Below, one piece after another: positions 1 to 64,000 of a DNA stretch of 64,000 nt (the stretch's first letter is position 1; the number at the start of each line of letters is the position of its first letter). The notes beneath the pieces are model-generated. The model was not told the DNA's origin and ran no database searches. It was given only the letters and a program-made list of their open reading frames with translations. Origin of the DNA: Mycteria americana (Eukaryota; Chordata; Aves; Ciconiiformes; Ciconiidae); contig NC_134367.1 of the NCBI RefSeq assembly GCF_035582795.1, positions 90,007,062-90,071,061 on the forward strand, read 5' to 3'. The position numbers and the translations under genes were made by a program.

Positions 1-2885
1 TGTTGTCCTCAGAGTATTATAATGCTGGGCTAATCTAAAGGAGAAAGGGAAAGACACTTTTGTATTTTAAAGTGTTACTGGCTGGTTCAGTTTATTATTT
101 GAAGTCTGGGTTTGTTTATTTATTTAGTTCTTCTTTTAAAGAGAATCTTAATTTTCTTTTTTGGTAATTTACAGAGTAATTAAAAAGCATGCATTCAGTT
201 AAAATATGTATTTATAGTGACTATGTAGTTAGAATATATTTTGGGTTTCTGTAACTTTGCATTGACTGTTTCAGGATATTAAGTTTATTCCTAAAGAGAC
301 AACTGTTGATTTCAGCTTAAAAAAATCTTTTTAAGTTTTTGTGCACTTCATCACCAAAAAGATCAAGAGGTATATATAGAGCTATTTATTCAAAAGTATA
401 TCAGATATGGAGATGAAATATCCTCTACTTCTAGGTTCATTTAATTAAAACTTTTTTAAAAAAAATATTTTATTTAAAACTGTAAAGCTATTTCAGGTCA
501 AAGCAATTTTTAATAAGCAATTCAGTTTAAAATGAGTGGTCCACATCCTGGTACGTCCACTTTGTGCTATATTCCCAGTGCAAAGACTCACTACTATCAG
601 CAGAACTGCCTACAAGAAGATCATGAAGAGGCTGGGCACCACTTTACCAAGAAGTACCTGATGAAAAATGAGCGGCCAGGCGTTCTGTGTAACTCAGCTA
701 CCTTACACTTGTGTTGTAACTTGGAGCATCTCTCCAGCCTTCCCAACCTATGCCAAGGTACCACACCTGCAAAGTCTCTCAGGATTTGAGGGAGCGGAAG
801 GGGCACATACGCACAGGCTGCTCCGCTCCTGATCTGAGCTGTTCACTGCTCAGTTGCAAGCAAGTGGTTGAATCTGGCTCTAGTTTCTGTTGGCATTCCT
901 TTATAAAAAGCTGATGGTACTGATTCTTGCTTCATGTGACAGTGCTGTTAGTGCGAATAGTTTGCGTGGTCTGTAGTAGGTTATCAAACTTGCAGCTACC
1001 AGCATAACAAAATTTGCTTTGTGTTAAACTCCAAAGAGTGTGTGGGTAGGCCTGATGTTGGCCTTCCTATATGCTCTGTTCTCTTTAGATTGCTGGTGAC
1101 ATTGCTTCCGCCTGGGTGACCTGAGGGGTTAGGATCTTACAGTCAGGTAAATCCAAGCTAAAAGAAATAGTTGATTTGAACAGTTATGCCTCTTGTCTGA
1201 GTATTTTGAGGTAAAATAATACTGAGCAACAGCTAAGATTATTATAAGTAGGAAGAAAACAGAGGAAAAAGGCTTTTTTTCTTCCCCCCTTTGTGCATTT
1301 TAAAGCCCTTTGTGTATCAGTTTTTATTTATTCTGTTTCCTTCCCTGCCACTGTCTTTATGGCTGTTCTGTTTGGCAGTAGGGGAAACATACTACGCCAG
1401 CGTGAAACCATTTGTAGTTGGTAGGAAAATTCAGGGAATGGTTCAGTACTTGACAGCAGTTAAAAGTAATTTCTTAAAATATGACTGGACTTCAGGCTGA
1501 TAGTGTACCTTCACAGAAGTTGTGGCCACTTAATCACTTGCAGCACTCTACTAGAAACCCCCACCTTCCAGTTTATTCTTGAGCATAATTATTTTGAAGA
1601 GGTTCTCACAATAGAGCAAAATCAACAAGACTTTTTATGTAGATTCAGCATATGCTGCCAAAAAGAGCTTTCTGATGACATAATTAACACCCTTACCCCA
1701 AACAGCATAGACTACACCAAGAAAGCACTGTGCGGCAGCGTAGCCACACTGTACTACAGGCTTGTTTTCAAAACAGTGTCTATAAGGAAGCAGATATTCC
1801 ACAGCCCAGATATGCCAGCAGAAGTTTGTAATCTAGACAAAGCCCATGTTTTAAAATTTTTCCAATATCTTTGCTTTCATACTTGGAAAATGCATAGGCC
1901 TGGTGACAAGCAGTAGGAAGTAGTCTAACAAAGAGGGAGACTCTGTTTTAGGGTTTTTGGGAGTAAAGGGCAAGCTTGAACTATCAAATAAGCAAAGCAG
2001 ATTGGAAGTCCGGATTCTTGTGTGACTGGGTACTATTCCACTCAATAACCTAAAGGGATGTTGCCCTCCTAAGAAAACATGTTTGCCTACTTTGTACTGT
2101 AATGTAAAATGAAGACCATCTGAAAGGACTAATAATGATTCATAACAAATTTAACTTAAGCTTCCTTTAGCAAAAGGAGTAAATAATTGTGTTTGAAACC
2201 GTCACCCAAGCTTGTAATTTAAATACTGTAGCAAAAAAATAAAAACTGTCCCAAAGAAAACATATGAACCTTTTTGGGTACTGTGATTTCTAAATGTATA
2301 AAAAGACTGAGAAGATTTTCTGTGAAATTCAAGTAAATGAGCAGTACCTCCAATAAGAATTTAATGGTCAAACCCAAATGAGAATGGAAAATAAGGATAA
2401 AACGTATAAGGTTTGGTTTGGGTTTTGGTGTAATGTAGTTTTCCTGGGTGGGTTGGTTTGTCTTTGCTTTAACAGCTAAACGAAAACCCAGCTTTCTCAC
2501 AGAGCCTGGTTCCTCTAGGCAGGTGGGTGTAAAGTACTAAAATGTTGCCTTACTGCATCATTCTGAAAACAAATTGACAGCTGGTAAGTTTCAGAATTCC
2601 TAGTAACTGGGTGGGTGACCCGGACAGTGGTCACAGGCCAGTCTGCTCTTTTGAGTTTAATTAATTAAATAAATAAATACAAACCAATTCCAACTGAACC
2701 CAACCTAGCAGCTTCTGATTTGAACAGGAACATACCAACACTACATTTTGCAACCCCCCCCCCTTGGCTCTTCCCCCAAAAGCCATGGAATGAGGCCAAC
2801 CAGAATTTTAAACTGCTAAAAAAGTAGTGAAAACCTAAGAGAAAATCAGGCAGTTTTATACATTTTGTTTTGGTTTTGTTATCTT
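1..2885. other. Gene-poor AT-rich intergenic stretch
   Basis: No gene is recognised here. A 137-codon open frame at 1503–1916 (+) and an 85-codon frame at 532–789 (+) have no motif I know and no convincing splice context. Frames of this size are expected by chance in many kilobases of AT-rich DNA. The region may be intergenic or an unseen intron or UTR. Human CNST lies upstream of SCCPDH, but I did not find its conserved C-terminal membrane segment. Confidence 0.5.
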
Positions 2886-3278
2886 TTAGTTGTTTTCAGG
2901 TTGTTCTTCAGAGTCAGGAAAAGTGAGAACTACAATGAGAAGGAGAAAAAAATAAGAGATTTTCATATAACTTCTTTGAAACTTGTGAGATAACATCTCA
3001 CAGTGCCAGACTAAATCATAATATCTGGCAGCCTGGAGGTGTGGCCTAAGAGTGGTCTTTATGTGTAGAATTAAATTGCTGTTATAAACAGTTCTTCTGT
3101 AAAGACTGACATCTGGTTTCAGGAAGACAAGCAGCTGATCTTCCACTTCTGAGTCTTGATCTGACTCTGACCAGAAGCACTGGTAATCTTGAGGAACCTG
3201 GATGGGCTTCCAGAACTGGTCAGTAAACTCTTTTGTCCGAAAGACAGGCTTTGCCTTAGGCTTCGGCTTTGTAGACAC
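2886..3278 (-). CDS. Unrecognised open frame, possible exon or gene relic
   Basis: This 130-codon frame has no family I recognise. Its first ~75 codons look protein-like: a lysine/proline-rich start, then KEFTDQFWKPIQVPQDYQCF, then an acidic serine-rich stretch (SESDQDSEVED). The last third is hydrophobic and reads more like random AT-rich sequence. The frame opens at GTG, with a stop codon shortly upstream. A CAG just before the GTG could be a splice acceptor, so an internal exon is possible. No partner exon was found nearby. It could be chance, a relic, or an exon of a gene on the - strand. Confidence 0.2.
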   Translation of the reverse strand: MSTKPKPKAKPVFRTKEFTDQFWKPIQVPQDYQCFWSESDQDSEVEDQLLVFLKPDVSLYRRTVYNSNLILHIKTTLRPHLQAARYYDLVWHCEMLSHKFQRSYMKISYFFLLLIVVLTFPDSEEQPENN

Positions 3279-3515
3279 AGCTGTGCTGACTCAGTACTAC
3301 TACAGACTGAGTTCACTGAATCTGTCAGTCACTGCTTTCATTCCTTGGTTCTCCTTAACAACCTTCTTGTGAACAGTCTTCTATCCCTGCCTTTATGAAG
3401 AGCTGCTGCAGTCTCTATCCATGTTTTCATCCCCATGAGTCCCCTTTTATTCCTTCTGTCTCCCTCCTCCTTTACCATTTCTTTCCCAGTATGAAATAGC
3501 ATATGTTCTATCATT

Positions 3516-3866
3516 CATCGGATCATAAGGTAATTGAGTTAGGAAGGGACCTCAGAAAGTCTCTAGTCCATCCTTCTGCTCAAGGCAGGGTCAACTGAGA
3601 TCAGACCCAATTGCTCAGGGCTTTATCCAGTCGGGTCTTGAAACCCTCCAAGGGTGGAGACTGCACAGCCTCCCTGGGCATATTCCACTGCTTGGCTGTC
3701 CTCAGGGTGAAAAAGTTCTTCTTTATACCCAGTCTGAACCTGCTTCAGTTAGTTGTCTCTCCTCCTGACGTGCGCTGCTGTGAAGAGCTTCTTATAACCT
3801 CCTCATAGTTACTGGAAGGCTGCTACTAGGTCCCCCAAAGCTATCTCTTCTCCAGGCTAAACACCG
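3516..3866 (-). mobile_element. CR1 LINE 3' fragment, reverse orientation, diverged
   Basis: The + strand reads as the reverse complement of a CR1 3' end. It has a degraded form of the ATCATAGAATCA..GGAAGGGACCTC..CTAGTCCA start, followed by the usual reverse-strand blocks for the C-terminus of the CR1 reverse transcriptase: TCTTGAAACCCTCCAAGGG, GGTGAAAAAGTTCTTC and TCTTCTCCAGGCTAAAC. It is 5'-truncated, as most CR1 copies are, and clearly older than the copy at 22.6 kb. Confidence 0.85.
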
Positions 3867-6800
3867 TGTTTTCTAGCAGTGTCCTTCTGATCCCTCTCTT
3901 CACTTTCTTGTCCACAGCATCCTCCTTCCTGATAGGGATCCAACATTCTCCTATTAGAATAGGGATCCTGTATGCTTCTCCCTTTCCTCTTCCACCTTAC
4001 ACTCTCAAGTTCAATATCAAGATTTTAAAATCAGTAATGATGCCACAGGCAAAACTGAAATAGCAATGACAACTACTATTACATTAAAAACTGTCGATGA
4101 CTCTCACTGATGCATTAGTGTGTAGCAGTGGTTTCAAAACTTATGCTGATTCTTGTCCTACTCTTAAACAGCTGGTGTTTGAAGGATCACATGCTGATTT
4201 CCATGTGCCTTAATGAAATAATCTAAGTATTTTTCTCTAAAATAGCTACCCAAGGAAGCCTAAAGTATTTAACTATAAAATCCTTTTTTAAAAAATGAAT
4301 TTTTTAGCCATTGCTTCTTTGAGGCTCCTTTGTATCGTTTGTGATTTGTATTACTTTGAATTAAATGTCATGGTAATTCTTCTTGGGTGTAACATAGGCC
4401 TAGGGTTTACTGCATTCAATAATGTCCAAAAATTGTGGTCATGTCTTGAAGAAAACGATGATGGGAAGTAGATGCGTGCTGTTTCACAGAGTTGCTCTGT
4501 GACAGCTAAGATGTTACAGAATTGGTATCAGTGAATTTCAGCCAAAGGTCTGATTCTGCACTTGGGTTCATCCTGAGCTTGTTTTTAATGGCAAACAGGG
4601 TAAAACAAAAAATTTAGAGGCAGCACTGAGGCACACCCAAAATTTCAAAGGCATGTCTAATACCAGACCAAAGTCCTCCGTTAATCTAAAATTGTTGAGT
4701 TTCACATGACAATAGATCAGTCAGCTCTCTCCTTTTGCTTTTTGCCAAGAAACTGTCTGGCAAAGTGTCATCTTTTAGCCAAGATGGGCTCCTGATGTAG
4801 GGCTCATTTGTTAGGCTGTTGGGGAAGTTTCCAGTAACACTTCTGTCAAATGACAGTTAATGATTGTGTCCCATTTCATCGCCTGGCATTGAAAATTAAT
4901 TTAAGCCCCACTATCGTGCTTTCATAGACTGATCAACTTTAAAGTTGCTACCAAAAACAACTTTCAGAGTGATAGCTATAGGGTTTTTTTCCGTAAGTGC
5001 CATGTGCCGAGTCCTGCAATGAGACAACTTTACCGGTTTTCACAGTTTTGCCAAAACATGGCCAGATTCCACAACTGCTGTTTGTAGTGCATGGAAGCAG
5101 TGCCAATGCAGCGTTCGCTATAGTGCACCCCCTCAGCTGGTGGGTATTCATTCGGCTCTCCTGAACTGGCAGCCTTGCGCTAGAAGGTAATGGTTGCATC
5201 AGAAGTGGCGGTGAAAGCATATATGCACTAGAAGTTGAGCAACATGAGGATATTGTTACTTCCACGTAAACCTTACACCTAAAAATCCACTTTTTTTTGC
5301 TTTCACTTAGGAAGCATTCATCAGTTTTCCTTGACAGCTTTTTATTAGAGAGAGACAGCGTTAAGCCAATTCCTCTTCTTCTTCCTCAGGAACTGGAATC
5401 GATGCTTTTTGCCAGAGATAACATGAATCTTGCCACTCGTATGTGATACTGAGAATCCTCATGCTTATACAGCGTAATACTTCTGGCTTTTCTGCCAGAA
5501 TTTCTAAGGAAATTGGTAGCCTCTGAGGCTATGAGAGTAGCAAGAATATTTTCACACTACTTTTCCGAGCTAGCTGAATTCAGTCCACTATAGAAAGGAC
5601 TCGCAGAAAAGAAGAGAGCGAAAGGTTTTAATCACTAAGGATCTGTACAATTTCAGCAAGACAAAATGTCAGTATCTGCCATCATAGAAACTAGCAATGT
5701 TGCTCCAAAAAGGCCTACCATAATTAATAGACAAGAGTATATTTGAAAAGAGTTACAAATAAAAAAAGTTATATACTGAGGTTTCTCAGTGACTGTTCGT
5801 GAAAAGAACAGTGAAAGATTGGAGGCTTTATGTACAAGTTAGTAAATTAAATAAGGGGAAACAACTTCTCAAGGTTGTGGGCAAAAGGGCTGCAGAAAGA
5901 ATGTAATAAAGACCTATGATCAAAGATGATAAAAAATGTTTATTGGTAAAGGATGAAAAATATTTCTCATAATGATATCTATCAGTGATGGTGGGGGTTT
6001 TTTCCAATCAGATTTTATAGAAACAGAAAAAAAATGCACAATAGTGTAATGACATCAGAGAGGAGAGGTGCTAATGGTTAAAATATTGCTGAATTCTCTG
6101 TAGGACTCCTTAGGAGGAATTCAAGTGGTTTGTAGAAGGTCACGTAGCAGGAAGAAGCAAAGCAGGACCAGAGCTTATAAATCCTATCTTCTGATCTTTT
6201 GTCTGGTCCCGGTTCCCAATAAGACAACACAGATTAGGGAAGATAAAGTAGTACCCTGTTGTTCACATTATCTTTGACTTCACATAGCTTTGAAGACTTT
6301 ATTTAAAGATATTTTTATATTCTTATATATTTTGTGGTGATCTTAAGGAATAAAATTGATTCCAGAGATGAATTTCCTTTCTAGTATGCAGCACTAAGTC
6401 CAAATGCCATTTTAGCATATTTTTAGTACTTGATATCATCATACCCGTGGTAGCTGGTTGCTATTTACATGTATTAAAACAAACTGTATCAACAGACCAC
6501 ATGGGAACACATAGTATAATAGCAACTCCTATCATCAGAAAATAAGGCTCAAGCTCTCTGTAGTCACTTTGTGTTTCACCATCTAACCGTTAACTACTCA
6601 TGCGCTGTTAACTACCAGGAAAGTGACAATGCTCAGCAGAGCAGGCTCTATTGAGAATCTGCTGGGCTTCACACAATACCTATCGCTGTGCCAAGAGTGA
6701 GGAAACAAAGCGATGTGGAAAGAAGTAGCGGTCACCAGATCCTGTCTCCCAGCAGAAATGAAGTTCTTGTGAGGCACAGAAATGTTCTGACCATAAACTG

Positions 6801-9800
6801 GATGTTGTCGTCACTGTCTGCAAATGTGAAAAGTGAAAATAATTTCAAATGTTCTTGGCGTCCCTCAAAATGCCTTTAATAACCTTTTTTTCCTTTCAAT
6901 TTTTGGATTATCGAAAGCTTTCCCTTAGTTGAAGGCAAAGAGGAAAATTAAGCAATAGTAAATTTTTTTTTTTTTTAATTTGGCATGTACTGTCTCTTAT
7001 ATTTTTCTATAAATAGGACATTGCTTTTCTGAGCCAATTCACTCCTGGGTAATAGCCCATGGTTTACCTACAAAGGCAAAATAGATGGCCATTAGCAATA
7101 AGTGACTCATGTATTATAAAACAGCCCCATTAAAAAGAACCATCTCTATCGACTCATGCAGTAGGATGATGAAACAATATTTTCAGTGAACTGGCTGAAT
7201 TTTGCAATGCGGAGCAAGCCTTCCACAGCCCACGCACACTGACAGCTCAGTCTGGCACTTTCTTTGTCTTTGTACTGCAACCTTTCACAGCTACGATTTC
7301 CCAGTACAGAGCAGCCAGGGAGGCAAGTATTCTTCCCTTTGCTCCTTTGACCACTGAGATGACCAGCAGCTGCAGGTCTCTCAAAACCCAACAGAACAGC
7401 CATGAGTTGTCTATAAAGACTCTAGAGTTTCAGTCGTGCAACTCCAAAACAGCCTGTCTTTTCATACGCTCCCCGCAGCTAGGGATGAGTTAGGCAGTAG
7501 GTGCCTGTAACGAGTCCATATCCATGCAAGCCTGGAGGAGATGCTCTTTGCCACATAATTCCCTCTGTAGGAGAGCAGCAGCCATGGCTGGGAGTCAGAT
7601 GTTCCGCTAGCAGGAGATCAAGCAGTGTCCTTCAGGACTGAGCCTGAGATTGTATTGCCTACAGTCCAGCATAGAAGAGACTGCACAGTATGTCCTGTGG
7701 ACCTTTCCGAAGTATTTCAAAGTAATTGCTATCCTGAGCACTCCCAAAAAGGTTTTAAGAATCTAAACCTGCTGATCTTCCTTAAGTAGAAATATGTAGC
7801 ATGAGGGACTGAAGGCTTTAGGATCCCACAACAAAGGCATCGGGGAAACCATAAAAATACTTGCAGAAAGTTTTGAATGGAAGCAGTGCTGGCTGCCGAG
7901 ACTGCCTCAGGATTTCAAGATCATTCAAATATGAACAAGGGCAGACTTCAAAAAGTTTCTCAAGGAAAAAAGGCTATGCTCTGTGGCACTTACCGTCACA
8001 GAGCACGTAGCATCACAATCATGAATTCAAATATGGTTTAGCAGGTTACACTAGGACAGAGACAGGGCAAGTCTGAAATTAATTTTTTTCTGGCTATTGT
8101 TCTGAACTGCACGGCTAAATAGCAGACTGTTTGCTTTTCAGTTCTGTCCTTATATTCTCTTCTATTTTATTTTCCCCAAACCTTCATTCCTGCCTCTGAA
8201 TGACATCTCTTTTAAACAACTGGCTCAGTATTTTTTTGATATGGCCAGAAAAAAAAATTGGGTGTGGCTGAAAAAGGCTGTGCTGTTTTGAAGTAGTTGG
8301 GAGAGAGAGTTGATTAAGTGATAAGACAAAACTGGAACTTGGGAGGGTTTGATTTAATTGCCCGCTCTCCCACAAATTTCCTACGTGGTCTTAAGCACGT
8401 CACTTAATTCTCCTGTGTTTCAGGAGTGTGTTTCCCCTATGTAACGGGGACAATTCTCCTCTGATGCTCCTGTGGTGATATAGCAATATACATTCTAATG
8501 TTCCTTATAATGAGTGGGGTCATGGTAATCTCCGAAGTAAACCATTTTAAGCAATATCAGCAACTTGCTAGTCACGCTTTGTCTGAAAAGGTTACCCTGC
8601 ATTGTCACAAGTAATTGCAATGAACCCTACATCTGAAAAAAGAAGGGAAGAAAACCCTTCTTGTTTTTCACTTTCTTTTTTGAGTTTTCTATGAATATGA
8701 TTGCTGTATCAGAGGGGCTGTAGGAAAAAAGTATTGAAAAGTCGGAAGATATGCTTTAGTATTCCTGCCAGTTTTTGTGCTGTGCCATCAGTTGAAGAAA
8801 TTGCATCTGGTTTTATTTTTTGTGAGGTTTTTTAGCATCATAATGACTATATTGTGAGATTTTACAGCTATTTCAAGCTACCTGTAGAACTATAAACTGC
8901 TTTTGCATCTTAGCATTTCCCTATGGGCGTGAGGGGTAAAACCAGTTGCTTGATGGATTTCAGGATCTGGTATCTGCAGTATATAGGCTTGTTAGTCCTT
9001 CCCACTTTATGCTACCTGCAATGGAGCAGAGCTTTTAATGGTCTTAATATTACCAGTGGTTACCTGGGAGCGGGGAGACAGGAACAGACTGTGGAAAATA
9101 TGACCGGGTTGTTTTTTAAAGTGTTCATACTAGAAGCTTTGAGAGGGAATCTGAAAGTCTGTCCCCCATACTATGAGCATTTATAGCAATTAAGCTTTTT
9201 GCTACTGTGTGACTCAGTGTAGTGACAGGATTAGTGGGGATTTAGTGATTTAGGTATACTTAGTGGTTGAGATTCTCAGGTTCACTAAGAAATTGCCCAT
9301 CATAAGCTATTCACTGGAAATCTTGAAAACAATGTGGGGAGGCTGACATAAAGGAAAAAATGAGCCAAATTAAGGTACAGCTTCTGGTCCAAACACAACC
9401 AATTCCCTAGCGCAGCCACCTCCAGAAACACCCTTCTGTCATAGATATTAGCTGCGGAAACTGCCCTTGACTGCAGAAAGAGTCAGGCATCTTGCCTGCT
9501 GGTTCTGTGTTTTTTCCCTTTTTAAAGTGACTTACTTGTGGGTTTTTGGGCAGAAGATGGAGGTTACAGCTTTTGCCTCTTTCCTTCCAAATGTGTACCC
9601 AAGGGGTGGCAGAGAAGAGTGATGCCATCATAATTTCTTACTGAAATAGAAAAAGAATATGGTCACAGCAGGTAGCACCCATTTTTCGGTGCTATCATCA
9701 CATTTCTGTGCACCCATTTTTCAGACCCATGCATGTCCTATTCTTTTCAGTTGATGCTGGGAGTACTAAATGCAGAGAAGCCACTGTTTAATGCTGCCTA

Positions 9801-10769
9801 TGCCTATGTCATAGAGGAAAACCAGAAATGGACATTAGGTGAGTAATATTATCAGCCCCTATTGAAATTCATTGTTAGATCTTCATGAGCTGAGGTACTT
9901 ATCTCAGCAGATCTCGCTGAGGTACTGCTTTTCAGCACGTGTCATGATTTCCAAGGCACGTGTGAGTAAATGGTAAAAAAAACCCTTTAGCAGGGGGAGG
10001 GAAAGGGTAGGTCATGTAATTAGATGAAAATAGGTCGTATGACTGGGATTTTCCTTGTGATGAAATACTCATTGCTGCCAATTTATTCAAACGGAGGAGG
10101 GAGAGAGGAGGAAGGGATGTAACCGTATTGTCCTTTCTTCAGGCTATTTCTCGTTTCTCTTTGTCTCTTGACCTCAAATATCTCATTCTACAAAAAAGTC
10201 ACAGACTCCTGCTGCTGCTGCTTCTGTTATTGTGAGAAGCATTGCTTTTTTAAAGTAAATTACTGATAGACTAGGCTTGAAATGTCACCAGGACTGCATA
10301 TTATCATTAAGAGAAGTTATATCTGCTTCCTTTTGATTTTTCCTCCTTAGGAAGAAGAATTTTATTTAGGTGTGCTGCAAATTTCCAGCGTAACTGCATT
10401 TGAATTTCAAAATCGTCGTCAAACCAACAAATGGCCCATGCATGATATCTGTACTTGGCCCAACCTGCACTCGTTTAATGTGCATTGCTTCTCTCAAATT
10501 ACGCAAACCTGTTGGCAGAGATCAAGTCTTCTATCTTTTTAAGGCAATACCTCAATATTTAGAAGAAAGCCTTCAAACACTGTAGTTAAATTAGTGCTAA
10601 TCCGTCACTTCAAGTGAATAGTTTCATAAGCAGAACCTGATGTGGAGGAGGCATTTTAACTAAGACCTGAATCCACTCATTGAGTAGGGCAGGCAAAAAG
10701 AAGACTGAATAACTTCCCAGTGATTGCATGAACACGAATCCTTGGAGACAACTGGATATGTTAAAGTAA
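3867..10769. other. Intergenic DNA, no supported gene
   Basis: I see only short open frames, poly-A/T runs and a 14-base direct repeat (GCACCCATTTTTC plus one variable base) near 9,676 and 9,711. A - strand frame at 4948–5265 and a + strand frame at 8923–9186 have no recognisable content. Confidence 0.5.
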
Positions 10770-11347
10770 TATTGTGGTTTAGCCCCAGTCAGCAATTCAG
10801 CCCCACGCAGCCGCTCGCTCACCCTCCCCCCCCCCGGTGGGGTGGGGGAGAGAATTGAAAGAGCAAAAGTAAGAAAACTCGTGGGTTGAGATAAGAACAA
10901 TTTAATCATTGGAACAACAACAACAACAAAAAATAATAATTTGTAATGAGAAGGAAAACAACAAGAGAGAGAGAGGAACAAAACCCAGGAAAAAAACAAG
11001 TGATACAACTGCTCACCACCTGCCGACCGATGCCCAGCCCATCCCCGAGCAGCAATCACTGCTCCCTGGCCAACTCCCCCCAGTTTCTATACTGAGCATG
11101 ACGCCATATGCTATGGAATAGCCCTTTGGCCAGTTTGGATCAACTCTCTTGGCTGTGCCCCCTCCCAGCTTCTTGTGCACCCGGCAGAGCACGGGAAGCT
11201 GAAAAGGCTTTGACCAGTGTAAGCATTACTTAGCAACGACTAAAACATCAGTGTGTTATCAACATTATTCTCATCCTAAATCCAAAACACAGCACTATAC
11301 CAGCTATTGAAAAGAAAATTAATTCTATCCCAGCCAAAACCAGGACA
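10770..11347 (-). mobile_element. Solo ERV LTR (copy 1), antisense to the + strand
   Basis: The sequence matches the LTRs at 26.5 and 38.4 kb along its length. On the - strand it begins with the TGTCCTGGTTTTGGCTGG block and ends with CTAAACCACAAT. No internal retroviral sequence adjoins it, so it looks like a solo LTR left by recombination. GTAAT occurs at or next to both edges and may be the target-site duplication. Over ~160 bases at the right-hand end it differs from copy 2 by about 8–9% by eye, which suggests a moderately old avian insertion. Confidence 0.85.
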
Positions 11348-14300
11348 TGTAATTAAAGACAACATCATAAAACATAGGTACCAAAAGCCCAAATCATGAA
11401 GTACAAGCAGCCTTATTTCTGGGATTTGAGGCATTGACTTTACAATCTTAATAAATAGTGCTCTTCAGAGAAGCAGCAACAGAGCTGCATTACTTTAAAA
11501 TATGCAGCTCCATCAAAATCAGAACACTTGGAGTATTAGGCTATTTTCTTCCAAAACAAAACCATAGCAAAATGGGAAGAAGCCTTTTGATAGTCCTGCG
11601 ACATCACTTCTAGCTAAAGCAAAGCCATATTTTTGTATTCTCACAACTGTTCTTGCACCGAAATTGTTGTACGGATTTGTTATTGATCTTCTAATCTTGG
11701 AGGTATGCATTTTGTTACTACTATAATTAGCGTTTGAAGCACATGAGGTGTCATACTGCTGGTGGTGCACAGGTCCTGATATTATGAGGCTTCTGTATAT
11801 GCTTCACTTCTAGTATATGTCCACATCTCTGTAAACCAGAGCCACTGAGTACACAGACAGACCTTCCTCCCCTTTCTTCCACCTCCCAGGTACGTTGTTC
11901 TTCCCTACAGGGAATACCAGCGTAAGAGCAGCCCTGCTCCCCAGGCACTGCACTTCTGACCCATACTTTGACAAGACATGGCTGAGGCATAAGGGTGTTT
12001 AATTTCCCCCCCACCACTGCAGTGCAGCCCTGTAGAGGAATTTCATTTCCAGTAGACTTGACACCTACCTAAACCTAGTAAAATGCTTTGAGACACTCTT
12101 GACTTTAAAAAAAAAAAAGTGCTAAAAAAGAGGAAAAGATCTTACTGTTATGATTTGACATGAACATGAATTAATTTCAAGCTATCCCATATTTTTTCAA
12201 TAAAAGACATACTGAAAGAATTCTGTAACTGGCTGCTATAACTTTCCTGTTGTTTCTATATCTTACTATCCTGGTGTAAATTTTATCTCTTTGATTCTTA
12301 TAACACTGCAGTTCAGAAACTGGAGAGCAGCATGACACTGCCCAATTCCTTTCCATGACACTGACATCCTGGTATTACTGGTTTTTCCCTTCCAGGTGGG
12401 TTAGCAAGAGAGGCTGGAAATCTATTTTAATAGCAGTTTTTAATTTTCCTGCAATTCATTGTTTTCATGCTGGCTGGGTAATTTAATTTGTTGTTGACCT
12501 AGTTCCAGTTATGAAAGATTAGACTATTCATTATCACAGAAGTTTTATCCTTTGGCCCTTAAAATAGACTTTTTGAAAATATATGCTATAGGTTATTAAC
12601 AAAGGTTACAATATTTTGCTTATTGAGTTCCTTGTTTCACATGAAAACATTTTGTTTCTACACAGCCTTGATGATGATTCTTTTTTAATTGTAAGGTGTA
12701 ATTACCACCAGGAAGGGCGACACTAAAATTTAGCCATGAACGAGTATTAGATCAGCATGGCACATGACGTTGTTGTCACAGATACCATGGCTTCATTGCA
12801 TGAATGTTTCCCTCCAGCAATATTGAGGCAGAAGCATCCACTGTAATTAGAGGTTTGAAACTTATGTTGTGTAATTGGTTCTGCTACGCTGCGCAGAACG
12901 AGTCCCTTTTAAAAAGTGGAAGAAGACAGAAAAGCAGGTTATATCTGAGTGATTCTTGCTAGCTCCCTGCCTGTCTTGCCGTCCCCTCTAGGTGACTGAT
13001 TCTTGCTCTCTCTTTGGCAGTCCTGGGAGGAGCAATCTGTTCTCTCAAAGATTCTTGGCAATGTGTCCGACTTCTAATAGGTTTTGGGGAGGAGCTGGAT
13101 CCAACTGACCTTGGACAAGAGGTTGCAGCTGTGAGGGCGATGGCTATGACTTTTTTGGTTCCACCTATAATGGGAATTTGCGCCGGTTCCATCAATGTGT
13201 GACTAATTTCCTGGACAGCTGAGCCAGCATAAACCTCTGCTGTAGGTAAGGAAAATTAAATTGTTACTAGTTATAAATTCCAGTGGACTTAAGGTAAGTT
13301 CAGCTTTTTTTTGACTATGCTTGACATTTGGATGCAGGTCCAAGGTATTGCTGCTTGGCCAGAAGTTTGGTGGAATCTTGGACAAATTCCCAAAGTGCCT
13401 CCGGAAGGTTTCTAAGGTGGCAAGATCCGCAGAGCAACATTCCTGGAGCTGCTCGGTGATTAATGGTGAAGTCTGTAATAACACATTCACTATAAATGTT
13501 TCTGCTGTTTTCCCTTCTAAGCGTGTATTTAGAAACAGTCCATGGAGACCTTTGTGCCATCCGTACCCACCAGAGTCCTTTGCCGTTCTGTTTGGCTGCC
13601 ATAGGGAACTATGTGAGTGTGGGAGAGAGGCAGCTGTGTTTAATAGTGAAGCTAGCTCAGCCTGGGAGAAAGCAAAAGGGCCCAGGGGAATGGGAGGGAA
13701 TAAAACTGAAAACACTGCATCTATGGCTTTTGGATTTGAACGAGAGAGAAACTCCTTGTGGGCCTTATTTGTAAGGGTCGTTTAGGGATATCCTTTATGC
13801 AATCAGTTGCTTCTAGGAGACTCATAATCAGAGCTGAAGGCCTCCTGTGTGTGCTGTATTTCCAACTCTTCATATTTTATCCCAGGTCGAACAGTATTTT
13901 TGTAGTCTCCACTAATGTGTGTATATTCTAACTAGAGTCCGAATTTTTTAATATAAAAATTTCTGTCCCTTGTGGCTATGGAGAAACAAATATTTTAAGA
14001 AACTTGAAGACTCAGAAACTACAAGTTATATATAAAAAGCCTCATCTTCACTAGATTTGTTTGATTGTTTTTACTACCTGTTCATTGTATTTGAATATTT
14101 CAGGGTCAGTATTTATTGTCCATTACAGTGTACATAGATATTACTTATTTATATCCATACAATAGTGTTAAATCACTTAGCCAGCAAAACAGATATTGCA
14201 AAGATTAGGAGGTTATTAAGATGTCTTGCATCAAGTGCTAACCCCAGAGTCCTTAGGAGATCCTCCAAGTGTTACCTGAGGAAGATAAATGCCATGCACA

Positions 14301-17300
14301 CTTTTTAGTTATTTGCAAGCAAAAATTTGTACTTGCAATTTTTGAAAGACACTTGTGCAGAATCAAAATGAATTCTTGGTAATATGTTGCCACATCAAAC
14401 TGAGGAGATGTCCTCTCCCTCCTTGTCCATCAGTAAAATGCGAGTAACTGGGTGAGGTCATGTGGGCCATGTTCTGTCTGCAAATGTGGCACTTCCAGGT
14501 GCACCGGAGAGAATGCAAAGAGGAAGCAAATTAGAAGAGGACACAAGTGGAGGCTGGAGACAGAGGGAATGAGCTCTGGGCACAGCTTGATGGCTTCCAG
14601 GAACTGGAGGAAGACAGAGGGAAAAGCTAGAGACAATCTCGTTTAAGCCAGAGGCCAGATATAATAGTGCCTTCTCATTGTGTTTAGTCTAGTTGTGTGT
14701 ACACCTTCAGTCTTATTTTTTGGCAGAAATTATTATTTCACTTTCCTTCCTTCCCTCTGCTGTCCCTTCAAGAGAGAGAAAACAGGGCATGTGTGTGGGC
14801 TGATGATTTGCGAGCAGAGAGTATTGAGAACTCCTACAAAATGAAATTTAACCATAGTCTCTGAGAACGCTGATAAGCAGACACCTCAAAACCAAACAAG
14901 CATCCAGATTTTTATTTAAAAACAAATGTTGACCTCTGTGCAGCAAGTATTTTCCAGACTGCTGCTTCAAAAATAGAACCTTTTACATGGTTTGCCCTTC
15001 TTTGGATTTTTCCTATTCCCTCCCTACTTACATCAAAAGAAATAACAACAGCTCTGCAGTCCAGACCTTAAAGACGGAAAGCTATCCTAAATAGGACAGA
15101 GCACATAGGTGCAGTCCACACACCAACGTCAGTAGAATACATAAAGGGTAAATCGTCAAAAATCAAGGGCAGCACAAGCGAGCGGTGCCACCTGATGGCT
15201 TTGTGGCAGCTGGGCTCAGCTCTCGGGTGCCGGAGGCCGTGTCCCCCGAGATCATCGTCCTGGGGGGGCTGTGCAAGCGAGAGGAGATGTCTTGTATTCA
15301 ATAACGCAGACCGATGGCTGCAGCTGAAACAAAACTGCTTGAAGTACCGATATTCTGTGTTTCTGTCTGCGTATGTTACAAATCGGTCACATAAAAATAC
15401 AGGAAAGGATTGAAGTGTTAATGAGAGGAAAATAAGTCCACATCGTGTGGCTGTAATAGCTGACAACAGCACAAGTCTGTTCCTCAGACCTAGGCAATGC
15501 TTAGTGATTTCGCTGCTCTGGCTGATTTCAGTGCACAACCATGCAATGGTCAATTTATCTCATTAATGTTTGGGAGTAAATTTCAGATTATTTGTACTGT
15601 TCTCTGAACCAGACATGCAGGTTTAGCATCTGCTTTTAACTGGTAATTCTGATAAGCATCTATGGCCTGTTTTCAGGTGGCTTACATGCTTAAATCCTAA
15701 TGAGTTATTTTTAACCTAAAATGTCCTAGTTTCAGATTCAGCTTCACCTGCTGGATCTTGTTATTTATTCCTATAAAGAAGATTGGTCATTTTTCATAAG
15801 AAGTCAAATGCCGGTATGTTTTATAAAAAAAAATTAAAGGGCAAGAAGGACAACCAGAGCTTTTAATATTTACCACGGGTCTGGAACCATTATAAGACAT
15901 AGAGAGTGATCATTAGAAATAACCTTTCTTCTGTGGGCGCAGGTACTGCTGTTAGGTATGCAATGAAATGTAAGGGCACTCTGTCTCCAGGCCCATTAAA
16001 GAGCCTTTGGTGGTGCTACACCAGCACTTACTTCGTTTTAGTTTTTTAAGAAGGCCCTGGCATGCTGCCATTAACTTGGTTTTATGCCTCTCTTGTAGCC
16101 GCAGGCCAGATGGTTTCAGCACTATATGCCTCCTCTGATGCGGAATCTGACCACGGTGCTCCAAATTACTTGTAAGGTACCTTTCATTCCACATGCTATA
16201 TTTCTTGTTATGTATCACAGTGCATTCAGCGTTGGTCATTTCAGCTACAAAACATTATTCTCCTTGGACGCCTCAATTACCAGCTAGATTTGTAGGACAG
16301 GATAGAGCAACTGCTTTGAAAAGTTCCATTCAAACGCTTAGTGCATGATCAAATGGTAAACTAGCCTGGGAGGTGGAGAGAGAGTGCAGTGGTTTCTACT
16401 ACCACGGCCTTTGGGTGCTTCCTCTCCTTCTCAGATCTTTTGTAAAAACAAGTGGACAAACCTCCTGTTGGTGAGCCTGTGACGAGCCTGATGTGGTGGG
16501 CAGGGAAATATTGCTGCTCGGTAATGTTAAATGCAAAGCTCCAGTTCTTCATTCTCTTCCTCATTTGGGTAAATTAACTTCCTCTACAGCTTTCAGTCAT
16601 CCTTGGCCGATGGGATAACAACCTCTCACCCTGCTCTGGTTAACTTTATGGCTGCTGTCATGCCCACTCCTACATGTGTACCTGGATTTGAGAACTCCGG
16701 AAATGAAGTCCAGGCAGGGCAGTGTGAGGACAGGAACTGTGAGGGAACTACTTCTCTGCTCTACCCAGAAGGGGGTAGGACTGTAAAAGGTTGTTAGTGG
16801 CACATATCTAGGAGACAGGGATTTTTTTGGTGGCACAGGAAACTTGCAAAAGGATGAATACATGAGTAGAAGTTAATTTGTGGTGGTGGCTAAACAATGC
16901 AACAAAATGCGGTCCCATGAGCACAGCAGAATTGATAACGAGCAAGAGAACAGCAATGGCAGGAAACAGTAATGCTGGTGTCCACAGCTTGCTGTAGCAG
17001 GAGTGCCTAGACAAGAGGTTACAACCAAGACAAGGGGTCCCGTATGCTACAGAGACAGGTGAAGTAAACTGTGTACAACCTCACAGCAAATCACCCGTAG
17101 AGCTGGAGGACACACTTAGGATGACCACAAGACAGCTGAGTGTTGCTTTGATAGAAGTATTCCTTTTTTCCTCACAATTGTGGGGAAAAACATAGGCAGA
17201 TGTGTGTGCCTGTATGAAGGAGCTGGGGCAACACTTTGTAGCTCCACCATGAGATTGGTGTGCTTCTGGTTTAGGATTCCCCACTCCCAAATGCCACTGG

Positions 17301-20300
17301 TGGCATTTGCTCTGGCTTTGCCCAGGCGCAATAGTCTATACTCAGAATTGGTGAATCTACCTTAAGCTCATTGCATACAAAAAGGTCCCTTCCATTCCTC
17401 ATTCCAGGAGGAAATAATTAAACTGGCAGGCAGAGAATTGTCATCAGAATGGACATACATGTCTCAAGCCGCATGTTCCATGACAATTTTTTGAATGTCT
17501 ATTTTAGTTTTTAAAAAATTTAACTTTAAAAATTGAACAATTTTAAACATTTTTTAAAGTTTGGAAAGGGGATGTTATTGGGGGAGGACCACGAATCCTG
17601 AGACTTAAATAAATTGTACAATCTCCTTTTTAGGCTTACAGTGGCCATGTATGAGAGTTCAGATGTCATGTAGAAAATAGAGCAGGCCGAATTTTCAAAA
17701 AAGGTAGTGATTCACCCATTGACTTATTCGTTAAGATATCAAGTGAAGTGATCTGTATGCCAGCCTTACTTCTGGCAGTTGTTTTGCATTCATGATGGCA
17801 AAAGCCCTGACCGCACTCCCTTCTGTGTTTTAGAAAATATTTATGTTACCTGCAGTAGGACGTTATAGAAGCCTGCTGCTTTTGTTTTGCAAGTGCTTTG
17901 GAAACAGTCTAGTTTCAATTTGTCTCTAACACCATTAAAACTGCATTTGTTCTTTTTTACTTTTCTGGCAACTTCTGAAAAGAAGAACTTAGCTTTGTGA
18001 AGCAGAATTGACATGAACTGTTACAGGACAGGTACAAAGATCCTTTGCCCGTTTGTTTTAAAAGTATTTGGCTTTGAATTTAGCTATCCAGTCAATAGGT
18101 ATATGGTAGCTGGTAGTGACCTCCGAGTGTAGAAAACCACCACAACTCACTAGAGGGAGCTCAGACACAGTTTCTGAGCCTAGCAAGGAGCTACTATACC
18201 TCACCCTGTTACTTGCCCTGTGTTTTGTCGGTAAATCTCTCCCGCTGATTAACTTACAGTTTCTGTGTGTGCAGCTACGTAGCCTGCATTATGAGAAGTA
18301 CACCGAGCTTTCAATTGAAGATAATTTTCAAATCAATACTGAACTGGGGCAGGGAGGATTCAAACTTTAATTTGTTTGTCAGCATTGGTAGATATTACTA
18401 GAATACTTTTTTCCAGATCATAAACATGGGTCAGAAGAGGTTTGTTTCCCCTCCTGCCTGCCTCTTCCCTCCTAGTGCATTCCGTCCCCTTCATTAGATC
18501 CTCAGATCCACGTACTGACATCCTTCTGCTGCATGTCCCGCTCCTGCAAACCGGTGAATCTACCTCAGATGCTCTACTTTCCTGTCTGAGTAACGGACCT
18601 CACTCAGATCCCAACCTTTCGCCTCTGCCCATCTGCTGCGTGCCCCCGACCCAATCCACTCGCCTACCTAAAGCACATTCGGTTTCACCAATACCCTGTG
18701 CTTTATCTTATTCTTTCCCCTTATCTTTCCTTGTTCCACCATCCTGAGCTGCAAGTGCAGGTTCAGGCACCACCTGGGTTGGTGCTGGAGGCATTTTGAG
18801 AGGAGCGGTTGGATGCACTAGGTACAGCAGTGAGGTTCTGTTGACTGGCTGTAATTGCTGTTGTGAAAGTGTTTGTCTAATGTTCAGGAAGTGATTAATA
18901 AGTGAAGACCTTTATAAATGTGCTTTCCTTGTGGGCAGGTAGTTATATGCCGTCAGGCATTCCTCCCCACATCACACAGTCGCTGTTCACGTGGAGGCAT
19001 TTGTTCTTGTTCAGACAAGAGTCGGCACACAGCAACTTGGAATCCACTACTGCTGCCACGTAAGCTAATTTGTCCTTCAAAAAACACTTGTAAAAATGTT
19101 TGTGTGCCACACCTCGGGAGCCTTTTTGCTGGAGAACAGTAAAATACTAGTATGAGTTAGAAAAATCATTCAAACCACCTAGGACAGTCTTAGGCACTCT
19201 GCTAAAGGGGAGGTGCTACAGGGGGAGGTCAAAGAAGAACACACTGGGGCCTTTTACCCTTATCGCCCTGCACATGTTCAGCGACATAGTGAAAATGGTT
19301 AATACGGTCAACTCACTATTTCGTATGAGTCGAGCAAGCTTTGGTAGGTGACAAGTAAGATGGTGTACTAAAGTAAAGCCTTGAAGAACTGATTCTCAGT
19401 CCAGGTTAGACACCTTGATGCTATCCCAGAAATTCAGAAAAGTGGGAGAGAATTGTCTGTGTTGGTAAGTGAGGCTCTGTCCTGACACAAACCGATGCGG
19501 GGCTCTCTACACAGGCCTTGCAAAGAGTCACCTGGGGTGTTGGAGGTATGTCAAAGAACGTGGCAAAATGTGCGGCACTGCAGATATTCCCCATGTTGTA
19601 GGGCCATTTGGTTCTTTCGTATTTCTCAAAGTTCAGTTACTGGCCCTGCACGCTGCTGAGCAGGCCAGCTCTATAAAATGAGGGGAATTTGCTGTCTCTG
19701 CATTACATTCTGTGTTTTTATTCTTTCCATCCTCACTGTAAATGCTACATGTGCTGACTGCTCAGCTCTAAACTCAGTCCTGAGGCAAGACAGTGATCTG
19801 AAAGCTAAACTTCTGCTTTCTACAGAATGAACAAAAGGATATAGTTGCTCATGCTTGTGGCAATTCTCAGAAAACCTCCTTGATGAGATGTATTTGTCAG
19901 CAGCAGATTTTGGAAAATGTGCCCCATTCCAACATTACAGATACTAGAGATCTTTTAGGATCTTTCCTATGAGGAAGATGGAAGACATCTTGCCTTTGTT
20001 CATATTAGACAGATCTAAATTCAATTGCAGCTATCCTGTGAGAAGCTCAGTTAGGGGCTATTGAATTGTAGCTACATGGGAGACATAGAAGAAGCAGCTT
20101 TGAAGTGTTGCTTCTCGCCTGTATTTCAGCACAGAAACACCTCTGCAGGGTATGGTGGCTGAGGGCACCGGACATTTGGCATTCTGCTCTCACCCCCAAA
20201 ACTCTGCAGCAATTCTCCTGCAGAAAACATCCACAGAGCAAGAGCAGCTGCACAAAACTAAATGGTGTGCTCTCTTTTCCCACTTTCTTTCACAGGAGCA

Positions 20301-22594
20301 AGAGGGAGAAAAGCTCCACCACTGCACCATTTCTTCTCCCCTTATCAGGAATTCCCTTCCCTTCAGTCTCTGACAGTTCATGAGGATGTAGCATTAGTGA
20401 AAGAGGGTGGCTTCAAGGGAAGTTACGATGGCGCAAAGATTTTAAAACTGCTATAGGGTTAGAAGGGATTGCTATGTGCTCTGCTTGCAGAATGTGAGGC
20501 GGGGGGGTGTTTTGCACTGAGCTGCTATAGTTTCTGGGATGAAGATCAGAGTTTTGTGAAGGACCATCCTTCCTAACCCTTACGGTAAAGGAAACAGGTG
20601 CAGTGGATAGATGGCCTCACACAGGAGGTAGTTCTACTACCCAGAACTACCTGTTCAAGGTAGTACTGGGAAAAAGAAAAGTCTTTGGAGGTCAAAAGAT
20701 GGAATATATTATCAATTCAAAGACAGCTACAAGGGTTTTGAGAACAGTAATATCTGTGTAGTTCAGCTGTGATTTGTAAATGTGACAAAAATGAGTGGTC
20801 ATGATTTTGCCAATGTGTAAAACTGGACAATCTGAGAGTCCTTCTTTGCGTGTGAACAGACAGTATACAACATGAAAGAAGAAAAGTACTTGTGGATACT
20901 TTGCATGAACACTGACAGAGCATTCAAATGCACTGAACAGAGGCACCTGGGTGTGGGGCCAGGCCTTGGCTGGCCCCCAAGAAGTTCCGTAGGCAACTGA
21001 AGTTGGCAGAGTACAGAGAATAACATCGAGGAACTGTTTTTGCCTGCAAGCAGTTTTAGCTAATTAGAGCATATAGATATTTTCCCTTTATAATGACCTT
21101 GCTTAAATAAGACACAAGGAATATTTTAAGAACTATTAGACTCTGTTGTTATATTCACAACGTAATTGAGGGAAAGGTGACTAGAGAATTTTACAATTCA
21201 GTCTAATACCGAACACTGCAGACAGTAAAGAACAGGCGATCTATCTAGCCATCCGCTTACTCTTGCTGCAATGTATGGCTTCCTCAGAGTTAACGTTCTG
21301 GTGCTTTGTCCCACCTACGTACACACTCAGTTTCACATGTCCTGTCCATTGGCACTCATCAAATCACTGGTCTCATTCTCCTATCGACACCTCCCGCGCT
21401 GTGAGGAACGGGTTGTTCTGGTCACTCTGTCAGCCACATTTGCTCAGGTGCACACCTCTTTTTGTATTCCAAGTCCTTCACCCTCCATCCCTAGAATCCT
21501 ACATCCTCAGATATTTGCAAAGCGTTATCATGCCTCTGTAGCTATTTTTAGCTTATAATATATACCTTGAACTTTGGATTTTTCCTGGAAGGTGTCTCCG
21601 TTCCTACTCCTGGATAATTCATTACTCCTGGATGATTTTCTTGGAACTGTCTGCACTTTGTCAGTCTGTTCATTGTAGTGAAGTGGCTGAACCGGAATGC
21701 AATGTTTTAAATGAGACTTTCAAATGGAGACAGATTTTTACTTCCTCCTATGCAATCTGATGCTTCTACATTGCTCATATCTCCCACATTTGCCATCCAC
21801 TGGGCAAAACATTTATCCCTGTTTCTTTTAGCATAGCTGTACTCCAGGTTTTAACTTCTCCAGTATAGATTAGTTTGCGTTTTCTGAATCCTTTCACTTT
21901 TAATTTCTTAGCTGCCTTTAAGTTATTTCTCTGCAACCATGGGAGAAAGTTTCAAATCTTTAATTGTTGTCATCAAAATGACTACTGAGCTGTGAGGTAG
22001 GGCAGAGCCCTGCAGAACCCAGCAAGAGCACTCTGGCATTTAACTCTTTATGTCTTCAGGTACTGTGCAGCCACTTTTATTATAGAGCATTCTAATGCAA
22101 CATTCATTATTATTTAGTGTCATCAGAAAAATGTGCTCTTCCCCTACACTTTCTTGTTTGTTCTCCATCTGCCGAAAAAACTGTACATTTAACAGTCTTT
22201 TCATACCTGTAAGTGTTTCAAGTTCAGTGTGAGAAGCGACAACTGCAGTAAATATTGAATGAAGAGACTGAACTCCAGTGGCAATCAAAAGCTTTGACCT
22301 CTGCCGTACTTCTACGGGTCAATGGTGCCTTCATTTCTTCTTTTAAGAGATTGTTTAGAGTTGTGTGTGAATGGGAATGTGTATACAGCTTATGAAAAAA
22401 AAAAAAAGGCTGGGATCCCCAGGTGCCATAGGCTGCCATCTGTTGCTTTGTAATCTCCCAACTTAGAAATAAGCAAAATAAGTGAAAATAACTTTGCTCA
22501 TTTATTATTTTTATTTGGCCGAATACATATTTAATTGAATACATATATGTATACTACATACATATTACATATGTGTATGTATACACATATATTA
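11348..22594. other. Intergenic DNA with scattered unrecognised open frames
   Basis: No gene is supported. The densest cluster of open frames is 13,014–13,785, with overlapping frames of 154 and 92 codons (+) and 170 and 95 codons (-). None shows a known motif. Around 15,190–15,260 the DNA becomes locally GC-rich and CpG-containing, inside a 161-codon - strand frame with no family resemblance. 18,440–18,750 is pyrimidine-rich. 22,524–22,590 is a TA/TG-rich simple-sequence tract just before a CR1 insertion. Confidence 0.5.
20626..20652. repeat. Perfect 10-bp inverted repeat with 7-base loop
   Basis: AGGTAGTTCT (20,626–20,635) is followed by ACTACCC and then its exact reverse complement AGAACTACCT (20,643–20,652). 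No terminator or miRNA-like context is evident, so it is listed as a structure only. Confidence 0.7.
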
Positions 22595-23356
22595 AGATGG
22601 TCCTACACTTGGGCCACAACAAGCCCATGCAACGCTACAGGCTTGGGGCAGAGTGGCTGGAAAGCTGCCTGGCAGAAAAGGACCTGGGGGTGTTGGTTGA
22701 CAGCCGCCTGAATATGAGCCAGCAGTGTGCCCGGGTGGCCAAGAAAGCCAATGGCATCCTGGCTTGTATGAGAAATGGCCAGCAGGACTAGGGAAGTGAT
22801 CGTGCCCCTGTACTCGGCACTGGTGAGGCTGCACCTCGAATCCTGTGTTCAGTTTTGGGCCCCTCACTACAAGAGAGACATTGAGGGACTGGAGCGAGTC
22901 CAGAGAAGGGCAACGAAGCTGGTGAAGGGTCTGGAGCAGAAGTCTGATGAGGAGCGGCTGAGGGAACTGGGACTGTTTAGCCTGGAGAAAAGGAGGCTGA
23001 GGGGAGACCTTATCGCTCTCTACAACTACCTGAAAGGAGGTTGTGGCGAGGCGGGTGTTGGTCTCTTCTCCCAGGTAGCAAGCGATAGGACAAGAGGAAA
23101 TGGCCTCAAGTTGCGCCAGGTGAGGTTTAGATTGCATATTAGGCAAAATTTCTACACTGAAAGGGTTATGAAGCATTGGAAGAAGCTGCCCAGGGCAGCG
23201 GTTGAGTCACCGTCCCTGGAGGTATTTAAAAGACGTGTAGATGTGGTGCTTAGGGACACGGTTTAGTGGTGGACTTGGCAGTGTTCGGCTTATGTTTGGA
23301 CTCAATGATCTTAGGGGTCTTTTCCAACCTAAATGATTCTATGATTCTGTGATTTT
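22595..23356 (+). mobile_element. CR1 LINE, 5'-truncated 3' end of ORF2 plus 3' tail
   Basis: This is the C-terminus of the CR1 ORF2 reverse transcriptase followed by its short 3' UTR. Recognisable blocks are [66 protein letters not shown] and [18 protein letters not shown]. The tail carries the CR1 terminal octamers ATGATTCT (23,333–23,348). The reading frame shifts near 22,775–22,791, so the ORF is not intact. The high similarity to the consensus I remember suggests a younger copy than the other two CR1 pieces here. The insertion sits beside a TA/TG-rich tract. Confidence 0.93.
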
Positions 23357-25649
23357 AATTTTTTTCCAAAAAGATTAGGTGATATTTTAATTTTAAAATA
23401 AAATAAAAACAAAATAAATAAAGCATTACTGAACTGCCACATGTGGCAAGCAACTCTCTGATGGATTCTCTGCACTTTTTAATTTCAAGCTCCTCTTTTT
23501 TGTCCCAGTCTAAATGGTTTGGCTTATTACAAATTCTTAAGTTCTCTATGGGGTGGCTTTTTGGAGCCTTTTGCCTCTTGATCATAAAGTAATATTCTGC
23601 ATAAATTAAGGATAAGATACACCGTGGCACTAAAACCGTGGGCTTTGTTCCAGAAACATTTGTTCTCACGGTCTTACAGTATTGAGTAACTGTAGCAGGT
23701 ACACAAATGCCTGCCTTTTTTTTTTTTAATCCCTTATATACTCACCCATATAATTCTTCATACCCTGCAGTGAATTATCCATGCATTGTTAAGCAACTTT
23801 ATTTCCCAACATCTCTGCCTACACTTATGCTCTATTTTTCTTGTGTTCTGTAGTAACTTTTGCACTGATGCAAGCCAGTGATCTTATTTCATCCCTTGGG
23901 GTACAAGACAATTACCATGTTGTGTTTAAAATTACTGCCTTCATACAGAATTGTGCAATTGACATCATATTGCACCCTTTCTGCTACCTTACTATTAATT
24001 AAAAAGTAGTCATGGAACAACAGCTGCGTTTCCACTCTAATAAACAAAAAGTACCCTAAAGTTATAAATGAGTATAAAAAACTTTACCACAAAGATTGGT
24101 GTCCAAGAAATATACAAATATTGATAGGAAGGATTTTATCAGAACACCTACTGTACGAAATGAAGGGACATACAAGTGTTCTTACAAATGCTTACACAGA
24201 TTCCTCAGATCCTGCCAGAGGCTCCAGGTGGAACAGGAGAATCTAGCAAAGGGAGGCATGCCCCTTTTTATTTAAGGAATTTGAACAGATATGGCTTGTG
24301 TGTGTGCGCGCATGCGCTTGTGTGCTTCTCTGACCCAAAGAAATTGGCAGGGACCTGTAGCAATTGAAGTTATTTTAGACTGAGGCAGTCTGGCTAAATG
24401 AGGCTTTAAATGAAGTACTGAAATCTTTAAGTATCTGTTTGCAGATACACATGGAAAAAAAGAAGCACCTTCAAATCTGAAAAACAAGATTTTAAAATAA
24501 ACAGCAACCTATTTTTGGGAGCTTCTAAAGCTGACTCAGGTGGGAACCTCCTTTGCAGAGCTGCACTTGGCAGCAGATCTGGCATTTCTTGTCTTCCTAT
24601 TGGACAAGGAAAAACTGTAAATCATCCTACTGCTTTCCCACAGAATAATTTTTGCAGTCCTGCGTTGGCGACACTAACTAGGGAGACAGGTTAACCTTTG
24701 CCTTTAGTCAAGACTGCTGTAAGCCCTCCAGTTAAAATCAGAGCCTTGACATTGCCTTGATGTTGGCTATTTTGAAACCTACCTGTCTACTTGTTAGTTT
24801 CACAGGCAGGAATGTAAACTGGCTTAGAGACTTTGCTTTTTATTCTTTTTTGACCCAGTGAGCTGGAGTGAAACTGGAGATGTCTGCAAACAGAACTCTG
24901 CCACTTGCCAACCACAGGTCTCTCTCGAGACAAAATGAGTTGGAGCTAGCATAATGATATTTATGTAAGAATACAGAGTAAGAATACAAAGTAAGAATAA
25001 TTCTCTTACTTTGAGAATTGGTGGCAGAAGAGAAACATTGAGCATAAAGGAGAGTAGCTAAGAGGAGTTCAATAGTATTATGAGCACAGCTGGAAATTAT
25101 CCCAGTGTGTAGGAAGGACAGGAAGGTAGTAAGAGACCAGCTTGACTAATGAGATGTTCAGTGACCTCAAATACAAGAAACTGGTTTTGCAGGGTTGCTC
25201 TGTAAATCAGATCAACAAAATGATCTGGATTTAAAAAAAACCACAAAACCCGTCTTTGTCCTTCCCTCCCCCACTCTTTGTTTTTTGTTAGACTGAGTTG
25301 TTTCACTGATACAGCTGATGATAGTGTAGGCCCACAAACAACTGCATCAGCACTACTCAAGGAGCTGATGCTGATGCTTAGAGGTGGGGATCTCCTGCTG
25401 CCTCGGAGATGGGATGTTTAGAATGTATTCAGAAAGGACATCAATCTACAGTATAAATCTGAGAGGGGAAAAGACTGGCTAGGCAGCAGTGATTTGAAAA
25501 AGCCTCTGAGGTGGAACAGATCATGAGCTGCAGGTGCATCAACAGTGTGACACTTGCAAAAAAAAAAGGCAAATGTTTGCGGCATGAAGAAACAGGGGTA
25601 AATACTGGCACATCACATAACCTTCTCAGTTGATTTAGCACTGACAATG
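23357..25649. other. Intergenic DNA, no supported gene
   Basis: This stretch holds poly-A/T runs, a TG/CG-alternating tract near 24,298–24,320 and a small hairpin near 25.0 kb. The open frames are short and have no recognisable content. Confidence 0.5.
24965..25013. repeat. Short tandem GTAAGAATACA units ending in a 9-bp hairpin
   Basis: Three imperfect ~13-base units containing GTAAGAATA run into a perfect inverted repeat. CAAAGTAAG (24,987–24,995) pairs with CTTACTTTG (25,005–25,013) across a 9-base loop. This is a simple structural repeat with no assigned role. Confidence 0.6.
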
Positions 25650-26062
25650 TGAATGTGGGGCCTAGTAGTGGACACCAGATTTCAAGAAAAATGTAAACAA
25701 GCTGGAGAGAGTTCAGAGGAGAACAAGAAAAATGTATGTATGATGTGGTCTGTGAGGAAAGATCAAAAGAATTAGTGCTTTTTAATCTAGGGAAGACTGA
25801 GGAGATGCATGGAACTTTCCAGCATTGCAGCATCTTTTTTATGTACTCCTCAGGGATTAAATCTTTTACCAATGTCCTCTAGAAACAGGAGAAATAGTAT
25901 GGGGCGGAAACTACAGGATGTGGAGACCTAGCCGCTTGTCTCCAGCCATATGTATAACAAAGTGCAGGAGGAGATTGCCTGGGGAACAGTGTGAAAGCAT
26001 CTATCACTAGAGGTTTTAAAACAGGTTAGACAGGCATCTGTCAGGAACGGGTTAGATATGGC
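25650..26062 (+). mobile_element. Old CR1-like LINE relic
   Basis: The block reads like a heavily mutated CR1 ORF2 C-terminus: CTGGAGAGAGTTCAGAGGAG (the 'LERVQRR' region), then a 'GKIK..ELVLFNLGKTEE'-like stretch. Near 26,010–26,050 comes a block resembling 'GLFKTG..TGICQ'. The frame is broken in several places and no terminal octamers are visible. The assignment rests on the order of these blocks, and the edges are approximate. Confidence 0.6.
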
Positions 26063-26547
26063 AGATGCTCCCTGGGAGAAAGGGCCAGCGAGCAGGATTC
26101 ATGAGGTTGCTTCCTGCGTGACTTGCTGCGAGCCTCTGGAATCCAGGTGAGCAGCCTGGCCACGAAAAGCGCAGAAAACATGAGTGCACCTCACTGCGCC
26201 GTGCAGTCGCAAATCCTTCTTACTGTCGTGGCTTTGCAGGGTCACTGCTTCTCCCCACCACAACAGGAACTTCAAATTTTGCGTTGTTCTGCTTTTGTTC
26301 TTGAGCAAAACATAAATATTTGCTGTAGTTGTGGGGGGAACAGAGTATTTCATTTTACTTCCAGGTAATTAAGGTTTTCTTTTTGATTAGTAACAGTCCT
26401 CGGTTCATCTATATTACCTGTGCTGAAAATGCTTATGGCAATAACTCACAGTAATGAGCCGAGCTCATCAGGAGAGATAAGGTCTGCTGTGGGACCAATA
26501 ATGATGGCCTCCCTCTACAAATGTCGTTGCTTAAACTGCTGGGCTCC

Positions 26548-27092
26548 TGTTGTGGTTTAGCCCCAGTTGGCAACCAAGCCCCACACAGCCGCTCACTCAC
26601 CCTGCCCCAGGTGGGATGGGGGAGAGAATCTGAAGGGCAAAAGTAAGAAAACTCGTGGGTTGAGATAAGAACTGAAATAAAATAAAATAAAAGTAATAAT
26701 AAAAGTAATAAAAAGGAAAGCAAGAAGAGAGAGAGAGAGGAACAAAATCCAAGGAAAAATAAAGTGATGCAACCGCTCACCACTTGCTGACCGATGCCCA
26801 TCCCATCCCCGAGCAGCGATCGCTGTGCCCCGTCCAACTCCCCCAGTTTCTATACTGAGCACGACTCCATATGGTATGGAATAGCCCTGTGGCCAGTCTG
26901 GCTGTGCCCCCTCCCAGCTTCTCGTGCGCCCGGCAGAGCATGGGAAGCTGAAAAGGCCTTGACCAGTGTAAGCATTACTTAGCAACAACTAAACTGTGTG
27001 TTATCAGCATTATTCTCAGACTAAATCCAAAGCACAGCACTATACCAGCTGCTAGAAAGAAAATTAACTCTATCCCAGCCGAAAGCAGGAAA
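26548..27092 (-). mobile_element. Solo ERV LTR (copy 2) at the SCCPDH upstream edge
   Basis: This is the same family and orientation as the LTRs at 10.8 and 38.4 kb. The + strand opens TGTTGTGGTTTAGCCCCAG and closes with the block CTATCCCAGCCGAAAGCAGG. No internal retroviral sequence adjoins it. Its right edge lies about 405 bases before the SCCPDH start codon, next to the CpG island, and it points away from that gene. No clear target-site duplication was found by eye. Confidence 0.85.
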
Positions 27093-27497
27093 CCTCTTGG
27101 CCCTGTCTTGGTATACTTCGATTTTTTCACGGTACGTTAAAAATCCCCCCGAACCCCGGACAGACAGCACCTCTCCCTCTTTCCTAGCTGCTGGAACGAC
27201 AGCAAAGGTTCTCTCTCCCCGGCACGGGCCGAGGGCTGAACCGCCGCTGTCATGGCGGTACGCGGCAGCGGCTGAGGGCCTGCGTTGGCAGCGGGGAAGG
27301 GCTGTGCCACAGCCGGGGCCCGGTAGGCCCAGAGTCCCGCTCGCTGCTCGGCACCGGTAGCCCGCAACGGCCGTAACGGCCCCCAAGCGGGCGGCCGTGG
27401 CGCACCGCCCCTGCCGGCGAGGGGCGGGGCCTGGGCGGGGCGGCGTGGTACCGGCCGCTGCCTGGCGCGGCCCGGCAGTGCGGCGGATCCTCTCTCC

Positions 27498-27711
27498 ATG
27501 GCGGCGGGCGGCGGCGGCGGGGCCGGGGCGCCCGAGCGGCCCTACGACCTGGTGGTGTTCGGGGCCTCGGGCTTCACCGGCCAGTTCGTGGTGGAGGAGG
27601 TGGCGCGGGTGGCGGCCGGCGGGGAGCTGCGCGGCGCCCTGCGCTGGGCCGTGGCCGGGCGGAGCCAGGAGAAGCTGCAGGCGGTGCTGGAGCGGGCGGC
27701 CGAGAGGCTGG
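27498..27711 (+). CDS. SCCPDH: SCCPDH exon 1 (coding part)
   Basis: This exon encodes residues 1–71 plus one base of the next codon. After a glycine/alanine-rich leader it gives YDLVVFGASGFTGQFVVEE, the nucleotide-binding loop, then LRWAVAGRSQEKLQAVL. The donor is CTGG|GTACGG. The glycine run at residues 4–8 comes from GGC/GGG codons in the CpG island and makes the N-terminus slightly longer than the human one. Confidence 0.96.
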
Positions 27712-30700
27712 GTACGGGCCGCGGCTGGGGGTCCTGTGGCGCAGCGCCGTTGTCCGGGGCCGGCGCGGCCCCGGTGCCCCGGCCCCGTCCGTTGGGAGCC
27801 GCGCACGGGCGGGTGTGAGGGGAAGGGCTGAGGGGCGAACCGCGGCAAGCCCCTCGGTGTCGGGGCTGCGGAGGGCTGCGCCGGGCAGGTGGCGGCTCGG
27901 CCCGGGGGGGGAGGGACGCGCCCGTCGGCGCGGCGGGCGGTGTCGGTGACGGCGGTCTCCGGTGCGCAGGGAAGGCGGCGCTCGGGGCGGAGGTCGGCGT
28001 GCTGCTCTGCGATGTGGGCGACGCGGCCTCAGTGGCCGCCATGGCGAGGCAGACCCGGCTGGTGCTCAACTGCGTGGGCCCGGTGAGTGCGGTGATGCGG
28101 GCGGTGCTCCCACGGCGTCCGCCGGGCGCGGCTGCCGGCCGAGCCCGGGGCGGCGTCTGCCCCCCCCCCCCCCCCCCGCCGCCGCTCCTCGGCTGCGTGC
28201 GGCTGGGCTCCCTGTTCCTCGGGGCAAGGAGCTGCGACGGCTACCGGGAAAGCTGCCGCTGGGCCCCGGCATTTCGGGAGCCGCCCAGGTGAAATGTAGC
28301 TTTTTGAAATTGAACGGAAAGTACAACCATGTACTGTAATCGCCTAGAGATTTCCCACCACGGTTTCTGGTGGTGTAATTCACGGACAATTCTCACTGAA
28401 ATACAGCAGTTTGGGGGTTTTTTGTTGTTGGTTGGTTTTTTTTTTTTTAAGTCTTTCAGAGGCAGCATAAGAAACTGATTGTAAAATGGGGAGGAGTTTT
28501 GGGTTGGGCCAAAATGTTTTAAGTGGTGCTAGGGCTGAAAATAGAGCTGGAAAAGAAGCCCATAGACTTGCCGTTTTGAGTTCTTGGCCCCTTGAAAACT
28601 TTCAGCGGCAATATTTCTAGCGCATTCAGGGGGGATCAAAGTACGGGAGCTGGAAGTTGGGTCATGACAGCGTCTTTGAAATGACAAGTATTTAAGTAGA
28701 GAATGTGATGATAATACGAGTGCAAAAAGCAAACTGAGATTAGATATATCTAAATTGGCCTTGGTGATCTTATCTTATGAGAAAAATACAGTGGAGGAGT
28801 CCACAGCAAACTCGGTTATCAGTGATGAAGTTTGTTATGCTGTTCCTTCTCCCCACCCCCCCAAAAATACAAGTACTATTACATTTTTGCCCTACTTAGC
28901 AAAATCGATAGCCATCAAGTGTTTACTTTTATTGTAGATACACGTGTTGGAGAAAACACGTTGGGTGAGTTGTGGTGTGTGGGTTTTATTTTGTTATCTG
29001 TGGTGTTCTTTTCTTCTATAGTATAGATTCTTTGGAGAGCCTGTGGTAGAAGCTTGTGTGGAAAATGGTGCAAGCTGCATTGACATCAGTGGAGAACCCC
29101 AGGTATGTGACAGTAGAAAAATGCTACCTTATATCAAGGATCTATTAAAGGAGTATTTGTTTAGTATGTTTCGTGTTTCCGCTAATGTTTTTGAACGTGA
29201 AGACAAATTCTGCCTCCTGATCTACAATTTTAAGATGCATTAAGTATTTTAAAGTACATTAATGTGTATTAGTTGTATAGTTTTCTTGCTTATAGACAGT
29301 AGCCTCTCAGGTTCTTTCTGGAAATCCAAAAGTTTTGAGTTCTGCTTTAGGTGTCGATTGTGAGTCTACACAGGAATTTTGTGTAGATCACATTTCTTTG
29401 CACTGCTGTGACACTTTCATACCACAAAACAGGAGTAATATGTATCTGTCTTAAAGATGCTTGTAAGTGATTTCAATTATGTAGGGTGCTATGATATGAC
29501 AGTAAAGCACTGATGGCTAATATTGGGTATGGCCAAATATAGAGTTCTGCTTAAAATATTTGTTCTGACTGTGTTTTAGTTTCTGGAAGAAATGTACCTG
29601 AAATACAACAAAAAAGCTGCGGAAAAGGGAGTATATATCATTGGAAGCTGTGGCTTTGACACTATACCAGCCGATATGGGAGTACTGTACGCCAGAGACA
29701 AGTTGAAAGGTGACTTAGTTACGGGTGACTTTATGCTGAAAAAGAAATGCAGATGATGCCTTCATCTGGTTTCCTAAAGCAGCAATGCTTATGTGGAAAC
29801 TCCTTTAGTCTCTCTTTCTGCTTGCCTTTACCAGCTGACCAGTTTCAACCAAATCTGGTAGATAAAAATTTAAAAGTAAATCATATTCCCATTGGATTGG
29901 AGAAAATTAATCATTAGGTAGAGGAGGGATTCAAGGTAATGTTGCTCACTGAGAGAACAGAACCTTCAGTTGTCAGCAGTGGTCTGTTCAGCCAGCGTGT
30001 GGACATTTCTAGGCAAGCCTCAGCACACTGCTTCTTGTGCAGTGAGAATCTTATAGGGAAGAGACAGTGGGGACAGGAGGGCTGCGGGAAAGGGATCGCA
30101 AATTAGTGGGTAATCAGGTTTTGTAAGTTTTCTTTTTCTACTGCAAGCACTGAGAAGCTGTTGTATGAGTGCAAGTAGATAGCGCCATGCAATGCCTTTC
30201 TTTAAGAGCAGCTAGACAGTAACTGAAAGAAGATAAATATATTTGGGGAAAGATGTGAGATAATTTAATTCTATGCAAATAGTACTTGATCCTAATCTCA
30301 AATGAGGATACTTCGTTCATCAGGTCTGACTTTCAGTTGGGCCAATAAGAGTATCCCAATGTTTTGCTTTTATGTACTATTAAAACTGCTATTAAGTGGG
30401 ATTGCTTTACATTGGAGTGTATCATCAACTTTCAGTTTAAGAAAACTCAATCTGGATCTGATTGGAGAGAGAGGAGAGGCATGGAAATGAGTATCTGGTT
30501 GCTCATGGGGTTATAATTTGATGTCTGATACTTGTTTTGAATAAAGATACCTTTTATTTCTTCCTATTTTGACTTTGTGGTATTATCACCTGTCTGTCCA
30601 GTTGCTTGCTATATTGAAATTTGCCCATACAAGTACAGTTTTACAATCTCAGAAGGAACTGAGCAATGCAAAACAAAGCAGAATTTGGAGGAGTTTTTTG

Positions 30701-33700
30701 TTTTGCTGTTCATCCCAACTAAGCATTCCTTGTAAAACACAAACTGTGCTAAAATTAAATATTTTAGGTTATCTTGTGGGTTTGGTTTTTTTTTTTTGTA
30801 GTTAAGGTCTACCAAAATCCGTAAGTCTCTCTCAGTTTTCACAGCCTATATCATCCTTTATTTTACAGCTTGGAGAAAAACTAAATATGGCTCTTAATAT
30901 TCTTTTCCTCTCTTTCATTGATTATTTACATTATCTCATTAACTAGATAAGACAAATGAAAAATTTATTATTAGTGACCCTTATTGAAGTACTTTAGATA
31001 AGAAATTTGATACTTGCTAACTAAAATAGCTGTGGAACTTAATCTTAGTTTATTTTACTTTGAGATAAAGACGGGACTCTGCCTTTTCAACTAATAATGT
31101 CAGTGGCCTGCTATTTGAGTCTACTAGAGTGTCCTCTGGCTTTGTGAACTAAAGAATGTATATTGGCAGTTGCACTAACCGTTGTAGGTCCATTCCAGCT
31201 GAAATAGTCTATTCCGTTCTATATGCCAAGTAATGTTTTATCCTCCCTTAAAGGTACCCTCACTGCTGTCGAAAGTTTCCTGTCGGTGAAATCTGGGCCT
31301 GAGGTTAGTTGGTTTATACCTTCTTGGAAACTAAGAGGTATTTGTGAGAACATCACTGTAGCCCATTAGAATAACTGTTGTTACATTAATTCAGACCAAG
31401 GAACAAGCTGGCAATTCTTTGATGATGAGTCTAAGAACTTTATTCCTTAAGAGCTAATAAAAGTATCCCAAGCAAACACTATTTTGTAAGGTTCATTTGC
31501 ATAGGCTGTCTACCTAAGGTTTGTTGTATTAAGCTGTTTCAAGAAATACTTTTTTTTTTTGCAGAGATGTGGGAAGGATTCATAACACAAGGAAGCTATA
31601 ACAGAAACATAGTGTGTTGCCAGTAATCCTAGTGTTTGGCTGTTTGGGTGTTTTTTTGTTTGGGGGGGTTTGTTTCAATATACTTTAATGCATGTAATCG
31701 TAATACATATATGTAATAATTGTAATAATGTGTAATATATGTAATAATTCTAAGGTCATTATTAAAATAATGCGACAATGACCCAAACCAAGCCATTGTT
31801 GGTGCCCAACAATCAAACATACTGCTTCTCCTGTCCTGAGCACCCATCCTCACAGATGGGGCCCAAGTCATAGCCTGTTCTTATGAACATCTGGAAGAGT
31901 GGAGGAAGCCCATGGAAAGGCAGAGTGATACCTATCTGTTAAAGGACAGGGGATAGTAGTTAATGAGAATGTATAGATCTGTATGTTGGGTATAAAGATG
32001 GTTTAAGTATGTAGTATAAGTTGTAAGTGTTGGTAAGAAGGGATTTCAGTAATGAGAATTAAATACAATGGGAAGGTTAGAAGATACAGATATGTATGTA
32101 TGTATTAAATTATGTGGGACCTGAGCATGATGCAAATCATATAGAATTAAGGGGTGGAGATTGTATTGGGTCTGGCTGAAATGGAGTTAATTTTCCCCAT
32201 AGCAGCCCTCATAGTGCTGTGCTTTGTATCGGTAGCTAGAAAGGTGTTGATAATACACCACTGTTTTGGCTACTGCTGAGCAGTGCTTGCACAGCATCCA
32301 GGCTGTCTCTTGACCATTCACCCCCCCCCCCTCATCCAGTAGGCTGGGGGTGGGCAAAATCCTGGGAGGGGACATAGCCAGGACAGCTGACCCAAACTGA
32401 CCAAGGACTATTCCATACCATATGCTGTCTGTTCAGCAGTAAAAGCTAAGAGAAAGGAGGAGGGATGGGGGGCATTCATTATTGCGACATTTGTCTTCCG
32501 GAGGAACCGCTATGTGTACTGAAGCTCTGCTTCCCAGGAAGTGGCTGGACATTGCCTGCTGATGGGAAGTAGGGAAGAAATCTTTTGGTTTTGTTTGCTT
32601 CCACGTGCAGCCTCTGCTTTTGCTTTATTAAACTGCCTTTATCTTGACCCATGAGGAGTCTTTTTTTGGTGGGTTTTTTTTTTTTCCCCAATCTTATTTT
32701 CTCCCCTTCCTGTCCTACTGAGGAGGGGAGTGATAGAGCAGCTTGGTGGGCACCTCGCTTTCAGCCAAGATCAACCCACCACATTTCAATATACTTTAAA
32801 GCATGTAATCATAATACATATATGTAATAATTGTAATAACATATGTAATAATTCCAAGGTCATTATTAAAATAATACATGAAACCTTTAGATACTGAATT
32901 AATTACTGTTTCATGGTATGTCATCAGGGTTGTTGTATACATGACGGGACCTGGAAGTCAGCTGTTTATGGCCTTGCGAATCAAGACAACCTGAGGAAGC
33001 TTCGAAAAAAGATAGGCTATGCCCCTGTTCCAGTAGTTGGTGCAAAACTTAAAAGAAGGTATAAGAAGTGTAAGATGTGAAACATGCTGTCTTCTAATGG
33101 TTCCAGTATTTATGAGATTGTTGACATATTATTAAATACTGAAAAGATGCATTTAGGACTTCAGTATACTACAAACATAGATGGTTATCTAGTAGAATTG
33201 AAGATAAGTTCAGTTTTACTGATCTGTTCATATTTTACTGAAAAAAGAACATGTCCCAGCATTTACTGGGTCTCAAAGTTAACTTGTTCTAAAAGACTTT
33301 TAGTGACATGGCAAACTTCTGAGTTTGATTTCAGAAGTGATCAGTAGAATGGAAAAAAGAAGTGCGAGGAGAATATTATTTTTATTGTTAAATTCATCCT
33401 TGCATGGAGTTTTGAGTTGAGACAGGGATAAATTTGGAATAGTTTGCTTTCAGTGAAAAGAGGTAATGTCAAAAATGCTTGAGAAAAAGCCAGTATTGGG
33501 AGGACCGTTATGATCAATTTCTTTATGTGAATGTGTTTTCTGACTTTCTTTTTTTTTTCATTTGCAGAGGACCTGTGTTTTACAATCAGGAATTCAAACA
33601 GTACTCCATTCCATTCATCGGATCAGATGTTTCTGTTGTGAAACGGTCTCAGCGTTATTTGCACACAGAGTTGCAGGAAACACCTGTAAGTTACTGTTAT

Positions 33701-36700
33701 TAGTATACTATGTCTTTATTGCCATTTTCAATGAATCTTTCATTATGTAATAACTGTTCTTAGTGCAGATCTATGTAGTAGGGTTTCTGTAGTTAGGTAA
33801 ATAGTAATGAACTTCAGTGTGCTTTTGCTTTTGTAAAGAAGGAAGCTTGTTCTGTTGATCACCTTTAGGAGCTGCTTGACCCTGGAAGCTGCTTGACCTG
33901 ATGTGTTCCAGGTTCTTCTGGGTGCACTGGCCTGTTTCATACCACTTGATGCTCTGCCTGATGAGCTTGCTTATTGCTGCTGGCATAATAGTTATGAGAG
34001 TCTCTTGTAGGGTTCTCATGCTGTCTGATTTCTGGGTATATATTTATAGGGAATGGAAGCCCTGAGTCACAGAAATATTTGAAAGGTAGGCTTCATGATT
34101 TTCAGGAATGATAAATATATTAAATTCTGTTCCTGTGCAGAAGCTTTTTTTGTTCTATCAGTAAAGCTTCTCAAAGCATCATAACTGTAGTCTGTGTAAC
34201 TATAGTCAGGTCAGTATAGTGTAGTCAGCATTCTGATAAAGAATTCACATGCTTCTCATTTGTATCTGGAGACTTCTTTGATGCTTGGGACTCTGGTATA
34301 CAGAGTAAAGGTAATGTGAAGAGGTGGTAGTGGAAAAGATGTTTAGTTTTTGTTTTCCATGGTTTCGTGAGAGGATACCAGCAATCTGTATAACAGCTGT
34401 GCAGAATCACAGGCATCAATTAAGAGATGAAGGTGAGATAGTGCTCTAAAAATATACTTGGAAACTACTAATGGGAAAGGCTTGCCATTGCTATTCCAGA
34501 ATTCTAAATAAGGCCTCTGTTTCTCTTAAACTAAAGCACAAAGAGGAGGAAAGGAAGATCTTGGGAAAGAAGCCTGAAATCAGATAGCAAAACACATCTT
34601 TCTTTCAAGTTTTCCACTCTTGTTTACCATGCTCACTCCCTCGCTATTCTGTAGTTACATTGTTTTCTCATAATGAATTATAAAGTGAAGCATTATTCAA
34701 AGAGTTGTTTAGAACTAAGACAATTGTTTAAGGCCCTGTTTAAACAGCTATCTATTGTATCAAACAATTGCATCCTAATTTGGAGGTAGATATATTTTTA
34801 CAAATGAATTGATGCAAGAATTTTAATGTAAACTCTATCACTGAAAGGATGTTTTTGCCTCAGGTGCAGTATGGTGCTTATATGAACGTAGGTGGTCTTG
34901 GCTCTGTTATCAAGCTGATGTTTGCTGGCATTTTATTTCTTCTTCTTGTGAAGTTTAGCTTTGGAAGAAAACTTCTGACAAAAGTAAGTGTTCAAAACAC
35001 AAAAGAATTAAGTGTTTGGAGATTCTCCCCTGCCCCCAGTTTACTGTTGGTCTTTTTTTTTTTTTTTTTTTTTTTTTGTCTCCCCCCCTTATTATATAGT
35101 ACCCGGAATTTTTCTCTGCTGGACGCTTCACAAAGAAAGGACCAACCCAGAAACAGGTAACTGGCTGTTTTCCATCACAATTATTGAATAAATTTGTTAC
35201 GGTAATGGTGGAATAGTAATCTAGAGTCAACTAGATTACTCTAGATTAATGACAGTTTAATGAAAGTACTCTAGAAGGGGAAGGGGAAGGGGAAAATTAG
35301 TCTCAAAGAAATAATTTCTAAATGCACATTGCCTGTTCCTGTTCAGATAGCTTTGAATATTTAAATAATCATGCCTTCTGCTATTAGACATCAAAGCAGT
35401 GGAACTCATGTGAGGGAAAAAATGGATCATGTTGCTGTGTCTGATGTATTTACATGGATGGCTCACAGCACTCAATCTGTCAAAGGTGATGACAGAGGGA
35501 GACGGAGTAGCAAAGACCCAGGACTGAAAGCACTGAGAGAATAAATGGACTTTTAGAACAACAGTTCCAACAAAGTGGAAGTGATTAAAAATTCAGATGA
35601 GGTAGTACCTTTTAAGCAGTAACTCAAAATAACTACTCTCATGTTTAGATGGATTATAGTATTTGGCATAATAGATACTTATATCAGGCGAGCACAAGTA
35701 GTGAATATAAGTGAGTTAATGTTTTGGTGACCACACTTGTCTTGTCCACTACAGTTGGATGGAACCTCTTTTACAATGACTTTTTTTGGCGAGGGTTACA
35801 GTGAGGGGCAAGATCCCCAGAATGGCAAACCAAATGTAAAGATCTGCACCGAAGTGAAAGGACCAGGTATGTATGTTAGTAGCAGCTAACTGCTTTTGCG
35901 TCACGTTCCCTTGCTATTCCTTTCACCCTCGAGGAGCACTTGCAACATGGATGAAGTCAACAGCCTTTACAGACTGTTAGCTTGGATACTAGCATTCCTT
36001 GTGACGTGTTTTTTGAGATAGCCAATTCATTTGCATTCTTGTCATTCTCTTGCCTTCTGACTTTCTCCATTCCAGTGTTAATTTTTGCAGAGTAGAGCAG
36101 TTAAAGTGAGAGTGCTTTAAGGATACTTTTCAGTTTTTACAGCCTGGACTTACTACTTGTTTATTTCCAGTCCCCTGTGAGTGAACTTAAACAGAGCTGG
36201 CACGTTATCATTTCTAGCTATAACATACTTGCTCTCAGATCATTGATCTGAGGGGAGATGACACCTCAAGTAAAGTTTGGAGACAGCAAGAATGTATATT
36301 CAGAAAGCAGCTAATGAAGCATAGCTTCTTTATATAACTAGAGATGTAGCTGAATGCAACAGTCTCACACTAAAAGTCTGAATTGAAGCACAGGATGGGG
36401 AAAGCTCTTGCTGTAATGGAGAGCCCTCTGTCACCGTGAGGTGATCGCTCATGGTTGTTGTGTGGTCATAGGCCTGTATTTGAAGCAGTATTTGTCTAGA
36501 TTAGATCTTAAGGACTTCACCAGCTACTTGGGATGATTACCAGTTAAAAAAGCTGTTCTTAAGTCGGGAAGGCTGTTTCATTGCCAAAGAGATTATTCTT
36601 CAGCATGCTCTAGGTAAGAGCAAGATTACATTCTACATTTCAACACACTGTACATCATTTGTTGTTGGTTTTTGGTTTGTTTGTTTGGTTTTTTTTTTGT

Positions 36701-37351
36701 CAGAGCCTGGCTATGTTGCTACACCAATTGCAATGGTTCAAGCAGCTGTATCTCTTCTGGAAGATGCAGCTTGTCTGCCTAAACAGTAAGTACTTTCCCA
36801 TGCAGAAGGGCTTGATCTCCCTTAAAGGGACTGTGTGCATATGTTTCTCCTTGAAAATACAGATCTCGTAACCCTGTGGATTTCTGTTATCTCACCCAAA
36901 GGGCTGTGCAATGGAGATACTTCACCAAAAGCTGATTTAAAGCCACTTATTCTTTATCTGCCTTTCAGTTTGAAAGGATGTAGTCACAGGTTTTTAGTAA
37001 TGCTTTTGCAGCATCTGTTGCATCAGTGTCTATATTTTCAGTTAATGGAATGGTTTCTATTGAGTTTGCTGGATGCAGACATGAACTTGTGAATAGAACC
37101 AGCTTGCCAAATTCCTCATATGCTCTCTTGTGGGACAAAGTGGCTTTTTCTTTCTTAGGCAGGGAAACACATCTTTGACTTCAACAAAAGGTGTCACTCA
37201 ATCACTGTACCACTAATGTTTTTCTCTTTTGATGTTCATTAACAGGGGTGGTGTATATTCTCCAGGAGCTGCCTTCTCTAAAACAAAACTGATTGATCGC
37301 CTGAACAAACATGGAGTGGAGTTCTCTGTTATTAGCAAGCCTGAAGTCTGA
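27498..37351 (+). CDS. SCCPDH: SCCPDH, saccharopine dehydrogenase-like oxidoreductase (whole gene, 12 coding exons)
   Basis: Twelve exons with GT–AG borders join in phase to 437 codons plus TGA. Human SCCPDH has 429. The protein starts with a Rossmann dinucleotide-binding fold (GASGFTG, residues 22–28). It continues with the family blocks LVLNCVGPYRFYGEPVV, GASCIDISGEPQ, IHDGTWKSAVYG and IPFIGSDVSVVKRSQRYL. One hydrophobic segment (about residues 291–308) follows, then the conserved tail YVATPIAMVQAA and FSKTKLIDRLNKHGVEFSVI. The family resembles saccharopine dehydrogenase, but its substrate is unsettled. Human SCCPDH has been reported on lipid droplets and other membranes. The ATG has a good context (TCTCTCCATGG). 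The gene looks intact and is driven from a CpG island. It converges with AHCTF1. Confidence 0.97.
27970..28082 (+). CDS. SCCPDH: SCCPDH exon 2
   Basis: The acceptor is GTGCGCAG|GG and the donor is GGCCCG|GTGAGT. It encodes VLLCDVGDAASVAAMARQT and RLVLNCVGP, the second half of the Rossmann fold. It lies inside the CpG island. An 18-base C run (28,160–28,177) follows in intron 2. Confidence 0.95.
29022..29102 (+). CDS. SCCPDH: SCCPDH exon 3
   Basis: The acceptor is TTCTATAG|TATAGA and the donor is CCCCAG|GTATGT. The 27 codons include RFFGEPVVEACVENGAS and CIDISGEPQ. This exon is nearly identical to the human segment and is in phase 0 at both ends. Confidence 0.96.
29580..29709 (+). CDS. SCCPDH: SCCPDH exon 4
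   Basis: The acceptor is GTTTTAG|TTTCTG and the donor is TTGAAAG|GTGACT. It encodes FLEEMYLKYNKKAAEKG, then VYIIGSCGFDTIPADMGVLY, the conserved block after the nucleotide-binding fold. The exon ends one base into a glycine codon. Confidence 0.96.
31254..31303 (+). CDS. SCCPDH: SCCPDH exon 5
   Basis: This is a short 50-base exon between CCTTAAAG and GTTAGT. It encodes TLTAVESFLSVKSGPE and is homologous to the human TLTAVESFLTIHSGPE. Confidence 0.94.
31673..31771. repeat. Left copy of a ~95-base direct repeat flanking an ERV remnant
   Basis: TTTCAATATACTTTAATGCA is followed by an AT-rich block that ends GGTCATTATTAAAATAAT. The right-hand copy is at 32,784–32,875 with few differences and one small length change. 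The 1.0 kb between the copies is retroviral. Confidence 0.9.
31772..32783 (+). mobile_element. ERV remnant: short internal piece plus 3' LTR, in SCCPDH intron 5
   Basis: The LTR is 32,162–32,783. It opens TGTATTGGGTCTGGCTG and ends CCCACCACA, with the avian ERV blocks CATAGCAGCCCTCATAGTGC and CAGCTGACCCAAACTGACC. A purine-rich tract (GGGGTGGAG) just before it fits a polypurine tract. Upstream, 31,772–32,161 looks like internal leader: TTGGTGCCCAAC near 31,800 resembles a primer-binding site. No 5' LTR or viral genes are seen, so the element is a broken fossil. It lies in the same orientation as SCCPDH. Confidence 0.8.
32784..32875. repeat. Right copy of the ~95-base direct repeat
   Basis: This copy begins immediately after the LTR end and repeats 31,673–31,771. 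The next SCCPDH exon starts 52 bases further on, so this copy is probably the original host sequence. Confidence 0.9.
32928..33058 (+). CDS. SCCPDH: SCCPDH exon 6
   Basis: The acceptor is GTCATCAG|GGTTGT and the donor is AAAAGAAG|GTATAAG. It encodes CIHDGTWKSAVYGLANQDNL and PVPVVGAKLKR. The exon ends two bases into an arginine codon completed by exon 7. Confidence 0.95.
33568..33685 (+). CDS. SCCPDH: SCCPDH exon 7
   Basis: The acceptor is CATTTGCAG|AGGACC and the donor is ACACCT|GTAAGT. It encodes GPVFYNQEFKQYSIPFIGSD and VSVVKRSQRYLHTELQETP, matching the human block IPFMGSDVSVVRRTQRYL. Confidence 0.96.
34864..34983 (+). CDS. SCCPDH: SCCPDH exon 8, membrane segment
   Basis: The acceptor is TTGCCTCAG|GTGCAG and the donor is ACAAAA|GTAAGT. 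It encodes the only strong hydrophobic stretch of the protein, GSVIKLMFAGILFLLLVKF, followed by basic residues (GRKLLTK). This fits a single membrane-embedded or hairpin segment and the reported lipid-droplet association of the human protein. The intron that follows is only 116 bases and carries 25 consecutive T (35,053–35,077). Confidence 0.96.
35100..35156 (+). CDS. SCCPDH: SCCPDH exon 9
   Basis: The acceptor is TTATATAG|TACCCG and the donor is AAACAG|GTAACT. It encodes YPEFFSAGRFTKKGPTQKQ, equivalent to the human segment ending GPTQKQ. Confidence 0.95.
35215..35240. repeat. Perfect 10-bp inverted repeat in SCCPDH intron 9
   Basis: AGTAATCTAG (35,215–35,224) pairs with CTAGATTACT (35,231–35,240) across AGTCAA. 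A CTCTAGA element follows nearby. No function is inferred. Confidence 0.7.
35755..35866 (+). CDS. SCCPDH: SCCPDH exon 10
   Basis: The acceptor is CACTACAG|TTGGAT and the donor is GGACCAG|GTATGT. It encodes SFTMTFFGEGYSEGQ and KPNVKICTEVKGP. Human has SFTLTFFGQGYSQG and KPNIKICTQVKGP. Confidence 0.96.
36704..36785 (+). CDS. SCCPDH: SCCPDH exon 11
   Basis: The acceptor follows a T-rich tract (TTTGTCAG|AGCCTG) and the donor is CCTAAACA|GTAAGT. It encodes PGYVATPIAMVQAAVSLLED, the conserved C-terminal core. Confidence 0.96.
37246..37351 (+). CDS. SCCPDH: SCCPDH exon 12, C-terminus and stop
   Basis: The acceptor is TTCATTAACAG|GGGTGG. It encodes GGVYSPGAAFSKTKLIDRLN and KHGVEFSVISKPEV, then TGA at 37,349–37,351. 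Human ends FSVISSSEV. Confidence 0.97.
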
Positions 37352-37399
37352 AGTCAAAACATAACTGTATGAACTAATACCTTTCCTGGGTCTAACTCC

Positions 37400-37405
37400 A
37401 ATAAA
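37400..37405 (+). terminator. SCCPDH: SCCPDH polyadenylation signal AATAAA
   Basis: A canonical AATAAA lies 49 bases after the stop codon, giving a very short 3' UTR if used. No other strong + strand signal was noted before the copied AHCTF1 fragment. Confidence 0.75.
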
Positions 37406-37686
37406 AATCATTTGGCTGTAATAGCCTAATCATAAAATACTTTCACTGTGCTATTGTTTACAGGAGAAACAGAAGAAAAATTGAGTTAAAAATTATATTA
37501 CTATTTGCTACACTGAGCAAACCCATAAAGGGTATTGAGCATATTAAATTAGTGACTTACTGGGTACTAGTTCTAGAATTTTGTTTAATCTTCTCATCTA
37601 AGTTTCAAGTTATTACTTAATGGAACCTTTGTAGGATTTGTTGGTGTATACATTTATTGTAGCAGTAGAGATTCTAAAAGCTCTGA

Positions 37687-37900
37687 AAATTACTCTGAGA
37701 TATAAAATACTCTCCATCTCCCTCAGCTGCATCGCATTTGCTGTCTTTGTTACCAGGCAAATCACATGCAGCCTGTTGCTCTGTACTGTCATAGCTGTAC
37801 TGAAGATTGCCTGATGGGTGGTGTTCACTATATGGTGATGTTTCAGGTGCTTCTTCGGAGGTTTGTGCCTTAACCGCACTCTCTTCAATAACCTAAAGTT
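37687..37900 (-). pseudogene. Copied fragment of the last AHCTF1 coding exon
   Basis: These 214 bases align without gaps to 42,104–42,317, the acceptor end of the last AHCTF1 exon, with about 7 differences by eye (~97% identity). The copy keeps the splice-acceptor AG and about 8 intron bases, then the exon from GTTATTGAAGAG. In the exon frame it would encode about 68 residues, ending GEYFISQSNF, and meets a TAG four codons after homology ends. It lies on the same strand as AHCTF1, 3.2 kb past that gene's stop codon. The retained intron bases point to a DNA-level copy rather than a spliced retrocopy. Confidence 0.9.
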
Positions 37901-37938
37901 GGGTGAGACCTTAAAGAGGTCTCACCAACCTTAAAGAG
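37899..37938. repeat. Hairpin and short direct repeat at the edge of the copied exon
   Basis: TTGGGTGAGACC and GGTCTCACCAA form an 11-bp stem with one bulged G and a 7-base loop (TTAAAGA). ACCTTAAAGAG also occurs twice, 20 bases apart (37,908–37,918 and 37,928–37,938). The structure starts where homology to AHCTF1 stops. Confidence 0.8.
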
Positions 37939-37939
37939 C

Positions 37940-39020
37940 TGGTGGCACTAGCCTGGAGGAGAAAGGGAAGGTGAAAGAACGGGGGAAACCATCCTCCCCG
38001 TCTTCCCCCTCGACTGGGTCTCCGAGGAGAAAAGCTGTGAGGAGAAAGGAAGGAGTGGAAGGAGAAAGCGTGTCATTATTAATAGTTTCGAGAGATGGCG
38101 CCCGAGGTGCGGAGATGACGGCAGTACCAACTACAACTTCCCAATCGGTTTTTTGACCAGTGACGTTATCGTCTCATAAGCCGATGTTACACGGTACAGT
38201 AAAATGATAGTCCTGACCCATCTCCCAGAAGTGACAAACCGCACCGCCGGGAACACATACTGCAAGTGTGTATCTTACATCATACAACCATGCGCGCAAA
38301 TGACAAACCATTGTGACCAGCGACTATTAAACTAAAAAAATGAATGCTTATAACGCATTTATTTTAACATGCTCTGGTCAGATCTGTCGTTATCTCAACC
38401 CTTCATACCCCACGTTGGGTGCCAAAGAGGACTGTCGTGGTTTAACCCCAGCTGGCAACTAAGCCCCACACAGCCGCTCGCTCACTGCCCCGCGGTGGGA
38501 GAGGGGAGAGAATCAGAAGGGTAAAAGTGAGAAAACTCATGGGTTGAAATAAGAACAGTTTAATAATTGAAATAAAACATAATAATAATAATAATAAATA
38601 ATAATAACAATACATTGTAATGAGAAGGAAAACAACAGAAGAGTGAGAGAGGAAGAAAACTCAGGAAAAACAAGTGATGCAAGCACTCACCTCCCACCGA
38701 CTGACCCCCAGCCAGTCCCCGAGCAGCGATCACTGCCCCCCGGCCACCTCCCCCCAGCTTATATACTGCGCATGACGTCCTATGCTATGGAATAGCCCTT
38801 TGGCCGGTTGGGGTCAGCTGTCCTGGCTGTGCTCCCTCCCAGCTTCTTGTGCGCCTGGCAGAGCTTGGGGAGCTGACAAGTCCCTGACTTAGTGTAAGCA
38901 CTGCTTAGCGACAAATCAGTCATCGGTGTGTTACCACATTATTCTCACGCTAAATCCAAAACACAGCACTACTCCAGCTACTAGGAAGAAAATGAATTCT
39001 ATCCCAGTCGAAACCAAAAA
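37940..39020 (-). mobile_element. Partial ERV: 5' LTR, primer-binding site and leader, between SCCPDH and AHCTF1
   Basis: On the - strand the LTR runs 39,020 to 38,433 and ends TAAACCACGACA. Eight bases after the LTR edge comes TTTGGCACCCAACGTGGGG (38,426–38,408). This resembles lysine-tRNA primer-binding sites and sets the orientation. About 470 bases of leader-like sequence follow. No gag, pol, env or second LTR is seen, so this is a broken fossil. The LTR holds a TATA-like TATATAAG near 38,760 and an (ATA)n tract at 38,581–38,607. The left edge is approximate. It is the same family as the LTRs at 10.8 and 26.5 kb. Confidence 0.8.
38408..38426 (-). other. Retroviral primer-binding site
   Basis: The - strand sequence TTTGGCACCCAACGTGGGG resembles the TGGCGCCCAACGTGGGG class that pairs with the 3' end of lysine tRNA. 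It sits just inside the LTR, as expected for a 5' LTR. Confidence 0.75.
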
Positions 39021-39070
39021 GGAGCAAAATACAGAAAGGAGAAAGAAGAAAAGTACTACAAGGGATGAAA

Positions 39071-39132
39071 GAGGTAAAGAAAGTTAAAGAGGTAGGTAAA
39101 GAAAGTTAAAGAGGTACGTAAAGAAAGTAAAG
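39071..39132. repeat. Three tandem 18–22-base GAGGTA..AAAGAAAGTTAAA units
   Basis: Units at 39,071–39,088, 39,089–39,110 and 39,111–39,132 share GAGGTA and AAAGAAAGT. This purine-rich minisatellite lies just beyond the LTR, and some of it may be low-complexity expansion. Confidence 0.75.
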
Positions 39133-40551
39133 GTTTTTTTTTAAAAAAAGTTTACTAAAATGTAACATTTTTGGTTCTCGTGTTAGGGATCAATTAATTA
39201 TGCCTGTGACTAATTATCACTTTAGGGTTTGTCTGTAAATCGAGCTGTACTACATCAGCTTTTTATTCAACACTATTTTATAGGATCCAGTATGGCTTGT
39301 ACTGTGAGTTGCTCCATATACTCACCGTTTCTATTTTTGCTAATTTGAAATTGACTGAGTCTTTTTAAAAGTACAACCTGGAAAGATCTTGGAAATAAAT
39401 GACACTCCTTGACCAAGATCACAAAAGACCTCTCTGTAAAAAAACGATCGAGTGCCTCCTCTTCATAGCTGAGCAAGCAAATGCATACACAAGCACTGCT
39501 GTCCGGTAGGAGTGCCCCCACTAATAGCTTAAGTTAGGAATCAAGTTTTGCAAACACACTTGAAAGTAATACTGAGTTCCAGGGTGACAGAAATGTAGAT
39601 AAAAGCTAGCTAGTGCTTCAGACCAGTAAACTGATAAATGCCAGTCATTTGCATTACACTTACATGGATGTTAATAACGGGAGATAAGCAAGCTGACCAC
39701 TCTACAACTGTGTATTAGCCAAAACTGCTTTTAGTTGGTTCTTTGAATAGTCTTACCTGGCCTGCAAAACTGTTGGATCCTGCTGAGATGAGCATACCAT
39801 TCTCGTCCTTCAGGAAGCTACTATGAGGCCAACAGGCCAGATCAAAAGTAAAGGATTTCCTGTGCCCTGGATTCCCAGGGTCATATGTGCTTGCGCTGTT
39901 GGTGTTTGTAGCAATCACACCCCTACTTCCTGCATCCTTCTCTCTCTGTGTATTAAAATGACAATTGTAGTATCAAAATACCAGCAACCAGTCATCCACT
40001 CATCGTTCCTGGTTTAGTCTCATCAGTACGTGTAACTTGCATTTTTCCCTCTACCTCCCATGCTGGGCATCCGCATAGGACGGTGCGCTGCAAAATGCAT
40101 TTCATTTTAGGAACAGCTTTAGTTCAGAAGGAACCACGGTACGTTGATCTCCAAGCATACCAGAGACACTCATCTTCTTGACTACTTTGGCGAAAAAAGC
40201 ATTCCTGGAACGGAAACCCAGAAGTTTTGCACAGAAGACAAAAGTACAAGCAAAATAAGAAACACATGCTATCTTATTACTTGAAATTTTATTATTTCAT
40301 CGTATTTTCAGATTGGCCTAGACTAATTACCTTACAAGCATTGCCTAACAACTCATGACAAACTATGGATTGGCTTCTGCCTGGAGCTTGTGTTTTCTCC
40401 ACCAGAAATCAACAACTAAGCTATTTATGAGTAGTTACATGGGAACTGATGCAATTGCAGCAAATCAATTTATTGTGCTGACAACCCTGAGAGTAGTCTT
40501 CCATGAGAGGAGGTTCCAATGGGGGATTAAACGACTTAGTTATCTGTGGCC
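39133..40551. other. AHCTF1 3' flank / probable 3' UTR, no other gene
   Basis: Only short open frames are seen. A 67-codon - strand frame at 39,715–39,918 does not resemble ELYS. I looked here for the mammalian ELYS C-terminal blocks (SPPPVEIRLISPLASP, PKQILRRKML) and did not find them. Confidence 0.5.
40288..40293 (-). terminator. AHCTF1: Candidate AHCTF1 polyadenylation signal
   Basis: AATAAA on the - strand lies 259 bases after the stop codon. A second AATAAA at 40,474–40,469 is only 78 bases after the stop. Which one is used cannot be told from sequence alone. Confidence 0.4.
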
Positions 40552-42309
40552 TTAATTGCACACTGGGCATGCTCTTGTAATACGTTCTGCTAAAATTCGT
40601 AGTATTTCACCACGTCGTGATGGGTTTCTGCCTTCACGCAGCAACGGCCTGCCACCAGGTCCTTGGGGGAAGGCCTCCTCCCCTGTGCTCTCCTCCGATA
40701 CTGACCGTCTCTTTCTGCCCCGACGCCCTGTCCTTACTGTAGTCCTGGGTGTGGCTGATTCCTCAGTTGGCTGTGCAGGCGTTTGCTCAGGAGTATCCAT
40801 TTTTTCTGGTTCAGCATGTGGAACTCTTCTTCTTCTTCTCCTAGGAGTATCAAGGACTTCCACCTTCCCACCTGAATGTATGTCTTCCTGAGCAGAGAGA
40901 GATGCTGTGTCTGCCAAGAGATTTTGTGCCCCCTTCCTAGCACTTCTTCTAGGAGTGACAGGCAGTTTAAATTCTGTTTGAGGAAGCGATGATTTAGACA
41001 CATCAAGGTCAGAATTTTCTGAAACTTCTGATGAACTCTTCTTTCTTCTTCTGCCTCTTTTAGCTGGCACAGGTAAAAGGACTTGGTCACTAGGCTGCAC
41101 CTCTTGATCCTTGACAATATTTCCAGTAACTTGTAAATTAATGCTTTTCGGTTTTCTTGCACTTCTACCGGGACTGACTGCCGGCTTTATCTTCTGATCA
41201 GTGTCAACCTGGCCAGTTGCTTGATCTCCTGCTGAACTTTTTCCTCCTCTAGGCCTTTTGGGAGTAGCAGAAGCAATAAGGCTACCTTCAGCAACAGAAG
41301 TTTCCTCATTAGCCTCTTCCAAGAGCTCAGAGGCAGCTTCCTTTGCCCTCCTGAATCCTCTTCTTGGAGTAACGGCTGTGGACTGCGTACTGACGGACAA
41401 CGCTCGTCCATCAGAATGGCTGCTTTCTCCTTTTTCGGAATTAGTCGGTTTAGGCTTCCTACCTCTCCTAGGAGTCACAGGTATCACAGGTATTTGCTCA
41501 TCTTGAGCATCTTGTTCTGTTTGAAGACGAGAAGTCTCAGATGCTTCTTTCGTTCGCCTGGTACTCCTCCTAGGAGACAGTCCTAACAAAAGTGGCTTGT
41601 CTCTCTTCAGTAGTTGCTGAGCGCCTGCCGATGCAATACTTAGACCTCTACTCGGTTGTCCCCTTGTGCGGGTTCTCGGAGTGATGACGTACTCTACTTG
41701 CTGTATGCTGGTTTCATCCTCCACTCCTTCTGGCACAGTTGTTAAGGGAGCTTTTGCCTTCTGGAATCTAGCTACCTTTTTACCTATGTTTTCATGAATA
41801 GGTTGTTCTACCACTTCAGAGGTAAAGTCTTTACTTCTTGTGTCTTTGATTACATCCAGCAAGTTCTCAGCAATAGCTACCTTAATGGGTTCAGGCACGT
41901 ATGGCAGCGACTCTGCAATATTTTGAGATTCCTGATCACTAGTTACAGTGGACACTGAGTTTGTAACATGTTCTTGCTTTTCAGTATTTCCAAAACTGTT
42001 CACAGGTTTTTCCTCTGTTGCTGTGCCAGCCGCTTTAGAAGCATCTACTAACGTAGGGTCTCCCGTCTCCGCTTCACCTTCTTCTGCTTCCAAGAATAAA
42101 GTGAAATTACTCTGAGATAGAAAATGCTCTCCATCTCCCTCAGCTGCATCGCATTCGCCATCTTTGTTACCAGGCAAATCACATGCAGCCCGTTGCTCTG
42201 TACTGTCATAGCTGTACTGAAGATTGCCTGATGGGTGGTGTTCACTATATGGTGATGTTTCAGGTGCTTCTTCGGAGGTTTGTGCCTTAACCGCACTCTC
42301 TTCAATAAC
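40552..42309 (-). CDS. AHCTF1: AHCTF1 last coding exon: acidic region, basic repeats, C-terminus
   Basis: The acceptor TTAACTTCAG|GTTATT opens 585 codons and TAA at 40,554–40,552. The conserved blocks are [18 protein letters not shown] and [20 protein letters not shown], the latter identical to human. The rest is disordered, with about ten basic units: [66 protein letters not shown] and GRRGRKRR. Several fit AT-hooks or CDK (S/T)PxK/R sites, suited to chromatin binding and mitotic control. The final ~35 residues ([20 protein letters not shown] region) do not resemble the human end. A hidden donor before the stop cannot be excluded. Confidence 0.93.
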   Translation of the reverse strand, partial: VIEESAVKAQTSEEAPETSPYSEHHPSGNLQYSYDSTEQRAACDLPGNKDGECDAAEGDGEHFLSQSNFTLFLEAEEGEAETGDPTLVDASKAAGTATEEKPVNSFGNTEKQEHVTNSVSTVTSDQESQNIAESLPYVPEPIKVAIAENLLDVIKDTRSKDFTSEVVEQPIHENIGKKVARFQKAKAPLTTVPEGVEDETSIQQVEYVITPRTRTRGQPSRGLSIASAGAQQLLKRDKPLLLGLSPRRSTRRTKEASETSRLQTEQDAQDEQIPVIPVTPRRGRKPKPTNSEKGESSHSDGRALSVSTQSTAVTPRRGFRRAKEAASELLEEANEETSVAEGSLIASATPKRPRGGKSSAGDQATGQVDTDQKIKPAVSPGRSARKPKSINLQVTGNIVKDQEVQPSDQVLLPVPAKRGRRRKKSSSEVSENSDLDVSKSSLPQTEFKLPVTPRRSARKGAQNLLADTASLSAQEDIHSGGKVEVLDTPRRRRRRVPHAEPEKMDTPEQTPAQPTEESATPRTTVRTGRRGRKRRSVSEESTGEEAFPQGPGGRPLLREGRNPSRRGEILRILAERITRACPVCN

Positions 42310-45300
42310 CTGAAGTTAAGAAATGTCTGTTAATGCGTTACTAATTACCAGACAGACTAACTTCAAAGTGAGCTAGATGAAACTGAGGAGAGTGAAATGC
42401 TGCTTTTCCTTTCAGATCACCACTGAATGTAAAGTTAGAAACGTACAACGTACTCTCTACTACAGCTAAAAGCTTATGCGTTTAAGGGACAGAGAACAGA
42501 GTATTCGGTGTATGCAGTCACATGCTCCATTTCTGATAGTTCTGTTCACGACTAACGAGTTGCCGCCACCCGTGAACAAAGTGAGCAGTTTTACAATCCA
42601 AGCGGTAGACACAACTGGCAGTAATCATCACATTGCAGTACTCCCTGGCCTGACCACAAATCCACACAGAGTGACCGACTCTGCATCTAACAGGGTAAAA
42701 TACAGTTATGGCCCCAAAGTTTAAAGTTGCAGTCACAACAGCTGTCACCGCAACACGCCGTCAAACTGGCCAGGTGTCACAGCCGACAACTCAGGACTGC
42801 ACTTTAAGGAATCACTTGGATTGCATGAGACAACACGTATATTCTAAATACCTCCGTCTCGTGTTTTGTAGTTCCCTGTACTGAGCAATTAGTCTTTCCT
42901 TCTAGACCCACATGAGATACTCAAGCTTTTATGTTGAGAACAAAAGTACTATCTGTTACCTATTTCCAGTGACTCAAATGGCCCAGATAATTTAATCAAC
43001 GTGTAGGGACCTTTGCCCAGCCCTCTAAGTGACAGCGATAGCCAACGATGGCAGAAGGAAGAAGCCGCTCAGCAGGAGTCTCCATAGAATCTGCTTATTC
43101 TCTTGCCTCCTGCCTTGTCAAAAGTTGCGAAAGCATCACGTTATAGCAACATGCCTTGCTTCAAAACTGAATTCAAGACGTGCGAGTCCGCATAAACTTT
43201 CCTTTTATGCTTACAAATCTGCAAACAGGAAAGCAGTAAGTAGGTTGTTCTAAATTCGGGGGAGGTAGACAAGCCCAAACCAGATGTTTACATCTAAATC
43301 AGTAAGAACCAGTTACAACAAAAGCAGAAAAACCTCCACTGTACTGCTACATGAATGACTGCAGGAGCTTTGTGACCGTCTCAGGTACCTGCTCCCTTCT
43401 TCTCATCACAAATTTTCCATCTACTCCCATGAGTGATTTATGTATTCCCAAGTCTATAATCATCTTCTCTACAGCGTCGTCCTAAATCCCAAAGCTGAGA
43501 CCAGCTAAATAAGTAAGTGACTGCCTATTTAACTTCATCTGAAATCTGGGACACTGAAAAGCACTGTCCCTTACTTAAGACCAATGTCTGTGTGGTACGC
43601 CTGCCTTTCAGTTTGTATTTCACTCTGGCTAGTGTTAATTCCTGTGACTATAATCCTACAGGAATTTGACGCTCTACTCCGTATGGTACTTAGAGGACAT
43701 CCACAAGGACTCCAAATACCTCATCAGCCCCAGCAGAAGCAAGGAAGAACCTGGGGAAAAACCTGGGACAACTGGAGAAGCTCTAGTTCTCGTTTTCAGT
43801 CCATGCGAACAACCTTTTAAGATTCATATTGTACAAGTTTAGATGTTAAAAAACCATGGGTTTACAGAAAAAAAAAAAAAAAAAACAACCCCCAAAAGCC
43901 TGAGAGTTTTAAGTAGCTGGAAATATCTTGACACTGAAATTAACTCATTCCTGGGAATTCTGTTTATGTTAATCAGGAACAAATAGTAAAGGACTGAAGC
44001 ACCTAAACCATTCTGAAAATGAGTTTGGTTCCCACGTCATATTGTCATTCGCTAAATGGCCCCCAGTATCGAAAAGCTGCACTCCCCAGCTTTTCTTATT
44101 GCCTTTAACATCAAAACTATTTCTTTTTTAAGTCAAATAAGAAACGTTTAAGTTCTAGAAAACCAAGCGAACGCATGGGTATTTTAAAAAATAGGTTAGG
44201 CACTTTTTGGTACTAGTACAGCTCTCAAAGGCCCAAGTCTTGACAGGTTCCATTCTCTGCTGTAGGGACAGGAAACGCATAGGAGAAAAATGTACCTGCC
44301 CTTACGTAATGAGGTTTTAACTTGTGCTAGCCAGCTAAAGAAACGGAGACACTTTGGGGTGCCTTCTAATTGTCAGTAAGACAGGACTGCCCTCAAGTTG
44401 CAAAATGGGAAAATAGTTTACTTACATGAATTTCCTCTGTTTTAGGAAGACTGTTAGAAACAGTTCTTTCTTCCTGCGGAAAAGGAACATTTTCTTCAAC
44501 TTCAGCTGCTTCTCGGTTACCTTCTTTAGGTAAATCCACACGCTTCCCCTCCAGGCGATTTTCTGAAGGAGTACTGACCATAGCCTCACTGTCAAGGATA
44601 CTTATCACAGCTGGAAGAGATTTATATCATTGTAACTTATCTGCTATGTAAAAGACTCGGGTTTAAGCAACAGCAAGTAACAGGGGGAACAGGAGCCAAC
44701 AGTACAGTTCTCCATCCTGCCACATCTATTGGGCTTTCTCCAAAACCTAGAAGCCAGAACTGTCTGTCTGTAAAGGAGGCAGCCCCACAATATGGAGGAG
44801 GAAAAAAAAAACAAAAACAAAAAGAAAAAAGAAAAAGGGGAAGGGGAAAATCAGCTGGCAAGTCCATGGACAAAAAGAACAGCAGAGGAAAGGGTGGCTG
44901 GAAAGGCACACTGATAGCTGCTGCTTCTTCACAGCCGGAATACCGAGGATGCATCATCTTTTAAAATAGGGACTCAAGCAGCAGATCCCCACAGCACACA
45001 AATGAGTAGTGGGGTACAACATTCAAATAAATACTGAACGCTCCTTCTCATAGTCTACATTCTACCCGTTTTCTCAAAATCTTTGTCAAGAAGAGGAACA
45101 TTCAGTGTGCGTTTTCGACAAGGACTTTCTCTGAGGAGGGCATTCTCTCTACAGTTGAATGAAAGTTAGCAGTAACATGCCAGTAGTACTTCAGTCCGAG
45201 ACACCTCTCGTGGTATGGCAAACTCCACATTTTACTTTACTAAGGAGTTCAGCTACCTTAACTCACACAACATCTCCAACATACTGTACATACATGCACT

Positions 45301-48300
45301 GTCTGCCTCCGGGGATTCAGAAAGCTGTGCGTTTGTTGCAACTGCTATGGCTTTTTCTTCTGACGCAGAGGGCGTTGGGGACTCCTCCTGGTTGGTTTCA
45401 CTTCATGAACAGAAAGAGAGAAATTCATCATACAGCTTCAAAACAAACCTTGAAGAGCTTTACACGTTACTTTCTCACTGTGAAATCTTCACGTTTCCAA
45501 ACAGAAAAAATTAAGAAAAATTAGAAATGCCTTTACCAACACAGCTACAGGCAATTTGTGGCTCATTTTATGCCATGACCCAAGAACTTACTTAACATTC
45601 TGCCCAGCTACCTAACACTACATAATAACATAACAACAGAGTTGTATTAAAGAATAATATATTATTTGTCTTCTGTGGAAAGAGTGCAACTGCTATATGC
45701 GAGGTTCAGAAGAAACCGAACAAACGTTTGCACCCGTGTGCGTTACCACTTGAAATTAAGGGTTATTTCATGGCTGACATTCTGTCTTTATCACTAAGCA
45801 GTTGCAGCTTTTAAAGTACCTGGCGAGAAAACTGCTTCCCTTGCCATGAACCAATAGATGCTAACTGAGCACACACAGAAAACAAGTGCATAAAATACTG
45901 CCAGAAAGTATTCAAACCCCCAAAGAAACCCACTAAGGTTACAGGAATGCCAGGTGCAATTTGTAGCTACAGGAGTTTCAGACAAAAGCAGGGCTTACGT
46001 TCACAGTATCTGCTTAGTAACCCTCACACTGTAAAAAGGTGTATACAGCCTGGTGAATGGAGTCTTTATCGCCATACTTTGGGGTCTGCCATGATTTGAG
46101 AAAAAAGGCTCAAATTGACAGCGACTCAGTTGGACTTCTAGTCATGCCAAACCAGTTGTTCTGGTCACAGACAGAAAGGAATAGAAAAGCCCTTATATAG
46201 GAGAACACAGGAAAGAACCAATACCAGGTCAGAATCATGGCTTTCAAACGCAGGAAAGCCAGCAGTTACATGTTGTGTGAACCCAAAGACGTATCTATTT
46301 CATAAACTTACCCCTCACTGGCACTCCCAAAAGTAGCAGCCTCCGCAGCTTTAAACACCAATTTACCATCCTCAGGAAGGGTAAGACATTCAGCATTTGA
46401 CTCTTCCACAAACCCTACAAAAAGAGACAGGTGGATGACTTCCCTGTTGCACTTAACATCACTTCTTTTAAAAGGCTCATAGGATTTTGAAGTGAGCCTT
46501 TATGCATGTCATCTAGGATAGTGATCTAACAAAATAATGCTACCGAGACTTCAAATGCACAGAAGGTCTGAATTTGTCTTTCCAGGAAAACAAGAAGTCT
46601 GATGTACAATTTCAGGCAAGAAAACAACGTCACCAAAGATATCAAAATAGCAAAGAAACATTGATATTCTGCTTGCAAACTAAACTCGGTACGTTACTGA
46701 CCTAATACATAAAAACTGCAGAAAACATCCCTCCTTCTTACAATTGGGGAGTAAGTGTTCTTATTTCTCTTTGGATATTTCTCTCATTCCAGCAATGCTG
46801 CTTTCCTTTCTTGACTCCATTTCCCCTCTTCTACAAGAAGGCGTCTAAGGACTTTTCTTGTTCTTTTCTCTAGAGGTTGACTGGTGGTGTTGAAACCCAA
46901 CTGCTTGCTAACCTGGTTTGCTCTCAACAGGTTCCATTTTAGACACATCCTCCTTTGCTTCTTTGTTCCTACTGTCTGCTTCCTCCACATCCAGCAATTA
47001 CCTTTGCAGGCAGTGTGCAGGACTGGGGTAACTTTGCTAGCTCAGGCCAAACAAGAGCTGTACTGACTGCCCTCTAGTGCTTCCAGGGTACTGAAATTGT
47101 ACAGAACTGTTTGTACCATAGTCCAGCAACGACCAAGTTTCTTCATAAGGTTATTCTTTAGTGATTAGCGCCTCACCATTCTTTTTAACGAAAAGCACCT
47201 TTGATTTCTTGTCCCAATATGAGACATCTACAGGAGGACAGGCAAAAGTTTTGAGCTCTCTTCCTAGAAACACTCAGCTCTGGAGATGAGTGTACATGGA
47301 GTCCGTATCTGGGCAAGCCTGTTATTTCAAAAGAAAAGGAGCTGAGGAACTTCAATAGCAACAATCACTCTCCAGGACCCTCCAGAATCAGCTCAGACTT
47401 CGGACTGAATCCGGCTGCATATGATGCACTGATCCTGGAGTACACGCTCACTGCTAGGAACCGTTTCAAGACCTCAGCCACAGAACTCTGACACTTGCAT
47501 ACCTGTCCCAGGAAGAGCAAACTTCTTTTATAAAAAAGGAGTTGAGCGGACCGAGCTCTGTTTGTCAAATACTGACTGTAGCTGTGTTTGCACATCTCCC
47601 TGTTCCTGCACTACTTTCATTCCCAGCTCTTCATCACTGCTCACCAGCTAGTGAGCTACATCTCATCTGCCAGCAGACCTGCTCGTATGAACACTCAAGC
47701 CAGCTGGACTGGCTTGAATGAGTTGAATTGAGCTGAATTACCAAGGACCAACTGAAATAGGTTTGCCAAAGGCTGCATAAGCTGTTGAGACAGCAAAAAG
47801 AGCAAGCATAGCTGTAGTGAGAAGCAGACACACAAGCAGACTCACTTCCAGAAGAAAACTATTTAACTGAGCGCTAAGGAGGTGGTTAAAAAGAAAAAAA
47901 GGGAGGGAACAAAAAACTCTATGTAGTCAAAGCACACCGTACACTAAACTCGCTGTCAAAAACCTGCAGCCTACAGAAGTAGCCCTAAAACATCACCAGA
48001 AGCTTAAGTTTTCAACTTGTATCCCTCTCAAAACTCCCACAAATCACTGCTGCCTCTCAGCTGCAATTACACACAAGAAACACCAGCCAGAAGCAGTATA
48101 CATTCATAATGTCCAGGATACCTAAAAAAGGACTCAAACCAGAGTGGCAATTCTAAAAGCCTAGGACAAGGAAGTGCCTAGGACACTTGTGAACGCTCAT
48201 CGTTAACCACTGCGCTCATCAGCAATTTAACCTTGTGAAGACAGTTGAAAAATTCAGAAACTTAGGTTATCATAGGATGAAACACACCAGCTTCTTTTCC

Positions 48301-51300
48301 TGGTTCTGACGAATCTGGTTGTTCCATCCAGAAAGGTTTATCTTCAGGCATTTCACTGTCTTCTTCCTTCTCCGATTCTTGGAAATTGGCAGCTTCTTCA
48401 GTGGAAGAATTAGCTGGTTTAGCAGCTATGAAGATGACATCATCTTCAAAATCGCCAGGTGATTTGGCATCATGATACTCCCAAGTAGTTTGGTCTGACC
48501 TGGCAGAGAAGCTACTATTTTCTTTGCTGACATCTATTTTCTCCAAACCATCTCCAGGTAGGCCTTCGGAAGGCTCTTCCATTTCAGCACGATCATCCTC
48601 AGGATTGCTCAGAGTAAACACACTTGGCTTATCTCTACTTTCAGACCAAGCATCCTCCACCACACCATGATGATGCTCAGATGAAGCTCCACATAGTGCT
48701 CTATCATCTTCTGTTACCTTTTTAAAAAAAACAAAAAAACAAAAAAGGTTCACAATCAGTAACATGCATATGCTTTAGGTCAAAGCAAGGAAAAAAAACC
48801 CAAACAAAAAAACCATATACTGATATTTGTAAGTTTTACAAGTGTCACCTTAAGCAAGGTGCTACAAAGTTCGTTCTCATTCTAGCACTATCTTAGCTTC
48901 TAAAGCTGAGTGTAAAAATTAATCACGCTTTTGACTGCTTCTTGAGTTTCCATGACCTTGCAGAATTAAGATGAAGTGCTTGCTTACACTGTCATCTCAA
49001 GGCTGTTCATTGGGTTCACTACTGTGCTTTCAAGAAGAGGGAGCTTTGCACACCTAAAATCATAACTCAAGATTTCTCTTTCTGTTATGCTTGCCTTTTC
49101 AACTTGTATGCACTACTAAACTATTTTAGTGTTCACTATGCCTGTAGCATGGAACAAGTCAATTCATCTGGCCACGCTGTGTTATCAGCAAGAACGTCAT
49201 CTAGGAGACAGAGCCTCTTGTTACAACTGAGTAGCTCTTCACAACAGGCAATAAATGGTATAATAAAAAGAGAGTACGGCAATTTGCTGGTACATGTACG
49301 GAAAGCTCATACATGGAGATACCAGCACACGCCCCTGTTCTGCCCCTGGTTTGGGTACGTTACTTCGGCATCTGCACGATGAGCTGACTCAGGGAATCCC
49401 AGTGACAGAACAAAAGGAGGAGGAGAAGGGGGCAACTTTCGGGTGGACCAACTTCATTTGACAGCCAGATGAATGCTATCCCTGGTGCAAGGCAAGAAGC
49501 AAAACCGAGAACTTTAAGGCTAGAGAACACACAACAGTACAGCTCTCTTCCTCAGGAGTCTGTTTTTACCATCATTTAAGTAAAGCCAGCCTTGCAAAAA
49601 GAGAGACTGAAAGGAAATGCAGGTCATGACTTTTGTTGCTTCCAAAGATCTTTGATTCACAAAGCTTAACAAACTCAAACAACTGGCTCGCTCTGTATTC
49701 CTTACCTTCCTGCCATACCACCGTTTGAAAAGGTAGAGCGGGAAGCTGAACTAGCAATTGGGAACAATCACAGCTCCTAACAACACTTGAGTACAAACCG
49801 CCAAGGTCACTGGCATTTACTATGACTACGTTCCTGCAGGCACGTGATGTTACAGAAGGTCTGACATAACCTTTTTTCACCAAATTCAAGTCTGCCATTC
49901 TGATCTGCAATTCCAGTTGGCAATATTAGGAGTTCTGGCAAACTTTCAAAAAATCTAAATCAAATCACAGTCTATTAAGCCTTTAGCTGTAAACTTCCCT
50001 AAGTACAGCCCAGCTTACCCCAACAGTCCATTCTGCACTCGAGTTCTCTTCCCTGAAAGATACTCTAGGTTTCTTTGCTCGTACAGGAGGACTAACTGAT
50101 CGTCCTGGAGACGCAGAGCGAGTTGCTGGGGCTGTGGTGCGAAGGCTGGATTTGAGAATAGACCGAGGAGTAAACCCAGGAGAAGCAGAAGCGGATGTGG
50201 CCAAAACTTTAGCCCTCTATGAAAAGAAATAAAAACATTTAAATTCCAAACAGCTAAATCTTCAAAACAGAAGACTTCCCTCGTCAAAAGTATTACTTTC
50301 AATTACAAACTGCGTTTGTACCAGCAGAGAGGACAAAGTTTAGCCTCTGCACTGCTCTTTTTCCAAAGGTACAATAATCTTAATGATAGAAACCCATGCT
50401 TTTTATGTTTCTTTGGCTTTGGTTTTTTTAAATGCCAACATAAACTGGTATTTTTCAAATTAATTTCCTGAAGAAACAAGGGTATGGCATCTTGTTGCCT
50501 GCAATGTTATCTGCCATGCCGGTAAGTTCTGCCATTCCTACGCTGCTCTTCTAACAGGCATACAACTTCAGATGTCACCCTGGACACAGTGACTGAAAAC
50601 GCTGCCATGCGAAATGGCAATCTGCAAAGCAACAGCGAGAGCTTATTTTTTCACTAATTAATCAATCCGCGCACTAGGCTAAACTAAGTGACGCTGCTGT
50701 AAAAATCCCTGCACATCTTCATCGAGAAGCGTTCAGGTCTTCTTACCTCAGCTCAAAAAACATTTTACAGTATTGAAAGGGTTTACAAGGAGGATAATGA
50801 AACTAGCCTAACGGTACGGGCAATATTTAAGATGAAGAAAAAGGTTACAATTCAGAGAGATCACAACTATTTTGTTCAGGTAGGCAAAGGCAGAAAGATC
50901 AGCACCAAGCAGATAGCTGAAATGTTATTTCCTTGCATGGTAACAGTTTGCTGGCAGTGAATGGGAATACGGTTTAACACAAACAATTAATAACTAAAAT
51001 TACTGCAAAAAGCCATCACTGAATTGGACAGAGACTGACATCACTTAACTGACATCACTTAGTTGTCATTCACTGAGCTGCATGAAGAACCTGAAGCATA
51101 TACCTTCTTGCTTGTGGGGATGCAAGTCAAACTCCTCAGAGCTATTGAGCACTTAAATAATGAGATGGTTAAGCTACAGATTGCATCTTCAGGTGTCTAA
51201 GCTATCAAGTATCGAAGTACCGTGCAATAAAAACAAGTGCATTTCACAAAACTATGGGACAACGTGCATACTGCAATTAACTTCAAACTAAACCTTCCCT

Positions 51301-54300
51301 CTTCAAGACTGTTCCCAACGTACTGCTTCCAAAAGAGCTCTATATACAGTAACCACATGTGGAATATGGAAAATATTCCACAGTTTGAATCCAACAGTGT
51401 TTGTGTTAAATACTTTTTGGTGGTTTCATTTTAAACAAAGTTTGCAGGCTTTTGGTTTGGTTGGTTATTACTGTTTTTTTAAAATACAAACCTTAACCAC
51501 AAGGGGAGTCTCCAGTAACTTCAGCTCTGATGCTCCGGACAAATTCTTTGCTGGGATGGGACCATGCATATTTGATTTCAGTGGGCTGGACGCCATGAAT
51601 GAAGCAGAAGCTCTGCATGGTGACTGCCAGCTACCACCCTGTGCTGCAGAACACGAAGGAACAGGACGAACCACCAAATCCAGCAATCTGTTAAGATGCA
51701 CAATTTAGAATATGAAAAAAAAGAGAAATAAATGACAAAAATCATGCTGCGTGCAAGAAATCTGAGATGATGATACCTAATAAAAACATTTGATGAAGAA
51801 GAAAAACAGGTGAACCCTCACTGTTGGGGTCATGTATCAGGCCCATGAACAGGTTACAGGCACTTTCTTTTTTTTTTTTTAATTATTTCTTTACATTTCA
51901 TACTTAATTTCCTAAATCACTGCCTCTGAGGCAAGAGGAATCCAGTTGTCAGTTGCACAAGTGATGTAATTCTCCTGTCAGAAGAAAGTTCATCTACGTT
52001 TCAGTGCTGGCACCACTTCAAATTCTCCACTTAGTTCTGTCCCTAAGTCGACCTTTTCTTTAACAGATACAAAACTAAATGCAAACAGGACACTTTGCAA
52101 ACACGGAGAGTACATACGCGTGCACGCACACACACACACACACATATATGTGAAGCAACACCTTTTGGAAACCGTCATTCTGTAGATCCACTATACCTGG
52201 AACATTGCTGTGAACGTTTTGTAACTGGTGTCCCCAGAAAGGCATCATGCAACTCTGCATCAGGGAGAGGATGTGGTATGACTGGTGGTTCTGTAACTCG
52301 AGGACTAGAATGAAAAGGAAAATGTAACTGACTTTCATTCCCTGAGGTCCAAACATACCAGAATTCAAGTTTGCTTGACCACACCACCTGTAGGAAAATC
52401 ATCTGACAACTCTAGCCTCTTTTCTGCTCTTTATAATTCTGCCTAGTTTCAAGTGACAAAGGCAGACACGAAGCAGACACTGGGCAGGAAGGGGTAAAAG
52501 ATTACTATTTGAGCACCAATCAAGTCTACCGAAATCTGTACACCAAGAGCTTGATGGTAATCATTGCTTTCGTTTCAGTGACCTTAAATTCTCTAAACAC
52601 GTTTACCATAATGTAAACATCTGTATTTGCATAAATAAGATTGTCATAGCCGAAAAACTCTCTCTCCAAATATACTTATGATGTATTGAGTCTTCAATGT
52701 TGCCTATGATATGTGCAAAAAGCCAAACAAAGCTTTATTCAGGTGCACCTTCCCTCCAAAACACAAACATAATTCAAATGGATTTTTCCCTCTCTCTCCA
52801 AGCACGTAGCTCAAGACTAAACTTTGTTAAAAGGCTGCTTACCTATCATATTGTGAGAAACTGGCTTTCTGCTCATTTCCTACCCCGACTTCTCTAATTT
52901 TGGACAATACATTACTGATGAAAGTTTCTCCTGCATGCACATTTCCTGCATTAGCTTGGTTTGTTACTGTTGATAGTGGCTTTGGTCTTGCGACTGTAAA
53001 GCAAGAGGGACAAAACATCAGCCCTGTGTAATCCAAGTGATGGTGAGCTCTCCATTATATTTCCCCCCTACAAATTACCTTCTCTTAAGACCGATGAAGG
53101 CAAATGGTAAGGCTTGGCTCTCTCTACAGCCAGCTTCCTTTGAACTCTAGGAAGGATCTTGCCATATCGGTCTAATACAGAATTTCTGGCAACTGCTCGC
53201 TCTCTCAAGCAAGGGTCACGATCATTCTGACGAATGAAAAGCGTAAAGCGAAAAGTTAACCCATCACAAGAAGTTCATTGCACAGAACTGTCTGTGCTAT
53301 TTCTAATTAGTGAATAAATTTCCTCTACAGATACACTCAAATACAGCCACTGCACGGAACAGCAGCAAGTTCTACCCATCAGCACACACCCTTTTCACCT
53401 GGTATTTTCAGTGCAGTGGAAGGAAGACAAGAATAAAAACAGAACCTCAAGTTCAAACAATTCTGGCACTCTGCAGAACCTTACTCTGATATGCTTCTTA
53501 TCACCTCCCATTTTCAAATGGCTTACAAAATAGCAGGCTTTCCCCTGTTTTTCCTGAAACGCCAATGTCTGGGATGACTGAATATACAGGGCAACTGCAA
53601 ATCACGTTGGACAAAGTGATGTCTTTGTCCAGAGTCTTAAAACAAGTAAGAAAAAGCTACCTACACGCACCTTCCAGCTGGACGAAAGTTTTCAAATGCG
53701 GGACCTAAAACTTCCAAAACCACCTTATAAGTTTGATTCACTAGAAAACTGTGCTTCTGCAAAACAGCAAATGCATCACAGATCCATAACAGAAGTTCAC
53801 GTAACACAAAATTTAATCTGGCTATTTTGAGAAACAGAAGTTAGGTAAGAATTTCTCTCATAAAAGTGGCAAAATGCAAGTTGTGGACTTGCAGAGCTCA
53901 CGCTATAACTTGAAGCAGAAACAGTAATACTAACAAAAAACACCACCACGCAAATTTTACCTGTGCATTCACATCCAGGCGGCTCTCAGCTAGAAAAATA
54001 AAGCGGCGCGCAAGATACAAGAGATGACATTGGAGTCACCAGTGGTCTCTAACATTTAATTTATAACTTCACAGAGTAGCTTTGGAGTAGTGAACTATTT
54101 TGTTCAACTTCTAGGTTCAGCTGTAACTGCAGGTGTTGAAATACTAGGTGTTGAAATACTAGGTGTAGGTAACTTCAGGTGTTGAAATACTACATGCTAA
54201 GAATAGTGTAAAAAACAGAGCAGGATTTTTATTGAGTACTATCAAAAACGGTTAGTAACAGCCAACAGAAACTTGCACACTTGACAGAACTTTTATGCTT

Positions 54301-57300
54301 ACCATAAGGTTAACCTTCATTGACTGATTGGACTGTAGTGCTGGGATATGGTTGGCACGCTGCAGATGGTGGACTAAAAGAAAGTCATCATGCTGAACAC
54401 CAGTATTGGTCTGTAAAAACTTCTCCAAACACTCCTGTGAGAAATAACACGTTTCAAAACTCTATTATGATTCCGCCTCTTCTCTTTTCAAAGAGACGAT
54501 TACGATTTTCTTTCTTGTCCACACTTACCTGTTCAGTGTCTGTGAAAGGTAGCTTCAGTAAGTCTTCCACTAGTCCCATCTCCTGACAGATTTCATACAT
54601 GTGTTTTAGCAGCTCTTCTATGTTTAACTTCGTGCTATGTTGCTGCAACAGACCCCAAGCCTCCACCATGCACCTGCAATTGATTGTTTTGAGATGTAAA
54701 GGCATATTAATAGTATGACCAAAAAGATGCCCCAAAACTAGGTTCAAGGTTGAAAGGAAATTTAGGGGAACATGCTTTGTGTCATTTGTTCTCCGCCTTT
54801 CACAATAGCTGAAGGCCAAAACGGTGGGATACATGTCTTTACCTATTGGACAACAACACAGTGAGGAAAAGCCGCACTTCACTACTGCTTGACATGGATG
54901 GCTTCATCATCTGTATGTATCTGAGGGCTGGCCTATGCTCCCCTTGGCACATGAGGGATTGAAGAATTCTCCTATGCTGCCATGACACGGTTTTGATTGT
55001 AGTTGGATGAAAGAGCAGGGCCAGCGAATTCTGTAGAAGAGATCAGGCTCATTAAGATATATGCATACCCTCAGGCAACAAAAATATTCAGAAGTCTCTC
55101 AAGTAAGGGCGAATGTGGGTTAAACAGACTCATATGGCTAACTAATGAAATACTTCATACAGGACACGTAAATAAAAATTGTGAAGTATTTGCAGAAGAA
55201 ATATTCAGTTAGCCATAGAGAACCAAGTGAGTGTTTTAAAAGGAGTAAGTCACTCTCTTCTAGGTTAACCAAATCTCTGTATACAAACATCCCTTTTTAT
55301 AAACCCATTACTAAACAAGAAGTTATTCTCCCAGGCAAACAGATTATATTAACCTTGTGACAGGCAAAATTCAACCTTCAGCATCAGAAAGAACACGAGT
55401 TAGGTTGAAAAGTCACTTTTGCAGTCTTCTGGCTCAAATCTTCCTGCTATGATCATAGTTTTAACATCTGAAGTGCCCAAACCCCTGTTTTTGAGAAAGC
55501 GCTCAACTGGCCTGCTGAAAACTGCCTACACAGGTGGCTTTGAAAATTCAGTTAATTACAGCATCATTCAAGCATCATTACAGTTGATTTCTTCTTTGTT
55601 TTAATCAATTTCCTGACCAAGTAATGAAAGCAACATTTCAAATCATCATGCATTGCTGAAGATGCCATAGCAGTATTACAAAAAAGCTTCTCGTGTTTTA
55701 TCACCTGTTATTAGCCAAGCACCAGTTTTTAAAAATCATTTTATGGATCATAGCTTTGTACTGCAACGTACGTCTCACTAAACTGTAACATACTTACGTC
55801 ATAATCACCGTGATCTAGAAGCCAAAAACCTTGAATAAGCTTAACAAGACCCCAAGGGATAGCAAAGGCAGCTGAGAAGGAGTTGACCAAAGTTTCTGTT
55901 TTATTCGGAAAGGAATGCGTGATATCTAGAAGCAAGTAAATTGTCTGATATCAAGTATCTAATTAAGGCTAATAAATTTCTAAGGCAAAAAATTCATCAC
56001 ATTACATTTAGAAAAACACAGTGAAATAAGAATATAAAAGTGGTAGGAAGCAGAAACTACTAAGGTAGTAGTCTTGCCATTTGAAGCTCTTATAAGCTGA
56101 AGACAGGCAGGTCCTACCCACAAAATTGCATTCTGAATAAATAACCAGAAAGAAATACACTTTGATTGCTGCAAGGCATTCAAAAAGGTTAACTTTAGAT
56201 ATTTAAATGCTTCAGTTATAAACTCGGGCTCCCTCTTGAGTCAGTGGAGCTACCAGTTGGCCATCCAAAACATTGGAACATCCAGTGCTTAATTATTACA
56301 AGAAACAAATTCTACACTTCTTTTTTCCCCTCACTCCCAGAGCCTACAAAACAATGCGTGTTATGCTGTCCTTACGGTACAACTTAGCTCTGCAGGATTA
56401 AAACTGGATTTAAAACAGTACGTGGATCACTCGGTGGTAGTGTCATCTTCTCTTTCTGACATCCATTTTTAGGGACATATTCTAATTGTTGTAGCTCTGG
56501 GCTACAACAGCCTTTAAACCCCTTGCTCTCTCGGCTCCCCTCTCGGGTTAGGCAACAAACAACAAAAGCAATTTGGTATATGTCAGCAGCTTAAAAATCA
56601 AGTTTCTGCCCAAGGACTTTTCTCTTCTCTCTCTTTAGTATTCTGTGTGCCTGCACTTTCAGCAGAACAAAAGCAAGCACTCTTAGCTGTGCTGGAAAAC
56701 GGATGATTTTGGCAAAAATCAGGCACTGGTACACCACTGTAAGAAAGCCCTTTGCTCCGAAGCAGCACGTTTTAGTGCATCGTTCTAGTAAGCAGCCATT
56801 TGCTACAGACACGGGTGCTTTGAAAAGTTAAAAACGGCGTTAAATTTGGGGAAAAACTAAGGGAGGGTTTTCTCTTTAACATTTCTTAGTAAACCTGTTT
56901 TCTCATATCCCAAAAGACGTGGCACCAAAACATTAACAAAAATAATCATAACATATCCACAGTGCAAAGACATAAAACACTGCTTCTGTCTACGACTTAA
57001 TGGAAAACTAAATGTTTTCACTTGCATTGTGGTTGAAGCATAAATTTTAAAATGTTATTAAACACGTAGGTGACAAATATTTAAGAACATTTATGTGCGC
57101 ATACTGAAGGTGTAATAAAAATAACTAGAAAGGATACGATTGCATGTTTGTCGCTCTCTTCAATGCTTTCTAGCAAATAGAGATCCAGCAGTGCCTGAAA
57201 TGAAAAAGTAAAAGTTCTTTAAAAACTCCCGTCTTTCATAAATCATTGGCTTTTTGGGGGGGCGGGGGGGGGGGGGGGGGATGTCACTGTTGTTGTTTTC

Positions 57301-60300
57301 AGTGAACATAACACTCACATGTAAACTAGCAGGTGGGTATTTCCCAGTTCCTCCTTCATCTCTCCGCCACAACTTCTCAACTTGGTCTCCTAGCTGGGAA
57401 ACCATTCCATCAACCATCAAGCAGTCAGAATCCCATTTTCCTCTGCAACAAAAGGTAGCAAGGGTTTGGACAGAGGAAAACACTAATTTCAGCCTCTCAG
57501 TCTAACAGATTTCCTCCAGCCAAAACAAACAAACAAAAAGAAAGTAACAAATGTACCAAGGCATGATTATGGCTTGAAATGCACATAAAAGAAATTTCTC
57601 AGTCACATGGAAGATGTTCGATACATCATATTGAATTCTCAAAGGAGTCCAAACTAGAAATCCTCAAAGCTCTCTTACCAAGGGAAAAGTTGCAATGACC
57701 TTTTAGTTTTCAGGTGTTCTTTTTTGTTGTATTACTTGTAATACAAAGGAAGTGCAAACAAAGTTTTGTACGTGCCCAAAAGAACCGCTCTCATACTGTC
57801 TAACAGAGGAAACGTAACAGTATCAAAATACCAGGACTATTCTTTAGCACACAAATCCAACGCCTCAAATTGGACTGTTCCAACACACAGCTGTGACACG
57901 ACATAATGGAAATTTCAGATTTTGTTCTCAGCATCTCATTTTTGTTACTGAAAAGAAGTTATTCTCAGACAGCTGAGCATACAGGCAAATTTTAGCACCA
58001 TCTTCAGCAGCATGCATGTTTCTACACACAGATCATTACAATTACGGATGGCTGAACTTTTAAAAAGTACATTCTGCAGAAGTCCATCCTGGTCTTCCGC
58101 TGACTGCAACACTACCCTTTAATTTCCCGATGGTAAAAAGCAGAAAAAGCACCCTAGAGGTTGTACGCTTCCAAGGAACACACGAGCCTGTACGTAAGTT
58201 ACTTGAGAAGTAAGCTAAGTAAGATGAACTTTCAAGTCAATACCTACTACGCTGCAGCTTCCACCTTAACGCGTCTTGCAGCATCTTGTTCACAGGGCCA
58301 TAGCCCAAGCTCCTGGAGGTCTTTATTTTGTTTCCAGAACCATTTCCAAAGAAAAATCTGTTCTCACCTAATCCAAGGCATATTGCCTATACGCTACTAA
58401 GCTAGTCCAGGAAAGAGAGTTGACACTCGCAAGGGACTTTTACCCAACAGCCAGTAGAGTGCTAGGTGTGCCAACCGCACGTAACTCTGCCTGTCTTGTT
58501 AAATTACACAAATGTACTTGTGAGTAGGAGATTCAGGCCAACACAATTATTGCCATCTATTACTAGCCCATGAGAGAGATGGGGTTTTTTTAAAAACGTG
58601 CTTTCTTCTGTGTCCTACACAACTGTTCTGTGATCGCCGTGCTTTGCTGAACTGGAGATGACTGATCCTATCCTAAACACGTGATCTTTTTCAGTAATAA
58701 CAAATTATACAGATTAGCCAATGAATTAGGCACGCTACAAAAAAATGATGATACCAACAAATGGTACTAAGCAGAGGTATATGTAAACATTTTAACACAG
58801 GAAAGTAACCTCTGTGTTCAACAGAACACATGCATCCCTGAAGTCAACAGCATTGCTGGCAAATGCATTAAGCATAGCACATACACCTGTTGATATAAAA
58901 GCCATTCCCTTCCACTTCTGAATTTGCAGGGGAAGTGTTCCAGAGTTTTCCAGTAAGTCTTACCTTGATAAATGCTCAAGCTTCTGTCGATGAGCAGTGT
59001 AGTAGCTCTGAATCAGAGGATAATTGTAGAAAGGTCTAGACAAATGCATGTCGTCATCTACAGGCAATAAAGTAAAACCAAGTTAAGGACGTAACGTCAC
59101 ATTTTTAAACTAAAATTGTTGACTAAAAAGAGAGACGATCATACAAGCTAAGCATCACGAAGCCTCCCACTCTGAAAGAAGCCAATCCTGTTTCTGCCTT
59201 TGCTAAAAGAGATGTAAGACACGAGACTCAATTCCTTCTTGTCTCAAGTGCCATTTCAAGTTTACAGTTGATGTAGCATTCAGAACAGGTAGCGGAAGCT
59301 GAAGTTCACTATGAAAAAAAACAATTCTCAAAGGGAATGGTTTTTTAAACAGGTCACGTGAGCATTTGTAAGACAATTAAGGCTGACAATAGGGTTTATA
59401 ATCCATCCCAAGAAAGAAGTATTCCCAAGGTGTATTTTTTCCTCAAGCAATAAAGAAAAAGTTCCAAACATGCGGGTAATGCTTTTACTGTAAAAGCAAG
59501 CGTTCCAATCTTTGTTGTTTCATAGTAATTTGTTTAAAAGCCCAAGCATTTCAAGCTGGGGACACAAGCAACTCCTTGAAGTCAGAGCCTGATTGCTATT
59601 TCTAAGAAACATCCAGGAAAGAAACTGCTCGCATTATTCTACACTACGCGTTTGAAAAACCTGTAAAATCTCAGTTTCGCCAACGGAACTTCAGCATACG
59701 CTCTCACTGAACTAACACGACTTGTTATGGACGAAACATTTACAAAAGCATGGCTAAGCATGTGTTCGTAGGAACCGCTTACTGGATAGTCCCTTTGTTA
59801 CAAATGCATTACAGTTTATGCTTACCTAAACCCTCTGGAAGGAGGCTGGATCGACAGAACCAGATGACCGCTCGTGCGTACAAAGAAACGAGGCGAGTTA
59901 CCACCTGCTTATTTGTCAAGTCTGCAAAACCTGAAAAAAGGCACAAGGTGATTTTTCTTATGCGATTCCTTTCATTTTTACAAAACTCCCTCCATCATAC
60001 CAAATACAAAGTATAAAAATAACATGGTAGAAACCTTTCTCTTTGCATTTTTCACTCTGGATCACTTCCTTGTTTGAAGGAAAAACCCACACTCAGCACC
60101 AAAACAAAAAGCAACCCCTACAAAGAAGCAGATTCACTAAAGGTTCAAACAAACAAAAAAAACCGAACAACGCCTCAACTATCAAATGCACTCATGAATA
60201 AGACATCTGTTTTTCACCAGCAGAGATTGTTACTGTAGCAAAGGGGTATTCTTTCTTCCTCAATATGCCAAGAGCAATTTATCATCTAAAAAGTGGTAGA

Positions 60301-63300
60301 AACTCAGGTAACTTATTTCACAGCTTACTCATTTATGCTTCCTTTCTATTTTTTAGTCATTTGCAATGCAATAGTTGCATGCAATTATAAATTGCTAGCT
60401 AAGAATGAAAAAGAATAATTTTCAGCATTACCACATTCAGTCGGTGTAATTTCAACCCAGTTGCTTCCATAGCTTCTTGCTGAATGTAGCCTCCCCTACC
60501 CCCTTGCAGGAACTCCACAGCAAACTGTTTCCCTGAACTCCATGCACATTAAGCGGTAGTCCCAGCTTCTCAGATGCCAGCCCCTTCTCCCAGCTAAATG
60601 TCACTGTCTTCCAATCATCACAAGCAACAATAGCTCATGTTTCCACAATTACCACCCAAGCCTAATTCCAAATCTTAAGAAAACATTCCAAACATTTAGC
60701 AACACTATTACAAACCTTTTTCAGTAAGCTCTTGTGCTTCTGTTAGAAAACAGTTTAAGACTGTGCTAAGGTTGCTCAAAAGCAACTGGCAGTGCTGAAG
60801 AGACTGCAATGTCTGCGGGTCCATGAAGTTGCAAGAGCCATCGAACAGCGGAACACCTTTTCAAGAATAAATATTAAATCGTTAGCCTACAGAGCAATTC
60901 CAGAGTTTCAAAGTGCACTTAAAGAACTGCGTGCAGTGACATGTGCCAGCAGATCACTGAATAAGCTCAGTTAGAAAGAATGATTTTACGTTTGCAGAAT
61001 GACTACACTGGTACTCACATATTTGGTCAAATTCATCTTTTGTATAGATCACTTTGTTCCACGTCCACTCAAGAACAAACCGTAAATTAGCAGCAGAACT
61101 TGGCTGCTCTTTAAAAAAAGAGAGCAAAAAAGAAGTGAATCAACAATTTCAAACTAAAAAGTTTACAACAGAAAAACAACATAACAAGTACTACCTTCAG
61201 ATGTCCAATGTTTAATGCATCCAGTCAGAAGTTCTAAAGACCCTGTCTGGACAGCAGCTGACAATACCGCTTCTAACTGCTCCTCCTAAACATAACAGAC
61301 AAAAGAAAATGAGAATCTTACCTACTTTCAGTACCCAAACCATCAACAGTAAAGGTTTGTTTCTAACGCTATACTCATTCCGACACCACAAAGTCAATTA
61401 GCACACACGCAACTAATTCCACATTCTTCTTCTTAATTCTAGCCGCAGGCCGGACTGCTTGGCGGTCTGAGGAACACATTACACTTTTCCCCTGACTTTT
61501 CAACTTACTGACGGCCAATTCTAACCTGAGTTGACATCAGAACATCTCATTTGAATGTAAGAGTCTACATCAGGCTTGCAAAATCAACAGTCTAGGGGCT
61601 AGGCCAACTTGCCAAGAAACTGAGTTTACCTACCACGCTGTGCAAAAGCGTTACTTGCCCTAACACACCGCCACAAATCTGGTGAAGAAGCCAGCAGACG
61701 GGAAGATGAGGGCAGTGGGAAGACTGCTCTCCCCCTCCTGCTCATTGCTCCACTGTATGATGGCTAGCTAGCTGACCATTTAGCTTAGATCCTGCCTGGC
61801 TGAAGACGGGCTGTTCACCACAAAGGCTCCATCTCCCTTGAAACTCTTCAGGTGGGAGGGAAAGGTTGGTGCACTGCAAATGGAAAATCTATGAAAGAGC
61901 AGGGTGTAAATTGGGCTAGTAAAAAAGCACATTGGGCTACTGTAGCACACGGCAAAGGCTACAGCAGTGAAGATCTGCTTTGAGAGGCTGCAGAAGAGCC
62001 TGCTGATGAAGGGAAAAGGAGGGGAAGCGGTGATGAAACTGTCAGGTGGAGCTGGCAACAGTAATTGCTTACCACAGCCCACTTCCTTGGAAGCAAAGGA
62101 TCGTGTCTAGCGCAGCAAGCCGACGTTGGCAAGAGCTCGCGTCCGAGTGAGACACCCCCATCGTCAACTACTGCACTGAACCTAATGCTCTGAGAACCTG
62201 ACGGCGATGGAGGTTGTTCTGAGGGAAAGATGCTTTCTGTTGCGCGTGACCAGCACTGGCTGCACGCTTCCTTGCGCGTGTCCGTGGCACAGAATTAATA
62301 GATGGGTCTCTAAAGACAGATCTATTAGGGCTGTTCCCAGTCACACTCAGTACTTTGGATCTAAGAATACTATTACTTCTGCTAACTAACGGCAACACCT
62401 GCATTTCAACGCCACTTGCAACTAATATGAAAATCAGATTATCGTGCCTTGTAGCCTCTCCAGCCCTGTCAGACAAGATGGATGTACTTGATTCCTTCGA
62501 TTCCCTGATAGGCACTCACCTGACTCAAAGTGGATGGCTGGACATCAGCTAGCCTTGGAGACAGCAAGCCGGCTACAAGACACCTATTGTAGCTGTCATG
62601 AATGGCTTCGCTTATTGAAGGACCAGATTTCTTTAAAAAATTCAAGGTCTGAAACATCAATCACAAACTACAGATTAAGACAGCATTATAATTCAATCAC
62701 TAAGGTTCTGGATTACCACTAAGAGAAATAGCATAAGTGTTCACTTAAACTGTCAGAAGGCTTGCATCAGCAATATGCTTTAGGTTAGCAGCCTGACTAA
62801 GCATTACTATGCAGAGTCTTAAAGACGGCAGCCAAACTAACAGTTACGGTTCATAACAAAAATCCTGTAAAACAAAACATCAGCTCTTGCAAGGCTTAAT
62901 TAAGTGTTTTCGAGTCAATACACAGGCCTTTCTTTTTCCCTGAACACTGACACAAAAGACATTCTATATGAGCTAAAACTAACACGCAACTTTAAATCAC
63001 ACTTTGGAAGACCCTTGCTATGCTGCTTTGTGCAGAAGCTGATTTATGCTGCAAATACTTAGTGAGCTGAAACTTAGTTCAGAATTATTTGTTACAATCT
63101 GTGCAGTGGCTCCGAAGCTGTGATTTGGCCAAGTTTGGGAGAAAAAAAATCTCATTTCTTCTTAAACGGTTCAATAAGTTTTCATTTTCTCCATTCTGTC
63201 CTCCTTTTTCAAGCTAATCAGGACAGAATTTCATTCCGTCCTCCTTTTTCAAGCTAATCAGGGTTCCAAACCCTAACTCAGGACCTATGCAGGCAGTTCT

Positions 63301-63683
63301 ATGCAGATGGGTAATAAAGTAGCAGCAGCTTTCCCCGACCTCCACAACAGTTTTGTTCTTGCTCCTAGAGCAACCTTGTATTCCTTTCCAGACATGCAAT
63401 CCCCGATCGTGCTTCAACAGGAGACAATGGTAGGTTTACAGTCCCAAGAGCGGAGCTAAAACACTACCATTTGCACAAAACTGGCAGGATACAATTGCAA
63501 TTATGCGTGTGGATGGGCAGGATGAGCATAAAATGGTCTCTGGCACTGAAAGCAGTGCAGTAGAAAAGGTAGAAAAGGTACACCTCTTGACATTCTCAAT
63601 CAAGATACAGTAAAAGATCACCTCCTTCTGGAAGCCGGTGCAAGTCATATGAACAACTCCGGAGGTCAGCAAGCACGTACCAT
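40552..63683 (-). CDS. AHCTF1: AHCTF1 (ELYS nucleoporin), 3' two-thirds of the gene
   Basis: ELYS binds chromatin and recruits the Nup107–160 complex to start nuclear pore assembly after mitosis. It is also found at kinetochores. Exons in this window join in phase to about 1,636 residues, corresponding to roughly human residue 485 to the C-terminus. They cover the last strand region of the beta-propeller, the helical ELYS domain (63.7–53.1 kb), a linker with a PP1-docking-type RVSF, and a disordered tail rich in (S/T)PRR and AT-hook-like basic motifs. The first ~485 residues lie beyond the window. No disabling change was seen. The tail is shorter than the human one and diverges at its end. 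Introns are short, from 101 bases to about 2.1 kb. Confidence 0.97.
44426..44610 (-). CDS. AHCTF1: AHCTF1 exon, disordered acidic region
   Basis: The acceptor is CTTCCAG|CTGTGA and the donor is ATTCAT|GTAAGT. It encodes [17 protein letters not shown] and ends LPKTEEIH, which continues as VIEE in the last exon. Human reads PDTQEIHVIEQE. Confidence 0.9.
45294..45400 (-). CDS. AHCTF1: AHCTF1 exon, poorly conserved linker
   Basis: The acceptor (TTCATGAAG|TGAAAC, after a CT-rich tract) and the donor (GCAT|GTATGT) fit the phases of both neighbours. The frame gives [19 protein letters not shown] and LSESPEADS. An alternative donor at 45,300 (GACA|GTGCAT) keeps the same phase. I cannot match it closely to human ELYS, so borders are less certain. 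Confidence 0.65.
46312..46414 (-). CDS. AHCTF1: AHCTF1 exon, disordered region
   Basis: The acceptor is TTTTTGTAG|GGTTTG and the donor is GTGAGGG|GTAAGT. It encodes [17 protein letters not shown] and [14 protein letters not shown]. Phase matches the exon at 48,288. Confidence 0.85.
48288..48717 (-). CDS. AHCTF1: AHCTF1 exon, acidic serine-rich region
   Basis: The acceptor is TTAAAAAG|GTAACA and the donor is GAAGCTG|GTGTGT. The run [40 protein letters not shown] follows the order of human SFFLNSPEKE, EKLDVSKGNSSV and TTLEYQDAPSPEDLEE. The composition is that of a disordered linker rich in E, D and S. Confidence 0.93.
50019..50216 (-). CDS. AHCTF1: AHCTF1 exon with PP1-docking-type motif
   Basis: The acceptor is TTTCATAG|AGGGCT and the donor is GTTGGG|GTAAGC. 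It encodes [12 protein letters not shown], an SPGRSVSPP run and [15 protein letters not shown] (50,055–50,066) is a canonical RVxF site for protein phosphatase 1. Human has RISF at the same place, and ELYS/MEL-28 is known to recruit PP1. Confidence 0.95.
51492..51687 (-). CDS. AHCTF1: AHCTF1 exon
   Basis: The acceptor is TCTTAACAG|ATTGCT and the donor is GTTAAG|GTTTGT. It encodes [14 protein letters not shown] and [13 protein letters not shown]. Both ends match human RLLDLVVQPVP and [13 protein letters not shown] closely. Confidence 0.95.
52127..52144. repeat. (CA)9 microsatellite in an AHCTF1 intron
   Basis: A pure CA run is preceded by a TACGCGTGCACG alternation and followed by TATATATG. 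It is likely polymorphic. Confidence 0.85.
52197..52304 (-). CDS. AHCTF1: AHCTF1 exon
   Basis: The acceptor is TTCATTCTAG|TCCTCG and the donor is TTCCAG|GTATAG. It encodes [20 protein letters not shown], matching human APELPEAFFGTPISKASQK. Confidence 0.94.
52843..52993 (-). CDS. AHCTF1: AHCTF1 exon
   Basis: The acceptor is GCTTTACAG|TCGCAA and the donor is GATAG|GTAAGC. It encodes [10 protein letters not shown] and [17 protein letters not shown]. Human has SRPKPLSAV and SVFINNVLSKIGEVW. Confidence 0.95.
53079..53226 (-). CDS. AHCTF1: AHCTF1 exon, end of helical domain
   Basis: The acceptor is ATTCGTCAG|AATGAT and the donor is AGAGAAG|GTAATT. It encodes [19 protein letters not shown] and [20 protein letters not shown], one of the best conserved ELYS segments. 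Confidence 0.96.
53961..53984 (-). CDS. AHCTF1: Possible AHCTF1 micro-exon (24 bases)
   Basis: TTTCTAGCTGAG|AGCCGC…GCACAG|GTAAAA could define a 24-base in-phase exon encoding SRLDVNAQ, between the exon ending SMKVNLM and the one beginning NDRDP. In the human protein as I remember it these two flanks join directly, so this would be an optional or lineage-specific insert. The evidence is only the two splice-like sites and the frame. Confidence 0.3.
54131..54191. repeat. Three copies of AGGTGTTGAAATACT
   Basis: Units lie at 54,131–54,145 and 54,146–54,160, with a third at 54,177–54,191 after a partial AGGTGTAGG unit. It is a small minisatellite in an AHCTF1 intron. Confidence 0.85.
54303..54434 (-). 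CDS. AHCTF1: AHCTF1 exon, helical domain
   Basis: The acceptor is TTCTCACAG|GAGTGT and the donor is CTTATG|GTAAGC. It encodes [12 protein letters not shown] and [17 protein letters not shown]. Human has ECLVKFLQSSA and [17 protein letters not shown]. Confidence 0.96.
54529..54673 (-). CDS. AHCTF1: AHCTF1 exon, helical domain
   Basis: The acceptor is AATTGCAG|GTGCAT and the donor is GAACAG|GTAAGT. It encodes [29 protein letters not shown] and KLPFTDTEQ, nearly identical to human. Confidence 0.97.
54843..55030 (-). CDS. AHCTF1: AHCTF1 exon, helical domain
   Basis: The acceptor is CTTCTACAG|AATTCG and the donor is TCCAATAG|GTAAAG. It encodes [34 protein letters not shown] and [10 protein letters not shown]. 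Human has LDLLFHPATAKPLSWQH and SQGEHRQALRYIQTMKP. Confidence 0.96.
55798..55944 (-). CDS. AHCTF1: AHCTF1 exon, helical domain
   Basis: The acceptor is TGATATCAG|ACAATT and the donor is TATGAC|GTAAGT. It encodes [18 protein letters not shown] and [15 protein letters not shown], very close to human. Confidence 0.97.
57138..57194 (-). CDS. AHCTF1: AHCTF1 exon, helical domain
   Basis: The acceptor is CATTTCAG|GCACTG and the donor is GCAATC|GTATCC. The 19 codons include [13 protein letters not shown] and DKHAI, joining TIYLLLDI in the next exon. Confidence 0.93.
57256..57280. repeat. G-tract G7CG17 in a 124-base AHCTF1 intron
   Basis: On the + strand seven G, a C and seventeen G run together. 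The transcript therefore carries C17GC7 inside the short intron 57,195–57,318. It has G-quadruplex / i-motif potential and is prone to length error in sequencing. Confidence 0.9.
57319..57442 (-). CDS. AHCTF1: AHCTF1 exon, helical domain
   Basis: The acceptor is TGTTGCAG|AGGAAA and the donor is TTACAT|GTGAGT. It encodes [17 protein letters not shown] and [16 protein letters not shown]. Human has [16 protein letters not shown]. Confidence 0.97.
58964..59057 (-). CDS. AHCTF1: AHCTF1 exon, helical domain
   Basis: The acceptor is GCCTGTAG|ATGACG and the donor is TATCAAG|GTAAGA. It encodes [14 protein letters not shown] and [17 protein letters not shown]. Confidence 0.95.
59826..59930 (-). CDS. 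AHCTF1: AHCTF1 exon, helical domain
   Basis: The acceptor is TTTTTTCAG|GTTTTG and the donor is GGTTTAG|GTAAGC. It encodes [18 protein letters not shown] and [12 protein letters not shown]. Confidence 0.95.
60716..60856 (-). CDS. AHCTF1: AHCTF1 exon, helical domain
   Basis: The acceptor is CTTGAAAAG|GTGTTC and the donor is GAAAAAG|GTTTGT. It encodes [18 protein letters not shown] and [19 protein letters not shown]. Confidence 0.95.
61019..61108 (-). CDS. AHCTF1: AHCTF1 exon, helical domain
   Basis: The acceptor is TTTTTAAAG|AGCAGC and the donor is AAATAT|GTGAGT. It encodes [20 protein letters not shown]. Human has [20 protein letters not shown]. Confidence 0.96.
61195..61285 (-). CDS. AHCTF1: AHCTF1 exon, helical domain
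   Basis: The acceptor is TTATGTTTAG|GAGGAG and the donor is TCTGAAG|GTAGTA. It encodes [16 protein letters not shown] and [10 protein letters not shown]. Confidence 0.95.
62520..62648 (-). CDS. AHCTF1: AHCTF1 exon, start of helical domain
   Basis: The acceptor is GATGTTTCAG|ACCTTG and the donor is AGTCAG|GTGAGT. It encodes [15 protein letters not shown] and [19 protein letters not shown]. Human has [11 protein letters not shown] and [19 protein letters not shown]. Confidence 0.96.
63192..63262. repeat. 40-base tandem duplication with an internal inverted repeat
   Basis: CATTCTGTCCTCC… (63,192–63,222) recurs 40 bases later at 63,232–63,262 with one visible change. The first unit and spacer hold a perfect inverted repeat: ATTCTGTCCT and AGGACAGAAT. 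Confidence 0.85.
63622..63683 (-). CDS. AHCTF1: AHCTF1 exon, end of beta-propeller region (first exon in window)
   Basis: The acceptor is TTTCTGCAG|ATGGTA and the donor is AAGGAG|GTGATC. It encodes [20 protein letters not shown], matching human [20 protein letters not shown]. Earlier exons lie beyond 64,000. Confidence 0.95.
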
Positions 63684-64000
63684 CTGCAGAAACAATGAAC
63701 GTTTGGCAACATTCCACGCTCTCACAGTTATGTTATGACCTGTTTACATCTTTTAAATAGCAGTATCTGGAAAGATATAACTAAGCGATCATCACATCAC
63801 TTACTTACTTACAAACTTTTTTAAAACAAATTACTGTGTGTAGAAATTTCACCTCTAGTGCTGTTGAGGTGCTGTGCTTTGAGCTTCAGTTCAAAGGCAT
63901 TTCATTTTATAACCATCCCCACTTCACAGGCTACGTTACAAAAGCACCAAACCCCAAAACTCAGCAGACCGCCACATATGTTTCACAAGATTAAATACTC

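Follow-up and report, generated by a model that had tools for sequence, protein, structure and literature searches.

A 214-nt exon copy, probably a scar of templated insertion, at the edge of a seven-unit AHCTF1 array in Mycteria americana

The DNA analysed here (the window) is a stretch of 64,000 nt from the genome of Mycteria americana, on contig NC_134367.1 (C3:90,007,062-90,071,061), in which two genes lie in convergent orientation (Table 1). We take the left-hand gene to be SCCPDH, mainly from its C-terminus and its synteny; its Pfam support is weak (PF03435, E 0.0035, 18.1 bits, below the cut-off of 25.1). The region of this gene also holds a direct repeat of ~99 nt, 89% identical, at 31,673-31,771 and 32,784-32,875. 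The right-hand gene is AHCTF1, which encodes the nucleoporin ELYS; nuclear-pore assembly on chromosomes begins with this protein, which has proved essential in the animals studied. The identity of the gene is given by ELYS entries of the PDB (best match E 6.5e-47) and by two Pfam families in the first 1055 residues of the joined protein of unit 1, the one unit scanned, namely the beta-propeller PF16687 (E 1.1e-253) and PF13934 (E 5.1e-51). The beginning of AHCTF1's last coding exon occurs again, as a 214-nt copy, between the two genes. The initial annotation had named both neighbours rightly and had taken the DNA for that of a bird; AHCTF1 is in addition an array of seven units, and the copy lies at its edge.

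Table 1. Features around the 214-nt copy, in window coordinates.
Feature	Position	Strand	Basis or remark
SCCPDH, convergent neighbour (presumed name)	27,498-37,351	+	from the start of the first ORF to the stop codon (37,349-37,351); AATAAA at 37,400
SCCPDH 3' flank up to the probable scar	37,352-37,686	+	genome search
214-nt copy, start of AHCTF1 last coding exon (form of units 1-6)	37,687-37,900	-	alignment, genome search
Exon part of copy, 206 nt	37,687-37,892	-	
Intron part of copy, 8 nt	37,893-37,900	-	
Junction filler, 34 nt	37,901-37,934	.	
Leader of endogenous-retrovirus-like element, cut at 37,935	37,935-38,431	-	BLAST, genome search
LTR-like repeat of that element	38,432-39,016	-	bounded by BLAST with the window's two other copies
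Kinesin-like exon	39,754-39,945	-	also in units 2-6; PF00225 listed for P0001
Deletion junction, unit 1	40,571-40,573	.	BLAST
Unit-1 AHCTF1 last coding exon, 585 codons and stop	40,552-42,309	-	ends ITRACPVCN-stop
Unit-1 homologue of copy, one of seven possible sources	42,104-42,317	-	alignment, genome search
Rest of unit-1 AHCTF1 in window	42,310-64,000	-	coding exons reach 79,598, window-relative (L009, L010)

Exon 2 of AHCTF1 has seven matches in the genome (7/7 candidates), which lie in order on C3 as do those of the last coding exon. These two sets of seven matches define a tandem array of seven head-to-tail units at C3:90,044,996-90,442,342 (from 37,935 of the window onward; the right edge is approximate). 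Units 2, 3 and 4, for whose comparison C3:90,071,062-90,271,061 was fetched, match the window from 37,935 to its end with 98.7%-99.7% identity, taken piecewise. Exons were located with a human ELYS sequence, and the 29 coding blocks that run from human residue 1 into the last exon are gap-free in units 1-4; in the same units, blocks 1-28 are free of stops over the 1,391-1,393 codons compared (block 11 being trimmed of an intron edge), and 568 codons of the last exon are open in all seven units. Units 5-7 were read in part, covering the last exon, exon 2, the deletion joint of units 5 and 6, and the ends of unit 7. In their head-to-tail order and ~99% likeness the units resemble other tandem arrays under concerted evolution, from which this array differs in that six of the seven units share a C-terminal deletion and the C-terminal exon occurs once, in the unit at the far end.

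A genome search found the C-terminal exon a single time (1/1 candidates), compared with seven matches for exon 2. It belongs to unit 7, which carries three further exons (tblastn stretches L043 8771-8640, 8205-8101 and 7469-7278) and ends VVRRKML-stop; close to these exons, splice-site dinucleotides can be assigned by eye, and the last of the exons aligns to human ELYS residues 2204-2266 (E 1.2e-16). Relative to unit 7, units 1-6 have a 5.67-kb deletion that removes all three exons. At the DNA level the ending ITRACPVCN-stop is found in 6/6 truncated units, with CAT for CGT just before it in unit 5. Thus, while unit 1 has the beta-propeller and PF13934 of the known nucleoporin and unit 7 matches the human C-terminus, units 1-6 differ in the loss of ~180 residues from the C-terminus (the complete protein of Ciconia maguari has 178 there), and with them of the RRK stretch, which unit 7 has; upstream basic motifs such as KRGRRRKK are retained. 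Beside the deletion, units 7 and 1 differ at 19 of 108 nt, and just beyond it at 0 of 156, a sharp border of the kind seen in gene conversion. In L043, an LTR-like piece in opposite orientation (3696-3928) occupies the place that ~300 nt of 3' flank have in units 1-6.

PMC6499780 describes an Arg-Arg-Lys near the C-terminal end of ELYS as essential for nucleosome binding, at the acidic patch, and a Xenopus C-terminal fragment lacking its last ten residues as no longer binding nucleosomes. In PMC4920428, chromatin binding is conferred by the C-terminal domains of ELYS, and N-terminal halves reach pores, less efficiently than the full-length protein. As read from their sequence, units 1-6 would encode an ELYS able to join the pore and unable to anchor through RRK, and some DNA binding through the upstream basic motifs may remain.

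A truncated ending is annotated in other birds as well. Among the tails of 145 protein rows (best hits and cluster representatives, the best 120 of 745 in one search; tails as given by automatic annotation), 122 are like FPKPVVRRKML with three substitutions or fewer, five are of the truncated type, and 18 are partial models, other isoforms or different endings. The five truncated rows come from Ciconia boyciana (P0001, RITRACP, annotated as continuing into a kinesin-like stretch), Accipiter gentilis (P0071, RITRTCLVCK-stop), Haliaeetus albicilla (P0086, RITRTCLVCQ-stop) and Spheniscus humboldti (P0130 and P0132, VTRTCPVCK-stop). That storks, hawks, eagles and a penguin share the break and the C-x-V-C tail argues for one old deletion; the bird orders concerned are tens of millions of years old. 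In a maximum-likelihood tree of 35 last-exon rows, the seven units group together (100/99), C. boyciana and C. maguari are placed beside them (100/100), as befits a stork or a near relative of storks, and truncated and complete forms cluster by lineage (storks, hawks and eagles) and not by type. It seems that the truncated paralogue is old and that its body has been homogenised in each lineage, as gene conversion would give.

Variable sites allow a look at constraint on this form. The last exon has one synonymous and seven nonsynonymous variable sites in units 1-4 (two and eight in units 1-6), and the other 28 blocks have 15 of each in units 1-4, where the expected nonsynonymous share is 0.77 (P = 0.0014, transition bias left uncorrected). 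The last exon and the 28 blocks do not differ significantly (Fisher P = 0.11). The nonsynonymous shortfall in the 28 blocks counts for a working truncated protein; against one, an open body could be maintained by conversion alone, and no constraint shows in the last exon. Our suggestion is a tentative one, possible and not yet probable, that several bird orders carry an anchor-less tandem ELYS paralogue, made by one ancestral deletion, long kept, homogenised by conversion and amplified to six copies here, which retains the pore-binding half and would act as a competitor or buffer. Were this true, truncated ELYS would uncouple NUP107-160 recruitment from chromatin, for example in the germ line or early embryo.

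The 214-nt copy aligns with 42,104-42,317 of unit 1 on the same strand, ungapped and with seven mismatches, as had been claimed, and BLAST of the window against itself returns the pair at E = 6.7e-98, far beyond chance. In unit 1 the last coding exon has 42,309 as its first base, eight nucleotides short of 42,317, where the match stops. The copied segment therefore includes the acceptor AG (AACTTCAG in unit 1, AACTTTAG in the copy), which as a trinucleotide is TAG in the copy in place of CAG; the initial annotation was right that the acceptor and about eight intron bases are kept. It erred in describing an exon end, since what was copied is the start of the last coding exon, and in placing the copy 3.2 kb past the AHCTF1 stop, the measured distance to the unit-1 stop codon (40,552-40,554) being 2.65-2.87 kb. 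The flanks of copy and homologue were aligned with each other and do not match, so that a plain tandem duplication is rightly set aside.

The 214 nt have eight matches in the 1.35-Gb assembly (8/8 candidates scored), all of them on C3. Besides the copy itself these are seven exons spaced 56-61 kb apart, at 90,049,165, 90,105,591, 90,164,685, 90,221,229, 90,279,110, 90,338,271 and 90,399,168. Between the copy and any one unit, 6-8 of the 214 sites differ; between units, 0-3. At one site the copy has the Q of units 2 and 7, unlike unit 1. The match to unit 1 thus holds, but the view of that segment as the sole donor does not; with seven near-identical exons, it is one candidate among them. The copy also has changes of its own, E to K, G to S and H to Y, at positions that are invariant across the seven units, and its drift reads like that of non-coding DNA.

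For timing, the residues of the copy were compared with 87 anchored bird proteins, 58 of the 145 having been dropped as lacking the anchor motif. Two residues, A and G, are shared by the copy and 7/7 units and occur in 0/87 bird rows, both Ciconia included. At a further site the copy and both Ciconia have I and all seven units have L, other birds having 65 I and 12 L of 85. The sharing of A and G by copy and units, and not by Ciconia, makes it most likely that the copy arose after the split from Ciconia, unless these residues were brought later by gene conversion; the comparison covers 68 residues, and such sharing could also result if the units had later converted the copy. Because the copy keeps I, its origin probably predates the homogenisation of the present units for L. 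We also considered the copy as the birth junction of the array and rejected this, given that it has residues peculiar to the units of this species; moreover, Ciconia already has the truncated form, as do hawks, eagles and a penguin to judge from their tails.

On the SCCPDH side the copy abuts single-copy DNA (a query of 37,300-37,686 has one genome match, itself, from 1/1 candidates). On the other side is the 34-nt filler, which contains an 11-nt direct repeat (at 37,908 and 37,928) and takes part in an inverted repeat with 16-nt arms at 37,896-37,911 and 37,917-37,932, 88% complementary and 5 nt apart, the first arm reaching into the copy. A search for the source of the filler gave no match of at least 13 nt elsewhere in the window or in the loci fetched by then, and microhomology at the joints of the copy, judged by eye, amounts to a few bases at most. 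Next comes the leader of the retrovirus-like element, a repeat with at least 44 genome matches (best 40 of 581 candidates scored) in which a primer-binding-like stretch can be read by eye. The viral nature of the element is assigned from its LTR-like repeats, its genome-wide copies and weak Pfam matches, those next to unit 7 being to reverse transcriptase (E 0.0097) and RNase H (E 0.00073), both below cut-off (three pieces searched). Its LTR-like repeat is one of three same-strand copies of a family in the window (10,772-11,345, 26,550-27,090 and 38,432-39,016), 76%-82% alike.

Homology of the window with units 2-4 begins exactly at 37,935, and for units 5 and 6 it starts from the same leader base. 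We considered this position as a tandem junction and rejected it; it is the cut point of the element in unit 1. Past the leader, units 2-6 run on into sequence that genome copies L038, L041 and L042 have there too (the three compared of six non-array leader loci, L037, L039 and L040 being left out); unit 1 lacks this continuation, its leader being cut at 37,935. Unit 7 has no leader among the leader matches listed; there, related sequence reaches the 92,357 equivalent, and ~90 nt separate it from the equivalent of 40,021. With the leader absent from unit 7 also, the element must have been cut more than once within the array. Kinesin-like exons, presumably of KIF28, are present in the four fetched unit junctions (L011, L016, L022 and L028), and a search for them to the left of unit 1 found none. 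Those of L011 (1258-1539 and 3060-3212) were duplicated along with the AHCTF1 units. The copy marks the left edge of the array, and the element body and kinesin-like exons of the other junctions are absent there.

We regard the copy as probably a scar of templated insertion, left by a deletion at that edge of the AHCTF1 array which faces SCCPDH. A break or fork collapse at the edge would have led to deletion of the body of the retrovirus-like element and of the kinesin-like exons found there in the fetched junctions. A polymerase would then have switched template to the last exon of an AHCTF1 unit, of which the nearest is 4.2 kb away, and copied 214 nt of it in the same orientation, after which the partly self-complementary 34 nt would have been added and joined to the retroviral leader at 37,935. 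Theta-mediated end joining and microhomology-mediated break-induced replication are candidate routes. Joints of such a look are the product of polymerase-driven template switching or end joining. The edge position, the missing element body and kinesin-like exons and the repeats of the filler count for this reading. As in known templated-insertion scars (polymerase theta, MMBIR or FoSTeS), a short copy of nearby sequence has unrelated flanks and a repeat-bearing filler; here, however, the insert is 214 nt, which is long for theta, and microhomology is slight. The deletion and the sequence lost in it, the origin in a single event and the polymerase mechanism are inferred from the joint as it stands in this one genome. 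Such a scar is most likely without function.

A remnant of a lost leftmost AHCTF1 unit, trimmed to 214 nt by deletions on both sides, would leave an identical layout, which speaks against the scar reading, and is its chief rival. The orientation of the copy is that of the units, arrays gain and lose units, and the copy is not recent, with its 6-8 differences per 214 nt from each unit against 0-3 between units. A remnant would however require two independent deletions with ends 214 nt apart and would leave the self-complementary filler unaccounted for, and we consider it rather unlikely. An assembly artefact, whether a false duplication or a misjoin, is improbable: arrays are error-prone and false duplications in assemblies are documented (PMC9516828), but unit 1 differs from units 2-4 by ~0.3%-1.3% in long pieces, unit spacing varies, the 3' end of unit 7 is different, and the truncated tail is annotated in C. 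boyciana too.

It is very unlikely that the copy serves as an alternative terminal exon of unit-1 AHCTF1, reached by splicing of read-through transcripts. On paper this would be possible, with the acceptor AG kept, 72 open codons before a TAG at 37,674-37,676 and, close by at 37,658, an AATAAA on the minus strand. The case is weak, however: the filler replaces the sequence upstream of the acceptor, CAG has become TAG, minus-strand AATAAA motifs at 40,474, 40,293, 39,267 and 38,363 and an LTR intervene before the copy is reached, and the E to K, G to S and H to Y changes fall where the seven units agree. A truncated ELYS does exist here by a different route, the genomic deletion in units 1-6. 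Capture of a host RNA by the adjoining retrovirus-like element has equally little probability. The leader and LTR that adjoin the copy and its filler are on the same strand, with the primer-binding-like stretch noted above; yet the far side is the single-copy SCCPDH flank without retroviral sequence, all eight genome matches are in this array region, and eight intron bases are included in the copy. The scar of templated insertion, in our preferred reading, is most likely ordinary debris of genome repair at a remarkable place, minor in itself, which records a rearrangement at the edge of the array.

Six anchor-less ELYS genes beside one complete gene are more surprising than the scar, and are the result worth following. 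They amount to a natural test of the role of the nucleosome-binding part of the protein, and the array to one of how nucleoporin dosage can change. No description of AHCTF1 copies in birds was found among the listed titles and abstract openings of open-licence papers, which is weak evidence of novelty. Other birds in the protein set have ELYS-like sequences of further kinds. Numenius arquata has ELYS-like paralogues (P0120 and P0125) with yet another C-terminal tail, ending DRIGKICSVCKYV, encoded on a contig equal in length to that of its full-length protein P0024. Theristicus caerulescens has an ELYS-like protein of 2463 residues (P0110) with an internally repeated block, and here too the contig equals in length that of a full ELYS.
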